A stretch of 64,000 nucleotides of DNA from Whalleya microplaca. Lineage: Eukaryota > Ascomycota > Sordariomycetes > Xylariales > Xylariaceae. This document shows, one piece after another, positions 1 to 64,000 of this stretch. The notes beneath the pieces were generated by a model. The model saw only the letters and a list, made by a program, of their open reading frames with translations. It was not told where the DNA came from and ran no database searches. The stretch covers positions 620,001-684,000 of the forward strand of contig MU385713.1 in assembly GCA_022497155.1 (NCBI GenBank), read 5' to 3'. Every line of letters begins with the position of its first letter. The stretch's first letter is position 1. A program made the position numbers and the translations under genes.

Positions 1-1997
1 ATTAATACCTATTAGCCTATTTTATTATCTTAGCCTATACTTTATTTATTAAAAATCTTGCGTAATCTATATACCCCTAAATCGTTTTTATAATCTTTTA
101 AGCCTTTTCCTAAAATAATCGCTTATAAGGAAATATATCTTTAAATTCGGTAGTTTAATTTTCCTAATTAAAAGGCATAAACATTTTAAATCCTATTTCT
201 ATCTCATACAGCTTAAAGCTAATTAAGTTATAAATAATACTAATTTATACTATATTTAAAGCTGGAAATGTTTCGGACTAATTGTCTTAAAAATGGTTAA
301 TAAACGGCCGCAAGCGTATATTTAAAATCTAATATATAATTTTAGCTTATCCCGTTATTTAGGAGTGGCTTAAAGACAATAATTTCTAATATATACCAAG
401 CATACGGGACATTTTATTTATAAAGTCGGAAATAAATTACGGTTTGCAATCGCTAATAATATTACGGGATAAGCTAAATATTCTTAAGGGTTTATAATAA
501 TATATATATATAATATCTTTCGTAATTATATATTATATATAAAAGATTGTTTATATTCGCTTATTTAGTCGGCAAATTATAGCTAAAACGTTATTATACC
601 TATGCTTATTTTTAGGCATATTTTTAAAATCTATTATAAAATATTCCCAGATATAATAAGGTACCAGCAATAGCTTTAATAGTCCTAGAGTTTTATTATA
701 GGGGTTTTTAAAAAATCGGCAAATTAAATAATTAGTAACATAACAGTCGATATCGCTAGCTATCCGGGGCTATTAATAATAGTTAGTAATAATATGTCGC
801 GTTTTATTTCGCCTTAAGTAAATAGTAATAATATATATATAAGTTTTTTTAATTATTTTTATATATAAGGCATTTTAATCGGGTATTACGAGTCGCCTCT
901 TAAATATTAGTAATTTTTTTAATATAATCTATCTTTTAGTTAAGTCTGTTTAAGTTTAAATACGTTATATGTTAAAATTGTAGCTAATCTAGTTAGCTTA
1001 TAGTAGTTTGTTAATTAAAAATACGCCTAATTTTGTAAGGGGCTCGACTCCTTTATTAAATATTATCAGGTTTACTACTTTCTCGATTATACTAATAGCA
1101 GGCATATTAGCGTTATTTATCGGTTTAAAAATTATTTCGTAATATATAGCGGCGGGTTTAAATACTTATATATATTAGTACGCCTTTTATTTAACTTTCT
1201 GTGTTTTTAAATCTTTAGATTTATAAAATAAAGCGTTTACGAAAACGTTTTCCTTTTTTAGTTAATATAAAATAATAAAGTTATATTATAAAAGCATTTT
1301 AGCCTAGCCGGCCTAACAAAAGTTTAATAGTTTTTTAGTCCCGAAATAAATTAAAACTTAGTAATTAGTAATAATCTCGAAAGGACGAAAGTATTATAAA
1401 CCTATTAACTTAACGCGTTAATAGTGTAACGCTCGGACTACTGCTATTAATTCCTTATTATAAATATCGTAATTATATTTAATTTTATATATAGTTTTGG
1501 AATAATAAACGACCGGATGCCAGAAGAAATATTTATTAGTTTTTTATAATAAAACCTCGGTATAAATACTATTTAATACGTTTATTTCGAAACGGGTTTT
1601 TTTATCGAATAAAAAGTGCGCTAAAATAAATATAGTTAGCAATTTCTCTTTTAGCTTAACAAACGTAACTTTATATTCGTTTATTTATATAAAAAGTTTA
1701 TTTTTTTATATAAAGTTAATTAAAGGGCATACGATATATCCGTACTTTTCGATAAACTTACGATAAAAATTATAAAATCTTAAAAAAAATTATATATTAC
1801 GTACGCTATCCGGTTATTACCAGTTTTAAATAATAGCTACTTTATCGGGATTTACTGTAATGCTTTTAATACTAATAATAAAACCGAGAAATTTAGTACT
1901 TATAACGTAAAATTCGTACTTTTTAAAATCCGCTTAAAAGCCGGCTACTTCTAGCTTACGTAATATCTTTATAACATATTTTTAATACTATTTCTTA

Positions 1998-2338
1998 TTC
2001 TCGGAATAAATTAATATATCGTTAATATATATTAAATAAAATTTATTGAGATATTTTATTAATATATTATTAATATATCGCTAAAAAATAGTTAGACTAT
2101 TAATTAAGCCGAAAAATAATACCTTAAATTTATATATGTTATATCGGGTATAAAAAATAATAAGGTCTTTACTATCGGGGTTTATTCGGATTTTATAAAA
2201 AGTTTATTAAATATTAATTTTAATAAATATTTTAGCCTTAAAAATTCGTACTAACGTTTTTTTAATAAGCGGTAGCGGATATTTATCCTTAATTATAATT
2301 TTATTTAATTTATAATAATCTATATAAAACCGAAGGCT
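1998..2338 (-). pseudogene. gypsy reverse transcriptase fragment, RIP-mutated
   Basis: Reading the minus strand from 2338 gives SLRFYIDYYKLN, then IKDKYPLPLI, then, past two in-frame stops, INPDSKDL, and finally YINDILIYSEN at about 1997-2029. These match the family blocks SLRFCVDYR, KDRYPLP, MNPDSEDL and the catalytic YLDD box of fungal gypsy polymerases. The catalytic box reads Y-I-N-D at 2018-2029, the first catalytic Asp having become Asn (GAC/GAT to AAC), exactly what RIP produces. The stops fall where Arg/Gln codons would be expected. Flanking sequence on the minus strand should hold protease upstream and RNase H/integrase downstream, but these are too degraded for me to delimit. Confidence 0.8.
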
Positions 2339-5300
2339 TTTATTTTATTTAACGGCAAATAATATAAGCGCGGCTTATAATGTTATATTAAATTTTATAA
2401 AACTTTTATATAAATTTTCGGTAATATATTTCCGATATTTTTTTAACTTTTTTACGGATATTTTATATAATAAACTATATCCTAGGTTATCGGGTATTGC
2501 TTTAAGTTCTAGCTTAATTAAATAGTTGTTAAAATAATAAAGCGACAGTATATCGGACTCGATTTTACTAAATATTCCTAATATTTTATAGTAATATTTT
2601 AGCACTACTTTTCTAGCTTACTCTCGAAATTTTTTAGCGTCGGTATATAAAAAGTCGGTAATTTCGCGCTTTTTTTAATAAATCGGTCGATTTCGTACAA
2701 ACTTATTACATTTATATAAGTTTTTTTAGCTATTTTAAAAAAAGGCTCGGCCGAAATTACAGCTATATCTAGGCGGTGTTTATATTAGCCGAACGCGTCT
2801 TATTTAAATTTATAAATATCTCGATTATTTTAAAATAATAAGTTCTTTTAATTAGTCGCGCGTTTATATTTATGCCTTTTTTTAGTATTTTCGGGATATA
2901 AAAAAAGGTTTTTTTATTAGTACAATTTCTTATTTATATAATAGAAACTTTAATTTTAGCTCGTACTTATATTAGCTATAAGGCAAAAAGCTTTTAAAAT
3001 AACTTTAAAACGCTACCGTAATAATATAGGTTAGTTTATTAAAGGTTTTTTATCCTTTTAGTCCTTTAGAGACTTTATAATAAATACCCGCTTATCTTAA
3101 ATACGCTTTTTATTTTTTAATTCCGAAATTCGCTATTATATTTTAGCTAATAAAAGGGGAAGTAATTTATCCGGTGTCTTTTTTTTTAGTTTACTTTTAC
3201 TACCTATTTGTTAGCGCTAATTTTTATTAGCGAATTTTTCGTCGCATTTATTAACGTTTTATTAATATATAGGGTTTTATAACAATTTCCCGGCTTTATT
3301 TAATAAAATATATATAAGTCGAATCTTGTTTTTCGGCTAATCGGAAGGAAATAGTAGGCAGTACCGCTTAAAATCCACCTATATATTATATTTCTAGAAC
3401 TATTTTTTCCTTGAAATTAAGTTTTATTTTATATCGATTATTAAGAAAAAAATACTTAAAAAATCCCTGCCTTAAATTATTAGGTTAATAATTAAAGCTA
3501 TGTCGATTATTTAAGTAATTTTGCCGTTAAATCTGCCAATTTATTATAAATAAAACTTAGTAATTTTATAGAGTTTTAAAAGTTTTATTATTTATTTCGT
3601 AAACTTTACGTTTATAAAAATATAATTATTTATTTCCGTATTAATTAAAGCAAAAAAAATAGTTAGAAAATATCCGTTATTAATTATAATATAAGCTACA
3701 GTTAAAAAATCGCCTTTTAAATACTTATTTAAGAAATTATATAATATTTTTTAAATATTTTTTACTAAAGCTAATATTTTTTTCTAAAAGGGAGTCGATA
3801 TTTCCTAAAGTTGCTAATTTTCCGATTCCGATTTTAAATTAGAGTTTTTTTCCAGTTTTTTTAGATTCGATTTCAGATTACGACTAGACATTTTTATAAT
3901 AATAGCGGCGATTTAATCGGACTTTCTTTATTTTTTAAAGTAACGGAAAATAATATAAGCTATAAATCGATATATAAAATAACGGTTCTTTTAAATTAGC
4001 TTAATAAGTTTATTATCGGTCGGTTTATTATATTTTTTAAAAGAGAAATTTTTTTATACGGTAGCAGCTCGAGCGATTTTTGCTTTAATTCCTATAGTCG
4101 GGGCTTTAGTAATACCGCGTGCGGAAATATTTTATTATAAAATATTACACTAGTTACTTTTTTTATAACTACTGTAAAGTTATTTATTTAATTTAGTAGT
4201 AACTAGGGTTAAGCGCGCTTTTACTAAGACTTATTTAAAAATAAGGTCTAACTTTTAAGCGCGATATATATAAGTTTCGAAATTTATTATAAGGTCGATA
4301 AATAACGTTACTAACGTGTACTAAAATTCGGTAATAAATTTACACTTAAATTCCGTTTTTTATTCCGAGTATAGCTTTTTATTATTACTTATATACTTTA
4401 TAAAAAGGTTTTTAAAAATTAAGTAATCGGATACTTTACTTATATATAATTTATTAAATAAGGCTACTGCCTCCTTTTTAATATTAAAATTATTATATTA
4501 GGTATATAAATAGTTTAATAACTGCTGGCTAGTTTTAATATAGTTAAAATATATCGGCTATAAGTAAAACATTAATATAAAAGCTGCCTTTTTACTTATA
4601 CGCCTTTTAATATATATATATTTTACTAAGTTGTTTCGGAAATAATCGGCGTTTATCTTTAATTTATTAGTTATTAATTAGTGCTAAATTTTAAAGTTAA
4701 CTATATTACGCGCTTTCTTATTATATTATACCGGAGGATCTGTTATTTTACCGCTTTTTTTTCCCTTACTATTACTTATTATTAAATGCGGGGTATTTTT
4801 ACGGGTTTATAATTTCTTTCGGGCTATATCGCGGTTATAAATTACCTTATTTCGCTTTTGCGATAATTAGTCTCGTTATTTTTTAGCGGTTATAGCTTTT
4901 TTTTAGGTACCGCGTAATTTTTTACTTAATATTATAACTGTTATATTTAAATCGGAAATCTTTTGTTCCTTTTACGCGAACTTGTATAATAGCTTTTTTA
5001 TTATCAGCTATTCGGTTATTAAATTAATTAGTTAAAGTCTATTTTTCGGGTTCTTAATTATTATATAACGTTTAGCTTTTTTTGCTCCTAATTTTTCCGG
5101 GAAAATTGCGTTTTTATATATAATGCCTAAATCCGTAACCCATTTATACAGTCGTTCTAAGCTAATATTTAAACCTTTTGTAATATTATATAACTAATTT
5201 GCTTATATAGTTTTAGTTGTTATAAAAATTACGCGAAACTTAAATTTCTAATATATAGCTTTAAAATCTTTATTTATATAACGCTAAAATTTCTTAAACT

Positions 5301-5748
5301 CGAAATAACTATTTTAATTAAGCTAAGCTTATTATGTTATTTTCGTAATAAGCTTAAAATAAATAGCTAGCGTATTATATTATACCTTCTTAATAAAAAG
5401 GCAAATTATTCCGATAGTTTTCTCCCGTATATCCTTTATATAACTATCGGTTAAAATGCTGTACCGGGTATTTATTAAAGTCTCGTTAAAATATAATATA
5501 TAAAAACTTTCGAAAATATTCCGCTCGTCCTATTTTTAATCTTTTATACTTGTTAAAATGCGGCTCGGGAAAAACGCTACCGGTTATACGAAATAAACAG
5601 TAATAATAATATATAACTTACGTTATAATAAACTGTCTAAAGTTTTTATTTCTTTTGGGATACCGGCATAAATATCGGTATAGTCGAACTATACCTTTAT
5701 CGCAGCTTTATTTTAAGCCTACTAGCGTTTCTTTAAAATAAACGGCAT

Positions 5749-5989
5749 TGTTACGGCATAGGCCCTATGGGGTGTTATAAGGCCCTATAAGCTATAGCAC
5801 ACCCTAGGCCCCGCACACGTAACCTGCTAGACCATATACTTAGTTAGATAGCTTAAGTAATTAGGTGAGGAGGTTTTTTTAAGTTAGGCTGTCACACAGC
5901 AATTAGCTGACCTTTTACTCCTTACCTTATAATTTTCAGTAATATATACCTATTATAGCACGCGCCGCCTTTTTCTTTAAGCCGTTACA
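5749..5989 (+). repeat. 5' LTR of nested element
   Basis: Starts tgttacggca and ends gccgttaca, keeping TG...CA ends and short terminal inverted sequence (TGTTACGG / CCGTTACA). It aligns over its whole 241-bp length with 7872-8112, most differences being C/T or G/A transitions. It keeps the cleaner, less mutated version of the LTR. Confidence 0.88.
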
Positions 5990-7468
5990 TAATTATAAAG
6001 TCCTTTAGTTGCTAAATTAAGCGAAACCATTCGCGCTATCGTATTTAATAATAACTTTTTACGTTATCGATTTTATTACCGTATTATTAGTAAATATTAC
6101 CTCCGCCATACCTTTCGAGCGCCGGCGAAATCCCTTCTTTAGCTCCTTAGATAGCTAGCGAAATATACCGACAATCAGTAGCTTTACCTTAAAAATCGTC
6201 AGTTAAGTTTACTAGCAGCCAGTTAAGTTAGTAATTTTCTAACGTAGTCGGCGAAATCCCCCGTTAGTTACCTTTTATTTTTACGCTGTTATATTTATAC
6301 ACTTAGTAAGCTAGCTTTTTTATAACAGAACGCGCTTAAAACCTTAGTTAATCCCGTTATAATTAATGCTTAGTCCGGTTCGTGTTATATATCGGATATT
6401 TTTTTTTCTTTTCTTTTAATCGATACGTTAATTTTCCGGCGATTTAAAAAATACCCTTTTTTTTTATTCGAATTTTCGACTTAGTTTGTGCGAACGTAAG
6501 GCCGAAAATTTCGTCTCTTTTTCTTTTTTATAGCGGCAATAGCCTTTATTAATAGCAATAAACTTAACGCCGCTTTTTAAGCCCTGCGTGTTAAACTTAC
6601 CTCTAAATTTAATATTTACGTCGGCGCGTTAAAAGCTAATTACAAAAGCTACGTTTAGTAGCTTTAAGCCGATAAAACCTTTATTAAATCTAAACTCGGC
6701 ATTATAGAAACTATTTATAATATCCTGTTATTTAAGTAGTCACGCCCTCGATTAGTTCTCCCAGACCCTCCTGCCTTATTAAGCTTTTCAGACTTTAATA
6801 TATAGATTTTTCAGATTGCCGGCAAATTAGAAATCGATAGCGAAACGATTAGATTACCCTAAGCCAAGTTTTATTACGTATACGCTTGCCTTAAGCCTAA
6901 AATACAGTATATTGTCCTCTTTATTATAGCCTACGTATAAAAAAGCGGCGTTTGGGATTATTAAATTATTTTAAATACCTTAAAGTTAATTTACGCCGAC
7001 CCGAATAAGGCTACGCAAGCGGCGGCTAAGCTTCGATTAATTATATAAGATCTTATTAAATCCATTTGTATTTTCCTAATATAGTAGCACCGATAAACCT
7101 GGGAGGCTGGTGAAATAGACCTTTTTAAAAAGCACCGGATTAACCGTTTACGCCACGCCGTAAATAACGAACTAAAACGGAAGCTTTTTAAAAGAGATTT
7201 AATACCGAATATTTATAACGAATTTGTCCTGTAGCTTTACCGGCAGTCAGGCTTTTACGTCTCGGCTCCCCGTAATTCCAGTGCCATAAATACCTTTGTT
7301 AGCACTATTCACATATACAGTACTAAAGCCGAAACTGCAATAGCATCCAAAGATACCTCCGAAAGCGGTGCCTAGCTACCTAAAATTACGTCACTTTAGA
7401 CTCCCGATAGCCCGATAGCTATATCTAGTACCCATAAGAAACGCCGTATTAAAAAACGTCTTTAGTAG

Positions 7469-7510
7469 TGCTAACGTTATAGCAATACAACCCACGATAT
7501 TACGAAATGC
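7469..7510 (+). pseudogene. Gag zinc-knuckle remnant
   Basis: The plus-strand frame starting at 7469 reads C-stop-R-Y-S-N-T-T-H-D-I-T-K-C. This is a CX2CX4HX4C Gag knuckle in which the second Cys reads Tyr (TGT to TAT) and a probable Trp codon reads as a stop, both G-to-A changes. Spacing of the remaining Cys, His and Cys is exact. It identifies the otherwise featureless internal region as gag-derived and supports the plus-strand orientation given by the purine tract. Confidence 0.7.
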
Positions 7511-7871
7511 CCGTTATTACCATACAAATCGAACCTCCGCAAGTTACTTGCCGACAACGAGGTTATAAGATAAGTTATAGCAGCAGCAGCAGGTATATAG
7601 CTTTACAGTAGTCGATACTGGGTAGTTATAAAAAAATATAGTAGATTAATAAAATCCTTTTGGAAAACTTAATTTTTAAAATTTTAACAAGTTTACTTAG
7701 TACTAATATTAAAATTCATACGATTTATATAAATTAAGACATAGAAATTAAATAAGGTTAAAAAAAATCACCTTTTAGGGGTAATAATAATTAAGTCAAT
7801 CTTTACACACACCAGGTACGCTATAAGCTAACTATTATTAGCTGCTATATACAGTAAATTCAGGGGGGTAA

Positions 7872-8112
7872 TATTACGGCACAGGCTTTATAGGGTATTA
7901 TAAAGCCCTATAAGCTATAGCATACCCTAAGCCCCGCATACGTAACTTACTAGACCATATGCTTAATTAAATAACTTAGGTAATTAAGTAAGGAGGTTTT
8001 TTTAAGTCAAGCTGTTATATAGCAATTAGTTAACCTTTTACTCCTCACCTTATAATTTTCAGTAATACACACCTATTATAGCACGCGCCGCCTCCTTCCT
8101 TAAGCCGTCATA
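7872..8112 (+). repeat. 3' LTR of nested element
   Basis: Same length as the 5' LTR (241 bp) and alignable end to end. The terminal TG has become TA and the terminal CA has become TA, both transitions of the RIP type. It is preceded directly by the purine tract at 7862-7870 and followed by the ggcat duplication at 8113-8117. Confidence 0.88.
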
Positions 8113-8332
8113 GGCATATTAAATTTATAAAGTAAAAACGGGATAACGTCACTAATTTATAACGCGTCTATAATAAATAAATATAGAGAAACGGGTTAAC
8201 TCGTTACAACACTTATAGCGCGAGCACTAATTTAACAATAATCGGCGATTAATAATTTATAATAATCCTTTAAAATAATTAGGATATTATAAAAGCCTTT
8301 TTAAGCGATAAAATATTTAACCTTTAATATTA

Positions 8333-8577
8333 TATTACGGCCTAAAAGGAATAAAAGAGGCAAGGCTATTTATTACTTAATTATTTATAAAAAATATTAA
8401 AAGTAAGGAAAAAAAGGAAGGAATTTTCTTCTATTAGCTATAGGTAGAAATAACCAGGGTATCCCACTTAAAATGTACGGGCCTTTCGTCCCCCACCAAC
8501 CTAACCTTAACAATACGTATCACGTGCACAAGCCACACAGTTAAGCCACCCTAGCCACACCGTCACAATATTAATTT
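8333..8577 (-). repeat. Candidate 5' LTR of the gypsy element
   Basis: On the minus strand the segment begins TGTGACGGTG at 8577 and ends CCGTAATA at 8333, an imperfect TG...CA-type terminus whose last bases could be RIP-altered from CCGTCACA. Its length (245 bp) and GC-richer start fit a compact fungal LTR. The partner LTR would lie outside the window, so this rests on terminal structure and position only. Confidence 0.45.
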
Positions 8578-9521
8578 AATAAATTATTAATAGCTAGAAT
8601 AGCTATATAAAAAAAGAAGATAATTATTAAATATAGGGTTTATATTATAAGCTTTATTAATTTATAAGCCTTATTGAGAAAGTATTAAAAAAAAACCGGA
8701 AGTTTTCCCTTATTTTTTATTTACATAAAAAAAGTTTCGCCCCTTTTATATATAAAAGGGTTAAAAATTAATACACCCGCATTTATACCTTATAAGTTAA
8801 TATATTACCCGTGTTTAATTATTACTATTTCTTATAATTTATATTTCGATTATTTATTTTCTTTTATTAAAGTCGGCGTTTTATTTTTATTTTTTATTTT
8901 TAATTAAATTATTATATTAAATAAAAATAACGGACGGGAATATATTATATAAAATAATATAATTAAAGGGAAAATTATATTAAAATATAAATATAAAATA
9001 TAAAATATATTATTATTAATTAAAAAACGCATTTAAGCTTTTTATATAAAAAATTTATTATAAATAATGAAATAAAAACGTTTAAGCTTTTTCCGAGGAA
9101 AAATAATTATTAAAAACGCCTTTAATAAATTAAAATAAATATTTCGTTTTTTATTTTAAAAAAGTTAAAATTAATACTTTGTTTTAAATAGTTTTTTAAA
9201 ACTATTAGTTTTAAAAAACCATTAATAATATTTTTTTAAATGTTACTTTATAATTTATTATTATATTAAATAATATACATTATTTTTATTTTTCACTTTA
9301 TTATATTTTAATAATCTATATTCATTATTATAATAAATTAAGTAATAGCTTTTTAAAAATATATAATTAATAATTTTTTGAAACTAATAATTTTTAAAAA
9401 AATCTACTTAAAAATAAAGTATATATATTTAGCTTATTAAGTGCGTTCTTAACATTTATTATTTAAATGCGCCACTTTTTTTTAAAGCCGTCGCAAATTT
9501 CATTATATAATTTATGAATTG

Positions 9522-10577
9522 TTAAGTAAGTATTTTCTCTAGATAACTTAGCCAGTTCTCACCTAATACCTTCTTAATCTTTTCTTCACTCCAACCTTTC
9601 CTTGCCATGGCGCACGCCAACTCAGCGCGCTCCTCTAGAGGTCCTAGAGGCTTCACAACTTTCTGGCTTCCCCATGGAGTCAATCGTCTTGCGTAGCCCT
9701 TGTCTTTGTTGCACCATGCCATGAACTCACTAGGTCGTCCGTGACCTTCACTAGAATCGGAGCCAACGCCCACAAGGTCTTCTCCTATCAAGCCAATGAC
9801 GTAGTCTAGAGCGTTAACATAATCGTCAATGGTACTTTCATTGTCCTTCTTCATGTGTGGACCGAACTGCGAAAGTCCAACGAAGCCTCCTTTCGACCCA
9901 ATCAGCCTAATGAGATAATCTGACTTGTTCCGAGGATGCTCCCTCAAACCAGCGGGTAGCACGTGCGAGAAACAAGGAGGTTTCCCTTCCGGTGCATACA
10001 GAATTGCGTCTTCGCTAGTTTTCGGTCCAACATGGCTCAGGTCGACAACAATTCCCAGCTTTGCCATTTCGTCAATAACTTCCTGGCCGAAACCCGTCAG
10101 GCCGGAGTCGTTGATTTCAGTATATCCAGCACCAGAATAATCTGCAAGCCATCATCAGTATTACTCAGTGACTATAGGCTTGCTGGATGACCCACTCTGC
10201 GTATTGTAGGTGAGCTGCATTTTCTTCACTCCCAAGTCTCTGAATACCCGAAGAAAATCGATTTGATCCTCAATCCCCGCCGTGTTTTGCCAGGAAAGCA
10301 ACACTGCCGTTTTCCCAGCCTGCTTTGCGGCCCGTATATCGGCTACATTATGTGCTTGTATGATCAAGTCACTATGTTCTTCAAACCATCGTTTCCACTG
10401 GCACACCTCGTGTATGCTCTCGCGGAAGTTCTGCCATATTCCGCACGTGCAGGATACTCCATCAATGCCTCCTTTGCGCCACGCCTCGAAGATATCACGC
10501 GACCAGTTGCAAATGTTCAGGCCGTCGAAATGGATCGCATCGGCGTATATCGTGCGTGCTTCAGTTTCCGAAACCAT
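9522..10577 (-). CDS. Membrane-dipeptidase (M19) family protein
   Basis: Two exons, 10196-10577 and 9522-10141, joined by a 54-bp GTGGGT...TGCAG intron, give 333 aa. The family hydrolyses dipeptides with a two-zinc site. Visible are the HxD zinc motif (HFD, residues 16-18), LTYNTQN before the intron, a DLSHVG histidine, a second one in FSHVLP, and the conserved LREHPRNKSD and VGVGSD blocks; the C-terminus (GENWLSYLEKI) is normal for the family. The bridging Glu of classical renal dipeptidase is not where expected: the strand reads SWQNT. No signal peptide is evident, so it is probably cytosolic. It is divergently transcribed from the transporter at 11186 with 608 bp between. Its stop codon lies exactly at the AT-rich border. 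Related dipeptidases also occur in fungal thiol-peptide clusters, but there is no other sign of one here. Confidence 0.85.
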
Positions 10578-11185
10578 GATGAATTAATTAGGCTTGAACT
10601 ATTGCCTGCCTGACGTAAAGAACTGCCAAGCTTTAACATTTAAGATGTCGTTGGGGAGAATCTTGGTCGTTCACATCATTTTCAACCGGTCCCTCGCCAT
10701 GATCGGTGAATCTATCCGACAGGATTTCGGAACCGCTCCGAAGCGGGATGAGTCTTTCGATTGTCTAGTGCCCATAGCAATATCCTTTAGCGGCGGGTAG
10801 TCCTAGACAGTCTTTCACATGCGGTATAGTATACCCGACTTCTCGGACCACTATAGCGTTAATCCTATCCTGGTAGCCGCTAGTAAGGATTATCCGTCCT
10901 GGATCGGCCTGGAAAGGTGACGCTTATCAATGCATCGTGTGTTTTTACTCTTCTCAGAGCCCACAGATCGGAGAGCATCAAGATTGAACGCCGAGAGTAG
11001 CTAAGATCATGGGGACATAAGTGGTCCCAATCAACTTCCATCATGGGAATATCAGATCACGACATCGACCCAGGAGGGAAAGCAGTGTATATAGCTACTT
11101 AAGTTGCCTGGGGTTATCCAGGCTGCTGGGACCGCCGGATCGATAGAGCTGCATACCCATTGGCAAGTTGAATCAGTTGCTTTGA
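10578..11185. promoter_or_regulatory. Bidirectional promoter between dipeptidase and transporter
   Basis: 608 bp separate the two divergent start codons. The stretch contains a perfect 6-bp inverted repeat with 5-bp spacer at 10726-10742 and no convincing coding exon. Shared regulation of the two genes is an inference from head-to-head arrangement. Confidence 0.5.
10726..10742. promoter_or_regulatory. Palindrome TTCGGA-N5-TCCGAA, possible Zn2Cys6 factor site
   Basis: The sequence TTCGGAACCGCTCCGAA is a perfect inverted repeat and contains CGG-N7-CCG, the everted/inverted CGG-triplet layout bound by fungal Zn2Cys6 regulators. It lies between two divergent genes. Binding is inference only. Confidence 0.4.
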
Positions 11186-13000
11186 ATGTTGATTGTCAAC
11201 ATGGATCAGGATATTGAGAAGGTTTCGACACGCGAGAAGGGTGATGCTTCAGTCAACCTCTCGGTCGTGGACGGGACACATCCACCACAACGATCCTTGA
11301 AGCAAAAAATCGCCAGCGTCATCTGGGATACCTTAGACAAGACTCCCGAAGAACGCAGGTTTATCGCCAAAGTCGACTGGTGGATACTAAGTTATTGCTG
11401 TGTTGCCTATTTTGTCAAGTACTTGGACCAGACTAATGCAAGTTCCTTTCTCTTCGCTCTGAGGCACTTGGCTTTCCTAACTCAGAGAGTACTATCTTAG
11501 GTCAGCAACGCATATGTTTCTGGAATGAAAGAGGACTTATCTATGTCTGGAAACAATCTCAACCTACTCACAACGTATTGGAATATCGGTTACATTATTG
11601 GCCAGCTCCCTTCTCAGCTGGTACTCACCAAAATTCGCCCCTCCATTTGGCTGCCCAGTTTGGAGATTGTCTGGAGTGTCATAGTCATTGGCATGGCTGG
11701 CGCAAAGAATATTTCCACCCTCTACGCGCTTCGGTTTCTTGTCGGACTACTTGAAGCGTCAGCCTATCCTGGTATTAGTATGTGCTCGAAAGTTTCCTGC
11801 TTGCCATTTCCGACTGTCTCGAGGGAGCGAAAGCTGCGGAGACAGGACCTTCCGAACTCCGAGGCATTAGAAGCTTCGTCGAAACCGGCGAGATAGCTGA
11901 AAAGAAGATTTTACTAATATGGGCTTCTGACCAGTGACACTGCTGGGCAACTGGTATACACCCAAGGAGCTAGGAAAGCGAGCCTGCATTTTCCAGGCGT
12001 CTTCGAGTGCGGCACAGATGTTCTCTGGGTATGTTTCAACCTGTCTATTCATATTTCATTGCTTCCATTACTTATGTCTCTGTATAGATATCTCCAGGCA
12101 GCGCTTTATAGCGGCATGAACGGGCGCGCTGGTCTTAGTGCTTGGCGGTGGCTTTTCGTCTTTGATGGTAGTGTGAACTCCCTAAACTCTGATTACTTCT
12201 CGCTGATTTCTTGTGGTTCAGGAATAATCGGTGTTCCGATTGCTTTATATGGTTTTTGGGCTATTCCTGACTCACCCACAGCGAGCAAGGCCCGGTGGCT
12301 CAAAGGCGACGATCGTAACCGCGCCATTGCTCGCATGGAGCAGTGTGGTCGCGAACCAATGAAGAAACTGACCTGGAGCACTTGTCGCGGGATAGTCGCT
12401 TCTTGGCCCGTATGGCTCTTCTGTTCTATCTTCATTGCTCATGTTCTTGCGATCCGGATTTATTCATACATGAACTTGTGGCTGAAGGCAACAAAGCTCT
12501 ATACGACCGAGGAAGTCAACATCATTCCGACAGCGGGCTATGGTGCACAGATATTTTTCACATTGTCATATGCCTGGGTGAGCGACGCTATAGGTAAGCG
12601 CTGGCCGATTATCATCGTGGCCTGTCTTATCGCTATGGTTGGTACTATCATACTCTCTGTCTACCCGGAGCACAACACTGCAGCCATGATGACCGGCTGG
12701 GTGTTAACATTCCTCGAGACAGGAGCAGGCGCCTTGATAATTACATGGGTGAACGAGATATGTTCGCAGTCAGCAGAGCATCGCGCAATCATCATTGGCG
12801 TTGTCGAGACTGCTGCTTTCACCTTTCAAGCCTGGGTCCCGCTCCTAATCTACAACACCGGGGAGGCACCAAAATTCAAAATTGGTTATAAGATGGCAAC
12901 TATGTTCTTTGCGTTAGAGATTGTGCTCACATTGGCAATTTTGTTTTGCTCTAAGAAGTGGCCCCAAGGGAAGAATGGCAACATCAGGGCAACTGCTTGA
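11186..13000 (+). CDS. Dal5/allantoate-permease-type MFS transporter
   Basis: Five exons: 11186-11437, 11501-11777, 11935-12028, 12088-12167 and 12222-13000, giving 493 aa. The protein belongs to the anion:cation symporter branch of the major facilitator superfamily (Dal5, Tna1, Liz1 relatives), which imports allantoate, nicotinate, pantothenate or small peptides at the plasma membrane. Seen: VDWWILSYCC and YLDQTNVSNAYVSGMKEDL at TM1-loop, TYWNIGYIIGQLPS, RFLVGLLEASAYPG, GRAGLSAWRWLFVFDG, and a normal C-terminal half. Intron 1 (11438-11500) begins GCAAGT and ends TTAG with CCTAACTC before it, so it is a GC-AG intron; the GT choice breaks the frame. An in-frame ATG at 11201 is an alternative start. 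The divergent dipeptidase suggests peptide or amide import, since yeast Dal5 also carries dipeptides. Confidence 0.85.
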
Positions 13001-13740
13001 ATGGTGAGGCACATTCTAGCAACCTATCGACGATAATTCCTAGACGCTACCCGGGGAGCCTTACAAAATGATCCAGCCATACTTGAGTAAGGCTATAGAA
13101 AACGAAAACCGGCATTACTATGGGGTTCCCACACAAGAGTTTGTGAGAAAATATTGTTACCTAGTTACTAAAATCTATATGATAGAGCCTTGTGATACCC
13201 CTGGATAAGCCTGGAATGGTTATGGATAATGACTCATCACTACCCCTGCGACAAACAGATACTCTAGTTGTGAGTCCGCTTCCTAATATAGGAATAACCG
13301 GAGCGGGATTTAGTTAATCGAGTGAAGCAAACTTATATTAAAGTGCATTGTGTTGTCGTACTGTTAGCAGGCATTGACAATATATAGGGTTCTAAAATCA
13401 TGGATTCACCTTGCCTAGTGTCTAACTTGGAACGATTCACATACCGGTAGGCTTGTAGTTGTAGTCTGTAATTTCTGGAGCTTGCTTCACGATAATGCCT
13501 ACGATATACGACTCGCTTATATCTGATCTTGCAACCTTCCTATACATGCTAAAGGGGGCACAATGAGTTTCTAGACAAAGAGACGAGAGTAGTGCATGAT
13601 AAACGGGGTATCATTATACCGTCTCTCCCATCATATAATGCTTTTCTATTCATGATTTGTTCATAGTTATTGAACACATTAACACATTAGGTAACACTGA
13701 AAATAAAACTATGACTTATGCATTTTTTTCGACTACCGTT
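13001..13740. other. Intergenic, convergent 3' ends
   Basis: Between the transporter stop and the ADE6 stop. I see no coding exon or RNA gene. A 19-bp string (tagttactaaaatctatat, 13162-13180) recurs exactly at 27542-27560. Confidence 0.6.
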
Positions 13741-16700
13741 TTAACTAACCCACTTTCTCGCATTGAGAAATAATTTAAACCATGGCCCAAACCGGTGCTC
13801 GCGCATGGCTTCAGGCTTCCAGCTGCCAACATCGCCCATTATTGTGCGTTCTGGATGCGGCATCATAGCAACAACTCGCCCGTCCTTACTCTTAACACCG
13901 GCAATCCCGCCTGGCGACCCGTTAGGATTGAAGGGGTATTGCTCCGTTACTTTCCCGTAATTGTTTACGTATCGAAGAGGGATCAGCCCCGCCTCCTCGA
14001 TGTTATGCAGTCCCGCGGGGGAAGCAAAGGAAGCTCTGCCTTCACCATGGGACACTACGATGGGGAGAGTGGAGCCCGACATATCAGCGAAGAAAACGGA
14101 GTTGTTGGCTGATGTCTCTTCAACCTTGACCATAGAGAAGCGAGCTTCAAACCGGGAGCTTGTATTCTCAACTATCGGGAGAAGTCAGTAAAGGGCAGAG
14201 TAGGCAGAGGCTTAAATATCCGCGTGAAGATGCAAAACAGTGCTGTTGTCACCCTTCTAGCATTGACCCTGAAGGATTGAAAATATCAGGGGGACAAGGA
14301 AGCATTAGACATACCAAATATAGGCCAGTGTTCTGCACCAGGAATTAACTCCTTGAGTCGAGTGAACATCTGACACCCATTGCAAACACCGAACGAGAAA
14401 GTATCGGGACGCCTGAAGAATGTTTCGAAGGTGGTTCGTGAATTTTCGTGCATCAGGATGGACTGCGCCCATCCATTTCCAGCACCAAGAACATCACTGC
14501 CATCGCTCATGTTAGCTGTTGCTGATTGTGTAGATGTTATACGCATATGCATAATTCACATATTGAGAGTTAGAGGCCCAACGAGACACTCGAGATATCC
14601 TGAACTTCAAAAATGGACACTCAAAGGTTTGGGGGAGTGTGAATTCTTACCCGTATGAGAAGCCACCGCACGCAGCTAGCCCACGGAATCCATCTAACGA
14701 GAAGCCGTCCAGAATATCTGACATGTGCACATCGATGGCATCGAAACCCGCTGCGCGGAACGCAAACGCCATCTCTGCATGTCCGTTTACGCCCTGCTCT
14801 CGTAAAATGGCAACTAGATTCAACAGCGGTTAGCGCCTACTTAACACGTATATTACGCAAAGAAAACGAGCGTAATCGACTACGAACCTTTTGGCCTGGA
14901 AACCAAGCCTTTTAGCGTGATCATGGTTGGTAGACTGATATCGGCGGCATCAAACTTCAGCCTGTAGTGGAGGCCGGGATCTTGAGAATCCAGAAGAGAG
15001 TCGTACTCCGATTGCGCACAAGCCGGATTATCTCGCAATCTCTGCATCTCGAAGGATGTACGGGACCACCATTGTCGAAGGGAAACTCTGTCTAGATCGA
15101 CCAGTGTCTTGGACCTATATTTCACAAGAAGGGACTGCTTTGACGTCGCTCGTACGTAGCCGATCGTCCTGATCAACCCAGAAGGAGGCCCACAAGTCGC
15201 AAAGCACTTGTTAAATTTAGTCTCGTCGCCTTTTCGAATCTGGAACACAGCGCCGAGTTCTTCGTTGAAGAGTACATCGAGCACATCGGACTCGGAATTA
15301 GCTAGCTTGTCGAGCGATATCTCAGCGCCGACCTGCCCAGCGAACATCATCTCGGCAATTGTAGTAATAAGTCCTCCATCCGACCGATCGTGGTAGGCCA
15401 GCACGATGTTTTCCTGATAACAACTAGTGTCAGCACTGGCTTTATCACCCGGACATGCTAGCAAAACGAAACGAGGGCGTCATCTGACTTATCGCAAAGA
15501 ACCTCCGAAGCAAAGAGAGAGATTGGGGGGTAGACAGACCTGATGTAACTGCCACATCGCATCGAAGAAATCTCGTATCATTTCAACGTCACGAACGTCA
15601 GGTGCCTCGTTGCCGACTTGCCCGAGGCATTGTGCTAATGCCGAGCCACCCATGGCCCGATGTCCTTTTGCAAGGTCAACGTAGAGCAGGACAGTCTCGC
15701 CAACCTCTTCAATACGCCGAAGCTGGGGTGTCCAAGTGCTGCGCACGTCCTCAACAAGACTGAAGGCAGAAATGACCAGGGAGACAGGAGCAGTGACACT
15801 CTTCGACTCCTTCGTCTCCTTGTCCTTCCATGAGGCTTTCATAGATGTCGAATCCTTTCCTACGGGTATAGAAATGCCGAGCTGAGGACAAAGCTCCATA
15901 CCTATGGCCTGAACAGCCTCATATAGCTCGGCACCCTCTCCGGGATGATTGACAGCAGCCATCCAGTTCGCAGACAGCTTGACACGCTTCAGATCACCGT
16001 GTATGGAGCCTGATTTAATGTCGGCGGCACCCAAGTTCATCAAGCTTTCGGCGACGGCCATTCTAGCTGAGGATGCTGCAGATATAAGCGCAAGATTTGG
16101 CTTTTCTCCCCTAGTAATGTATGTTAGTACGGGCCTGTATGAAATTTGCATAAAACCCTGGTGACAAGAGTCTCTTGAAATCCGTACATGACTATGAAGA
16201 AATAGAAAGGCAAAGACATTGAAGTGAGACCTTGCTTACATTGCCATCGCTTCTCCACGATGTACCTTATTATCAAGATTGAAACTCGTTAGGGTGACAG
16301 CGACATCCGCGACGGGCGTCTGCCAAGGACCAACGAGCTGGTCGCGCACACTTAAACCACCAACAGTGCGGTCACCAATGGTAATGAGGAACATTTTGGA
16401 ACCAACGGAAGGGAGCGAGAAGACGAGTTCTGTGGCCTTAGAAATCATCTCGGTAAGGTTAGACGTGTCATACTGTGCTTTGAGACTTTCGGCTGCGTTG
16501 AAGGGACGGAGACTCTTCTTCACTTTCTGGACCTCCTTGAAGATCCTCCGTCCTGGAGGAAATAGAACGTCCATCGGAAGGTTGATTGGGTCGACAGGGG
16601 GCTGGACAGTAGGCTCGCGATCCGTCAAGACTAGTTTCGCCTCACCGTTTGCATCTTTGGCGACAACGTTTCCGACGACAGAAAATCCACATCGCTCCCT

Positions 16701-17232
16701 TCTGCAGATACTTGTGAACCGATTCAGCCCGTCTCTATTAACGAGCAGGACGTATCTCTCCTGTGCTTCGTTACACCATATTTGCAAGGGCGACATCGAG
16801 TTGTCGGCACTTTCGACTTGGCGGAGCTCGAACTTTCCACCAAAACCAGCATCCTTGACAAGCTCTGGTAGCGCATTCGAGAGTCCCCCAGCACCTACAT
16901 CGTGAATAAACGCAATCGGGCTCTCTTGACCTAACGCTATACAGGTATTTATCACCATCTGAGCCCGTCTTTCCATTTCGGGATTCCCACGTTGCACACT
17001 GTCGAAGTCGAGATCTGCAGATGCTTCCGTGCCTGTGTTGGAGGAGGCCGCACCGCCGCCTGTAATCGGGTATAAGTATTGAATATCTTCCCCCCTTTTT
17101 TTTGGCAACGAATCATATTTTACCAAAGCACTAAAGGGTTGAAGACATACCAAGTCCAATCAACATAGCAGGTCCTCCTAGCACAATGACCTGTGAAGTG
17201 AACATTAGCTGTGGCCCATTACGTGTGCTCTG

Positions 17233-17267
<35 letters not shown>

Positions 17268-17273
17268 GGGGGG

Positions 17274-17305
<32 letters not shown>

Positions 17306-17349
17306 AGAGGGGGGGGGGGGGGGGGCGGCGGGGGGGGTNNNNNNNNNNG

Positions 17350-17388
<39 letters not shown>

Positions 17389-19079
17389 ACCCCCCCCCCC
17401 CCCCCCCCCCCCTCCCCCCCCCCGCGGGATGGCGTAGCACTAGCTGCTGGAGTGCGGGATAAGATTCGGTCTAATTGTCTCGGAAGGGTTGTTCTTACAT
17501 GTGCTCCATCGTGAACATGTGCCTCGTCCTTGATGGCATGTTCAGGCCGTACACTTCCAATACCACCAGCAATCTGCAAGGGTCGCCGTTAGCTAGTCCG
17601 GAAATAAGACACTCAAAGGTAGAAGAAGAGTTCTTGTATGCTCAGCTGGTGTGCTGTTGGTAATATTTACTGACCATTATTGGCTTATGGTAGCCTCTGT
17701 ATTCTGGGGTTTCGGGTTCGGCTATATTCGTGAGGAGGGTTCTAAACGTTCCAGTGAGGGAAGGTCTGCCAAATTCATTATTAAACCGAGCGGACCCGAT
17801 TGGGGCTTCCAGCATTATGTCTAGGCTCGAAGCATAGTGTGCAGGTCTTCCAATGTCAGCCTCCCAAGGCCTTTTGTTGCCCGGGATCAGGAGATCGGAT
17901 ACCCAGAAACCACAGAGGCCTGCTTTAGGAGAAGACCCTCTTCCTACGGCACCTTCGTCACGAATCTCGCCCCCGCTACCCGTTGCAGCGCCTGGGAATG
18001 GTGATATAGCTGTGGGGTGGTTGTGGGTTTCGACCTTGATTAGAGGCTGGACTATCTCCTTGATGAGCCTCCAGCTCCCGGTCGAATAGTCCGGAGCCCA
18101 GTAGTTGCCCTCGTCCCCAGACAGCCTACACAAACAAAAGTTAGAGTGATTTCGCATGGATGCTCGAGCCCTTTGCTACTTGTGTTGCATTTTGAAAGGT
18201 GGACACATATAAATATATACTGCTTACACGGCTGCATTATCGGAATAGGCACTGATGACAAAGTCAGGGGTCGACTTGTGAGTATTCTTGATCATGCCAA
18301 AAAGGCTCTGGTCTTTAGCGACGCCATCGATAGTCCAAGAAGCATTGAAAACATGATGTCGGCAATGTTCGGAGTTTACTTGGGCAAACATGAATAATTC
18401 GATATCATTCTGCTCCGCCCTGGGCTTAGCATAGCACTTCATGATTGATACTAGCGCGAGAAACACGTACGGGTGATCTTCCGAGAGTTCTATATTGGTC
18501 TACCAGGTACTCCAAGCTGAGCTGATCAAGACCCAAGCCTACCTGGTTGTTATAGTCTTGAAGAGCAGCAAGGGGACCCCTCTCATCTGCAAAGATATCG
18601 ACTGCGATGAGCGGGCGTCTAACTCCCTGGGTGAACATGGTGACAGGATCCGGGAGTGTCTCGGTAAGAGTCTCAGTCATGCGATCATGGATGAGGTCTC
18701 TGAACGACAGATGGGCGGGGGCAGACTGGTCGAACTCGATGGTCACGACTCGCCCCCTCTCGATGACGGCGCCCACGCCACATACTTGGGCGATGCTGGT
18801 GGCCTTGGAATTCCATGGGGAAGGGGTATTGTGAGGGGCGATGTAGACGTCGATAGCTTTTTGAGATTCGGCAGAAGGGCGATTCTGTGGCAGTGTGTCC
18901 GCTTGGACCATTTGCTTCACCTTCTCGAGGTCACTCTTTGCCTGGGAGTCGACATAATAGAGCCAGTTGCCAGAGATGCGGGAGACGTTGGCGGCATTCT
19001 GTGTGTTAATGCGGTCGGTGAGCTTCTGGGCCTCGGCGACCGTGTAGCAGGACTGCCCAACCAGAACGTCGTACCCCAT
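13741..19079 (-). CDS. ADE6: Phosphoribosylformylglycinamidine (FGAM) synthase
   Basis: Catalyses the ATP- and glutamine-dependent conversion of FGAR to FGAM, step four of de novo purine synthesis, in the cytosol. Eleven exons: 18471-19079, 18228-18409, 17675-18125, 17499-17573, 17151-17190, 16240-17059, 15540-16110, 14888-15413, 14651-14813, 14315-14496, 13741-14171. All ten introns have GT...AG ends, and the sum, 4050 nt, gives 1349 aa, the usual eukaryotic length. Seen: N-terminal PurS-like part, [85 protein letters not shown], and a C-terminal class I glutaminase domain with Cys1184 in GVCNGCQ and His1312/Glu1314 in PHPER. Intron 4 holds a 10-N gap in homopolymer sequence. It appears functional; whether it is the only copy in the genome cannot be told here. 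Confidence 0.95.
17232..17424. other. 10-N assembly gap flanked by poly-G then poly-C
   Basis: Ten Ns at 17339-17348 are preceded by about 105 bases of almost pure G and followed by about 75 bases of almost pure C. The block lies wholly inside intron 4 of the FGAM synthase gene (17191-17498), whose splice sites on both sides are intact. G reading into the gap from both directions is what no-signal base calls of two-colour sequencing would produce, so this is more likely an artefact than genomic sequence. Confidence 0.85.
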
Positions 19080-19934
19080 GGTGAGGAGTTCTGGGCTCTG
19101 CAGAAGCTAATAGGCTGTTTTGTCTTCCCCAGTCGATATTGGAGGTGCTCTGTTTACCAGACAGAAGAGAAGAAAAATATGTCCCACTCAGCCATTGAGG
19201 CCATTATCATTATCGTAATCGTTATCGTAGCCGTTATCGTAGTGGGGGCGGGGCATTCATAAAGTTCTGTTAAAGAGCATTAGTGTGTACCCCGCAGTAC
19301 ATACCTAGCAGCCTACAAGTGGTACAGTTTATTAGTGGACTGGACATTACGTAGTGCACTGACCAACCTTCACTCTGCCAGTCTGCCTACATATATAGCT
19401 ATCGAATAATAGCCTGAAAAGTACCTAGGAAGTACTGTTGAGCCTACATACGTGAAGATGTTGATTGCTGCTCAAGCAGTATCCCATTTTCGGCTGGCGG
19501 ATATATATGTAGGTACTAAATAACTTAAGATGTTCATGCTTCTGTGAAAACTGATCGATGCATAGCTTGCTTGTAACTTGTCTTCTTCACCACTTTGTAG
19601 GAGGAGATGAGATGGTGGATATTGCAGTTTCTACTTTTAGTAACATATGAAGCAAGCAACAAGAAACCATATCTAAAAGAAAGAAAGCCAAAGGAGGTAA
19701 AAAAAGTCTTACATATAATTAACGACTCGTTATATAACAGCGGTGGAACCAGTTCATATTGGTGCCTTGCACTCCCTACCGGACTTTACCAAGTCACCTC
19801 CGCTAATCTCCGGGGGCATCAGGTCCTATTTATTATCATCAACTCCTGCTCATCTTTCTCGCGCCTATTTTCAATTTTCAAATTATCTGCCACTCCCTTG
19901 TCTTCTAATAAAAGAAGCCCATACTTGAGTAAAC
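19080..19934. other. Intergenic, divergent promoters
   Basis: Between the ADE6 start (minus) and the PEBP start (plus). Contains a short microsatellite-like stretch of ttatc/gttatcgta near 19205-19245. The long plus-strand frame reading from about 18495 into this region is antisense to ADE6 exon 1 and is not a gene. Nothing else is seen. Confidence 0.6.
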
Positions 19935-20541
19935 ATGCCCGCAAATAACAGTGTCAAGGCAGCTTTGTCGCTGATCGAAAACGACAAGTCTAAGATCTTA
20001 AGTCTGACTGTGGGCAAGCATGCCAACATCGAGACCGGGCAGTACATTCCCAGAGCCGGTAAGTAGGATACCCTAGATTTGCCCTACATCAATATCGACT
20101 CACTAAAGTCTTGTTTTTGTCTTAGATGCACAGTCCCCTCCGGAGCTGAGTTTTCCTTCATTATCGCCTACAGGGACATACCTCGTCGTCAGCCTTGATC
20201 TCGATGCTCCGTTCCCTTCCTTCAGCGTACTCGGTCCCATATTACATTGGATCCAGCCAGGACTACAAGCGAGCCCTGCAGACCAAGGCGGATTCAGCCT
20301 GAAGGCCACAGCACCCTTTGTGACTAACTACATCGGTCCGGGACCGCCGCCGGGCAGCTCGCCGCATCGCTATGTCTTCTTCCTCTACGAGCAGCCCGCC
20401 GACTTCGACGGTAAGAAGTATGCCGCACCAAACGGCCAGAACGTGGGCATCGGGCCCCGCGTACGTTACGACCTAGACGCGTGGGAGAAGGAAATCAAGT
20501 TGGGTCCGCTCCTTGCGGCCAACTACTTCAAGAGTAATTGA
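19935..20541 (+). CDS. PEBP-family (Tfs1/RKIP-like) protein
   Basis: Two exons, 19935-20058 and 20126-20541, separated by a 67-bp GTAAGT...TTAG intron, give 179 aa. PEBP-fold proteins bind phospholipid headgroups or anions; yeast Tfs1 inhibits carboxypeptidase Y. Seen: LVVSLDLDAPFPS (the conserved D-x-D-x-P ligand-pocket block), LHWIQPG with the pocket His, and YIGPGPPPGSSPHRYVFFLYEQP, the second signature. Length is normal and there is no signal peptide. PEBP-like genes recur as accessory members of fungal metabolite clusters, and this one lies close to a 2-oxoglutarate oxygenase, but no catalytic role can be read from sequence. The stop codon lies inside a direct duplication of agagtaattg (20531-20540 and 20541-20550). 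Confidence 0.88.
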
Positions 20542-21532
20542 GAGTAATTGAGATTCAGTTAACTACTGAATTATTGTGGGCTGTTGGCGGTGTCGGAAGA
20601 TGAGGGTGGCATAATACTGCCGAGCACGAGATACCTTTTGCTTTTGCGCATTCTACCTGAATTTGATCAGGTATGGCGTTGACTGGTGTTGAACGACACG
20701 CACTGCAATTGGAGACCTCCGTATTCGAAGGCCTCATCTCTGTCGTGTTCTATTCTATAAATTGATGCGAGGTCAGGGATAATCACATGCCAATCTTTCA
20801 CCTTGTTGTTCTCGAAGGCTGATTCAAATTTGTGCATGGACATATAAATTATGCTCATAACCTCTGCTTGTGATATATCTTAACACCGTCCCCGATCGTC
20901 CATGCGCCCATCAGCCCATCAAGATAGCTTCGACTATCCATTTTACTTAATTAAATTTTGAGAGAATGTATAACTAATCCCGAGGGTATTTCCTTTTCAT
21001 TGGCCCTTTATTAAGATAGAGACCATTTCCTTGGCAATCTAGTACTTGATGGTGTTGGGCTGTAATTAAATGTATACCTATTACCTGATCATCACATAAC
21101 ATAAATCTGAATCTTATACGAATTACGATAGTGAAGTTAACCTGGTCAATTAAATGTATCACAGCGCTCTAGCTAGCCTACGAGAAAATCAATACACCAT
21201 TTCTGCCCTCAGAAAACCAACGCGACGCAAATTCAACTGGTAGTACTACGTGCCGCGGTATTATTTAAGCACTTTGTGCAGCTATACTTTTGGCGAATAC
21301 AGCTACGAATCATATCCACACTTGAGACGTGGTGTATTTTAATCGATATGATACTCGTAGAGAAGAGCTAATATAGTTAGGGTTTTCATATAGGGACCTG
21401 CGCGCGATATCCAAATCTAGTACGAATACAAGCTTGTGGTCTTACTGGACATGTCTGTTAGATTTCCTTTTGGTACGGTTTTAGAGGCTGGGCCCCGGGT
21501 AACCGCTTGATAGCCAGATGATTCTAGCCTGG
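20542..21532. other. Intergenic, convergent
   Basis: About 1 kb of A/T-leaning sequence between the PEBP and oxygenase 3' ends. Only short meaningless frames are present. No RNA gene or repeat recognised. Confidence 0.6.
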
Positions 21533-23202
21533 CTATTCGTAGTGGTTCTGCACTTTCAAGCCCTTAAACTCGAATGATGTCCCTGCACGCTTCTCCAAGA
21601 CGGTCTTATAATGGACGTCCTTGACCCGTGCTCGAACGTACTATGGTATCTGATGTCAGTACTATCACTTCATATACAGCAAACTGAATGCATAGGTGTT
21701 CCGAATTTTCGTTATTGGGTTGAGATAGAAGAGGATATAGATCATTACAGATATCACTTACCTCGGTCCCGGACACCACGGGCTTATTTGGGTCCTTGTC
21801 TTCGGGTGGAATAAGGCCAAGGCGATCAAGTAGAGGGGATGGCACCGTCTTCATAAGAGTGTTCACGCCGGGCCGGCTGAAATAGAGCAATCCGAGTCGA
21901 GGCGTGTCAATCTGGTCCTTTGGTGGTGTAACCACTCGGTGGATAGTGGACTTGATAAATCCTACCCCGCCAGTCAGTGGAAGACACAACTATAAGGTTC
22001 ATGTTAAAACTCACCATTTGTGAGGAATGTCAGGGTGTCCGCCGCATTGCAGGTGACTGCAATATTCAGAGTTAGCATAAATCATCATGACAGTGCCTGA
22101 GGGTGGCTCTCGATATCTCCAGCACGTGCAAGATTAAACGAGACGACCACGCGCAATGGATCATATTTGGAGAAAGAATAATTTCCCGTTGCTTTACTTA
22201 CTGCCACCATCAACGGGCTTGACATATTTCCATTCGCCTTCAGGGGTACGGATCTATTACACAGTTGGTAGTTAGCCATGTCTATCGGATATTTCTCAAG
22301 AACATCTAACAGTAGTAAAACCTAGGTGAAGGGTATATGGCCATAAGTTCATGTGTTGACAGTGAATTATTATTCATTGAGCGGTCTGGATTTGAGGTTG
22401 AAAGTTTACCGATACTAACCTGTAGCCCAGCTATGTGCTGTGAAAATAGTAGCGTCAGGCTACCGAAATCGGTATGCCCGCCTTTTGAGTAGGCCTGCGC
22501 CTTCTCCCATTCATCTTGGGTCCTAACGTTGTAGATCATGTATCGAAGATGGTCGTCAGATTCCTCATCATAGGCATGAGCATCGGCAAGATAATTCTCT
22601 GGGAGCTCGAGAATGATAGAAATCAGAACGAAGAGTTTTCGAATTACGTTCTCCCATAGGTCCCTGTGAAAGGAAGCAATCTCGTCCCAGTTGTCTTGGA
22701 CAATTTGATGCTTGCCAACGTTGTCGTACGCCGGAATAGCCTTGGGGATGTTCAACTATTGCGATATAAGCATAGTCCATGAGAACACGTGATTTTCAAG
22801 TACCATTTCGACATTATCCTTAACACCAGTGTCGCCAATCCAACGGGAGTTCTCTCTATATCCAAAATACTCGCCCTCGGCAAAGTTGCAGGGGAACCTT
22901 CGCTTCTCCTCCAGTGGCTCTTTGAAAAATGTGTTTCCGACACTAAATTGACGAAGTACGCGTTCATCGTCAAGTCCCGTGTTGATAACAGACCAAAATC
23001 CAACCCTGGTAACAGCGTCGACCAGTTGCTTGGCGAGCTCCTGTTTACCGCCCGGCTCATCAAAGCGTCCGAGGTCAATTCTGGGCAACTCAGCCCAATC
23101 AAGCTTTTCTGAAGTCTGTTTCGGTCGTGTCCATGGTTTTACGAGAACTTTGCCTGTGTTGAGCGGTTGAGCTGTTGGCGTTTCAATCGCAATGGGTGCC
23201 AT
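21533..23202 (-). CDS. 2-oxoglutarate/Fe(II)-dependent oxygenase (IPNS-like family)
   Basis: Six exons: 22804-23202, 22420-22755, 22202-22253, 22015-22056, 21762-21961 and 21533-21640, total 378 aa, all introns GT...AG. The family uses 2-oxoglutarate, O2 and Fe(II) for hydroxylation, desaturation or ring formation. Seen: an N-terminal DIOX block (ELPRIDLGRF, DAVTRVGFWSVINTG), the iron-binding HTD at residues 227-229 in GGHTDFGSLTLLF, the distal His284 in STIHRVV, and Arg298 in RLGLLYF as likely 2-oxoglutarate anchor; the usual Ser of the RxS motif is Gly. The C-terminus GTEYVRARVKDV is typical of fungal members. It is head-to-head with the transporter at 24014 and tail-to-tail with the PEBP gene, so it may be part of a small tailoring set. 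Substrate unknown. Confidence 0.9.
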
Positions 23203-24013
23203 CTTTGACTATGCTGAACCGCTTGTTCTCTTAGGAAACGATTTCTATCAGAGAACTGTGTTAGATCTATGATAGAACTATAGATACAACAAAGTTTCCT
23301 CAATTATATCCCATATAGAAGGGTCCTCACTATCGCTGGTCATGTGTAATACTATCGTGTAATCTGATTGGGTGTACTCGGTCTTATACCTGGAGAGCGG
23401 GGATAGTTGCGTGCTTGATGTTCTCATCAACCTCATCGAGTGCGTGCTTGGGAATATAGGATCATGATTGATTGATTTGTTTGGCACTCGAACCATAGAC
23501 TAGCATCAAGGTAGTCCCCGCACGCATCGGGATGTCTCAACCGATGGTGTAGACGTTCATGTAATTGTTGATCACGACGGCGGGATCATTCAACCCGTGG
23601 TCTCCCTGCGTAATCAGTTGTGCAAACTGTCTTATCTCGTCTTCGGTACACCCATACGAGCGCCGAGGCGTGTATATACGGGCTAGTCTGCGACACGCAT
23701 ACTTGTTGTCACTTCAGTTACTATGACGCCATGATTAGGAGCAGGATATCTCCGGATGTGGCTTTAGACACTACCATCAAGTCTGTAATTTCGTGACGAA
23801 TAGGTGCCGCTATTTGATATTATGGATAGAACATTTCTACCTATGTAAAGGCGCCCAACCAATCGCCTATTGCTAGTTCTCTCTTTTTCTTTCCTTGCGG
23901 CATCAAGTTTTGCTTGCAGTGCCTGGCCCCCTACCAATTTTGTCGCCTATGTTAGATTCGAGACGAATATATCTTGTGATACCATTGCTGAGATACACGA
24001 TATCGCCGTCGAG
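23203..24013. promoter_or_regulatory. Bidirectional promoter, oxygenase and transporter
   Basis: 811 bp between divergent start codons. It contains an imperfect CGG-triplet pair, CGGG-N9-CCCG, at 23581-23597. No coding exon is supported; the frame extending upstream from 24014 to 23870 lacks transporter similarity. Confidence 0.45.
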
Positions 24014-25898
24014 ATGGCTTCTCGCGTTGATAAGATCGATGCTTCGGTTGATGATACAGCGATTCCACAATACGGCGATGATGCTGACACAAGCTCGGAC
24101 CGGGAATCACGGGCTATCGATCCTGAGCTCCAGAGGGCTGCGTTGAAGAAGGTGGACTTCTGGTTGATAGGCTTCTACTCATTAGTATACGTTTTCAGAG
24201 TCATCGACTCTGCGAATTATTCGAATGCAGCGATCATTAATCTTGAGAATGGCACAGGCATTAAGAAGCAACTTGGGCTTGATCCGTCACAGTGGGCTTG
24301 GACGCTTTCTATCTTTTCATACAGCTACTTGATCTTCGAGCCGACTAATACCCTAATGATGAAAGTATTCTCGCCCTCCAAATGGATGTTTGTCCTCATT
24401 CTTACTTGGGGTATTTCGGCCTGCTCATCTTCCGCCGCGCAAGACTTCAAAGGTGTTAGTAGCTTCCACAATATACTTAATTCGAAACTCCTGAATCAGG
24501 AAACACTGATATTAGGTTAGATGATGTGCGTACGATTTGCAATTGGCGTAGCTGAAGCCGGCTTCTTCCCCGCGGTTCTCTACCATATGGCTTTTTGGTA
24601 CAAGCCCAGTGAGATGCCACAGCGTATCGCTGTATTCTATTCTGTTGGCCAACTTTCTCCGGCCGTGAGTGGCCTTCTTGCTTACGCCATTGGTTTTATG
24701 GTGGGTGGCACCTTTCATCGTCTCTTTATAGCTCAACAAGGCTGTGGACTTCGAGCTCTAGCATCTAGAACGGCATTGCTGACTCCTCTGCCAATAGGAC
24801 GGGCTTGGTGGACTTGCTGGATGGCGATGGTTATTTTTGATTGAAGGCCTACCAGCCATTGTGCTATCAGTCGGTGCCTTATGGCTACCAGACTACCCTG
24901 AGACAGCCCGGATGCTTACGGATAAGGAACGTGCAATTCTCCAAGATCGTTTGGGGGAGTCGGCACCAACTGGAAAAAAGGGGCATTGGGACTACAGATC
25001 ACTTGCGCCGCTTATCAAAAATCCCACGTTCTACTCATTTTCAGCTTATTGGATCTGCCACGGCATTGGCGGCTTCGGCATTGGTACAGCATTACCTACG
25101 GTCATTTACGAACTAGGTTTCACAACTACGTCAAATTCGCAGCTAATGAATATCGTAAGTAACCTAAGAAGACGTTTGATCCAATACACATGATTAACCA
25201 CCAAACAATAGCCCCCATATGTGTCTGCTTTCCTCTTTTTGAATATTCTAGGATATTATCTTCACAAGAAGACTATCAAACCTTGGATCGCAGCTGTGTC
25301 GAGTACGTGTTCATCTGGGAATAATCAATCGCGGAGCTAACAACCCCGATAGTCGAATCAACCATCATCGTCTGTTATATCATCCTCTTTACAGTCCACA
25401 ATGCAGTGGTGAGGTATATCTTCCTGATCATCGCCGTGTCTTGCGCTGGCTCTGCATATCCAGTGATTTGGCCTGAGCGAATTAGAGCTCTGGAAGGTAC
25501 AGTCGCCGCAGGTATAGGAATTGGCTGGACAAATGCAATGTAAGTCGCATTCAGGGTTCTTTATTATCATCCGTGTCCTGCTTCAGAAGTAATACTTTGC
25601 TTTGGGGTAATCGGGAGTTTGAAGCTCACAAGCCAGGATCCTCGACACCCAATAATTGCCCAGACTGTCTATAAAAGGAAAATACTAACCTCGCTGCTCT
25701 AGGGCGCAATTTGGGGGCATTGCTGGTCCTCATGTGTTCAGTACAGTGTTCGGTCCGAGTTATCATGTGTCATATGGAATTTGTCTGGCTTTCCTGAGCA
25801 TAGCCATCGGATCCATTCTTACTTCGTGGCTCCTTGTCTGGAGAAATGATCGTAGGGTTAGAAGGGAGGCCCGTCTCGGTGAACAAATTGTTATTTAG
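24014..25898 (+). CDS. Second Dal5-type MFS transporter
   Basis: Six exons: 24014-24454, 24521-24700, 24798-25154, 25212-25302, 25353-25539 and 25703-25898, giving 483 aa. It belongs to the same anion:cation symporter family as the gene at 11186. Seen: KKVDFWLIGFYSLVYVFRVIDSANYSNAAI in TM1, the conserved MMCVRFAIGVAEAGFFPAVLYHMAFWY, AGWRWLFLIEGLPA, WLPDYPETARMLTDKER in the central loop, and AQFGGIAGPHVF near TM11. An upstream in-frame extension to 23870 exists, but ATG at 24014 fits the family N-terminus. The head-to-head 2-oxoglutarate oxygenase suggests a shared catabolic or biosynthetic role, with a small carboxylate or amide as the likely cargo. Confidence 0.87.
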
Positions 25899-26394
25899 TC
25901 CATGGCTCTAGCATAATCAGGCTAGCACGAAAAGTAGAGGTGTAATATCACGACACTGTCATTTTCTAGTACGCAGCTATATTTTGCGCCCATATGAAGG
26001 AGTTCATTATTGAAAAAGGCTGCTAAAATTCGCATTCAGAAGATTGTTGGTATGCTATCTATTGAAATATATACGTGCAATGATGCTCGATTGGGCGACA
26101 GCTAGTATTTGCTGCACTGTAACCACTACCCCTATCGCGACAGTTACTAAGAAGGCCGGATGGCTACTTCAGTCTCTTTGCTGGCGTTCTCCCTTTTCTT
26201 TGGTTCTTGAGTGGAAAGGGGGCACAGTGATCCATGAAGCTATGTTAAAGGTTAAGCAATCATAACTCAGTAAAGACAGGAATCCTATAGATATAGGATA
26301 ATTATGGGCTGATGGTATAATAGTAAAATATATAGATACGAGTTAGATTAAGTAGTAAGAGCAACAAAAAGAAGGGATTGAGTGAGAAGAATTA
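25899..26394. other. Intergenic, pol III terminator side
   Basis: No gene seen. It ends with the tRNA-like locus; a run of five T on the minus strand (26366-26370) lies about 25 bp beyond the tRNA 3' end. Confidence 0.55.
26366..26370 (-). terminator. Pol III T-run after tRNA-Ile-like gene
   Basis: Five consecutive T on the minus strand, 25 nt past the discriminator base of the tRNA at 26395-26499. This is the normal RNA polymerase III stop signal. Confidence 0.55.
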
Positions 26395-26499
26395 TGGTCC
26401 CAGTGGGGATTGCACCCACGACCTTTGCATGGCATGTCATACAAATTTCCTTCGGAAAGACGTATAAGAGCAACGTGCTAACTACTGCACCATGGGACC
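26395..26499 (-). tRNA. tRNA-Ile(UAU)-like, 32-nt intron, possibly defective
   Basis: Minus strand: acceptor GGTCCCA pairs perfectly with TGGGACC; D stem GTGC/GCAC; anticodon stem TTGCT/TGCAA (one mismatch next to the loop); loop CTTATA-intron-A with anticodon TAT; T stem GTGGG/CCCAC. The 32-nt intron (26431-26462) sits at the canonical position after base 37, as in other eukaryotic tRNA-Ile(UAU) genes. Two invariant features are off: the D loop reads AGTAGTTA (one base short, lacking GG) and the T loop starts TGC instead of TTC, which also weakens the B box. It may be a diverged but working copy or a tRNA pseudogene. Confidence 0.7.
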
Positions 26500-28034
26500 T
26501 TAAATTTTTGGATTTTCAATTAACACTTAAGGGCTGTGTACGTACCATGACGTCATCATAATCCTCAGCTAGGGACCTCCTAGATGACATCTACCGCACG
26601 CTACATGTAACAATGAGCCACTTGTACCGACCACCAAAAAAAAAAAGAACCGAAAATATGCGCTCTTATGACTTACTTACTACTTTACTTACCCGTCATT
26701 AACATGCATGTTGCAGTGGCACCGCGCTTTAACATGAGAATGTTCGAATTGTACTAACAAGAAGCGTTTTAAAGAGGGGAGGGACTTTATTAACCACACG
26801 GCGTTTGATTAAGTGAAGAGCAGTTAGACCCGTTTTCTTGAAAGGCGATACTTAAATGCTGATTTGCTCGCTAGTTGTGTAGTATTATGTGTTTCTAGGT
26901 GGGATCGGTTTTCATAGTAAATCAAGTTTCAAAGCAAGAAAAATAAAAACTGCACGGCAAAATTTAATAAAGGACAGGTACTTAGTATAGACAAAATAAG
27001 TTAAGATATATTGGTATCCATTCAGTAGTAAGTTGTAAGAATGTTACGCGCTCCCTATTTTCATACCTTGTAAGCCCTGCTGGCTACCTCAGGCATATAA
27101 GTAAGCATTACAAAAACATGGACAAATGGACCGCTATTTGAAGCCATCCCGTTAAACACCTACATGACTGAGGGCAACATGTGAGGCCTAACTGGGCCTC
27201 TACCATTTAAGCTGAGAGTAGCCGATAAAACCAGCTGTTAAATTTTGTATGCTTACTTTGGTTCCACTTATTTCGTGAAAGTGATAGAATACGCTATTCG
27301 GTTGGTTATATGGATATTTGTCATTGAAGAGTTTATTGCCACAAGTCACTGCCGGTGAAGGCCAGCTACACCTATAATGCAAAGCAAGGGCTGATGTCTT
27401 GATGACAACTAGATATTTCCCTGATGACAATGACCAAGGCCATGAATAACTCACCAAAGGCCGGCATCAGCTGCCATTATTTATCTGTAATGGAAACAGC
27501 CAATGTAGTGCTCTGTAACCTACTACATACTTCGGGATTTGTAGTTACTAAAATCTATATAAAGGAGTCACTCATACATCATTTCATGAGCTATAATATT
27601 TAAATATAGTAAACTAAATATGACAGTGTGAGTATTTCTGTCGGTTTTCGTTAGGTGACAATAGGGATTCTAAGACTAGATAATGAGCGCATCGTAAAGA
27701 GCTGCAATGAGTTCTTCTCGTGTTCCCCTCGACAACAGACGCGCCTTTTCGTAAGACGCTGCCAGGGCCGACGTTGGGATGATTGCGCGTCTACTTCTAC
27801 GTGAGCGATAGCGCAGGGAGGACAAGTGATCAGCCAGTTGATAGACCAAACCTTGGAGTCTATAGAAAACCGCAAGACCAAAAGGATGGGGTTTCATGGA
27901 CATAGGTGCTACTGATGAGTCTAACGATCACCTAACATTCTATTGAGAGAACGTTATAACTTGCCAACCGTACTTAACTAATGACATAGTTACCATCCAG
28001 GCCAGTTGCAGTATCTTATAACCTGCTCTGTGAT
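26500..28034. other. Intergenic
   Basis: Contains an A11 run at 26636-26646 and the second copy of a 19-bp string at 27542-27560. Two overlapping minus-strand frames at 27651-27903 lack recognisable features. A 3' extension of the neighbouring orphan gene into 27676-27903 cannot be excluded. No RNA gene seen. Confidence 0.5.
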
Positions 28035-28743
28035 CTACCTATTGTTCGTTTCATGTGAAGTGTACACGGTAAGGATATGAGCTAGCGGGCCCCAAATTCC
28101 CCATGCGATATCATCATCTAAGTCTAGGGGGTGTTCAGCAAGTGTCTGATCGGACTTGTCGGCTCTCGCAGCTGCCTGCTCGCTCAACCATTGTCTCCAT
28201 TCGAGATCTGCCACGCGCCATCTATACCATGCCTGTCAGCAGCCACTCTCCAGAATTAAGTGTAATGTTGAGATGTTGAGTTTCGACATGGATATCAGGA
28301 TACAATCAGATGAAACAATGGTTGAGCAATGCGACGTACTCTGCTGGTTCCTTTTCGGGGATCTTCCTGCCCATCTGCCTACTGGCTGACCAGAATTGTA
28401 CCTGTCGCAGTCGTTCCTTGAGGATCTGACACTGTGAGCTAGAGTACTCTTGACACGCACCTAGAAGTAGCTCCTGGTCTCGTCGCTTGCCACTTGGCTT
28501 CTTCTCTGCTATAGAGTACGTGTCAGCTTCTTCTATGGCGTATTTAATGAGCTCAAGTTCCTTTTTTGACGTTTCGAGGTCTTGCTGTATACGCTTCTCA
28601 GCGACGGTCAACCAGTCCAGGCCTTCCTCTGTTGAGCTCTCAGGCTCTTTTGCTGTCGTCAAGAACACGTCGAGTTGCTTGCCATACGAAAATTTAGGCT
28701 TGGAGGATCCGTTGGGCTGGACTGTTGGTGCGTTATGCGGCAT
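28035..28743 (-). CDS. Orphan protein with predicted helical/coiled segment
   Basis: Not recognised. Exon 28340-28743 and exon 28035-28221, joined by a 118-bp GTACGT...TATAG intron, give 196 aa. The N-terminus (MPHNAPTVQPNGSSKP) is disordered-looking. Residues about 45-120 are rich in E, K, Q, L with heptad-like spacing (KRIQQDLETSKKELELIKYA) and fit a coiled coil. After the splice the protein is Trp-rich (WRVADLEWRQWL) and ends in an acidic stretch with WGIWGPLAHIL. The coding character carrying on in frame across a good intron supports a real gene. No signal peptide or membrane span is seen. No function is assigned. Confidence 0.55.
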
Positions 28744-30194
28744 TGTGGTAAGATAAATGGATCACAGCTTCTTTATGTTTCAAGGGTACGTAGAATTACC
28801 ATTACCCTGAGTCTCTTGCCCATTAATTAATTAGTGTACCGTAAATTACGACCAGCTTGTGATTTAAAACATGAACTATAAAATCTTTAGATAGCTAGCT
28901 CAAGATGTATTTCCCCAAAACTAGGACCTTGGGCTCGATTTCCAATGAAACTTGGTACCGGAAAGGGGTGTTAGACAAAGAAGCGACCCAGTTGATAGCA
29001 CACCAGTCTCAAGGAGACAAAGCAGTGAAATCTATGATTAAAGGGACTTATGATTTATGATTTAGTGTCAATCAGCTCATATATGACATTCGGACATTAA
29101 AACTATGGACAATTTGGTAGGCTATGTGTTATTAATTCATTATCTCGTGATCCTTTATTTGACGGGGCTAGAAATCACACTAATACCGAGTTAACAGGTG
29201 AGTTTATAGTCACTAACAACTACATTTCACCTACAGGTTATATCATTCTCATCATAGAGCCGATGTGATGGCTTATTTCGCATTATACTAGCTATTGGGC
29301 ATTTCTTATCAAACTAGTATGAAGATAGATTTTAACTGAGACCAGTCTCTGTTGAGGAAGTAAACAGACAGACGGAGCGATTTGGGTTAAGAGCATGGAG
29401 GACAAAGGAGACGTCATGCGCTAGACGAAGGGGGACAATATTCCGACCAATGATCTACAATTTTGGATACCTTGTATATAGCCCCTGGGCATACCACTGG
29501 TGTACCAGACTCCAGTACAAGATAGCCTATGGTAATGTATCACAAGGGCTAGACGACAGCAATGAATATATTAGTGATGACAGTAAGTAATTCAAGACAC
29601 TTTTACAAGTAAGGTATTCTTTTAATTATTATGCAATTAATATACAGGAATAAATATTATATAAATCATTGTAATTACAAATAAGCAAATGGAGACATAT
29701 AATGGATATGATGGCAATACATGACATTTAAATTTAATTTAATTTATAATTGTTTTAATAAAGAACAATCACATTATTACGACTGTGAAAATAAGAGACC
29801 TTACTTAAGACACCGCATTTTCAAACATCCTTGACTATCAAATTATTATACCAACATATGACTTACGGTGTTTAAGATGGTTGCAGACAAAGGTTGCTCT
29901 CATGCCTTGATAGTTCTTGCCTGACCCTGATATGACAAAGACAATCGGACAAAGAGATATAATCCGGATCTCTGTTGTAGCCCTATGTCCTGTGCTTTGC
30001 CTCGAAAATGGCATTGTCGCAAGACAATAACGTTGTGACCACAAAGGGGTGTTCAGGTTATAACTAGCTCATCGCTGTACCCAGATAGTCTCAAATCAAT
30101 TAAAACAGCACCACCAAAAGCCCGCTTAAACTTAAAAGCCTATAATACACTCAGTACTCGAAAGAATAAACTTACAAGACTAACAACAGCCAAT
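28744..30194. other. Intergenic, divergent
   Basis: 1.45 kb, A/T-leaning in its right part (29600-29760 is especially AT-rich). Short frames at 29838-30044 are unconvincing. Nothing else seen. Confidence 0.55.
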
Positions 30195-30764
30195 ATGTGT
30201 AAGAGTTTGGATGAATGGTATCAATGTTATGAGTGCCAGAAGAAATTTAATTACAAGAAACTCAGCATACCGTGTTTCCAGGTCGAGAACGGCCAAGCCT
30301 GCCGGGGCATCAAACAGCTTGAGCCCGTTATACAAGTTTGGGAAAACTGCGATTCCTGTAAAGCAGCGCGGACGGCGGAGGAAATTTCCACACGGCGGGT
30401 TCATAGACAGGAGCCCATGTACTATAAGCAACACAGGAATAGGGCGGCACTCCGGATAACTTACTGGTAGGTAAATGACCCCTTTTATTACTCTTGCCGT
30501 CCCCACCCCACCCCTTTTTGCTGTCTATGACAATATATATACTAAATACTTGGTAGTCAACACCTTGCCGAAGGAAAGAAAAGGGTAAAGAAACAGCAGG
30601 AGAAGAAAGAGAAGAAGGAGAAAAGGGAAGCGCAAAAAGCTCTCGGATTAGATGTGTCGGAGTTTGAAGAGGAAACCGACGAAGAGCTAGAAACGGAAGA
30701 CCGTTCTCCAGCTACCCCAGCTCCACCGCTTATCACGATGCGACATCAGTCTAATACGCCTTAA
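30195..30764 (+). CDS. Small Cys-rich protein with lysine-rich tail, orphan
   Basis: Not recognised. Exons 30195-30466 and 30557-30764 around a 90-bp GTAGGT...GGTAG intron give 159 aa. The first half has paired cysteines (CYECQ, IPC, ACRG, CDSCK), suggesting a small zinc-binding domain of roughly 65 residues. The second exon begins with a charged run (EGKKRVKKQQEKKEKKEK) that looks like a single basic helix or nuclear-localisation stretch, followed by an acidic segment (EFEEETDEELETED) and a Pro-rich end. Cysteine pairs plus a basic/acidic tail hint at a nucleic-acid- or protein-binding role, but this is guesswork. The protein could be a lineage-specific regulator; no catalytic motif is present. 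Confidence 0.55.
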
Positions 30765-31450
30765 GAATACTAGAGATAATGGTTGCCCGTAATATATTAT
30801 GTCGGCAATATCATAACGCGGCTATAATTGTACATGGCTAACCCTGGGTCAATAACATAGGGTCAGTAGCAGTTGCTCTTGTATACTCTGCTATCTACGA
30901 AGCACACAATCATCTTTTACATAAATGATGGAAGTGTATTAGTTAACTGATCCAATCCCTTTACCAGGCGACTGAAGTCCCTATTGAAACTATTATGTGC
31001 AACATGTAGATCGTGAAACTACTAAGGGGTGTGCGTCGGTACGAATTTAACAAAGGCACTTTTGATTATAATGTGACCAACAATCCTGTTACATGTCTGT
31101 CTCTATGTATGCAATACCTTATAATAGATATCATGTTCTTGGCTGGCAATACAATTATCGCGAGGGTTATTTGTTCATTTGAAATCTTATTGTATACATA
31201 GCTGCCCTAGGCTTTCCTTGCCCTGGTATATGTACATCCTGATTATTGTTGTCATACGTGGGTATCATGCCTAATACATAAACGAGAGTCGTGGCAAATT
31301 ACCCCTTCCGATATAGTTTGACATAGTACGGAACCCGCCAATCCGTCTAATTCCCAGTCCAGGCGCCTTCAATCACTTGTAAACACCCTTAATGTATATG
31401 CAGCCAAATATAAGAAGAAAAAATCCCAAGGGAATGTCATGAAGTTTTCC
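30765..31450. other. Intergenic, convergent
   Basis: 686 bp between the Cys-rich gene and the 3' end of the NRPS-like gene. Nothing recognised. Confidence 0.55.
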
Positions 31451-34400
31451 TCAACCTGATACCATTGGGATCATCTTTCCCAGTATCGAATTTCTCCTCT
31501 CTCTTTTCGGGCCCTTTGCTGTTGATTTCTTGCCAGCTGAGGCAGTCAGCGGCATGAGATCATCTTTCAACTCATCATCATCATCCTGGCTGCTCCCTGT
31601 AGTCATGGACTCCGGAGAGCTGCTGTGTCCACTACTGCCTGCGACCTTCTGATTAGAAGTATGATGCTGGTGACCTTGCGTGGGTGCCCCATTTGAAACT
31701 ACAGGCAATTTACGGATTCCCTTGCCCCAGGCGGTCGGCGAACGCATGAGCATAAAACTCTTGTTGTGTTTGAGTTGGGCTACCTGCTGTCTTGCAATGA
31801 TCAACTCGTACTGATGCATCATGGTTGGATGGTCGACGATCTCCTCCATAGTGAATGCCTTTCTCTCAAGACCCGGGATGAATGGCATATTTTCGGTATA
31901 GTATCTCGCGAGCTCTGCGGCAGGCAGCATCGCACCCCAGATCTCGTAGAATGGCACCGAGCGGATGTCGGGCACTTTGAGTGAGTGTGCCTCAAGGATA
32001 CTGTCCCACGCCGCCGAAATCGTAGTGTGGACAGCACGTGCATGGTCAGGATCAACGGACTGTACGGGTGACGTGATGGAGAGATCGCGTTTCGGGGTTG
32101 GGAGAGGGATGCGTGGCGTCGAGTAGGTGTCGTTAAGGCCCTTGAGCGCCATGGGCTCCATGACAAAGGTCGAGGTTAACAGCGAAATAATTGAACACAG
32201 CATCCTTAGGACCTGGTCGGCGAAGGAAAGCTGCACTTTACTCTCGCAGAACGTGAGTGAGATCTCGACATTGGCGGGTCCCGCCAATACCGACTTCACG
32301 AAGATATCCGAGTCCTGGTGGTTCGACTCTACACAACTAAGCTTGCAGCAGGCATTTCCGATGGAGAAGCTAATTGACTTGTCTTCCTCGGCTTGGTTCT
32401 GGTGGTAGACTACGGTGCTGAGCCGAGTCCAAGATGGCCAAGGCGTGCACTTTTGGATGATGTCCACGATTTGCATGTTCTCATGAGGAATACTGGCAAT
32501 ATATTGACTCTGAACACACCTGAAATATTCGTATGGTGTGATGGGAATATCGGGCAGTCGCGTTCGGACTGGTATGACGTTGCCCATAGGGCCAAGGATG
32601 TCTGAGACAGCGTGGCAATCTGGAAGGCTTAGATGCTTCCCGTCCACGACTTGCCCAAAAACCACGTCGTTGGTGCCGGACAGGTTGGAGAGAACAATAG
32701 ACCAAGCGCCCTTGAGGATAGTCTCGAATGGTATTCCTAAATTCTGTAATGACCCAGTAGGGATCTGCTGATGGAGTGTCCTCGAGTGCATGTTCGCACT
32801 CATAGGCGAGGGTTGTGATATGACTTGCGTCACCGAAGCGCCTTGAAGAAGAATACGCCAGTAGTCACTCGCGCCGTTAGCATACGTGGATTGTGCAGCT
32901 CTGATAACTTCGCAGAAGCCAGGGCTCTTCGTAATACGGTCGCTACGGCTGTAGAACCGACTGAGGTCTCGTACAAGCACCTGTATTGAGAGATCGTCAT
33001 ACTGGGCCCGGGAAAGGCGTATTATGAGGACCGAGCTCTTTCCTGCATCAAGGTAAGAGAATTTGGTTACCGGTTTACGGAAGTCGATAGGTAGCAATTG
33101 CTCTCTCTTGATGATTTTGGCAGCTAGGTTATTGAGCCGCCAACTTTGACATTGATACCTCAAGAACTCTGGACGGTAACATCGAAGGACGGTCTGGTAG
33201 AGCTGGCGACCGTGAGACACGAATGCAGTCCGAAGTACCGGGTGGACTTTGGTTAACATGCAACATGCATGGTCGAGTTTGTTCCAGTCGAGCGAGCCCG
33301 AGATGTTAATCATGAAGTAGTTGACGTTGCCTTGGCTCTGTAGCATTCCGGATTCGACGCACATCATTTGAATGGATGATGCTTCGGCGACGTCTTCGAT
33401 CAGGCTTCTGTCAGAGCCAATCTGAGGAGCAATTGATTTGTCGACAAAGGTGTTTCGAGGTCGTTGTCGTGTGGACTTTGCTTCTCGAATAGATGCGGCT
33501 GGAGTTCCCATTGTTGCAACTCCTCTGCAAAGTTCAGTGAGAGAGAGGTCTCGAAGAAGATCTATAATGGAAATATTGATGCCTCGTTTCCGACATTCAA
33601 TAATTAAATCATGGGCTAGGACAACATCTCCACCCAGACTCATGAATCTATCGCTGCTGAGTATAGAGTCATCACTGATACCTAGGACTCCAGCCCATAC
33701 AGTCCGCATCTGCTGCTCCACTTCAGTCAGCGGAAGCGGTTTGAATCCGGAAGCCTGAACCTCCTGTGGGTTTGAGACCTCTGCGAGACTGAGGAGCTGC
33801 TTCCGGGACAGCCCTGTAATCACACGCTGGAGATCTCGCCTATTGACTTTCAACGATGGTGTCAATGGCATACATTTGATAGGTATGTATGCCGAGGGAA
33901 CCATGTAACTGGGGAGGCTCTCCCGAAGGACAATCTCCGCCATCTTTTTAGCAAGATACAGCCTTTCCCTTGTAACTCGGCTGAGCTTGGTCAAGTCGAC
34001 ATTTCCGTGAAACAGACTCTCCCCGAATTCTACAAATGCAGCAAGGATAGGGGGCGAGTTAGCATCATTGAAGGCAATCGTCTCGACTACGACATCGACG
34101 CCTCGGCCCAGGCATTGTCGAAGTTTTGGCTCAACATCAGCAAGGCGGAATCTCTTGCCATCGATCTCGCACTCCTCGCCTCTGGCTGAAACAAATTCGA
34201 TCTCTCCTTCTTCGCGGTAACGCACGAAGTGTCCAGTCTTGAGCAGGCGACTACCTGACTTTTCTAGTAATGATTTCGCACGAGCAGCGCTTTTCCCAAC
34301 CCAGTTCTTTGCACCAGGGTCATTGACGTCGAATACGCTCGCCAGCGTTGGGCCTCCTATCACGAGCTCACCAAGGGCGCCAACCGGCATCAGACGGTTG

Positions 34401-37400
34401 TTATCTTCAGAACTTACAATCCAGAGATTTCCGCAGAAAGGGTTATTAAAGCATTGCGTAGCATTGGCATCCGTTACTTCGGTTGCGGCTAGTCCGAGCG
34501 GACAGGCTTCAGCGGAGCCGTACACTAGTAGTACCTTAGCCTTACCGGCCCATGGTGCATATGTGTCAGCATCAAGTTGCCGTGTACGGAAGCAAACAAC
34601 GGCGAGATCTGGCAAGCTCTCTGGGTCGAGCTTTCTCGACAAAGATGGAGTTAGGTATGTCCAATTGACATTCATGCGTCGAGCAGCGCCCAAAAAACCT
34701 GTAACCCTCTCCGCGGCCGAAGGGACACATACACAGCCCCCAACAACCAAAGTGGTGAGCACTTCTGTCAGCGCAATGTCGACGCTGTATGATGAAAGTT
34801 GCATGACACGGCTGGATGGGTTGATCATGAGCGTAGCGGCCTGTCCGGCACACGCAGTTGCTAATGCCCCGTGGCTGTATGAAATGCCTTTGGTGCTCTT
34901 GGAAGGCCCAGAGCTGAAGAGAATGCATGCTATTCCGTACGAAATCGACTTGGGCGGGGTCATATCAACAGCCTGAGCAGACATTGCCGTGATAGTTTGC
35001 TCACAGACGATAATGATTCTGCTTGCAAGACCATCTACATGCCTTCGAACAGTTTCGGAAACTAGGACAAATTCGGCGCCTACAACCTTGATAATCCATG
35101 AAAACATGGAGTGTGTCTCGGCATCGACAGGCACTATAATTCCCCCAGCACTGCAGACAATTAGTTCATGGTTCAGTCTGAATGAGAGCCTTCGACTCAC
35201 TGAAGGACGGCCAGCATGGCAACCACCGCCCATCGACTCTTGTCGACGATCACTGGCACGGGCATTTGTGGCTTCAGGCCCTTGGCTAAGAGGTGCTTGG
35301 CGAGTACCATGGAGAATTTGTGAAGTTCCGCATAGGATAAGTCTCCGTCCCAAGCGCAGACAGCTTGGATCTCAGGATTCTGCGACGCTTGCTTCGCAAC
35401 CAATTTGTGGACGTGTTCATTCGCCAGTTCGACTTGAGGCATGCTATTCCATGCTAGGATCTGCTTATGGTCGTGAACGCTGAAGAGATCTGCTTCTTTG
35501 ACTATGCCACCTGGAGAATCCAATATGGTCTCTATAGCCCTCCCAAAAGCATAAGCTACGTTAGTTGCTTGGTCGGAAGCAAGAATGCGACACCCGATAT
35601 CAACGGTAATACTTCCATCGTGGAAGTATACATCAGTGTTTAAGTCGTATTCTGAAGCTTGCTCGGATCGCACGTGGCGACACTTTGTGTTTCCCAGAGA
35701 GTCGTCGAAGACACATTCATACCCGAACGAAAGACAGGTATTGAATAGACGATTGCCCTTGATCTTAAGTTCATGCTCGATTCTTGTTACTGGTACATGC
35801 TGATGATATTGCGCACGGCGACGCTCGTCCTCAGCGTCTAGTAGGAGCTGTGCAATCAATTGTTCAGAAGGAACATCCAGCTTGCATGGTAATATTGCCG
35901 AAAACGACCCGACAGCATCCTTTAGACCTTGGACTGGAATATCCCGACCGGAAGTGCGGTAGCCGAAGCAAACTTTGTCAGTTCCGATGTAAGTTCGCAA
36001 AAGCAGCCCCCATGCAACTCGAAGCACTGTGGAGATGTCTACCCTATACTCGGTCGCAAATCTCTTGAGATGCTTGCACGGGATCTTGAGATCGACAGAT
36101 GTAGTCTCCCACTCGTTCGGAACCGGGGCCTTCGAGAGTAGAGTGGGAAATCGGCATGGTTGAACATTACACAGATGTTCCCTCCAGAACTCCATACTGC
36201 AAGGAGTAGCCTTCAAGCATTGTATATACTCAGAATACGATACTTCGGAAGCGGCGGGGGCTTGACCATCGAAGTAAGCCTGTTCTAGTTCCCCAAAGAG
36301 GATAGCCATGCTAGCAACCTGAATGCCTGGTTAGCACCACAAGAATAAAGGTAGATAGAAGACATACATCACATATGGCCAGGCTAATCTCCAGCTTTAA
36401 GAAGGTATGCCCGAGAGCCTGACAAACTACGAGCCTGTGCCAAGGAACGCCCTCGTTTAACGGCAACGGGGGTAGATTGTCAATGGCCATCAGCGCATCC
36501 TCGATACTCTCGCTCTCAAGAAAAAGCATGGTGGGCGAGTGGCAGCGCAATACTATCTGGTCATACAAACCGTCCTTCGAAACGCTTTGACAGAAGACTG
36601 TTCTTAGAGCTGTATGCTTCTCCGACACCTGTAGCCAAGCAGCACAAATGTGAGAGATATCGACAGGGGCACCCGAAGTATCAAGGTCATAGATAATCTG
36701 TGCCTTGGAGCTCCCAGATATCAAGGACTGGCTTGTGAGTATATTCTGCTGATTGGGCGTTACGGGATAGATGGCCTCAATGTTTGAAATATCTAGATTA
36801 AGGCGGGGGAGAACTTCTCTATTCAACCGACTTAGTCCCTCACTTGTAAGATTCACATGAGGGACGTCTGATAGACACAATTCAGGCGATTCGTATTGTA
36901 GTTTGTTAATAACTTGGCGTAGAAGTTTCTCATACGTGCGGATCCAAAAGTGTATCTCCTTCTGATATCTGGAATTTTGATGATAGATGATTTTGAACTT
37001 GGTTTCACCCTGGTCGACCGAGATCGATACCTCAAATGCAGCGATGCGCCCAACAGAACGCCCAATATCTGATGTTTCTGAAGCTAGCGTCCTTCCCGGA
37101 ATAGGGAGCTGCTCAAGGAGGCCGTCGTGGCTTTCTAGATTCTGCATTGTCCCCGCATTGGTGAACATAAGCTCGAGCGGACAACACGTAGACGTGAACG
37201 ACTTGGCGGAATTGGCATCCATTAGACTAGCTGAGAAGTATGGCACACCTCTTTCGGCAATAGCTCGCCGCAATTCTTTCAAGCGGCCCAAAATAGCGAG
37301 AATGTTCTCCGTGGGAGAGATGTCCAAAGCGAGAGGGCAGAGGGAGGTGAACCATCCCACAGTCTCGGATACGTCTCGCTCTGTGTCCGAAGAGTGTCTC

Positions 37401-39697
37401 TCATGCTCCTGGTTCCAGAGAGCAGGTACTCTGCGATTGCGAAATGTTCGCGCGAAGGAGAGAAGAAGCGTGGCTATGTAGACATCAGAGGAATCCATCT
37501 TCAAACTTTCATTCGCGGCCTCCAATTTCGACGTAAACTCTTTACTTATCGTGAAGCCGATGGCTGTCGTATTCCCGTATGTGTTGGAGGCATCATCAAC
37601 CCCCCAATATTCTAAGTCCCCTGCTAGAATCTCGAACGGAAGAACAGTGGCCGATTCCATTCCCTGTATACGATGCCTGTGATGTAGTGTCCATCCTCTG
37701 AAAGAGAGAGATCCGCCTGAGATCAGATGGCCGTTGATCAACAGTCCCTCTAAGTCATCAACAATCACGCGCCAAGACTTAAGATCTATAACGAGATGAT
37801 GAGCAACCAAATAAATCATTTGGCATCCATCGTGAGTGTGAAAGTGGTGGGCGACGAAAACTGGTCCAGTCTCAACGTTGATTGTTGCCTGAGCGACTCT
37901 AACCGCATCTTCGACTTCGGCATCCGTGCTCACCGAATGATGGAAGAAGCGATATGAGCCCGAGATCTCTGGTTCTATCGCCTGATACCAGGAGCCCTTA
38001 CTTGGTCTAAAGCGGCATCGAAGCATAGCATGGTGACCAACCAGAGCTTCTACTGAGGCACGTACATCTTCGATACTCATATTTTGCTTTAGCCGCAACA
38101 ATACGCTCTGGTTGAATCTGTATTCGCCGCCCTGGGTTTCGCGTCTACCAGGATCGTTACCCATGGCCGTATGGAAGTATAGACGCTGCATGGGAGAGAG
38201 CTCAAAAACTTCGGCAGTCACCTCGCTCGTATTCCGGGAGTGTACCGGGGTCGACATTGCGAGGTCAGCAAGTCGGGTCAACGATGTTGTCTGCATGACA
38301 TCTTCTACTTCGAGAGAGATGCCCTGGGATTTGCACCTACGAACAAGCTGTGATGCCGCTTGGTGGTCGCCGCCCAAGCTTGTAAAAGACTTGTTCATTC
38401 CGATACTTGTCGGATCGACTTGTAATACCTTGCTCGCGGTCTTTTGGAGCCGTCTTCCAATAGCACTTGTAGGCGGCGCTGTGCTTTCTTCCGGGTCCAT
38501 TGAAAGGATTTCCCTATGTAGTTGTTCATTCGCATTCTGGATCCATGTCTGCAGTTTTCTCCGATTGTTGTTGCCGTGCTCATCTAGGGGCATCTTCTCT
38601 AACAATACCCACACCTCAGGCACTAGAGTCGGCGAGACTTGGGACTCAATTGCCTTCCGGATAGCCGGTAGCTGGTTGGTGTAGTAAGCACTCTGCAGCT
38701 TGACTTCACAATCATCTGGACCCTCCACTACACAGCTTGCCAGAGTGATGAATGCCACTACTCGACCTTCAAAAAATCCAGCCTTGGGTTTGAGCACGCA
38801 TGCCCTCGCGACATCGCTATGTAGAGATGTAACCTTTTCAACCTCGTTGTGACGTTTTCGCGATGGTCTTGGTCTAAGGTAAGCTACGGGGGTAGACCTG
38901 GCTGCTGCCTTCGGGGGGATCGGCGGGGCACGACAACGTTGTGATGTTGGACGTCTCGAATGATCGAGAGAAATATCTGGCGTGCCCAGTTCAAGGGGAC
39001 TAACGATCATTGGCGGTATCGGGCTCTCGTTCGACTGGGGCGGGCTGATAGGTGTCACACAAGTCTCAAGCTCTGCGATAGTTTTACAATTCATAATGTC
39101 CTTAGTCCTGATCGAAAATCCCGCGCTCATACAATTCGCCCGCAGTTCTCTGGCTGCTCGATGATTGCCTCCAAGATCCACAAACGATTCATCTAAGGGC
39201 AGTGCGCCATCCTCAAGTCCTAGAACATCGGCCACTGCCATTGTGAGGCGCTTCTCTATCGACTCGCCCATGGACCTCCTCCACTTCATGTCGACAGAAG
39301 GAGCATAAACAGATACCGAGCGTACAGAACCCTTTCGTCTCGATCTCCGGTCCCGACGAGGCATTTGAGGTTCACTAGAACTTGAATCCGTGAAGCAAGA
39401 GGATTCGCTATGAAGCTGGCGCAGACCATGAAACGAGTCGGGGAGTTCGCTCGCATCAATGCCTAAAGCATCGGCTACCGCGACCGAAGCTGATCTAAGA
39501 AGATCCCCAGTACCTTCAGCCCTCCTTTGGGGAGAGGAAGTGTCGATAGACGGGAGGGTCATCCGTTTGGGTACGCTGTATGCCTTTTTGGAGGTAGGCA
39601 TTTCTGCTGTCATCCTCCTGAATCCATCCTTAGGTAGCAGCGGGGAGGTGTCGGGCGAGGAGAGAGTTAAGAAGGTTTCTGCGTCTAGATTCGCCAT
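31451..39697 (-). CDS. NRPS-like protein lacking all carrier serines (pseudo-NRPS)
   Basis: Three exons, 36368-39697, 35201-36318 and 31451-35150, with 49- and 50-bp GT...AG introns and no internal stop, give 2715 aa. Order by eye: disordered N-terminus; T-like fragment about 66-105; T-like 145-215; adenylation C-terminal remnant 290-395; T-like 412-482; epimerization 497-930 with HHxxxD at 633-638 and VGWFTSLCPL; condensation from 975; adenylation about 1410-1930; T-like 1955-2030; condensation about 2065-2490; T-like 2523-2595; charged tail. The phosphopantetheine Ser of LGGDS reads His179 (LGGNH), His445 (LGGDH), Val1992 (LGGDV) and Met2557. Condensation HHxxxDG reads SLAICDV (1105-1111) and SRAQYDD (2196-2202). 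Adenylation cores are eroded: SSGPSKSTKG, YGSAEA, KTGHFVRY; the A10 Lys is kept (LKVNRR). It cannot load or condense amino acids by the known mechanism, yet the frame is intact. Confidence 0.9.
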
Positions 39698-42600
39698 GGC
39701 TAGAAAGATAAGGAGGAAGACGATGGGACTAGGATATAGAAGAATAGCGAGGTCATATATCGGAGTTAATATGGAGTTGAGTGACCCCTCCTCGTGTACC
39801 TCGCCTGGTAAACCTCTGCCTACTGCCGAGGATGAAAGCGATAACCGGGCATGTACTTGTGCCGGTTAAAGCATGGAGGCCCCCGAGCTTGCAATACGCT
39901 CATGAGAAGAAATCATTCGAGCTAGAAGTTGATGTGAGTGGTGATGACGTCGACGGGATAGGATAACAACGAAGGAGACTCAAAGAATAGGAAAAGAAAT
40001 ACAACAACACGTGGAGGAAGAGGACGCTATCACCATTATTAACATCTGGCTGTGAAGGGACCTTTGAGACGCCACAACATGGCTTGTACCGGCAGACGTT
40101 CTAACTTACACACCTTGTAGTTAAGCAGCCCCAGTACATCGTTCTGGATCATGATCCCATGGATTGTAGGATCCATTGTATGCAACTAATAAGATTACCT
40201 AGGCTTCGGACCTACCTAGCAAGTTGTCAGGCAAGCTGACGCCAGAGAAACGGCGTAGCGGGCTGATTCATCGCTACTTTGTACAAAGGCATGTCTATCG
40301 ACCCATTGGGAAAATGAGACGAAAACGCATGCTTCTCAGAAACTTCCGAGAGAACAGCCCGGGGTGCCATGATGGCTGCATGGATCATGATGCGAGGCGA
40401 ATCCTAGCTGCACGTTGGTAGTGGGAACAGTTCTCTTTGATCTAGCTACAAGAAATCTCGACGTACAAGATCGGTGTATGATAACGGCGAAGATACGGGA
40501 GAACTTACGTGCGGAACTACAAAATAGGGAAATAAACACTGGATGGCATGGATGTTGGAACCTGGGAAAGGTCGATCTCTGCATGAACAAAAAGACATGG
40601 GGTTAACCAAAAAAACCGAAAAGGAGCTGGTACATACGTAGGAGGCTCGGTATGTTTTAGGCGGTAGGCTATGTTGGTGGTAGCTATTATGAACTACAAC
40701 AACTATAATAAGCAACATGCTAGACCAACTGTAGTTTAGTGAGGGCATGGTCTGACTTAGTTGGCAACTGGTTGGCGATCAATAATAAGGTGACATCAGC
40801 GAATGCGACATGTAGATCCGATTGTATGTACATACTTACCTATTGTACGTACATTGGCGACTGATGAATCTAGCTATGCTAATACAGATACAGATTCAAT
40901 AGGTACGGATACAGAAGGTCGATTGGCAGGCTGCATTCATGTGCATACATCAACTCGCATTGTGCCAAGTTCACCCCGGCTTTCTAGGATTCCGTTCTAT
41001 GGATTCCTCTTACATAGGTATGTAAACATTTACCTAAGCCGGCTTGCCTGGGAAAGTCCCGTAAGGTTCATAACAAAGCAAGCACAATACTGGAAGAGGC
41101 ACAGCAGGACCCTGAAGCCACAATTCTAACGTCATGTGCAGTTGGAAGGATTGTAAAATCACAATGCCTGGCGGCGCTCGATGATGATATCTGTCAACTA
41201 GGTACATGCTGCCAGCTGCGCGTAACGGATAGAACACCGAACATATTGTTTACAACCATACATACGTATGTATATCTATATAATCTCTATAAAGGTAGAC
41301 TTACCTATAAAGACGTCGAATTTGGGACGAAGAATAAACTAATAAGGTTGTATTGCATGAAAGCCGCGAGGTGGTACTATGTAATGGTAATGCAGATAAA
41401 GGTACCTAACGCGGTGTTCGTGTCGATCCTCTCAGATAGTAGTATTCTCTATCTACCTATACTTAGCTAGGTAACCCGACATCATCTACGACCCTCGATC
41501 AGTACTACCTCTAACAGAATTTAATAAATACCTAAAGTTAGGTTGCACTGCCTGTTCGCAGCCGCATTTGTGGGTGCCGAACTAATAGTGTCCTTTCGAT
41601 GTAACGCGCCTCAGTATGTCAGCTTAGACCTCTAAAGTACCCCAAATGCTAGTCATATATGTAATAAGTTCTCGCAATAATGTTGATTGCTGCCAGTCTA
41701 GAAGATATAAAGGTGGCGTGCACCCGCGCCTAGCGCTAACCTGTCTGATGCCAATTCACTATGTTCATTGTGCCAGGTTGTCTACGCTTTAATTCCTTCG
41801 ACCGACCGAAGAGATTCCAACCATACCCTCCCTGTCTCCCCCTCGGCACTCACCAATCTGGTAGCACATGTGAACAAGAGCTATATGTCTCGTGCCCACT
41901 CTGCTATGCTTCGTATATTGAAAGTCGGTTCAGTTCAAGTAGCAGGCTATTTATTTCAAAATAGCTCTGGGTATTAATACTGCAACCTGGAGGCTTCCGA
42001 CATCGAACAAGACATATCGGAGAAACCCACATGAGCGTGAAGCTAATTTTTTTATGGTCCCGATGTGAGGATCCTAAAGGATTGCGTAGAAGTCGTGTCG
42101 CCACTAACCCTGGTTTAAAAGACGTAATTTCGGAAAATATGAGATAGAGAGAGTATGCTTTCCTTCCGACTGTCAGTACCGAATTAATATCTATATGGGT
42201 GGGGTTGAATGGCGCGCGCCGGGCTTACTACGTATTGCGTTCCGTCGTTCGGTCAGGCGAAATGAGTGGAAATATGTCCTGATGCTCTGGAAAGTTACGT
42301 AAGTGGGTTGTCTACGTACAAGAAGCTTTACATCTCCACGTTTGCGCGCCTGATAAATCGGGGAGACTGGGGATAGGCAGACAGGTTGGAGCCAACCTCT
42401 TAGTAATATGTTGCCTGACAGTATCAATGTTATCGTGAGAGTTAGAAGCCCCATCGTACTACATATCAGGCAGACAGCAGTTGTGTTACGATACTCATGG
42501 CTATCACGCAAAGCCTGCCTAGGCTTCTTGACCTAGGGCATGCTCATTTCGGAAAAATTCACTTCTGCTAGTAGACTCCTACGATCAATTTTATACCTAA

Positions 42601-44695
42601 TATAATGCAAGCTGCCTATCTTTACTATTTAGAACTATCTGCTCTTGCTGTCACGCTAACTACTATGTAGTACATATGAACCCCCTACTGCGGACCTACG
42701 ATATCTATTTTTACTTGGCTACTTCTCATGAACTACGGAGACCCACTCCGTACTTTAGGTATTACCGGATCGGACGACATGCAAACCCCGGGGGTCTCTG
42801 TCTGGGTAGTTCGGGAAGTGTTTGGATATTAGGCCTTCAACTGCCCACTATACCTACCACGAGACTTGTTTGTGGGGTAACAAGGTATTGTTTACCCAAG
42901 TAGGCATTCTGCATCTATGGCCAGAACCTGAAAGAGTGAATCTGCTCGCGTGTTTGCTACTACGTAGTTGTCGAAGTCCCCCATTCCTATATGAAGGCAA
43001 GATAGACAAGAGATAGCAGGGTCCGCCTCAAAGCGGCTACCAGATGGCTTCATACAAGGCCCTTGTAAATGAGGAAGCCGGCCTACGTGCGGGCCATGGC
43101 GCCAATTGCATTAACGATAGACTACACAACACATAAATCGCGCTTATAGTATACTAAGTATTGAAGCGCAACTTCCCCTACGCCTGTAAACAAATGACCC
43201 GGTAAAATAGCCACAGTCGTGCATGAGCAGTAGATAGGGTCAGACCACTGGGGTTTCGTCGGTATGGTGTACATATGTCCCAAGCTCATCTTCGCCAATG
43301 AACATCTTTCTAGAGTCGTAAGAAATAGATGGCGATGTGTAGGATATCTGGAGGAAATGGGCTCCCCTCATAATGCTTTGCCTTAATTTGCCGCTGTGAT
43401 GGTTGGAAACCTAGCTGTCAGCTAGCGGAGGACCACCTAAACGTCCATGCGTGGACTACCATAAACTAAGCTATGATCAATAGTAGATAGATCCTATAGA
43501 ATAATTAAACCCCACCGGCTTGTTGGCACTCGTGGTTGCATAGGTTACTATAGTGAGGATCTAGTTGTAGCTCGAGTAGCTCCTATCTTTCCCAGCTGCT
43601 CACCTACTAAGGCAGTTCAGCCAGGTAAAAAGTCAGTTACCGACGAACTAACCTTCCATACATAGATAGACAGACCACTGTCAACAAGTAATAAGTAATT
43701 GGTTAAGTCTCTTACCGAATCCTCTACGCCACTAGAAAGGACTATGTCGGAGCGAATCCTGCAAGGAAATTGCGATACTTCAAACCGCTTCCTATCAGTC
43801 CAAGTTGTCCCAAGTCCAAACCACATCAACAGAAGTATAGCCTCTTGCTTCTGTAATTCAGCTAGGAAGAAAAAAAGGCTAGGAAAAGATCATTGCCGTG
43901 GCTCCTGTGAAAGTGTATCATTCGTATATAGAGATAAGCTGTCCCGGCATCGAAAGCAGTAGAAGCAACCAGGCGAAGGCGAGTACGGAGGTAACCAACC
44001 TCACATACCGTCCGGATAAGCGTTCGAACTACGTACTGATTGTGGCCCTGATAAATGAGAAGTTGCCCGGCTGGCTGCTTCTCGGCTCTTAGATAGACTA
44101 ATGGGTTGTCTTAGATATCCGAGTTTGGGTAGGTGTCATATGCATTCCGCCAGGGGAAAAAAAGACCCCAGGGGATCCAATCAATATAAGTTTCAACATG
44201 ACTAACTCGACAAGTATTCCGCAATCTCTCATTCCGGTGTATTGCATATTTTCATAGGGCTCGTCTTTCACCGCGTCACCACTAAAGGATTCTCTCTGCC
44301 ATTCATTGTCATTCCGTAACCAGTAACCTACTGTACACACAAGAGCGTGGGAATTGGAGGGAAATCGTTCTCGTTCAACATGCAAGCCAAGTGAACCAAG
44401 CTGAGCCCATCTTCCCGTCCTCCATCTCTAAAGCCCAACACACACACGCACACATATATAATACAAACACAGATTCCAACGACACGTTGCCCGTCCCAAT
44501 TCCAACCGTTTGGATCCACCGCGGATCCCGTTCTAGTGTGTTTAACAAGAGCATTTGCATCTCAGAATTGGTTGATGTCCTGGTTATTTCTAGGGTATAT
44601 CAATCGAATCATCCACGGGATTGATTGGGGCTGTTGATACTAACGAAGCCACCACTCAGACCGGCTTCTGCACCCGTCGCATCGGAAGTCGGCTC
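39698..44695. other. 5-kb stretch without a recognisable gene
   Basis: Between the NRPS-like start and the SAPS stop. The part just upstream of 39697 is the promoter of the NRPS-like gene. Many short overlapping frames of 60-110 codons occur on both strands, none with a recognisable motif, joining splice sites or length. Composition is near neutral with many tacctac/gtaggta strings and no transposon ends. No tRNA was spotted. Small lineage-specific genes or non-coding RNAs cannot be excluded. Confidence 0.5.
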
Positions 44696-47600
44696 CTAGA
44701 CGACGACCTCTTCATCATCGGGATCCTCGATGCTCGTCCTACGAGCAGCCTCGTGAGTCCGCTTGATTTTCTCACCGTCATCGCCGGTGATCTCGTTCGG
44801 GGTTTCGGCTCCAACATCGGCAACAGACTGCTCCTCGCCTTCCTTACCCTTCTGCTTCTCTTTCTCCTTATCTTTGTCTTTGGACCCAAAAGGCCAGAGA
44901 CTGGTGAAAGCTGAGGTCTTTTGACTCTGAGAGGGTGGGTGTACCGGGAGGGGCTTGACAATGACACCGCTGTTGCTCTTCTCGCTGCTGCCTGTGGCGG
45001 CATTCTTGTCGACCTCAGGCATGGCAAAGTCACCGAATTCCTCGTCATCGTCGTCCTCGTCTTTAGCTCTAGTAGTAGGCTCGTCTTTTTCCGAGTCTGA
45101 GTCATCGTCCCTGCCGTCTCCGAATTTCTCCTTGCCTCTACGTAGGGCGCCTCGCCACCAGCTACCCCGCGATGCACCCGTGCTCCAAGACTCTGTGTTG
45201 TTGTTATTATTGTTGTTGCGGTCATCTGTAAGACCATCGTCGCTATCGTCATCCACGTCGTCTTCTCCATCGTCTTCGAAAGGATTTCGGAGGATCCGGT
45301 CAGGCTCTCTAACTAACTTGGACTCATCTGCCTCGTCACCGTTCTCAATCTCGGCTGATGATGCCGATGCGCTGTTCGCATTCTTCTGGTGCATTGCAAG
45401 CCTTGCAGCTAACTGCAACCGAGCACGTGAGGGGGGAATGTTCAACGGAGGAGGCGGGGGCGGGGGCGGAGGGACAGAGGGAGGATCCATTGACGACGAT
45501 GAGGTATTCAGCGGATCAGTGTATGCGCGAAACTGTAATAAAGTCAGCTCATTACTCTAAACAACAAGGCTATGTATGTATATATGTAAAAATCCTTCTA
45601 AAAGATGAAGTGAATTAAGATGAAAGGGATACTGGTAACCTAGCGAAACGCCAATGGGAAAGGAAAATGCGCTAAGGTTGTGTAAAGGACATAAAAGGGC
45701 AACGTAAAATGAGTTCAGCTTACCTCGTTGTTAACATCCTCTTCGTTATCTTCGGCGTCGTCTTCTTCCTCATCGCTAGAACTGCCGAAGCCTGATCCGC
45801 TCAACAGTCCGGAACTAATGCTGAAAGGGCCGAGGCTACTACCACTGCCATTATCTTGCATGTCCATACCTGTACCGCCGCCATTCAACCCGGCCTCGGC
45901 GAGCGCGTTTGAACCACCGCCTTGGCCGCCACCGAGCCCAAGACTAGACAGCCCCATACCACCGAGTCCGTTGCCGGCCATCTGCCGATTGTTCATAGCA
46001 ACCTCAGGTCTGACACCGCCAAGGATAGCGTTGTCTCTTTCGCGTGTCTCGGCCAGGGCGCCCTCGACGTAGTTGATCCAATCTTGACTCATCACACGGT
46101 CTAAGACAAGCTCTGAAAGAAGCTCCGGAGGGTTGCGTTCCGTAAACTTGACAACCTCTTCAGCGATGAGCGTCAAGTGTCCCATGTAACCCATACGGGT
46201 CTTCGTCTGGGCCTGTGATTGCTCGCTGGAGGCTTGTCCACTTATTATGGCATTGGTCACATCAGCAGCTTCGAATAGGGATATGGCTAAGGTCGGGTTG
46301 TAGCCACGGTCCATTGGCCCGTTGAATACCTGCTGGACTATATCATAGACCACATTGTGGAGGAAGTTATTCCAAGGGTACTTGAAAAAGAATGACTGTA
46401 TAAACGGTTAGCTTTCGATTCCATATCAACGATGATACTTAAGTATATTTACCAGAATTGTCGGCACCACTTGATGTTCCACAAACTGCATCTTGAGGTA
46501 GTCACCAACGACGGGTTCCAACTGTTGCTCCGCACCTGACACGGTTGGATCTAGCTGCTGGGTGCCTCTGATGGGCGACTCGGTCGGTTGAGCCTCAGCG
46601 GTAGTACTAGCTTCTCCTGATGGTATTTGCGACGGCTGGTCGGCAATCGAATCTAAACTGCTCTTTATAGACGAGTCAACTACAGCAGGCTTACTATCGG
46701 TGGTATATAGAGGTGCGGTTTCCTCTGCTTCCGTCGTTGCACTGGGAGCACTGTTTGTTACCTGTGGATCAGATGAAGATGGTCCCTCAGATGTAACCTG
46801 TGAAGTTACCGTTTGAGCCCCTGTTGTGATAAAAGGGTTGGAACCCTCTGGACTATTGTTCGATGCGTCCTCCCCTTGAGGTGCCTCATTTGTTGGTTGG
46901 GAAATCTGCGATGACCCCCCCTCTGACTTAGCTACTGTTTGGGCGATATCTGCTGACTGCACAACCGTGGGCTTCTTGGGCGAGAGCGGTGCAACCATAA
47001 GTTCAGGGTTCTCGAACTGCTGCTCGTTGACCTTGCCGTCTTGGACGTTTAATCGTGGAGAGCTTAGCGGCTCGTCTACGAAATCATCGTCATCCCTGTC
47101 GAGGAAAGACGAAGCCGGACCAGTGGGAATCTCGTCTTCGGCCTTAACAAATTCGTGAGATGTGTCCTCGGTCATTTCACCTGAAGGGGTGACCTCCTCA
47201 AAACCGTCGTCATCAGATGCATTGGTTACCTCGAGGCGTCGACCATCGTCAGGCGAGGAATGACGCATTCTCATGGTCAGATCCTCTTGCGATTGCGCCT
47301 CGTCACCACGGTTGGCAGTAAGTCGCCCATCGGCCCGAAGCCGTTGTCGCTCCACATCCCGGACAGCAATGACCTGCTCGGAGCCGACTTCGTTGAGCAA
47401 AGCCATGTTACTGCAATGCAAGAGCTCAGCCATGAGCTCGCACGTCTTGAAGCGGTCAAAGCCAAGGGGCTCGATCTTGTCTCCAAATGTAGAGTCGAGT
47501 CGTTGCTTCTGGGACGGCGCATTGAGGATTAGGGACATGAAATCAGGCACGTGGTCGGCGAAGAGCCGTAAGAGAGTGCCAAGATAGATAGGATCGCGGC

Positions 47601-48689
47601 TAGAGGGTAAGGTGTTCGAGTCGGTGCCGACATCCGGATCATAATCGGAGTTGTTTTTTCGGATTACCTCGATGACGATTCCTACACCAACGGTCAGGGT
47701 GTTCCCGCCGCCAAGCATATACTCAACGAGCTTGTCGACACAAGGCTTGGATACGAGCTGGCGCGTGAGCTCGTTAGGGCCGATGCAAGCCTGGTCGTTC
47801 TGCGAGGCGTTGGCCGAGACGGTGATGATAGCCTTGATGAAGTCGCCGGCAGAAGTTTGGATGGCCCAATTGTGTTCGGGGCCCAGGAATGAGAGCAGCG
47901 TCGGCATGACGTCCTTGGTATAAAGCCACTGTTGATCGCCGATGTATGTCAGCACGGGTGGTTCAGTTCACTGTGACTGCGTGGGTTATTGGGAGTTTGG
48001 AAAGATAACTAACTTACCTCAACTATACCCTGGCCACTGTCGGTCCTTTCAAGGCTCACAATCTTGAGCAAGAGATCCATAATCATAGGACAGTCGACAT
48101 GGCGCAGCATGTTAGGAATGGCATCATCAAGCGACTTGAGGAGTTCCAGCATATCTTCGGTCTTCTTGTCAAAAAGCGACTCGTTCACCTTGGTGAAGTA
48201 GCTTGCCTGCAGGGGATCCAGCGGAGCAGGACGCTGCAGGAAGTTCCAGAAGTTGTGCAAGAGGCCCTGGCTCTCCATCAAGGCCTCATATATGGACCAG
48301 TTGTCGGAGGACAGGACCTCGGATGCGACATAGGCGTACCTGTTCCGCTTCTTCTCGATCTCATCTTCATCGTTGGTGGTCTCGTCATTGGTGGTCTTGG
48401 ACGAGGCACGTGGACGGGTGAAGGACAGGCCCCTAGACTTCCCCTTCTTCTCCTCCTCCTGGTCATCGTCGGGGTTTTCTACGGGCTCGAGCTTCGGGGC
48501 AACGACATATTCGAGGAGCTTCTCGAGGACCCTTTCCTCGCGTAGATACTCGATGAGCTTGGTATTGTGCTGCTTAAGCTCCTGTATCAAGTCGCTCTCA
48601 TCGAGAAGGTCTTCCAGCTGGAAGTCGGGTTTATCGAGGATAGTATCGATGGTAGAGATGTTGGCGTAACCGCCAAACCTCCAGAACAT
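44696..48689 (-). CDS. SAPS-family Sit4/PP6-associated regulatory protein
   Basis: Four exons, 48018-48689, 46453-47928, 45724-46395 and 44696-45532, all in phase 0, give 1218 aa. The family (yeast Sap155/185/190, fission yeast Ekc1, animal PP6R) binds the Sit4/PP6 phosphatase catalytic subunit and acts in cell-cycle and TOR signalling. Seen: MFWRFGGYANISTIDTILDK, LLDESDLIQELKQHNTKLIEYL, YVVAPKLEP, WAIQTSAGDFIKAIITVSANAS, VGVGIVIEVIRKNNSDYD, a long Ser/Thr/Pro/Glu-rich insert (about residues 430-700), then KYPWNNFLHNVVYDIVQQVF and VTNAIISGQ, a Gly-rich and acidic segment, FRAYTDPLN and a poly-Pro run ([10 protein letters not shown]). Length is normal. A conserved housekeeping gene, it separates the NRPS-like gene from the polyketide locus. 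Confidence 0.93.
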
Positions 48690-49500
48690 CTCGACTCGTG
48701 ATGGGGGCGCCCGGCCCTATGTCACTGCGCCGGCTGGGCTGCACCGACACTGGACGGACAGGGATGGGGTTGGGGTTGTTGATGTGTCACGGGCGCAGGA
48801 GGTGTGATTCGGCATACGAGATATGCTCGGATGATGCTCGGATGGATGATGGATGCTGGTTGCCGCTTGCCTTTTGCTTTTGATGGGTCGCGCGACGGGA
48901 ATGTCGACGACACCTCCTCGTAGTTCGTAGGTGGGTTGTATGTAAATGGTAGTAATTTCTTCCCTGTCGGCAATGAATGTTTTTTTGCCTGCAATATCCA
49001 GGTTGTTCGGTGTTGGAGAGTGTCTCCTTCTTCCTCTTCGTCGCTCGGCTGTGATGATTGGGCTGGACTTAGTCAGTCTCCCCCTCCCCCTTTGGCAAAG
49101 AGCCAATTGTAGCAAAGGTAGCAAGGGTAGCAAGGAATAAGTGTGGCGGTGATGTAACTTACCTACGCGACTCCAAGGCAGACCAGTTGTTTATGTTTGT
49201 GAGTACGGTTGCGAGAGTGAGAGTGAGAGTGAGTGTGAGTGAGTGCGAGCGTGAGTATGAGCGTGAGTGTGAAGGTGACTCTGAATGAGAGTCTGTGAAT
49301 GTGTTCAGCTTGCTTGTCGCATCGGGACTCTCTTCTCTCTTTGGCTACGGCTACAATTCTACTGTAACCTCTAATGTACGAATTAGGCGCTGCTCTAATG
49401 TAGGAAGGCAGATAGGCAGGGGAAAAAAAGGGAAGAATGGAGAAATGATGAAGCGAAAAAAACGCACGGCCTCCTCGTCCAACGAGTCGACAGGCAGGGC

Positions 49501-49548
49501 ACACAAGCACACAGGCACACAGGCACACAAGCACACAAGCACACAAGC
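49501..49548. repeat. Minisatellite (ACACARGC)6
   Basis: Six contiguous 8-bp units, acacaagc or acacaggc, in the SAPS upstream region. Confidence 0.9.
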
Positions 49549-49737
49549 AGACAACCTTGGAAGCTGGGCGCGCTGCAGGTGAAAGGTACGTAAGGTTAGT
49601 TAGGTAGGTTTAAGTAAGTAATTAACAAAATGTCTGTCAGCCCGATGAGATTGGACGTGCTTGTGCGGTATATGTTGGAGGTGGACTTGGCAGCTGCTTG
49701 GTGACCTACAGTGGACTTGGTTAGAGTGGGCTCGAAG

Positions 49738-49791
49738 TGGACTGTGTGGACTGTGTGGACTGTGTGGACTGTGTGGACTGTGCGGACTGCG
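49738..49791. repeat. Minisatellite (TGGACTGTG)5 plus one variant unit
   Basis: Five exact 9-bp units from 49738 to 49782 followed by cggactgcg at 49783-49791. Confidence 0.92.
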
Positions 49792-50371
49792 ATAGGTGGT
49801 ATTCACGATTCACCGATTCACTGGTACGGGGGATCGGGGGATTGAACAATGAGTACATCATCCAATACCTACTTATGTACAATGTATTGACAGCGTTTCG
49901 CCTGCAATTGTTACTGTATTGCAATACGGTTGCGACTGTTGGCAGCGGGGTAATCCACGGCAGAACATCGAATAATACCGTGCACCTATGGCGTACAGGC
50001 ACGGTACATATTGCTTACATAGTACATACTACTTACAGTATGCACGTAGTTAGTAGTACATGTATATAGGTAGTAAGACCCATCAGGACCTCGGGAGGTT
50101 ATGTGATACCCCTGAAACAATGCCTCTTTTTAGTCAGCAAGAACAATCGATGCATGCACGTGGACACTAATGTATTGGAAGGTTGTCAACTTCCAATAGA
50201 AACCTGACAAAAGATAAAATATTCCCCTATCTGATTGCTTCTCATTGAATAGAACACTAGATATAGATATTGAGACATAAGACAAGATTGACTCAAAAAT
50301 CATGTCTCAAAAAACACGAAACACCAATAACAAAACAGAGAGGATAAGTTCACTGTTATCCCAAGGTCCAT

Positions 50372-50406
50372 GTAGACGGTAGACGGTAGACGGTAGACGG
50401 TAGACG
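50372..50406. repeat. Minisatellite (GTAGACG)5
   Basis: Five exact 7-bp units with no interruption. Confidence 0.92.
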
Positions 50407-52446
50407 GATGGGTACAGTATGTAGTTTTCAAGTGCTCACAATAAAGGGGAGTAGGCCAAAAATTATGTACTTAGGGTCTACCTAAGTGAGATGGCAAGGA
50501 CCTCATCTAAATACATCTACTCATAAGTATGCCATCATCGAGCCCGTTTTGATACCGTAAATGATTATTGAACCTCCAGTCAGCAGCATCCGTTCCGTCT
50601 AAGCAACAATCGCCCTTGCCTCCATTAGAAGCTACACAGCTCGTCCTTGCCTACAGATACGCCCTTCGGCAATTGGTGCATGCCCCCCGGACACATAATA
50701 AGTGCTTAGTCATTTCCCAAAAGAAAAAGAAAAAGGTGCCAAATAGAGCCTGAGACCCATAATCATCTAGAGGGCTTCCAAAGACGAGATGCCCAGACAT
50801 TCTAACTTGGGGTTGTCCCTCGTTATCGAAATTCAAGGTTAGCTAATCCAGAACCATAAGTAGTAGCTTTAAGGCAAGCATATTTGCACCGGGGTTGAAT
50901 TTCTTCTCGTGGTCGCTCATGGGATTGCCATGGTCAGAGAACCTACTTCACTATAAAACAGTAGTAGGAATATCGATACGAGGATAGACTAGATTCATAT
51001 CAAGACGGAGGAACTCAGCAAGCACGCAAGTTCTTGCCTCATTTGGTAGCCCCAGCCATTTTGCAAAATCGTTACAGACTGTTACCTGGAAATGATAGCA
51101 TATGAATTCAAAATATTTGCATAATAACTTCCAATGAAAGAATGTACCATGTACTCTTCCTATGTAGGCAAGCCCGACTAGAAGTTGCTAGGCTTACGCT
51201 AGATTGTTTCCTTTAATGGCACTGGGACTAAATTCACGAGCAACCACGAAAGACACGGGATTGCAAGGATGGCTTTGGTGAACTCTTGTTTGGGCCCTCC
51301 AAGCAAGTATTATTGCTAGGAAGTTTTAGGACTCCCTATGCCGGTGGAAAGTGGCAATGGGGAAGGCACAACTTGAAGGATGAAACCTTTATAGAGGGAA
51401 AGTTGTCAGTATAGGACAAAGTAACAAGGAGTATAGTGACTTGATTAGTGCAAGGTAAAGCTATAGGAAGGTGGCAGAGCCCCTTATATATGTATAGGCG
51501 GCCGGGCATACGTAATTCCGTACCACCCTCAGCCCTATAGGGCGTATCTTAACAAAAGTGGCCACTCACAAGACTTGCTATACACATGTGTGTGCTTTCG
51601 CCCAACTTGGAAAGGGGCTGAGGATGACCAACCAATATCGCAGTGAGGCGCAATACCCTTCACCTCTAAACATAATAGGTAGCTAGTATGACTTGACGGA
51701 AATTTATTTCTAGCAAAGTCCTCGTTTCTGATATGTAAAGACCTATGATAGCATAGTTGCATCACAAGTGCCAACGAATATTGTTGCCACAATTCACGCA
51801 CAGCAGGATTCTTTTAGGCCATGACCAGAGCCTGATTGGGGTCAATGGGAAGACAGGAATGAGAGAAATATTCAGCAGTGGTGAGACTACTTTCCTATTT
51901 GGATAGCAGAATGAATACAGTCGCGATAGTCATGTCAAGGTTATTTGCCAAGTTAACAACATGTCTTTGCTATATCGACCTAGGTAACTTAACGCTTAGC
52001 CTTGGGGGTCGGATAAGTCATAATTATGGGAGCTTATACCGTGCCTTAGTCAACATGGGTTTTTCATGATGTGTGACATATTATATGGCTATGAAGAATA
52101 TGTAACTCTCCTACGGTGATATGATCGAGGAAGTAATTTATGAAATTTATGGAAAGCGAAATGACTGTTGAGCGTGTTGAATCTGTCTCTGATCAATTTG
52201 AGATACTCTCTTGTAACTTTGCCTCCAATGCCTTTGGTACCATCCTCGTTGCAAGATAGACTCTCCTCCTTATCTTAGTCCATTGAATAGACAACAACCG
52301 CAATTAACCATTCCCCGGGTTACCCCGTTCGCGCATGTAACTGATCATATCTAGGACTACAGCCCTGTCTTCATTCTCCCTAGGAGCTCTATATCGCACA
52401 TGCATCGGAAACATTACATAGTATAATGAAATTGGGCCAGGCCATT

Positions 52447-55400
52447 TCAACTCATTGCCTGCGCGATGAACCTGCTCACTTGATCGGCAGCATCCTCTTT
52501 CATCATAGTGAAATGATTTGCCCCTCGTAGCACCTCGATCGTGATGTTGTTAGCCCCGACAAGTTGATCCCAACCGTTCGGGCCCAGATCAATACGCTTC
52601 TTCAGCAGCCACCTCATGTTCTCTGGATCATCAGGTCGTATCTCGATAGACCCGTCCTCGCTGACTCCGTCCTCCGCCCAGATGACCCAAGTCTGTAGAG
52701 GTGTCCTTCCCACGAAGGGCCGTGGCTGGTGCGTGTCTAGGACCTCGATGAACGCCAGGAAGTGAGAAAGCAGCCATGAGGGCGGCTTCCTCCCGCCGCC
52801 CGATCCGAACAGATCAAGCCGGTTGAAGTCGTCATATAGCCTTGATGGGAGCTTTTCAAGTCCGATTGGGTTTGGGCTGTCTAGCAAGATGAGCCGTTGT
52901 ACGTCTTGTCCGATGGCCACGAGATTCTGGGCGGCATCGTACGCGCAGATACCACCAGCGGACCAGCCGCCCAAGAAGTATGGCCCGCTTGGTTGGCGTC
53001 TGCGGATCTCGGCGAGATAAACTGCTGTCAGCTCTGTGAACGAACACTTCATGTCCTCGGCGCGCTTGACGTAGGGGCTGTTGAGCCCGTACACCGCGAC
53101 AGACTTGGTATCGATATCTGGAAGCGGGAGATATGAACTCGCTAGACCCGATCCGTCTGGAAACAGCCAGAGAGTCTTCGTGGCAGCCACAGGATCACCT
53201 TGCAGAAGGACCGAGGTAGCGGGTGGCATTACGAAAGGTGCTAGTTTCTCAACAACGGGGGTCGTCATCGTGAGTTCAACTATAAATGGAGCAAAAGGGC
53301 CCATTAGCGACCAGCTACTGCGGCTAGGATTGTTTCAGGCAAAGGATGTTACTCACTAGTTGATGTCCTACTGAATGATTTCCCGATGTCTTCGAAATCA
53401 CAGCCTAATACTCCATTCGAAAGTTCGGAAACATTGGAAAGCGACGTGCTAGATGACACTGTGTGCATCGAGACCAACCCCTCGGTTGGAGGTGGAGTTG
53501 GAGGCGCAGAGGATTCTTGAGATGCTGGCTCACCCGTGATGAGCCGGATGAGGTCGCCGACTGTGAGCCCATCCAAGAACGAAGCAGAGTCGACCGTCAC
53601 ACCAAAGTCTTCGCGAATCCGGTCGGCCATTGTTAGCGAGAGCAGTGAATCCACTCCAAAGTTGACAAGGTCCTCATCATCTTGCAGTTCGGCTATGGAA
53701 ACACCGACTTCGTCTGAGATCAATGCTTTTATTTGATCCGCCTTGTTATCTTCCTCCTCGGGTTTCAACAGGGCGGGAGGCTGTGTCATTGGTCGTGTTG
53801 CCACTGGCTCTTGGATCTTCTCAACTACAGCAGGACGCACTTGGTTGGACATGCTCTGTTTTGAACTTGCTGGGCCTGGGAGTACTATATCGAGAAGCTT
53901 CCTTTTGATGGCAGAGAAGGTGACACCTTCGTAAACAGCTACAATTTCATCCGAATCCAAAACGTAGACGTCTCCGAAATATGAGCTAGCATCTTTCTGC
54001 TGCATCTTGAGATAAGTTCGGTACGTCGTCTCCGGGGATAGTGCTTTTACAATCCTCATGTTCTCCCATCCGTGGTTGATGAAGACCTGGCTTTTCGAGT
54101 CGACGGCATCGTTGCCGTTCATCGTGAAACCAGTAATTTGTCCTAAACTGTCGATCCAATATGGGGGACATACCCATTTGTCAGACTCCCCAGCTGGTGT
54201 GTTGAACTTCACCCTTGCGGTGCACTCGAGATCGGCCGATCGGATGATAAGCTCGCGACAGCCCTTGAAGGAGTCATCGTAGTCTACGAGAGCGCTGAAG
54301 AGCTTGTAAAACATCCCTGTCTTTATGAGATGAGCCGAGTCTGAATCGTCATGAATTGACCGTTGCAAATACTCGATTCTCGACTTGACTAGGAACTCAC
54401 GGCGTTTCCACTCAGCCGTCCATTGACTCTTTTTTGTGAAGAATCCGGTGCATTTCGCGTGGTTAGCAATTGTCTTACCATCTTTTGAAATGCTAGAAAT
54501 GCTCAGCGAGGCCGATTGCGTTGACCAATTAGCGGATGCCTTCATTTCGATGAGCTGGATAGGCTCATCGTCATTCAGTATAAGGGATTTGTCTACGGCC
54601 ATGTTGGAAACTTCAATACCAGTATCCGACTTGTCGGGGAGAGATGACTTCTCTAGAAGGCGACCAAAAAGCGTCAGAGCCATATCAGCGTATGCAGATG
54701 AAGTACACAATGGTCGACCGTTGACCTTGTGTCCTTGAAGAAGTGCTTGGAGATCAGGGTGTTTGAGATCAGACTGAGCAGTAATCCAAGACTCGTCCCC
54801 AGTGGATTTCTCGTCCACAATCATCTGAACGGACGATGTGAGACACTGTTTTTCCTCTGCCATGGATACAGGCAAGGCTAGATAATTCTGGGCAGGCGCA
54901 TTACCCTTGGTCAAACACCAGTCATGCACATATGGGATCCAGTGCTCTTTCATCTCCCACTGGTACGCCGGTAGCCGCAGGACACGCAGGGTGTCCTTAA
55001 AGTCGCTGTGGTATTCGTTCCAATTGATAGATAGACCGCATTCATACAGGGCATTTAATGTTGAGACGAATATTTTCCATTGGTCTTCATTACGCCGCAA
55101 GCTCGCAAAGGCTTTGACGCGGGACCCAATAGTACCCTTAAGCACTATACCATGTGGAGTTAGTGAATACCTCTTTAATTATATTCAGGAGCCGCAAGTC
55201 ATATTCCAGAGGGTCGAATTCCTAAGGAATCTCGAAAAGACTGACAAAGCCATTTAAACGAGTTGAAACAAGAAAGGAAACCTAGAATACGTACTATTGG
55301 AACAAATCGGATGGGGTCCGATTTCAACCCAAATCGTCTTCTCCGAGATGTTCTGCGACTCATTTGCTGACTGCAAGGCTCCGTAGAAGTTGACAGTCTC

Positions 55401-58400
55401 TCGGCAGTGTCGGCTTAGATAGACTGCTGGCGAACCAAAGTCGGAAGCACTGGTGATGGTCTTGCCTAAGATTGGGGATACTATGGGAATAGAAGGGTTT
55501 TTGAATATGATGGATCGACAGCTATGCCTGAATGCCTCGAGCATGGGCTCTACCTGGGCAGAATGGAAGGCAAACTGGACCTTGAGTTGTGTCCCCTTAA
55601 GCGATAGATTTGCGAGAGCATTCGCGAACACCTCGATCTCGCTGCTTGGTCCGCCAACGACAGTCTCTTCCGGTCCATTGATACAAGAAATCTCCAGATC
55701 TGGACGAGACGCTATAAGTGAAACGACCTTAGCGGCAGAGGCTTTCACCGCGAGCATTGCGTGGGTCCCAATGGAGCAGTGCCTCTCCAACAACGATGCT
55801 CGAGTCCCAACGAGGTAGATAACATCCGCATCGGAGAGCACGCCGGCAATAGCCATAGCAGCATATTCACCAAGACTATGGCCAACTACTACCTGTGGGC
55901 TGACTCCAAGAGCTTTCCAATACTTGCCCAATGCAATCTGCAAACAGGTAATGGATAGCTGCAGGGTCGCCGGCGAAAGTTCCTCCATGGGTGTAGCACA
56001 ACTGCCGTCAATTATCGGAAGAACAGATTCGAAGCCTTCAACGCGAACGGTGTCATCAAGATCCATAATCATAGATCGAAATTGCGGAATATGGAGAAGT
56101 TGGCGGCCCATGCCAAGATATTGCGCCCCTTGGCCGGTGAAGCAGAACCCAACACTTGTAACAGCCGCGGCGGTTGACAAGAACTGTTCTTTGCTCTCTG
56201 CCATTTGGAGCGCATTCCGGATACCATGGATGTCAGCTCCAGAGACAATCGTGCGGAAACCATGATGGATACGACGCGCGGTGGTAGTATAGGAAAGAGA
56301 CCCGACGGGCAGATCTGGATGGGCATCCAGATATTCTCGAAGTGTGCGAATATTTCGCCTCAGTGATGTCTGGGTCTTTGCCGACACAGCAACCATATGC
56401 AACGGTCTCGTATCCTCAGTTAATTGGGTAACTCGCAGTAATGGGGCATCCTCAATAAGCACCGAAGAGTTCCCTCCAGCTGCGCTGAAATTGTTGACGA
56501 ACGCCCGTCTCCCTTGAGGCTTGTCCATTGGTCTGGTCCAGGGAGTTGGTTGCATAGCGATATGGATGTTTCGCTGATCCAGGTCCGTAGGGAAGTTTCT
56601 GTTAATCCTGGTCTTAATGCCTACATGGGGAGGAATCATATTCTTCTCCATCATGAGGAGAACCTTGATTAAAGATGCAACCCCAGAAGCCGACTCAGCG
56701 TGACCGATATTAGCCTTTGCGGATCCGAGATACAGGGACTCGTCCCGACGGGAGTGTTCAGGGGAGAAAACACCTAGGACCGAGTCCATCTCGCATGCAT
56801 CGCCATGCTGAGTACCAGTTCCGTGCATTTCGACGTAACTAACTTCAGAATTGTCTATACCAGAAGAAGTCAAAATTTTCTGGAAGATAGCACGTTGCGC
56901 ACCCGAGTGTGGCCGGGTGATGGATGCAGCCTCGGCCGAATGGTTTGTATAAGCCCCAAGAATCGTCCCAAAAATGGGATCTCCATCAACTTTGGCATCT
57001 TCTAGCCGCTTTAGGACGACAGTGGCTACGGCTTCTGCTCTGCAATATCCATCCGCACTGTCGTCAAATGTGTTGCAGTTACCAGTGCGAGAGAGGAAAT
57101 GGCCACGGTCTAAGCCAGCGAAGTTGTCAGGATTAGTAAGAACATTGGTTCCTCCGGCAATGGCAGTATCGCAATCACCTCTCCACAAAGAATTACATGC
57201 AATATGGATGGCAGCAAGACTGGAAGAGCAAGCAGTATCTACGTCGAAACTCGGTCCAGTAAATCGGAAGTGGTAATTGATACGACCTGGAATGAATGCG
57301 CGGTTACCACCAGGGATGAAGTAGGTGTCAACATTTTGACCACTGTTCACCTCCCGATAGTCATCGCTGGCAGTGCCGTAGAAGACACCGACTCGATTCC
57401 GCTGCGTCGAAGGGGTACCATCAGGAACCATTCCTGCCATCTCCATTGCTTCATATGCTGTCATCAAAGCCAATCGCTGGGCAGGATCGGCTTGCTCGGC
57501 CTCTCTAGGAGACATGCCAAAGAAACGAGAGTCGAAGAGACTAGGCTGCCGCAAGAAGCAGCCTTTAGTCACCCCACTGGTATTCTTCTTCTTCCCCGTA
57601 GGGTCGAAGTATAATCGCGGGTCGAAGCGGTCCTTAGGGATTTCTCTATGGACATCAAGTCCGGAAACAAGGAGTTGCCAGAATGCTTCATTGTCATCGG
57701 CCTCAGGGAACCTCCCCGAGAATCCAATGATAGCAATCTTGGACCTATTGGAAGCTTGTTCCTTGGCAACGTTGCTGCCACTCCGCGATCTGATAGCCGT
57801 GTCCATGACTTTGACGGCCTTGATTCCAGATTGACGAAAAGCAGCAGCCAGGCTCTACTCCACAGTAAGCATTAGCAATTACTCTGCTTGATGGATTTCT
57901 GAAACTACCGGGGGCATATAAAAGAGTAGAGAGAGCGCACGACTTCAAAGTTATGTCCTGGGGTAGACTGCAACTGAAATCGACCAAATAAGAAAACAAA
58001 TACTCTGCAGACTCACCTGTACACTGCCTGATGCAAAGGGCAAAATGACCACTTCAGAAACCTTTGACTGCGCCAAAGTGGCGGGTGCATGATCTACTAT
58101 GAGGTCCCACCTGAGTTGCTTGGATAGAATCTCCCAGACTGCAGTCTGTAGAAGGGCTTCACAAGATCCTGAAGAGATCTTTTGTCCATCCGAGTTAGAC
58201 AGGATGTCCAGTCGGGGGACTCTCTCTCGGGAATCCCCACAGATAGTGCCGAAAAGACTTTCTGTATCGGTGCCTGCATAGAGATGCGAGGAGTGGAATA
58301 ATCCAGTGACCGGAACCTTTACAGACTTGAGATTTGGATTTTTCGCGAAGAAACTGCGTAAATGTGCCGGAGGGCCAGAAATAGTGACACTCCCATGGCC

Positions 58401-59071
58401 GACGGCGCTGATATAGATACAAGTTGATGCCGAAAGCCCCTCAGATTGGCAGTAAGTATCGATGAGACGCGATGCATCGTCTTTACCAATACTACCTACC
58501 ACCGAAGAATAGGAGGCGGGCTCATCCAAACCCAGTGCAACCGAAATAGTTTTATTTTGTACAGTAAGGCCAAGTCTGAAGGCCAGAACAACGATCTCTG
58601 GTCCTAAGGAGACGAGGTCAAGGATGTTTCGGCTACAGCTAACAGCAGCAGCCGCCAGGAGGCCAATGCAGCTGCCGGTTAAGCAAGCGGATGACGGTTG
58701 GGGATACTGTGTCTGGGTTTCACTGATGTATCTGTAGGCTATCAGCAGAGCTGAGAGACTTGTCGGATAGATAGTACTTACGAAACGAAAGAGGCAAGCT
58801 GGTGCAAACAAACGAGAGCACTATCCAGAGCGCAACTCGCGATTTGAGATGAATGGTGAGCAACTAAGAGCTCAGCGAGGCTAGAACAGCTCGGGAATTT
58901 AACTCTCTGGCTAGGTGGTAACTTGGATATCTCTAACTTAAGAGAATGGTATGCTTCTGAAAGAAAAGCAGCAAGGGTATAGTTGTCCTTGTTGGCAAGG
59001 AGTTTCTGTAGCTCATTATGATATGGGACGGCTTGGTCACCAAAGGCAATGAGCATGAATTGGGTTGCCAT
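52447..59071 (-). CDS. Non-reducing polyketide synthase SAT-KS-MAT-PT-ACP-TE
   Basis: Five exons, 58782-59071, 58017-58731, 55295-57854, 53357-55144 and 52447-53279, give 2061 aa; all four introns are GT...AG and phases agree. It builds an aromatic polyketide from an acyl starter and malonyl-CoA. Starter transacylase: GSCIG with Cys118, His about 243. Ketosynthase: DTACSSS Cys544, His679 (EMHGTGT), His720 (ANIGHA). Malonyl transferase: GHSLGEY Ser994, His1099. Product template: His1327 (LQGHKVNG) and Asp1520 (YWIDSLGQITGF), which direct ring closure. One ACP: FGVDSLLS Ser1688. Thioesterase: GWSAGG Ser1891, Asp1918, His2040. No reducing or methyltransferase domain. All catalytic residues are present, in contrast with the NRPS-like gene. 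The product cannot be deduced. It is divergent from the EthD gene. Confidence 0.95.
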
Positions 59072-60661
59072 ATTATATCATTTAACTGTATGAAACAGGG
59101 GAATCTACAAAGAGTGTAACAATAGGAAGAATGTGGCACTTGGTTGATGGGAGACCCTCAATGAAATGAGAGGAATGCCCTGACATCTTAAAGTATTCAC
59201 AAAGAAACCATTTTCAATGTACGGCCTCACTGATACAATCAAGTCTCACTTTGTGCTTAGCTAACCAATTCCTCAATATCTCAGCTGAAGTTCTTCCAAT
59301 ATGTAATTATCGATATGAAGCTTCACGTCGTCTCTATCTCGAAAGCGGCATGTGAGTGTGGCGTTGAAATTGACCGAATTCGATGCCGGAGGAAGAGTGA
59401 GTCAGCGCCAAACATAATTCTAGATTCTATTTTAGGTGAAGGATGGTTACTGAACATGTTTCTGACGATTTTACCGATACGATAGAGACGGCCCAGGCAC
59501 GGATGCCTTGTCATAGAAGGGATGCCCATAACGGGGTATTTCGGGCCAAGAACTCGGGGCTTGACGATGTGATAAGGTGATCAGGCTGACCCCACGTATC
59601 TCCACCAGTCTATGATGAGCTTCGGTCCTAAGTAGGCTAATGGTAGGGAAGGAATGACAGTGTGTGTCTCTGTGTCGACTAATGGTAGCGTAGGGATGAC
59701 AATAAGTGCCTGGTTATCACATCCCGCAAATGTAAGTCAGCCTCGTGTCGGCTCAGTAGTGGGATCTCAACATATCAACTACAAAAAGGGCTTATCAGAA
59801 GGACTATACCATCATATGCGCCTTGTTGTGATGACTTGCAGTCGAGAGTCAGCCGCCACAGGGCTGAAAAGGTGGGCTCCTAATATATCAGCTGAGAAGG
59901 ACTTGTCAAGGGGTCTGCGACTATATTGCATGTGGATCCCTTGTGTTCCCGTGATATACTTTAGCTCCCAATCTTATTTTGATGTACATGTAGGTTGTGT
60001 TACAATATGCACATGCGAAGGTCGTAGGCTTGTCGGTAGCCGTTACTGTACCTAGGTAACAATGATGCATCTATAAGCCGAACTGTGCTTATGGGATCCA
60101 GCCATCAGCCACATATTGACACGGGCTGACGAGCCCATCGATAAGTGCGAGTCATTGGCCAATTACCTTGCAGCAATGACGGGCAGAAAAGCCTCATAGA
60201 AAGTATACTATTTCAAGGGGTACATCACGTGACTAGACTGTAGCTGCAGGCAAGAGAGTGATCATGAGTCTAGCAACCAACATGGACAAGATGCCCGCTT
60301 GCTAAGGGGAAGAGGAACTGCATATCAGCAACGTTACATGATGAAGTGGCTGGCACACCATCAACAAAGGGAATAACGAAGATATTATTGATAAGTACTA
60401 TTCGTATCCTATCTCCCTCGCCTCCCGTATGCAGCTGGCCTATCAGCCCCAAAGCTGCCCCCTTACGGTTAAGCAAAATATACGGAATTAGCAAACTACG
60501 ATTAATAGTCTGCAGGAACTCCTAGTAGATTCTTGGATCTGAGTCTGGCCTAACCAGCTTTCTCTCACTTTGTATCACCACCATACCTAGATCTTAGTTC
60601 GTATCTTCCTTTCCTCAAACCTACGAAACCGGCTGTCTATATCGAATTATCCTTGTCCAAA
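59072..60661. promoter_or_regulatory. Bidirectional promoter of polyketide locus
   Basis: 1.59 kb between the PKS and EthD start codons. It contains two diverged direct duplications: ctaatggtag at 59637 and 59679, and an imperfect block of about 60 bp near 59765 repeated near 59878. No coding exon is supported. Confidence 0.5.
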
Positions 60662-61146
60662 ATGGAACCAAGCAGTAGACTACTCTGTCTCAATATCCTC
60701 GGATTCAAGAAGTCGGGCATGAGTGCTGAAGAATATCGTGACTATATGGTCAACGTACATGGGCCACTGGTCAGTGGGCTTATGGAGAAGTATGGATTTC
60801 TTCAATGGAACATGGTATGTATAGCGTTTGGCACAAACACTCACGCTTCCTGCTCACATCACAATAGACACACAAGACAGATGAATCCCCTGGCCTTATG
60901 GCGCAGCTATACGACCCCCAATTTGCCAATGTCGCGTCCTATGATTCTGTCATTCAGATTGTTTTCCCTACCATTGAATGCTTTGTTCGGATGAAGGCGG
61001 ACCCCTACTTTAGACAGAATGTAGGGCCGGATCACGAGAACTTTGCAGATACGAAGAAGTCACAGATGATGATTGGGTGGATTACACCACTTTTGAAGGA
61101 CGGAAAGCGCACTCACGACACGAACAACGCAAATAATGGTGCCTAG
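60662..61146 (+). CDS. EthD-domain protein, candidate polyketide tailoring enzyme
   Basis: Exons 60662-60814 and 60868-61146 around a 53-bp GTATGT...AATAG intron give 143 aa. Seen: LLCLNILGFKKSGMSAEEYRDYMVNVHGPLV, the N-terminal dimeric alpha-beta-barrel signature with the YRDY/HGP block; after the splice, MTHKTDESPGLMAQLYDPQFANVASYDSVIQIVF and the C-terminal DHENFADTKKSQMMIGW. EthD proteins next to fungal NR-PKS genes act on nascent aromatic polyketides (proposed dehydratase, oxidase or decarboxylase roles), so tailoring of the PKS product is the natural inference. ATG at 60662 is preferred to an upstream in-frame TTG at 60653. Transcribed away from the PKS and towards the efflux transporter. 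Confidence 0.87.
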
Positions 61147-61432
61147 AGAAGCGAGCTCAACTCGATGTACATTACATTGAATACGTAGTAAACTCCTCAG
61201 ATTTTCTAATTGCACATATTAATGGTCATCTTCTGGGAGTACTTTTTATCTCTGACCGTCTTATTATTACAAGGAGAGTGGGGTGAAATTTGTGAAGGGA
61301 ACGAAGAAGATGCGTAAAAATGATTTAACCCCTGAAGTGCCAAGCAGCAAGTTACTGTATTGATACTCGTGTCACATGATACGGACGACAACACGCCCCG
61401 AGTTCTATATTCTTTCACTTCTCGATTGTGAA

Positions 61433-63220
61433 TTAATGAGAAGGTTTGAGACCCTTGACGCTCTTCCATTGGACGAGGGCCGCGCCAAAAATGGCAGCAC
61501 CGCCGATGGCCGTCGCCACGTAGAAGACCGAGGTCAGTGAGTGATTGTATGCAAGAAGCAGTTTGGTCAGGTCTGCATTGGTATGGACGAGGTTTCTGAC
61601 CTCGGTTGCGCCGGTATTGAGTACGGCGTAGGGATCAAGGCCAGGGATAGCGGCTGCTGTCAGCGACTTGATGAGCTCTTGATTGAGAACGTTCTGGCCG
61701 ATGCAAACGCAGATGGACCCGCCAAGTTGCATGCCAAAGAAGATGAGTGAGACTGCAGATGGGATGTCTTCTTCTTTCAGAACAGTCTGGACTGCAGTCG
61801 ATGGTTGTTGCATGCCAAATCCGAGACCGAAGCCGAAGAGGACTTGGTAGCCAATCCATTGTGGGGAGCCGGAGTCGACGGTAAAGGTTGAGAGAAGACC
61901 GCCCCCAACTGCCATCATGACAGAGCTCAGAAGCATGAATGGTGATGCGTACCCAACTACCTGGGAGACTAAGACGCCTGCCATGATCGAGCCCACGGAT
62001 TGCGACAGAAGGAGGGGAATTGTCATTTCACCGGACTGGACAGGACTAGCATTCTTGATGGACTGGAACCAAATGGGGATCCAGTACACCACCACCATCA
62101 TGGCGCCACCGGTGCACGTTGAGTAATAGAAACACGAAGCAACGGTGCGCTGACAAACGACGGCCGGGCGAATAGTTGCCGTATCAGGCATCAAAATCTG
62201 CACCGTAATGAAAGCGATAGCGAGTACGCCGCACAACACAAGGAGAAAGATGATACGCCAGTTCCCCCAGGCGAACTCCGCGCCTCCCCATTGGAGTGCA
62301 AGGACCAAGCAGATGACAGATGGTATGAGGAGCACTGCACCGATAGGATCGAGATGCTTGATCTTCTCAGCCGTGCCAGTAGCATGTAACTTGCCCGGGG
62401 TGTTCTTGACGGTAAAGAGCAGGATGATGATGGTGGCCATACCAATCGGAATATTGATTATGAAGCACCACCGCCAAGTAGCATTGCTTGTCAAGGCACC
62501 TCCAATCAGGGGTCCAATAATGGCCGAAATACTCATGACAGCCATCAAGATACCCATGAACATGGGGCGTCGACGGAGCGGAACATTGTCGACAAGCAGG
62601 ATCATGGAACCGGAGAATACACCTGCACATCCAATACCCTGAATGGCTCGGCCAACGATGACGGTGGTGGAGTTGTGTGCGCCGGCGCCAACAGCAGAAC
62701 CAACAAGGAAGAGTAAGACGAGCGATAAGAACACCCATTTGGGTGGGTAGAAGGTATAGAAGCGCCCGAGGGGAAGCTGCATAGCACAGCCAGTCAGGGC
62801 ATAAGCACTAGCATACCAACCGATATCGTCGAATGAGTGAAACTCATCCGTGATGCGCGGAATAGCTGTGGCTACAATGGTGCGGTCCTGCATAGAGCAG
62901 TCAGCTTACACATAGGCATCGAACGTTCTCACTCTCGTCTTCCCGTGCCATCATGGTGAAGAGCTGCGAGTAGGACTTTTGGAGGCTGGTCTAGAACCTA
63001 GGATAGAACATACCAGGGAGACAAGGAACATGGCCATAGAGATGGCTACCATGAGCAGGGCGACGGCAAGGGGACCAGGATACTTAGACTCATCGTCGAC
63101 CTCTTCTTCTTTTTCACCGCTGGCAGACTCGGGATGCTCTTGGGCCTGCATAGATTCTCGAGGTTTGGCCTCAATATCATAGTCGTTGTCGCGAGAGTCG
63201 GCTTGTGATGAGGAAGTCAT
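61433..63220 (-). CDS. DHA14-type MFS efflux transporter
   Basis: Exons 63014-63220 and 61433-62887, separated by a 126-bp GTATGT...TGCAG intron, give 553 aa. It belongs to the 14-spanner drug:H+ antiporter family, common toxin exporters in fungal clusters. Seen: an acidic cytosolic N-terminus (HPESASGEKEEEVDDESK), a first span LAVALLMVAISMAMFLVSL leading into DRTIVATAIPRITDEF, GWYASAYALTGCAMQLPLGRFY, GRAIQGIGCAGVFSG, GPLIGGALTSNATWRWCFIINIPIG, and a C-terminal FGFGLGFGMQQPSTAVQ. Length and topology are complete. It lies tail-to-tail with the EthD gene, 286 bp apart, and probably exports the polyketide or protects the producer. Confidence 0.93.
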
Positions 63221-63954
63221 TGTGTTGATTTGAGGAAACTGGAATGTGTATACACAAAACGAACGTGTAAGTGGGCGCGTGTAAATAGGCGTGTCTTTGC
63301 TGTATTTTGTTAAGCGAAGCTCGTGGGAAACAAAATCAAAGCGCCCAAAAATAACAACAAAATAATCACAAAAATGACAAACTGTACCAACACTGTGCAA
63401 TTGCCAATTGCTATTAAGGCTGGTCAGCAATTTGCTGAATCTTTCTACTGCAGGGCATGATGTCCATGGTGTGTCGTTTAAGTACGATGCGGCCCAAAAG
63501 GGCTTACGCAAGTGGTTTCAAGGTGCCGGTATTAATAACGCCACCACAGTACTGTGTAACAATACATTTCTTACCGCAAGACGACAAAGTACCCGCAAAA
63601 TTTCGGGTATTTCAGCCAGAGCGGTCCCGAAGCCAGGAAATGCACACCGTTGGGGCGGGCTGCAGCCAAATACTCGGCACCGCTGTCCACTCACATATGC
63701 GTATGGGACTAATCTCTTATATGGCCCGACTGCATTTTGCATATAAATGAATCTATCTCATTACCGGGATTCAATTCCTTAAGTGAGGTCCTATTCATCC
63801 TTGCTGTCTGGAGCCTCTTCTGCACATAGAAAAAGGAGGCCGAAGCCACCTTCCTCTGGTTGTGAAGGATCCCAAGTTAACAGCAACCCGTCGAATTGCA
63901 ATTTCCCCTGTACCTTGTCTCGCAGTGACATTCTTTTAATTCTTCCGATTCAAA
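63221..63954. other. Intergenic, divergent promoter
   Basis: Upstream of the transporter (minus) and of a possible gene start at 63955 (plus). Only short frames. Nothing specific recognised. Confidence 0.5.
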
Positions 63955-64000
63955 ATGGCCGATGCGAAGCATGTTTCTAAGGCCGAACTTAAGGCAAAAG
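63955..64000 (+). CDS. Possible gene start cut by the window edge
   Basis: An ATG in good context (CAAAATGGCC) opens MADAKHVSKAELKAK and stays open to the last base. The codons look coding and the position, divergent from the transporter, fits another cluster gene. Fifteen residues are too few to name a family. Confidence 0.4.
   Translation, partial: MADAKHVSKAELKAK

What the first reader, a model, noticed from the sequence alone, without database searches (positions are those of the whole stretch)
31451..39697. Intact giant NRPS-like gene stripped of its catalytic residues: a candidate maintained pseudoenzyme
Seen: one continuous 2715-aa frame over three exons with good splice sites, yet the Ser that carries phosphopantetheine is replaced in every carrier-like domain where the motif can be aligned (His179, His445, Val1992, Met2557), and the catalytic His of both condensation domains is replaced (Leu1106, Arg2197). 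Known: NRPSs need both for peptide synthesis. Inference: neutral decay of an 8-kb coding region would leave stops and frameshifts, particularly in a genome with RIP, so selective loss of catalytic residues with frame retention points to a new role, for example as a scaffold, partner of another synthetase, or regulator.
Basis: partly seen in the sequence, partly recalled or inferred. Interest (0 to 1): 0.88.

Follow-up and report, generated by a model that had tools for sequence, protein, structure and literature searches.

The report
Dead peptide-making megaenzyme kept by evolution
This fungal gene looks like a giant peptide-making enzyme that has lost nearly every catalytic residue, yet relatives with the same losses occur in many orders of one large class of fungi, so the protein has probably been kept for another job such as a scaffold.

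Summary
The minus-strand gene (31451-39697, two short introns) encodes 2715 aa with the replaced residues listed.

It is not a local oddity. I aligned 187 relatives from at least ten Sordariomycete orders; 144 of 188 show the layout T1-A(stump)-T2-E-C-A-T3-CT-T4 and 33 lack only T2. 153 of 188 keep none of the carrier serines, condensation histidines, E Glu or A Asp; where the site aligns, E Glu is found in 0 of 186 and CT His in 0 of 187. Intact collinear relatives (Macrophomina, Lasiodiplodia) show that the family is the truncated C-terminal half of a large NRPS, and that Met2557 is not a true loss.

Neutral decay is rejected at protein level: about 20 stops expected against the closest relative, none seen. 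dN/dS could not be computed. Several dead sites are fixed in new states; CT resembles the non-catalytic X-domain of bacterial NRPSs. Best reading: a maintained pseudo-synthetase acting as scaffold or recruiter; the role is inferred.

The parts
31451..39697 (-). whole gene: three exons 39697-36368, 36318-35201, 35150-31451 (2715 aa)
   Evidence: frame, splice sites; collinear with P0001, 2290 of 2717 columns identical, 4 gap columns
36319..36367 (-). intron 1, 49 nt, lies just after the Asp of the C1 His motif
35151..35200 (-). intron 2, 50 nt
39053..39256 (-). T1 carrier-like domain (aa 148-215), Ser replaced by His179
38522..38815 (-). C-terminal subdomain (stump) of a lost adenylation domain (aa 295-392)
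   Evidence: best match is the C-terminal end of the third A domain of the intact relative P0228, 69.7 bits against 44.6 for the next
38252..38467 (-). T2 carrier-like domain (aa 411-482), Ser replaced by His445; no T2 is detected in 33 otherwise complete members of 188
36878..38215 (-). epimerization-type (E) domain (aa 495-940): HHxxxD kept (His633, His634, Asp638), catalytic Glu replaced by Gln763
35449..36784 (-). condensation domain C1 (aa 972-1400), catalytic His replaced by Leu1106 (Gln in 101 of 179 members)
33809..35406 (-). adenylation (A) domain (aa 1415-1930): substrate Asp1607 kept, ATP-site residues lost (His1790, Ala1805)
33509..33730 (-). T3 carrier-like domain (aa 1957-2030), Ser replaced by Val1992
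32159..33415 (-). terminal condensation-like (CT) domain (aa 2062-2480), SHAQYDG of the intact relatives is SRAQYDD here
31799..32047 (-). terminal T-like domain T4 (aa 2518-2600), Met2557; no Ser at that position in three intact relatives either

Best explanation
The gene belongs to a pseudo-synthetase family found across the Sordariomycetes sampled. Shown by sequence: it descends from the C-terminal half of a multimodular NRPS, has predicted folds of A and E domains in the two pieces modelled, lacks residues needed for adenylation, carrier loading, condensation and epimerization, and does not evolve like a neutral frame. Inferred: it makes no peptide by the standard route. Instead it works as a large non-catalytic platform whose former active sites are plugged or turned into binding sites (R/K with D/E in CT, Gln in C1 and E, a pocket with invariant substrate Asp in A) that dock partner proteins, or hold a small ligand, in a pathway common to these fungi.
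For: Relatives from ten Sordariomycete orders (one species per order looked up). Layout by profile in all 188: 144 complete, 33 without T2, 7 without a detected T1, 3 without T4, 1 partial. Catalytic sites in 188 (gaps set aside per site): T1 Ser 3 of 182, T2 17 of 155, T3 3 of 188, T4 0 of 185; C1 His 12 of 179; CT His 0 of 187; E Glu 0 of 186 (Gln 164); A Asp413 3 of 188 (His 156); A Arg428 0 of 188. 153 of 188 have none of the four Ser, two His, E Glu and A Asp (a gap counts as absent here). Non-family NRPSs nearly always keep them, as do P0228-P0230 apart from T4. Selection: 19.8 stops expected in a neutral simulation (minimum 10 in 100 runs), 0 seen; one-rate model worse by 10341 log units (143 sequences); 189 sites at least 97% conserved. 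Ser sites of T1, T2, T3 are fast (90th, 80th, 95th percentile) while the replaced E, C1 and A sites are slow (6th, 16th, 15th). Folds: pLDDT 81 and 85, matched to A and E domains. CT: basic residue at the His in 156 of 187, D 141 or E 31 at the Gly, like the HRxxxDD of the X-domain that recruits P450s (passages of PMC11546977).
Against: No expression, interaction or phenotype data were seen for this gene. dN/dS could not be run. The relatives are predicted proteins from capped result lists, so broken copies would be under-sampled. T2 keeps Ser in 17 of 155 and C1 His is present in 12 Colletotrichum proteins, so some members might keep single activities. The replaced CT site itself is only of middling rate (55th percentile). 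The A-domain Lys517 equivalent is kept in 127 of 186, which weakens a uniform amino-acid-binding role. The E domain keeps His and Asp almost everywhere, so a different reaction there is not excluded. The X-domain likeness is a short motif only, with the exact R..DD in 54 of 187.
Confidence: 0.55

Rival explanations
1. It is a partner subunit that works in trans: other synthetases bring loaded carriers, and its C, E or CT domains handle or hold those chains without chemistry of their own, or with a residual reaction of the E-type site.
For: E-type HHxxxD is kept (His 186 of 186 and 168 of 186, Asp 186 of 186); the same genome holds an NRPS on contig C48 with A-T-E-C modules, intact at the sites that could be scored.
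Against: E Glu, CT His and C1 His (all but 12 of 179) are gone. On this contig the condensation-domain search of the genome lists only this gene (candidates capped at 30). The nearest secondary-metabolism genes found among the ORFs scanned are a PKS and an MFS transporter beyond a SAPS gene.
Confidence: 0.2
2. A ligand sensor: the A domain still binds an amino acid or similar small molecule without adenylating it, and signals through the other domains.
For: Substrate Asp1607 in 188 of 188; Pro1700 in 134 of 143 and Leu1701 in 139 of 143, positions that vary widely in non-family NRPSs; Cys1669, Phe1670, Arg1671 in 143, 140 and 140 of 143 (not compared with controls). The A N-terminal subdomain has the lowest mean rate of the domains.
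Against: Lys517 equivalent kept in 127 of 186 only; conservation may be structural; Asp1607 is conserved in active NRPSs as well (226 of 230).
Confidence: 0.15
3. A decaying pseudogene that happens to be open in this species.
For: Fast overall evolution; variable residues at the Ser sites; T2 lost in several lineages.
Against:: no stops here or implied in the near relative, conservative changes, strong rate heterogeneity, similar losses in 187 relatives; 155 of the 188 proteins are 2400-2950 aa long.
Confidence: 0.03
4. An active enzyme with new chemistry at the E/C1 sites (for example an acyl transfer on a soluble substrate).
For: His633 and Asp638 in 186 of 186; Gln763 in 164 of 186 at a very slow site.
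Against: CT His lost in all 187 and C1 His in 167 of 179; carrier Ser missing in most members.
Confidence: 0.07

Closest known systems
Large multimodular fungal NRPSs such as P0228 (Macrophomina phaseolina) and P0230 (Lasiodiplodia theobromae)
   Same: aa 280-2603 are collinear with residues 3167-5543 of P0228 at 33.7% identity, better than its earlier modules (28.2%); the domain profiles find their best T2, T3, T4 and A-stump matches at the collinear place
   Different: those proteins are twice as long and keep the catalytic residues; here the part between T1 and the A stump is missing and the catalytic residues are replaced
X-domain of glycopeptide NRPSs (condensation fold, HRxxxDD, recruits P450s; passages of PMC11546977 and PMC8949500)
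   Same: CT has SRAQYDD here; basic residue at the His in 156 of 187 and D or E at the Gly in 172 of 188 rows
   Different: fungal, first His is Ser (as in the intact relatives), not shown to recruit anything, sits in a protein whose other domains are dead too
ChNPS6 subfamily with a degenerate A domain (passage of PMC2823734)
   Same: a conserved degenerate NRPS domain kept over a long time
   Different: ChNPS6 keeps a complete module and makes a siderophore; here no module is complete
Epimerization domains of TycA, TycB, GrsA and PvdL (PDB)
   Different: catalytic Glu is Gln763

Membership tests
functional nonribosomal peptide synthetase | carrier Ser in T domains | tested here: not met
functional nonribosomal peptide synthetase | second His of HHxxxDG in C domains | tested here: not met
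   Leu1106 and Arg2197; family counts
functional nonribosomal peptide synthetase | A-domain ATP-site residues (Asp413, Arg428 equivalents) | tested here: not met
   numbering recalled, placed by alignment
NRPS superfamily by descent | Pfam Condensation, AMP-binding and PP-binding domains; collinear with an intact NRPS | tested here: met
epimerization domain (fold) | E-type fold with HHxxxD | tested here: met
epimerization domain (active) | catalytic Glu of the EGHGRE motif | tested here: not met
   Gln763; Glu in 0 of 186 members, 62 of 64 controls; that this Glu is catalytic is recalled; PDB 9bfg has Ala at that place
pseudoenzyme | fold kept, catalytic residues lost in orthologues | tested here: met
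   folds predicted for two pieces only (aa 280-950 and 1484-2027)
pseudoenzyme | purifying selection on the coding sequence (dN/dS) | not testable with these tools
   no orthologue DNA held; protein-level substitutes
pseudogene | stops, frameshifts or neutral substitution | tested here: not met
X-domain | HRxxxDD in a terminal condensation fold | tested here: inconclusive
   SRAQYDD; basic residue plus Asp in 125 of 187, exact R..DD in 54 of 187; CT fold not modelled
X-domain | recruits tailoring oxygenases | not testable with these tools
   no interaction data

The most novel reading that the evidence does not exclude
Sordariomycete fungi carry an ancient pseudo-megasynthase: half of an NRPS assembly line that lost its chemistry at or before the base of the sampled class and was kept as a multi-site docking platform, with its terminal condensation domain converging on the plugged, recruiting X-domain of bacterial glycopeptide synthetases.
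Probability: 0.45. Interest if true: 0.9.

Novelty: new variant of a known kind. Interest (0 to 1): 0.8.

Why it matters
Proteins labelled as peptide synthetases in many fungal genomes would be no synthetases at all. They would inflate counts of secondary-metabolite genes, and searches for their peptide would fail. If the protein has a conserved non-catalytic role, it opens a question that can be tested in harmless laboratory moulds: what a dead assembly line of about 2700 residues is for. It also gives an ordered series of changes (intact relative, losses at the base of the family, later loss of T2 in several lineages) for how an enzyme becomes a pseudoenzyme.

Tried and rejected
Fusarium NRPS12: some relatives bear the database name 'Nonribosomal peptide synthetase 12'. 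Aspergillus naming (nrps12 = pesM/fmqA, in a table passage of PMC6737921) may be its source, so I do not equate this family with Fusarium NRPS12 of the literature (passages of PMC6480918, PMC10455376 and PMC5675463, not used as evidence).

MGG_15248 of Magnaporthe: considered as an orthologue because of its 'incomplete first module' (PMC2823734 passages). Not confirmed, since its sequence was not held; its expression (PMC7379127 passages) is not used.

Prior report: nine paper searches listed no paper that I could see to be about this family as an inactive synthetase; the tenth was for the X-domain. Searches returned nothing. I judged by listings and passages, some of my phrases were narrow, and most subscription papers are not held, so this is weak.

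dN/dS was dropped because no fungal orthologue DNA is in the collections. The first rooted parsimony ran on a tree whose outgroup rooting had failed; repeated. In one search the outgroup letters under T1 are an alignment artefact and are not used. The C-terminal motif [ED]S[ML]TxG[ST]S was sought as a possible regulatory site: 73 of 143 tails, and the second end pattern in only 7 of 143; not pursued. Left out of the 188: short pieces P0185, P0187, P0189, P0201, P0203, P0205, P0208; the 20 proteins over 5000 aa new (14 of the 20 examined); and the other non-family hits. All three protein searches list only the best 120 of capped candidates, so 187 is a lower bound.
Full report
WHAT IS THERE. 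The gene lies on the minus strand, 39697 to 31451, in three exons with introns of 49 and 50 nt that have good donor, branch and acceptor sites; the protein is 2715 aa without an internal stop. Pfam finds three condensation-superfamily stretches, one AMP-binding domain and three PP-binding stretches. The window is part of contig C4 of a 48.1-Mb genome. Searched with the Lomentospora relative, that genome shows this gene at 37-43% identity and other places, on other contigs, at 23-36%.

A FAMILY, NOT AN ODDITY. The first search gave 67 relatives of 2259-2813 aa, 35-84% identical, most with xylarialean names. A second, from the Lomentospora member, reached Microascales, Glomerellales, Sordariales, Magnaporthales, Diaporthales, Coniochaetales, Thyridiales, Lulworthiales and Hypocreales. 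A third, with a profile, added Neurospora and many Diaporthales-like proteins. One species per order was looked up; the other order labels are recalled from names. All 188 proteins were scanned with the domain profiles: 144 show the full layout; 33 lack T2, among them Hypocreales such as Fusarium and Tolypocladium, all five Monosporascus sequences, and some Annulohypoxylon-type Xylariales; 7 lack a detected T1; 3 lack T4; 1 is partial. 155 of 188 are 2400-2950 aa long. In the tree each labelled order forms one group (143 sequences), but support for the Glomerellales group is weak (0.40), 14 sequences were left unlabelled, and at least five unnamed ones (P0048, P0050, P0057, P0060, P0061) were put in Xylariales by me. 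A rooted tree of 188 plus outgroup is.

CATALYTIC STATE. In the 188 (gaps set aside per site) Ser is found at T1 in 3 of 182, T2 17 of 155, T3 3 of 188, T4 0 of 185; His at C1 12 of 179 (all Colletotrichum) and at CT 0 of 187; Glu in the E domain 0 of 186; Asp413 of the A domain 3 of 188; Arg428 0 of 188. 153 of 188 have none of the four Ser, two His, E Glu and A Asp (gaps counted as absent). As a control, 79 non-family proteins from the first two searches were put through the same profiles: Ser at T2 47 of 48 and T3 188 of 190, C1 His 162 of 173, CT His 50 of 53, E Glu 62 of 64, A Asp413 229 of 230. This set contains P0208, probably a family fragment. T1 and T4 have no useful control there (none and 2 hits).

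ORIGIN. P0228 (Macrophomina, Botryosphaeriales), P0229 (unnamed) and P0230 (Lasiodiplodia), each about 5500 aa, keep the catalytic residues in the corresponding modules, and residues 3167-5543 of P0228 are collinear with aa 280-2603 here at 33.7% identity; its earlier modules also align, at 28.2%. The profiles for T2, T3, T4 and the A stump find their best match in P0228 at the collinear place. T1 is best matched by the first T (49.7 bits against 34.7 for the third), so the stretch E-C-A-T-C-A(N) in between may have been deleted; that step is tentative. Rooted parsimony puts the loss of E Glu, CT His, A Asp413, A Arg428, C1 His and T3 Ser on the stem of the family, which implies a few regains (C1 His in Colletotrichum, Asp413 in three Daldinia members, T3 Ser in three), and leaves T2 Ser open with eight changes. 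If C1 His was never regained, seven separate losses are needed. In the three intact relatives the last domain, T4, has Leu, Leu or Met at the Ser position. A Ser lies one residue earlier in two of the three, as in 138 of 185 family members, so Met2557 is not part of the decay. The same genome carries an NRPS on contig C48, intact at the E, C, A and T sites that could be scored (its CT site could not be), whose last T also lacks Ser.

SELECTION. No orthologue DNA is held, so dN/dS was not run. Substitutes: (a) neutral mutation of this coding sequence to the 15.6% amino-acid difference from P0001 gives 19.8 stops on average, never fewer than 10 in 100 runs; none is seen. (b) Changes against P0001 are conservative, mean BLOSUM62 0.29 against -0.45 for random single steps; the mean falls with distance, to -0.21 for P0066. 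(c) A gamma model beats one rate by 10341 log units, and 189 sites are at least 97% conserved (143 sequences). Databases list predicted proteins, so broken copies would be missed. The Ser sites of T1, T2 and T3 are at the 90th, 80th and 95th percentile of rate, whereas E Gln763, C1 1106 and A 1790 are at the 6th, 16th and 15th; CT 2197 is at the 55th and A 1805 at the 52nd. So the carrier function was let go, while three of the dead catalytic sites were held in a new state.

HOW IT MAY WORK. In CT, SHAQYDG of the intact relatives has become S-R/K-AQYD-D/E: a basic residue at the His in 156 of 187, and D 141 or E 31 at the Gly. The X-domain of glycopeptide NRPSs has HRxxxDD, no condensation activity, and recruits P450s (passages of PMC11546977, and PMC8949500). 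I read this as a plugged, docking-type condensation fold; that is inference from a motif. In the A domain the substrate Asp is invariant (188 of 188; 226 of 230 in controls). Pocket positions 1700 and 1701 are nearly fixed while they vary in controls, and 1669-1671 are nearly fixed too, which leaves room for ligand binding without adenylation; the Lys517 position, kept in 127 of 186, argues against a uniform role. Where T2 is gone (33 of 188) the E domain has no adjacent carrier. A scaffold or recruiter is therefore the best single guess, with trans-partner and sensor as rivals.

LIMITS. No transcript, interaction or phenotype data. Motif numbering (Asp235, Asp413, Arg428, Lys517, E Glu) is recalled from the GrsA/TycA literature and placed by alignment. 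The label of novelty rests on nine paper searches in an open-licence library.

Noticed in passing
window 1-10000: AT-rich stretch (GC 0.22-0.35) with RIP-like dinucleotide indices (TpA/ApT 1.33-1.37; (CpA+TpG)/(ApC+GpT) 0.29-0.57); an M19 dipeptidase piece lies at 9522-10067.
   Followed up: partly
window 52447-58811: Non-reducing PKS (SAT, KS, AT, DH-like, ACP and thioesterase stretches) on the same strand, separated from the NRPS-like gene by a SAPS (SIT4-associated) gene (45715-48689); an MFS transporter follows at 61433-62893.
   Followed up: no
window 14880-19079: FGAM synthase (purine biosynthesis) gene pieces on the other side, so the dead synthetase sits between housekeeping genes.
   Followed up: no
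P0228-P0230, P0232, P0233 (C-terminal T): Large fungal NRPSs with intact catalytic residues end in a T-like domain without Ser at the carrier position (Leu, Leu, Met, Ile, Ile). It may be a distinct non-carrier terminal domain.
   Followed up: partly
aa 2601-2715 (window 31454-31798): The fast-evolving tail carries a short motif [ED]S[ML]TxG[ST]S; 73 of 143 proteins match a looser form of it.
   Followed up: partly
P0270-P0292 and P0175-P0177: Diaporthales-type members are 3.3-3.6 kaa long, with some 490-690 residues after T4.
   Followed up: no
G000 contig C48, about 168-189 kb: Stretch with several NRPS modules incl. A-T-E-C, intact at the sites scored; best match to the family in this genome outside the gene itself.
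   Followed up: partly
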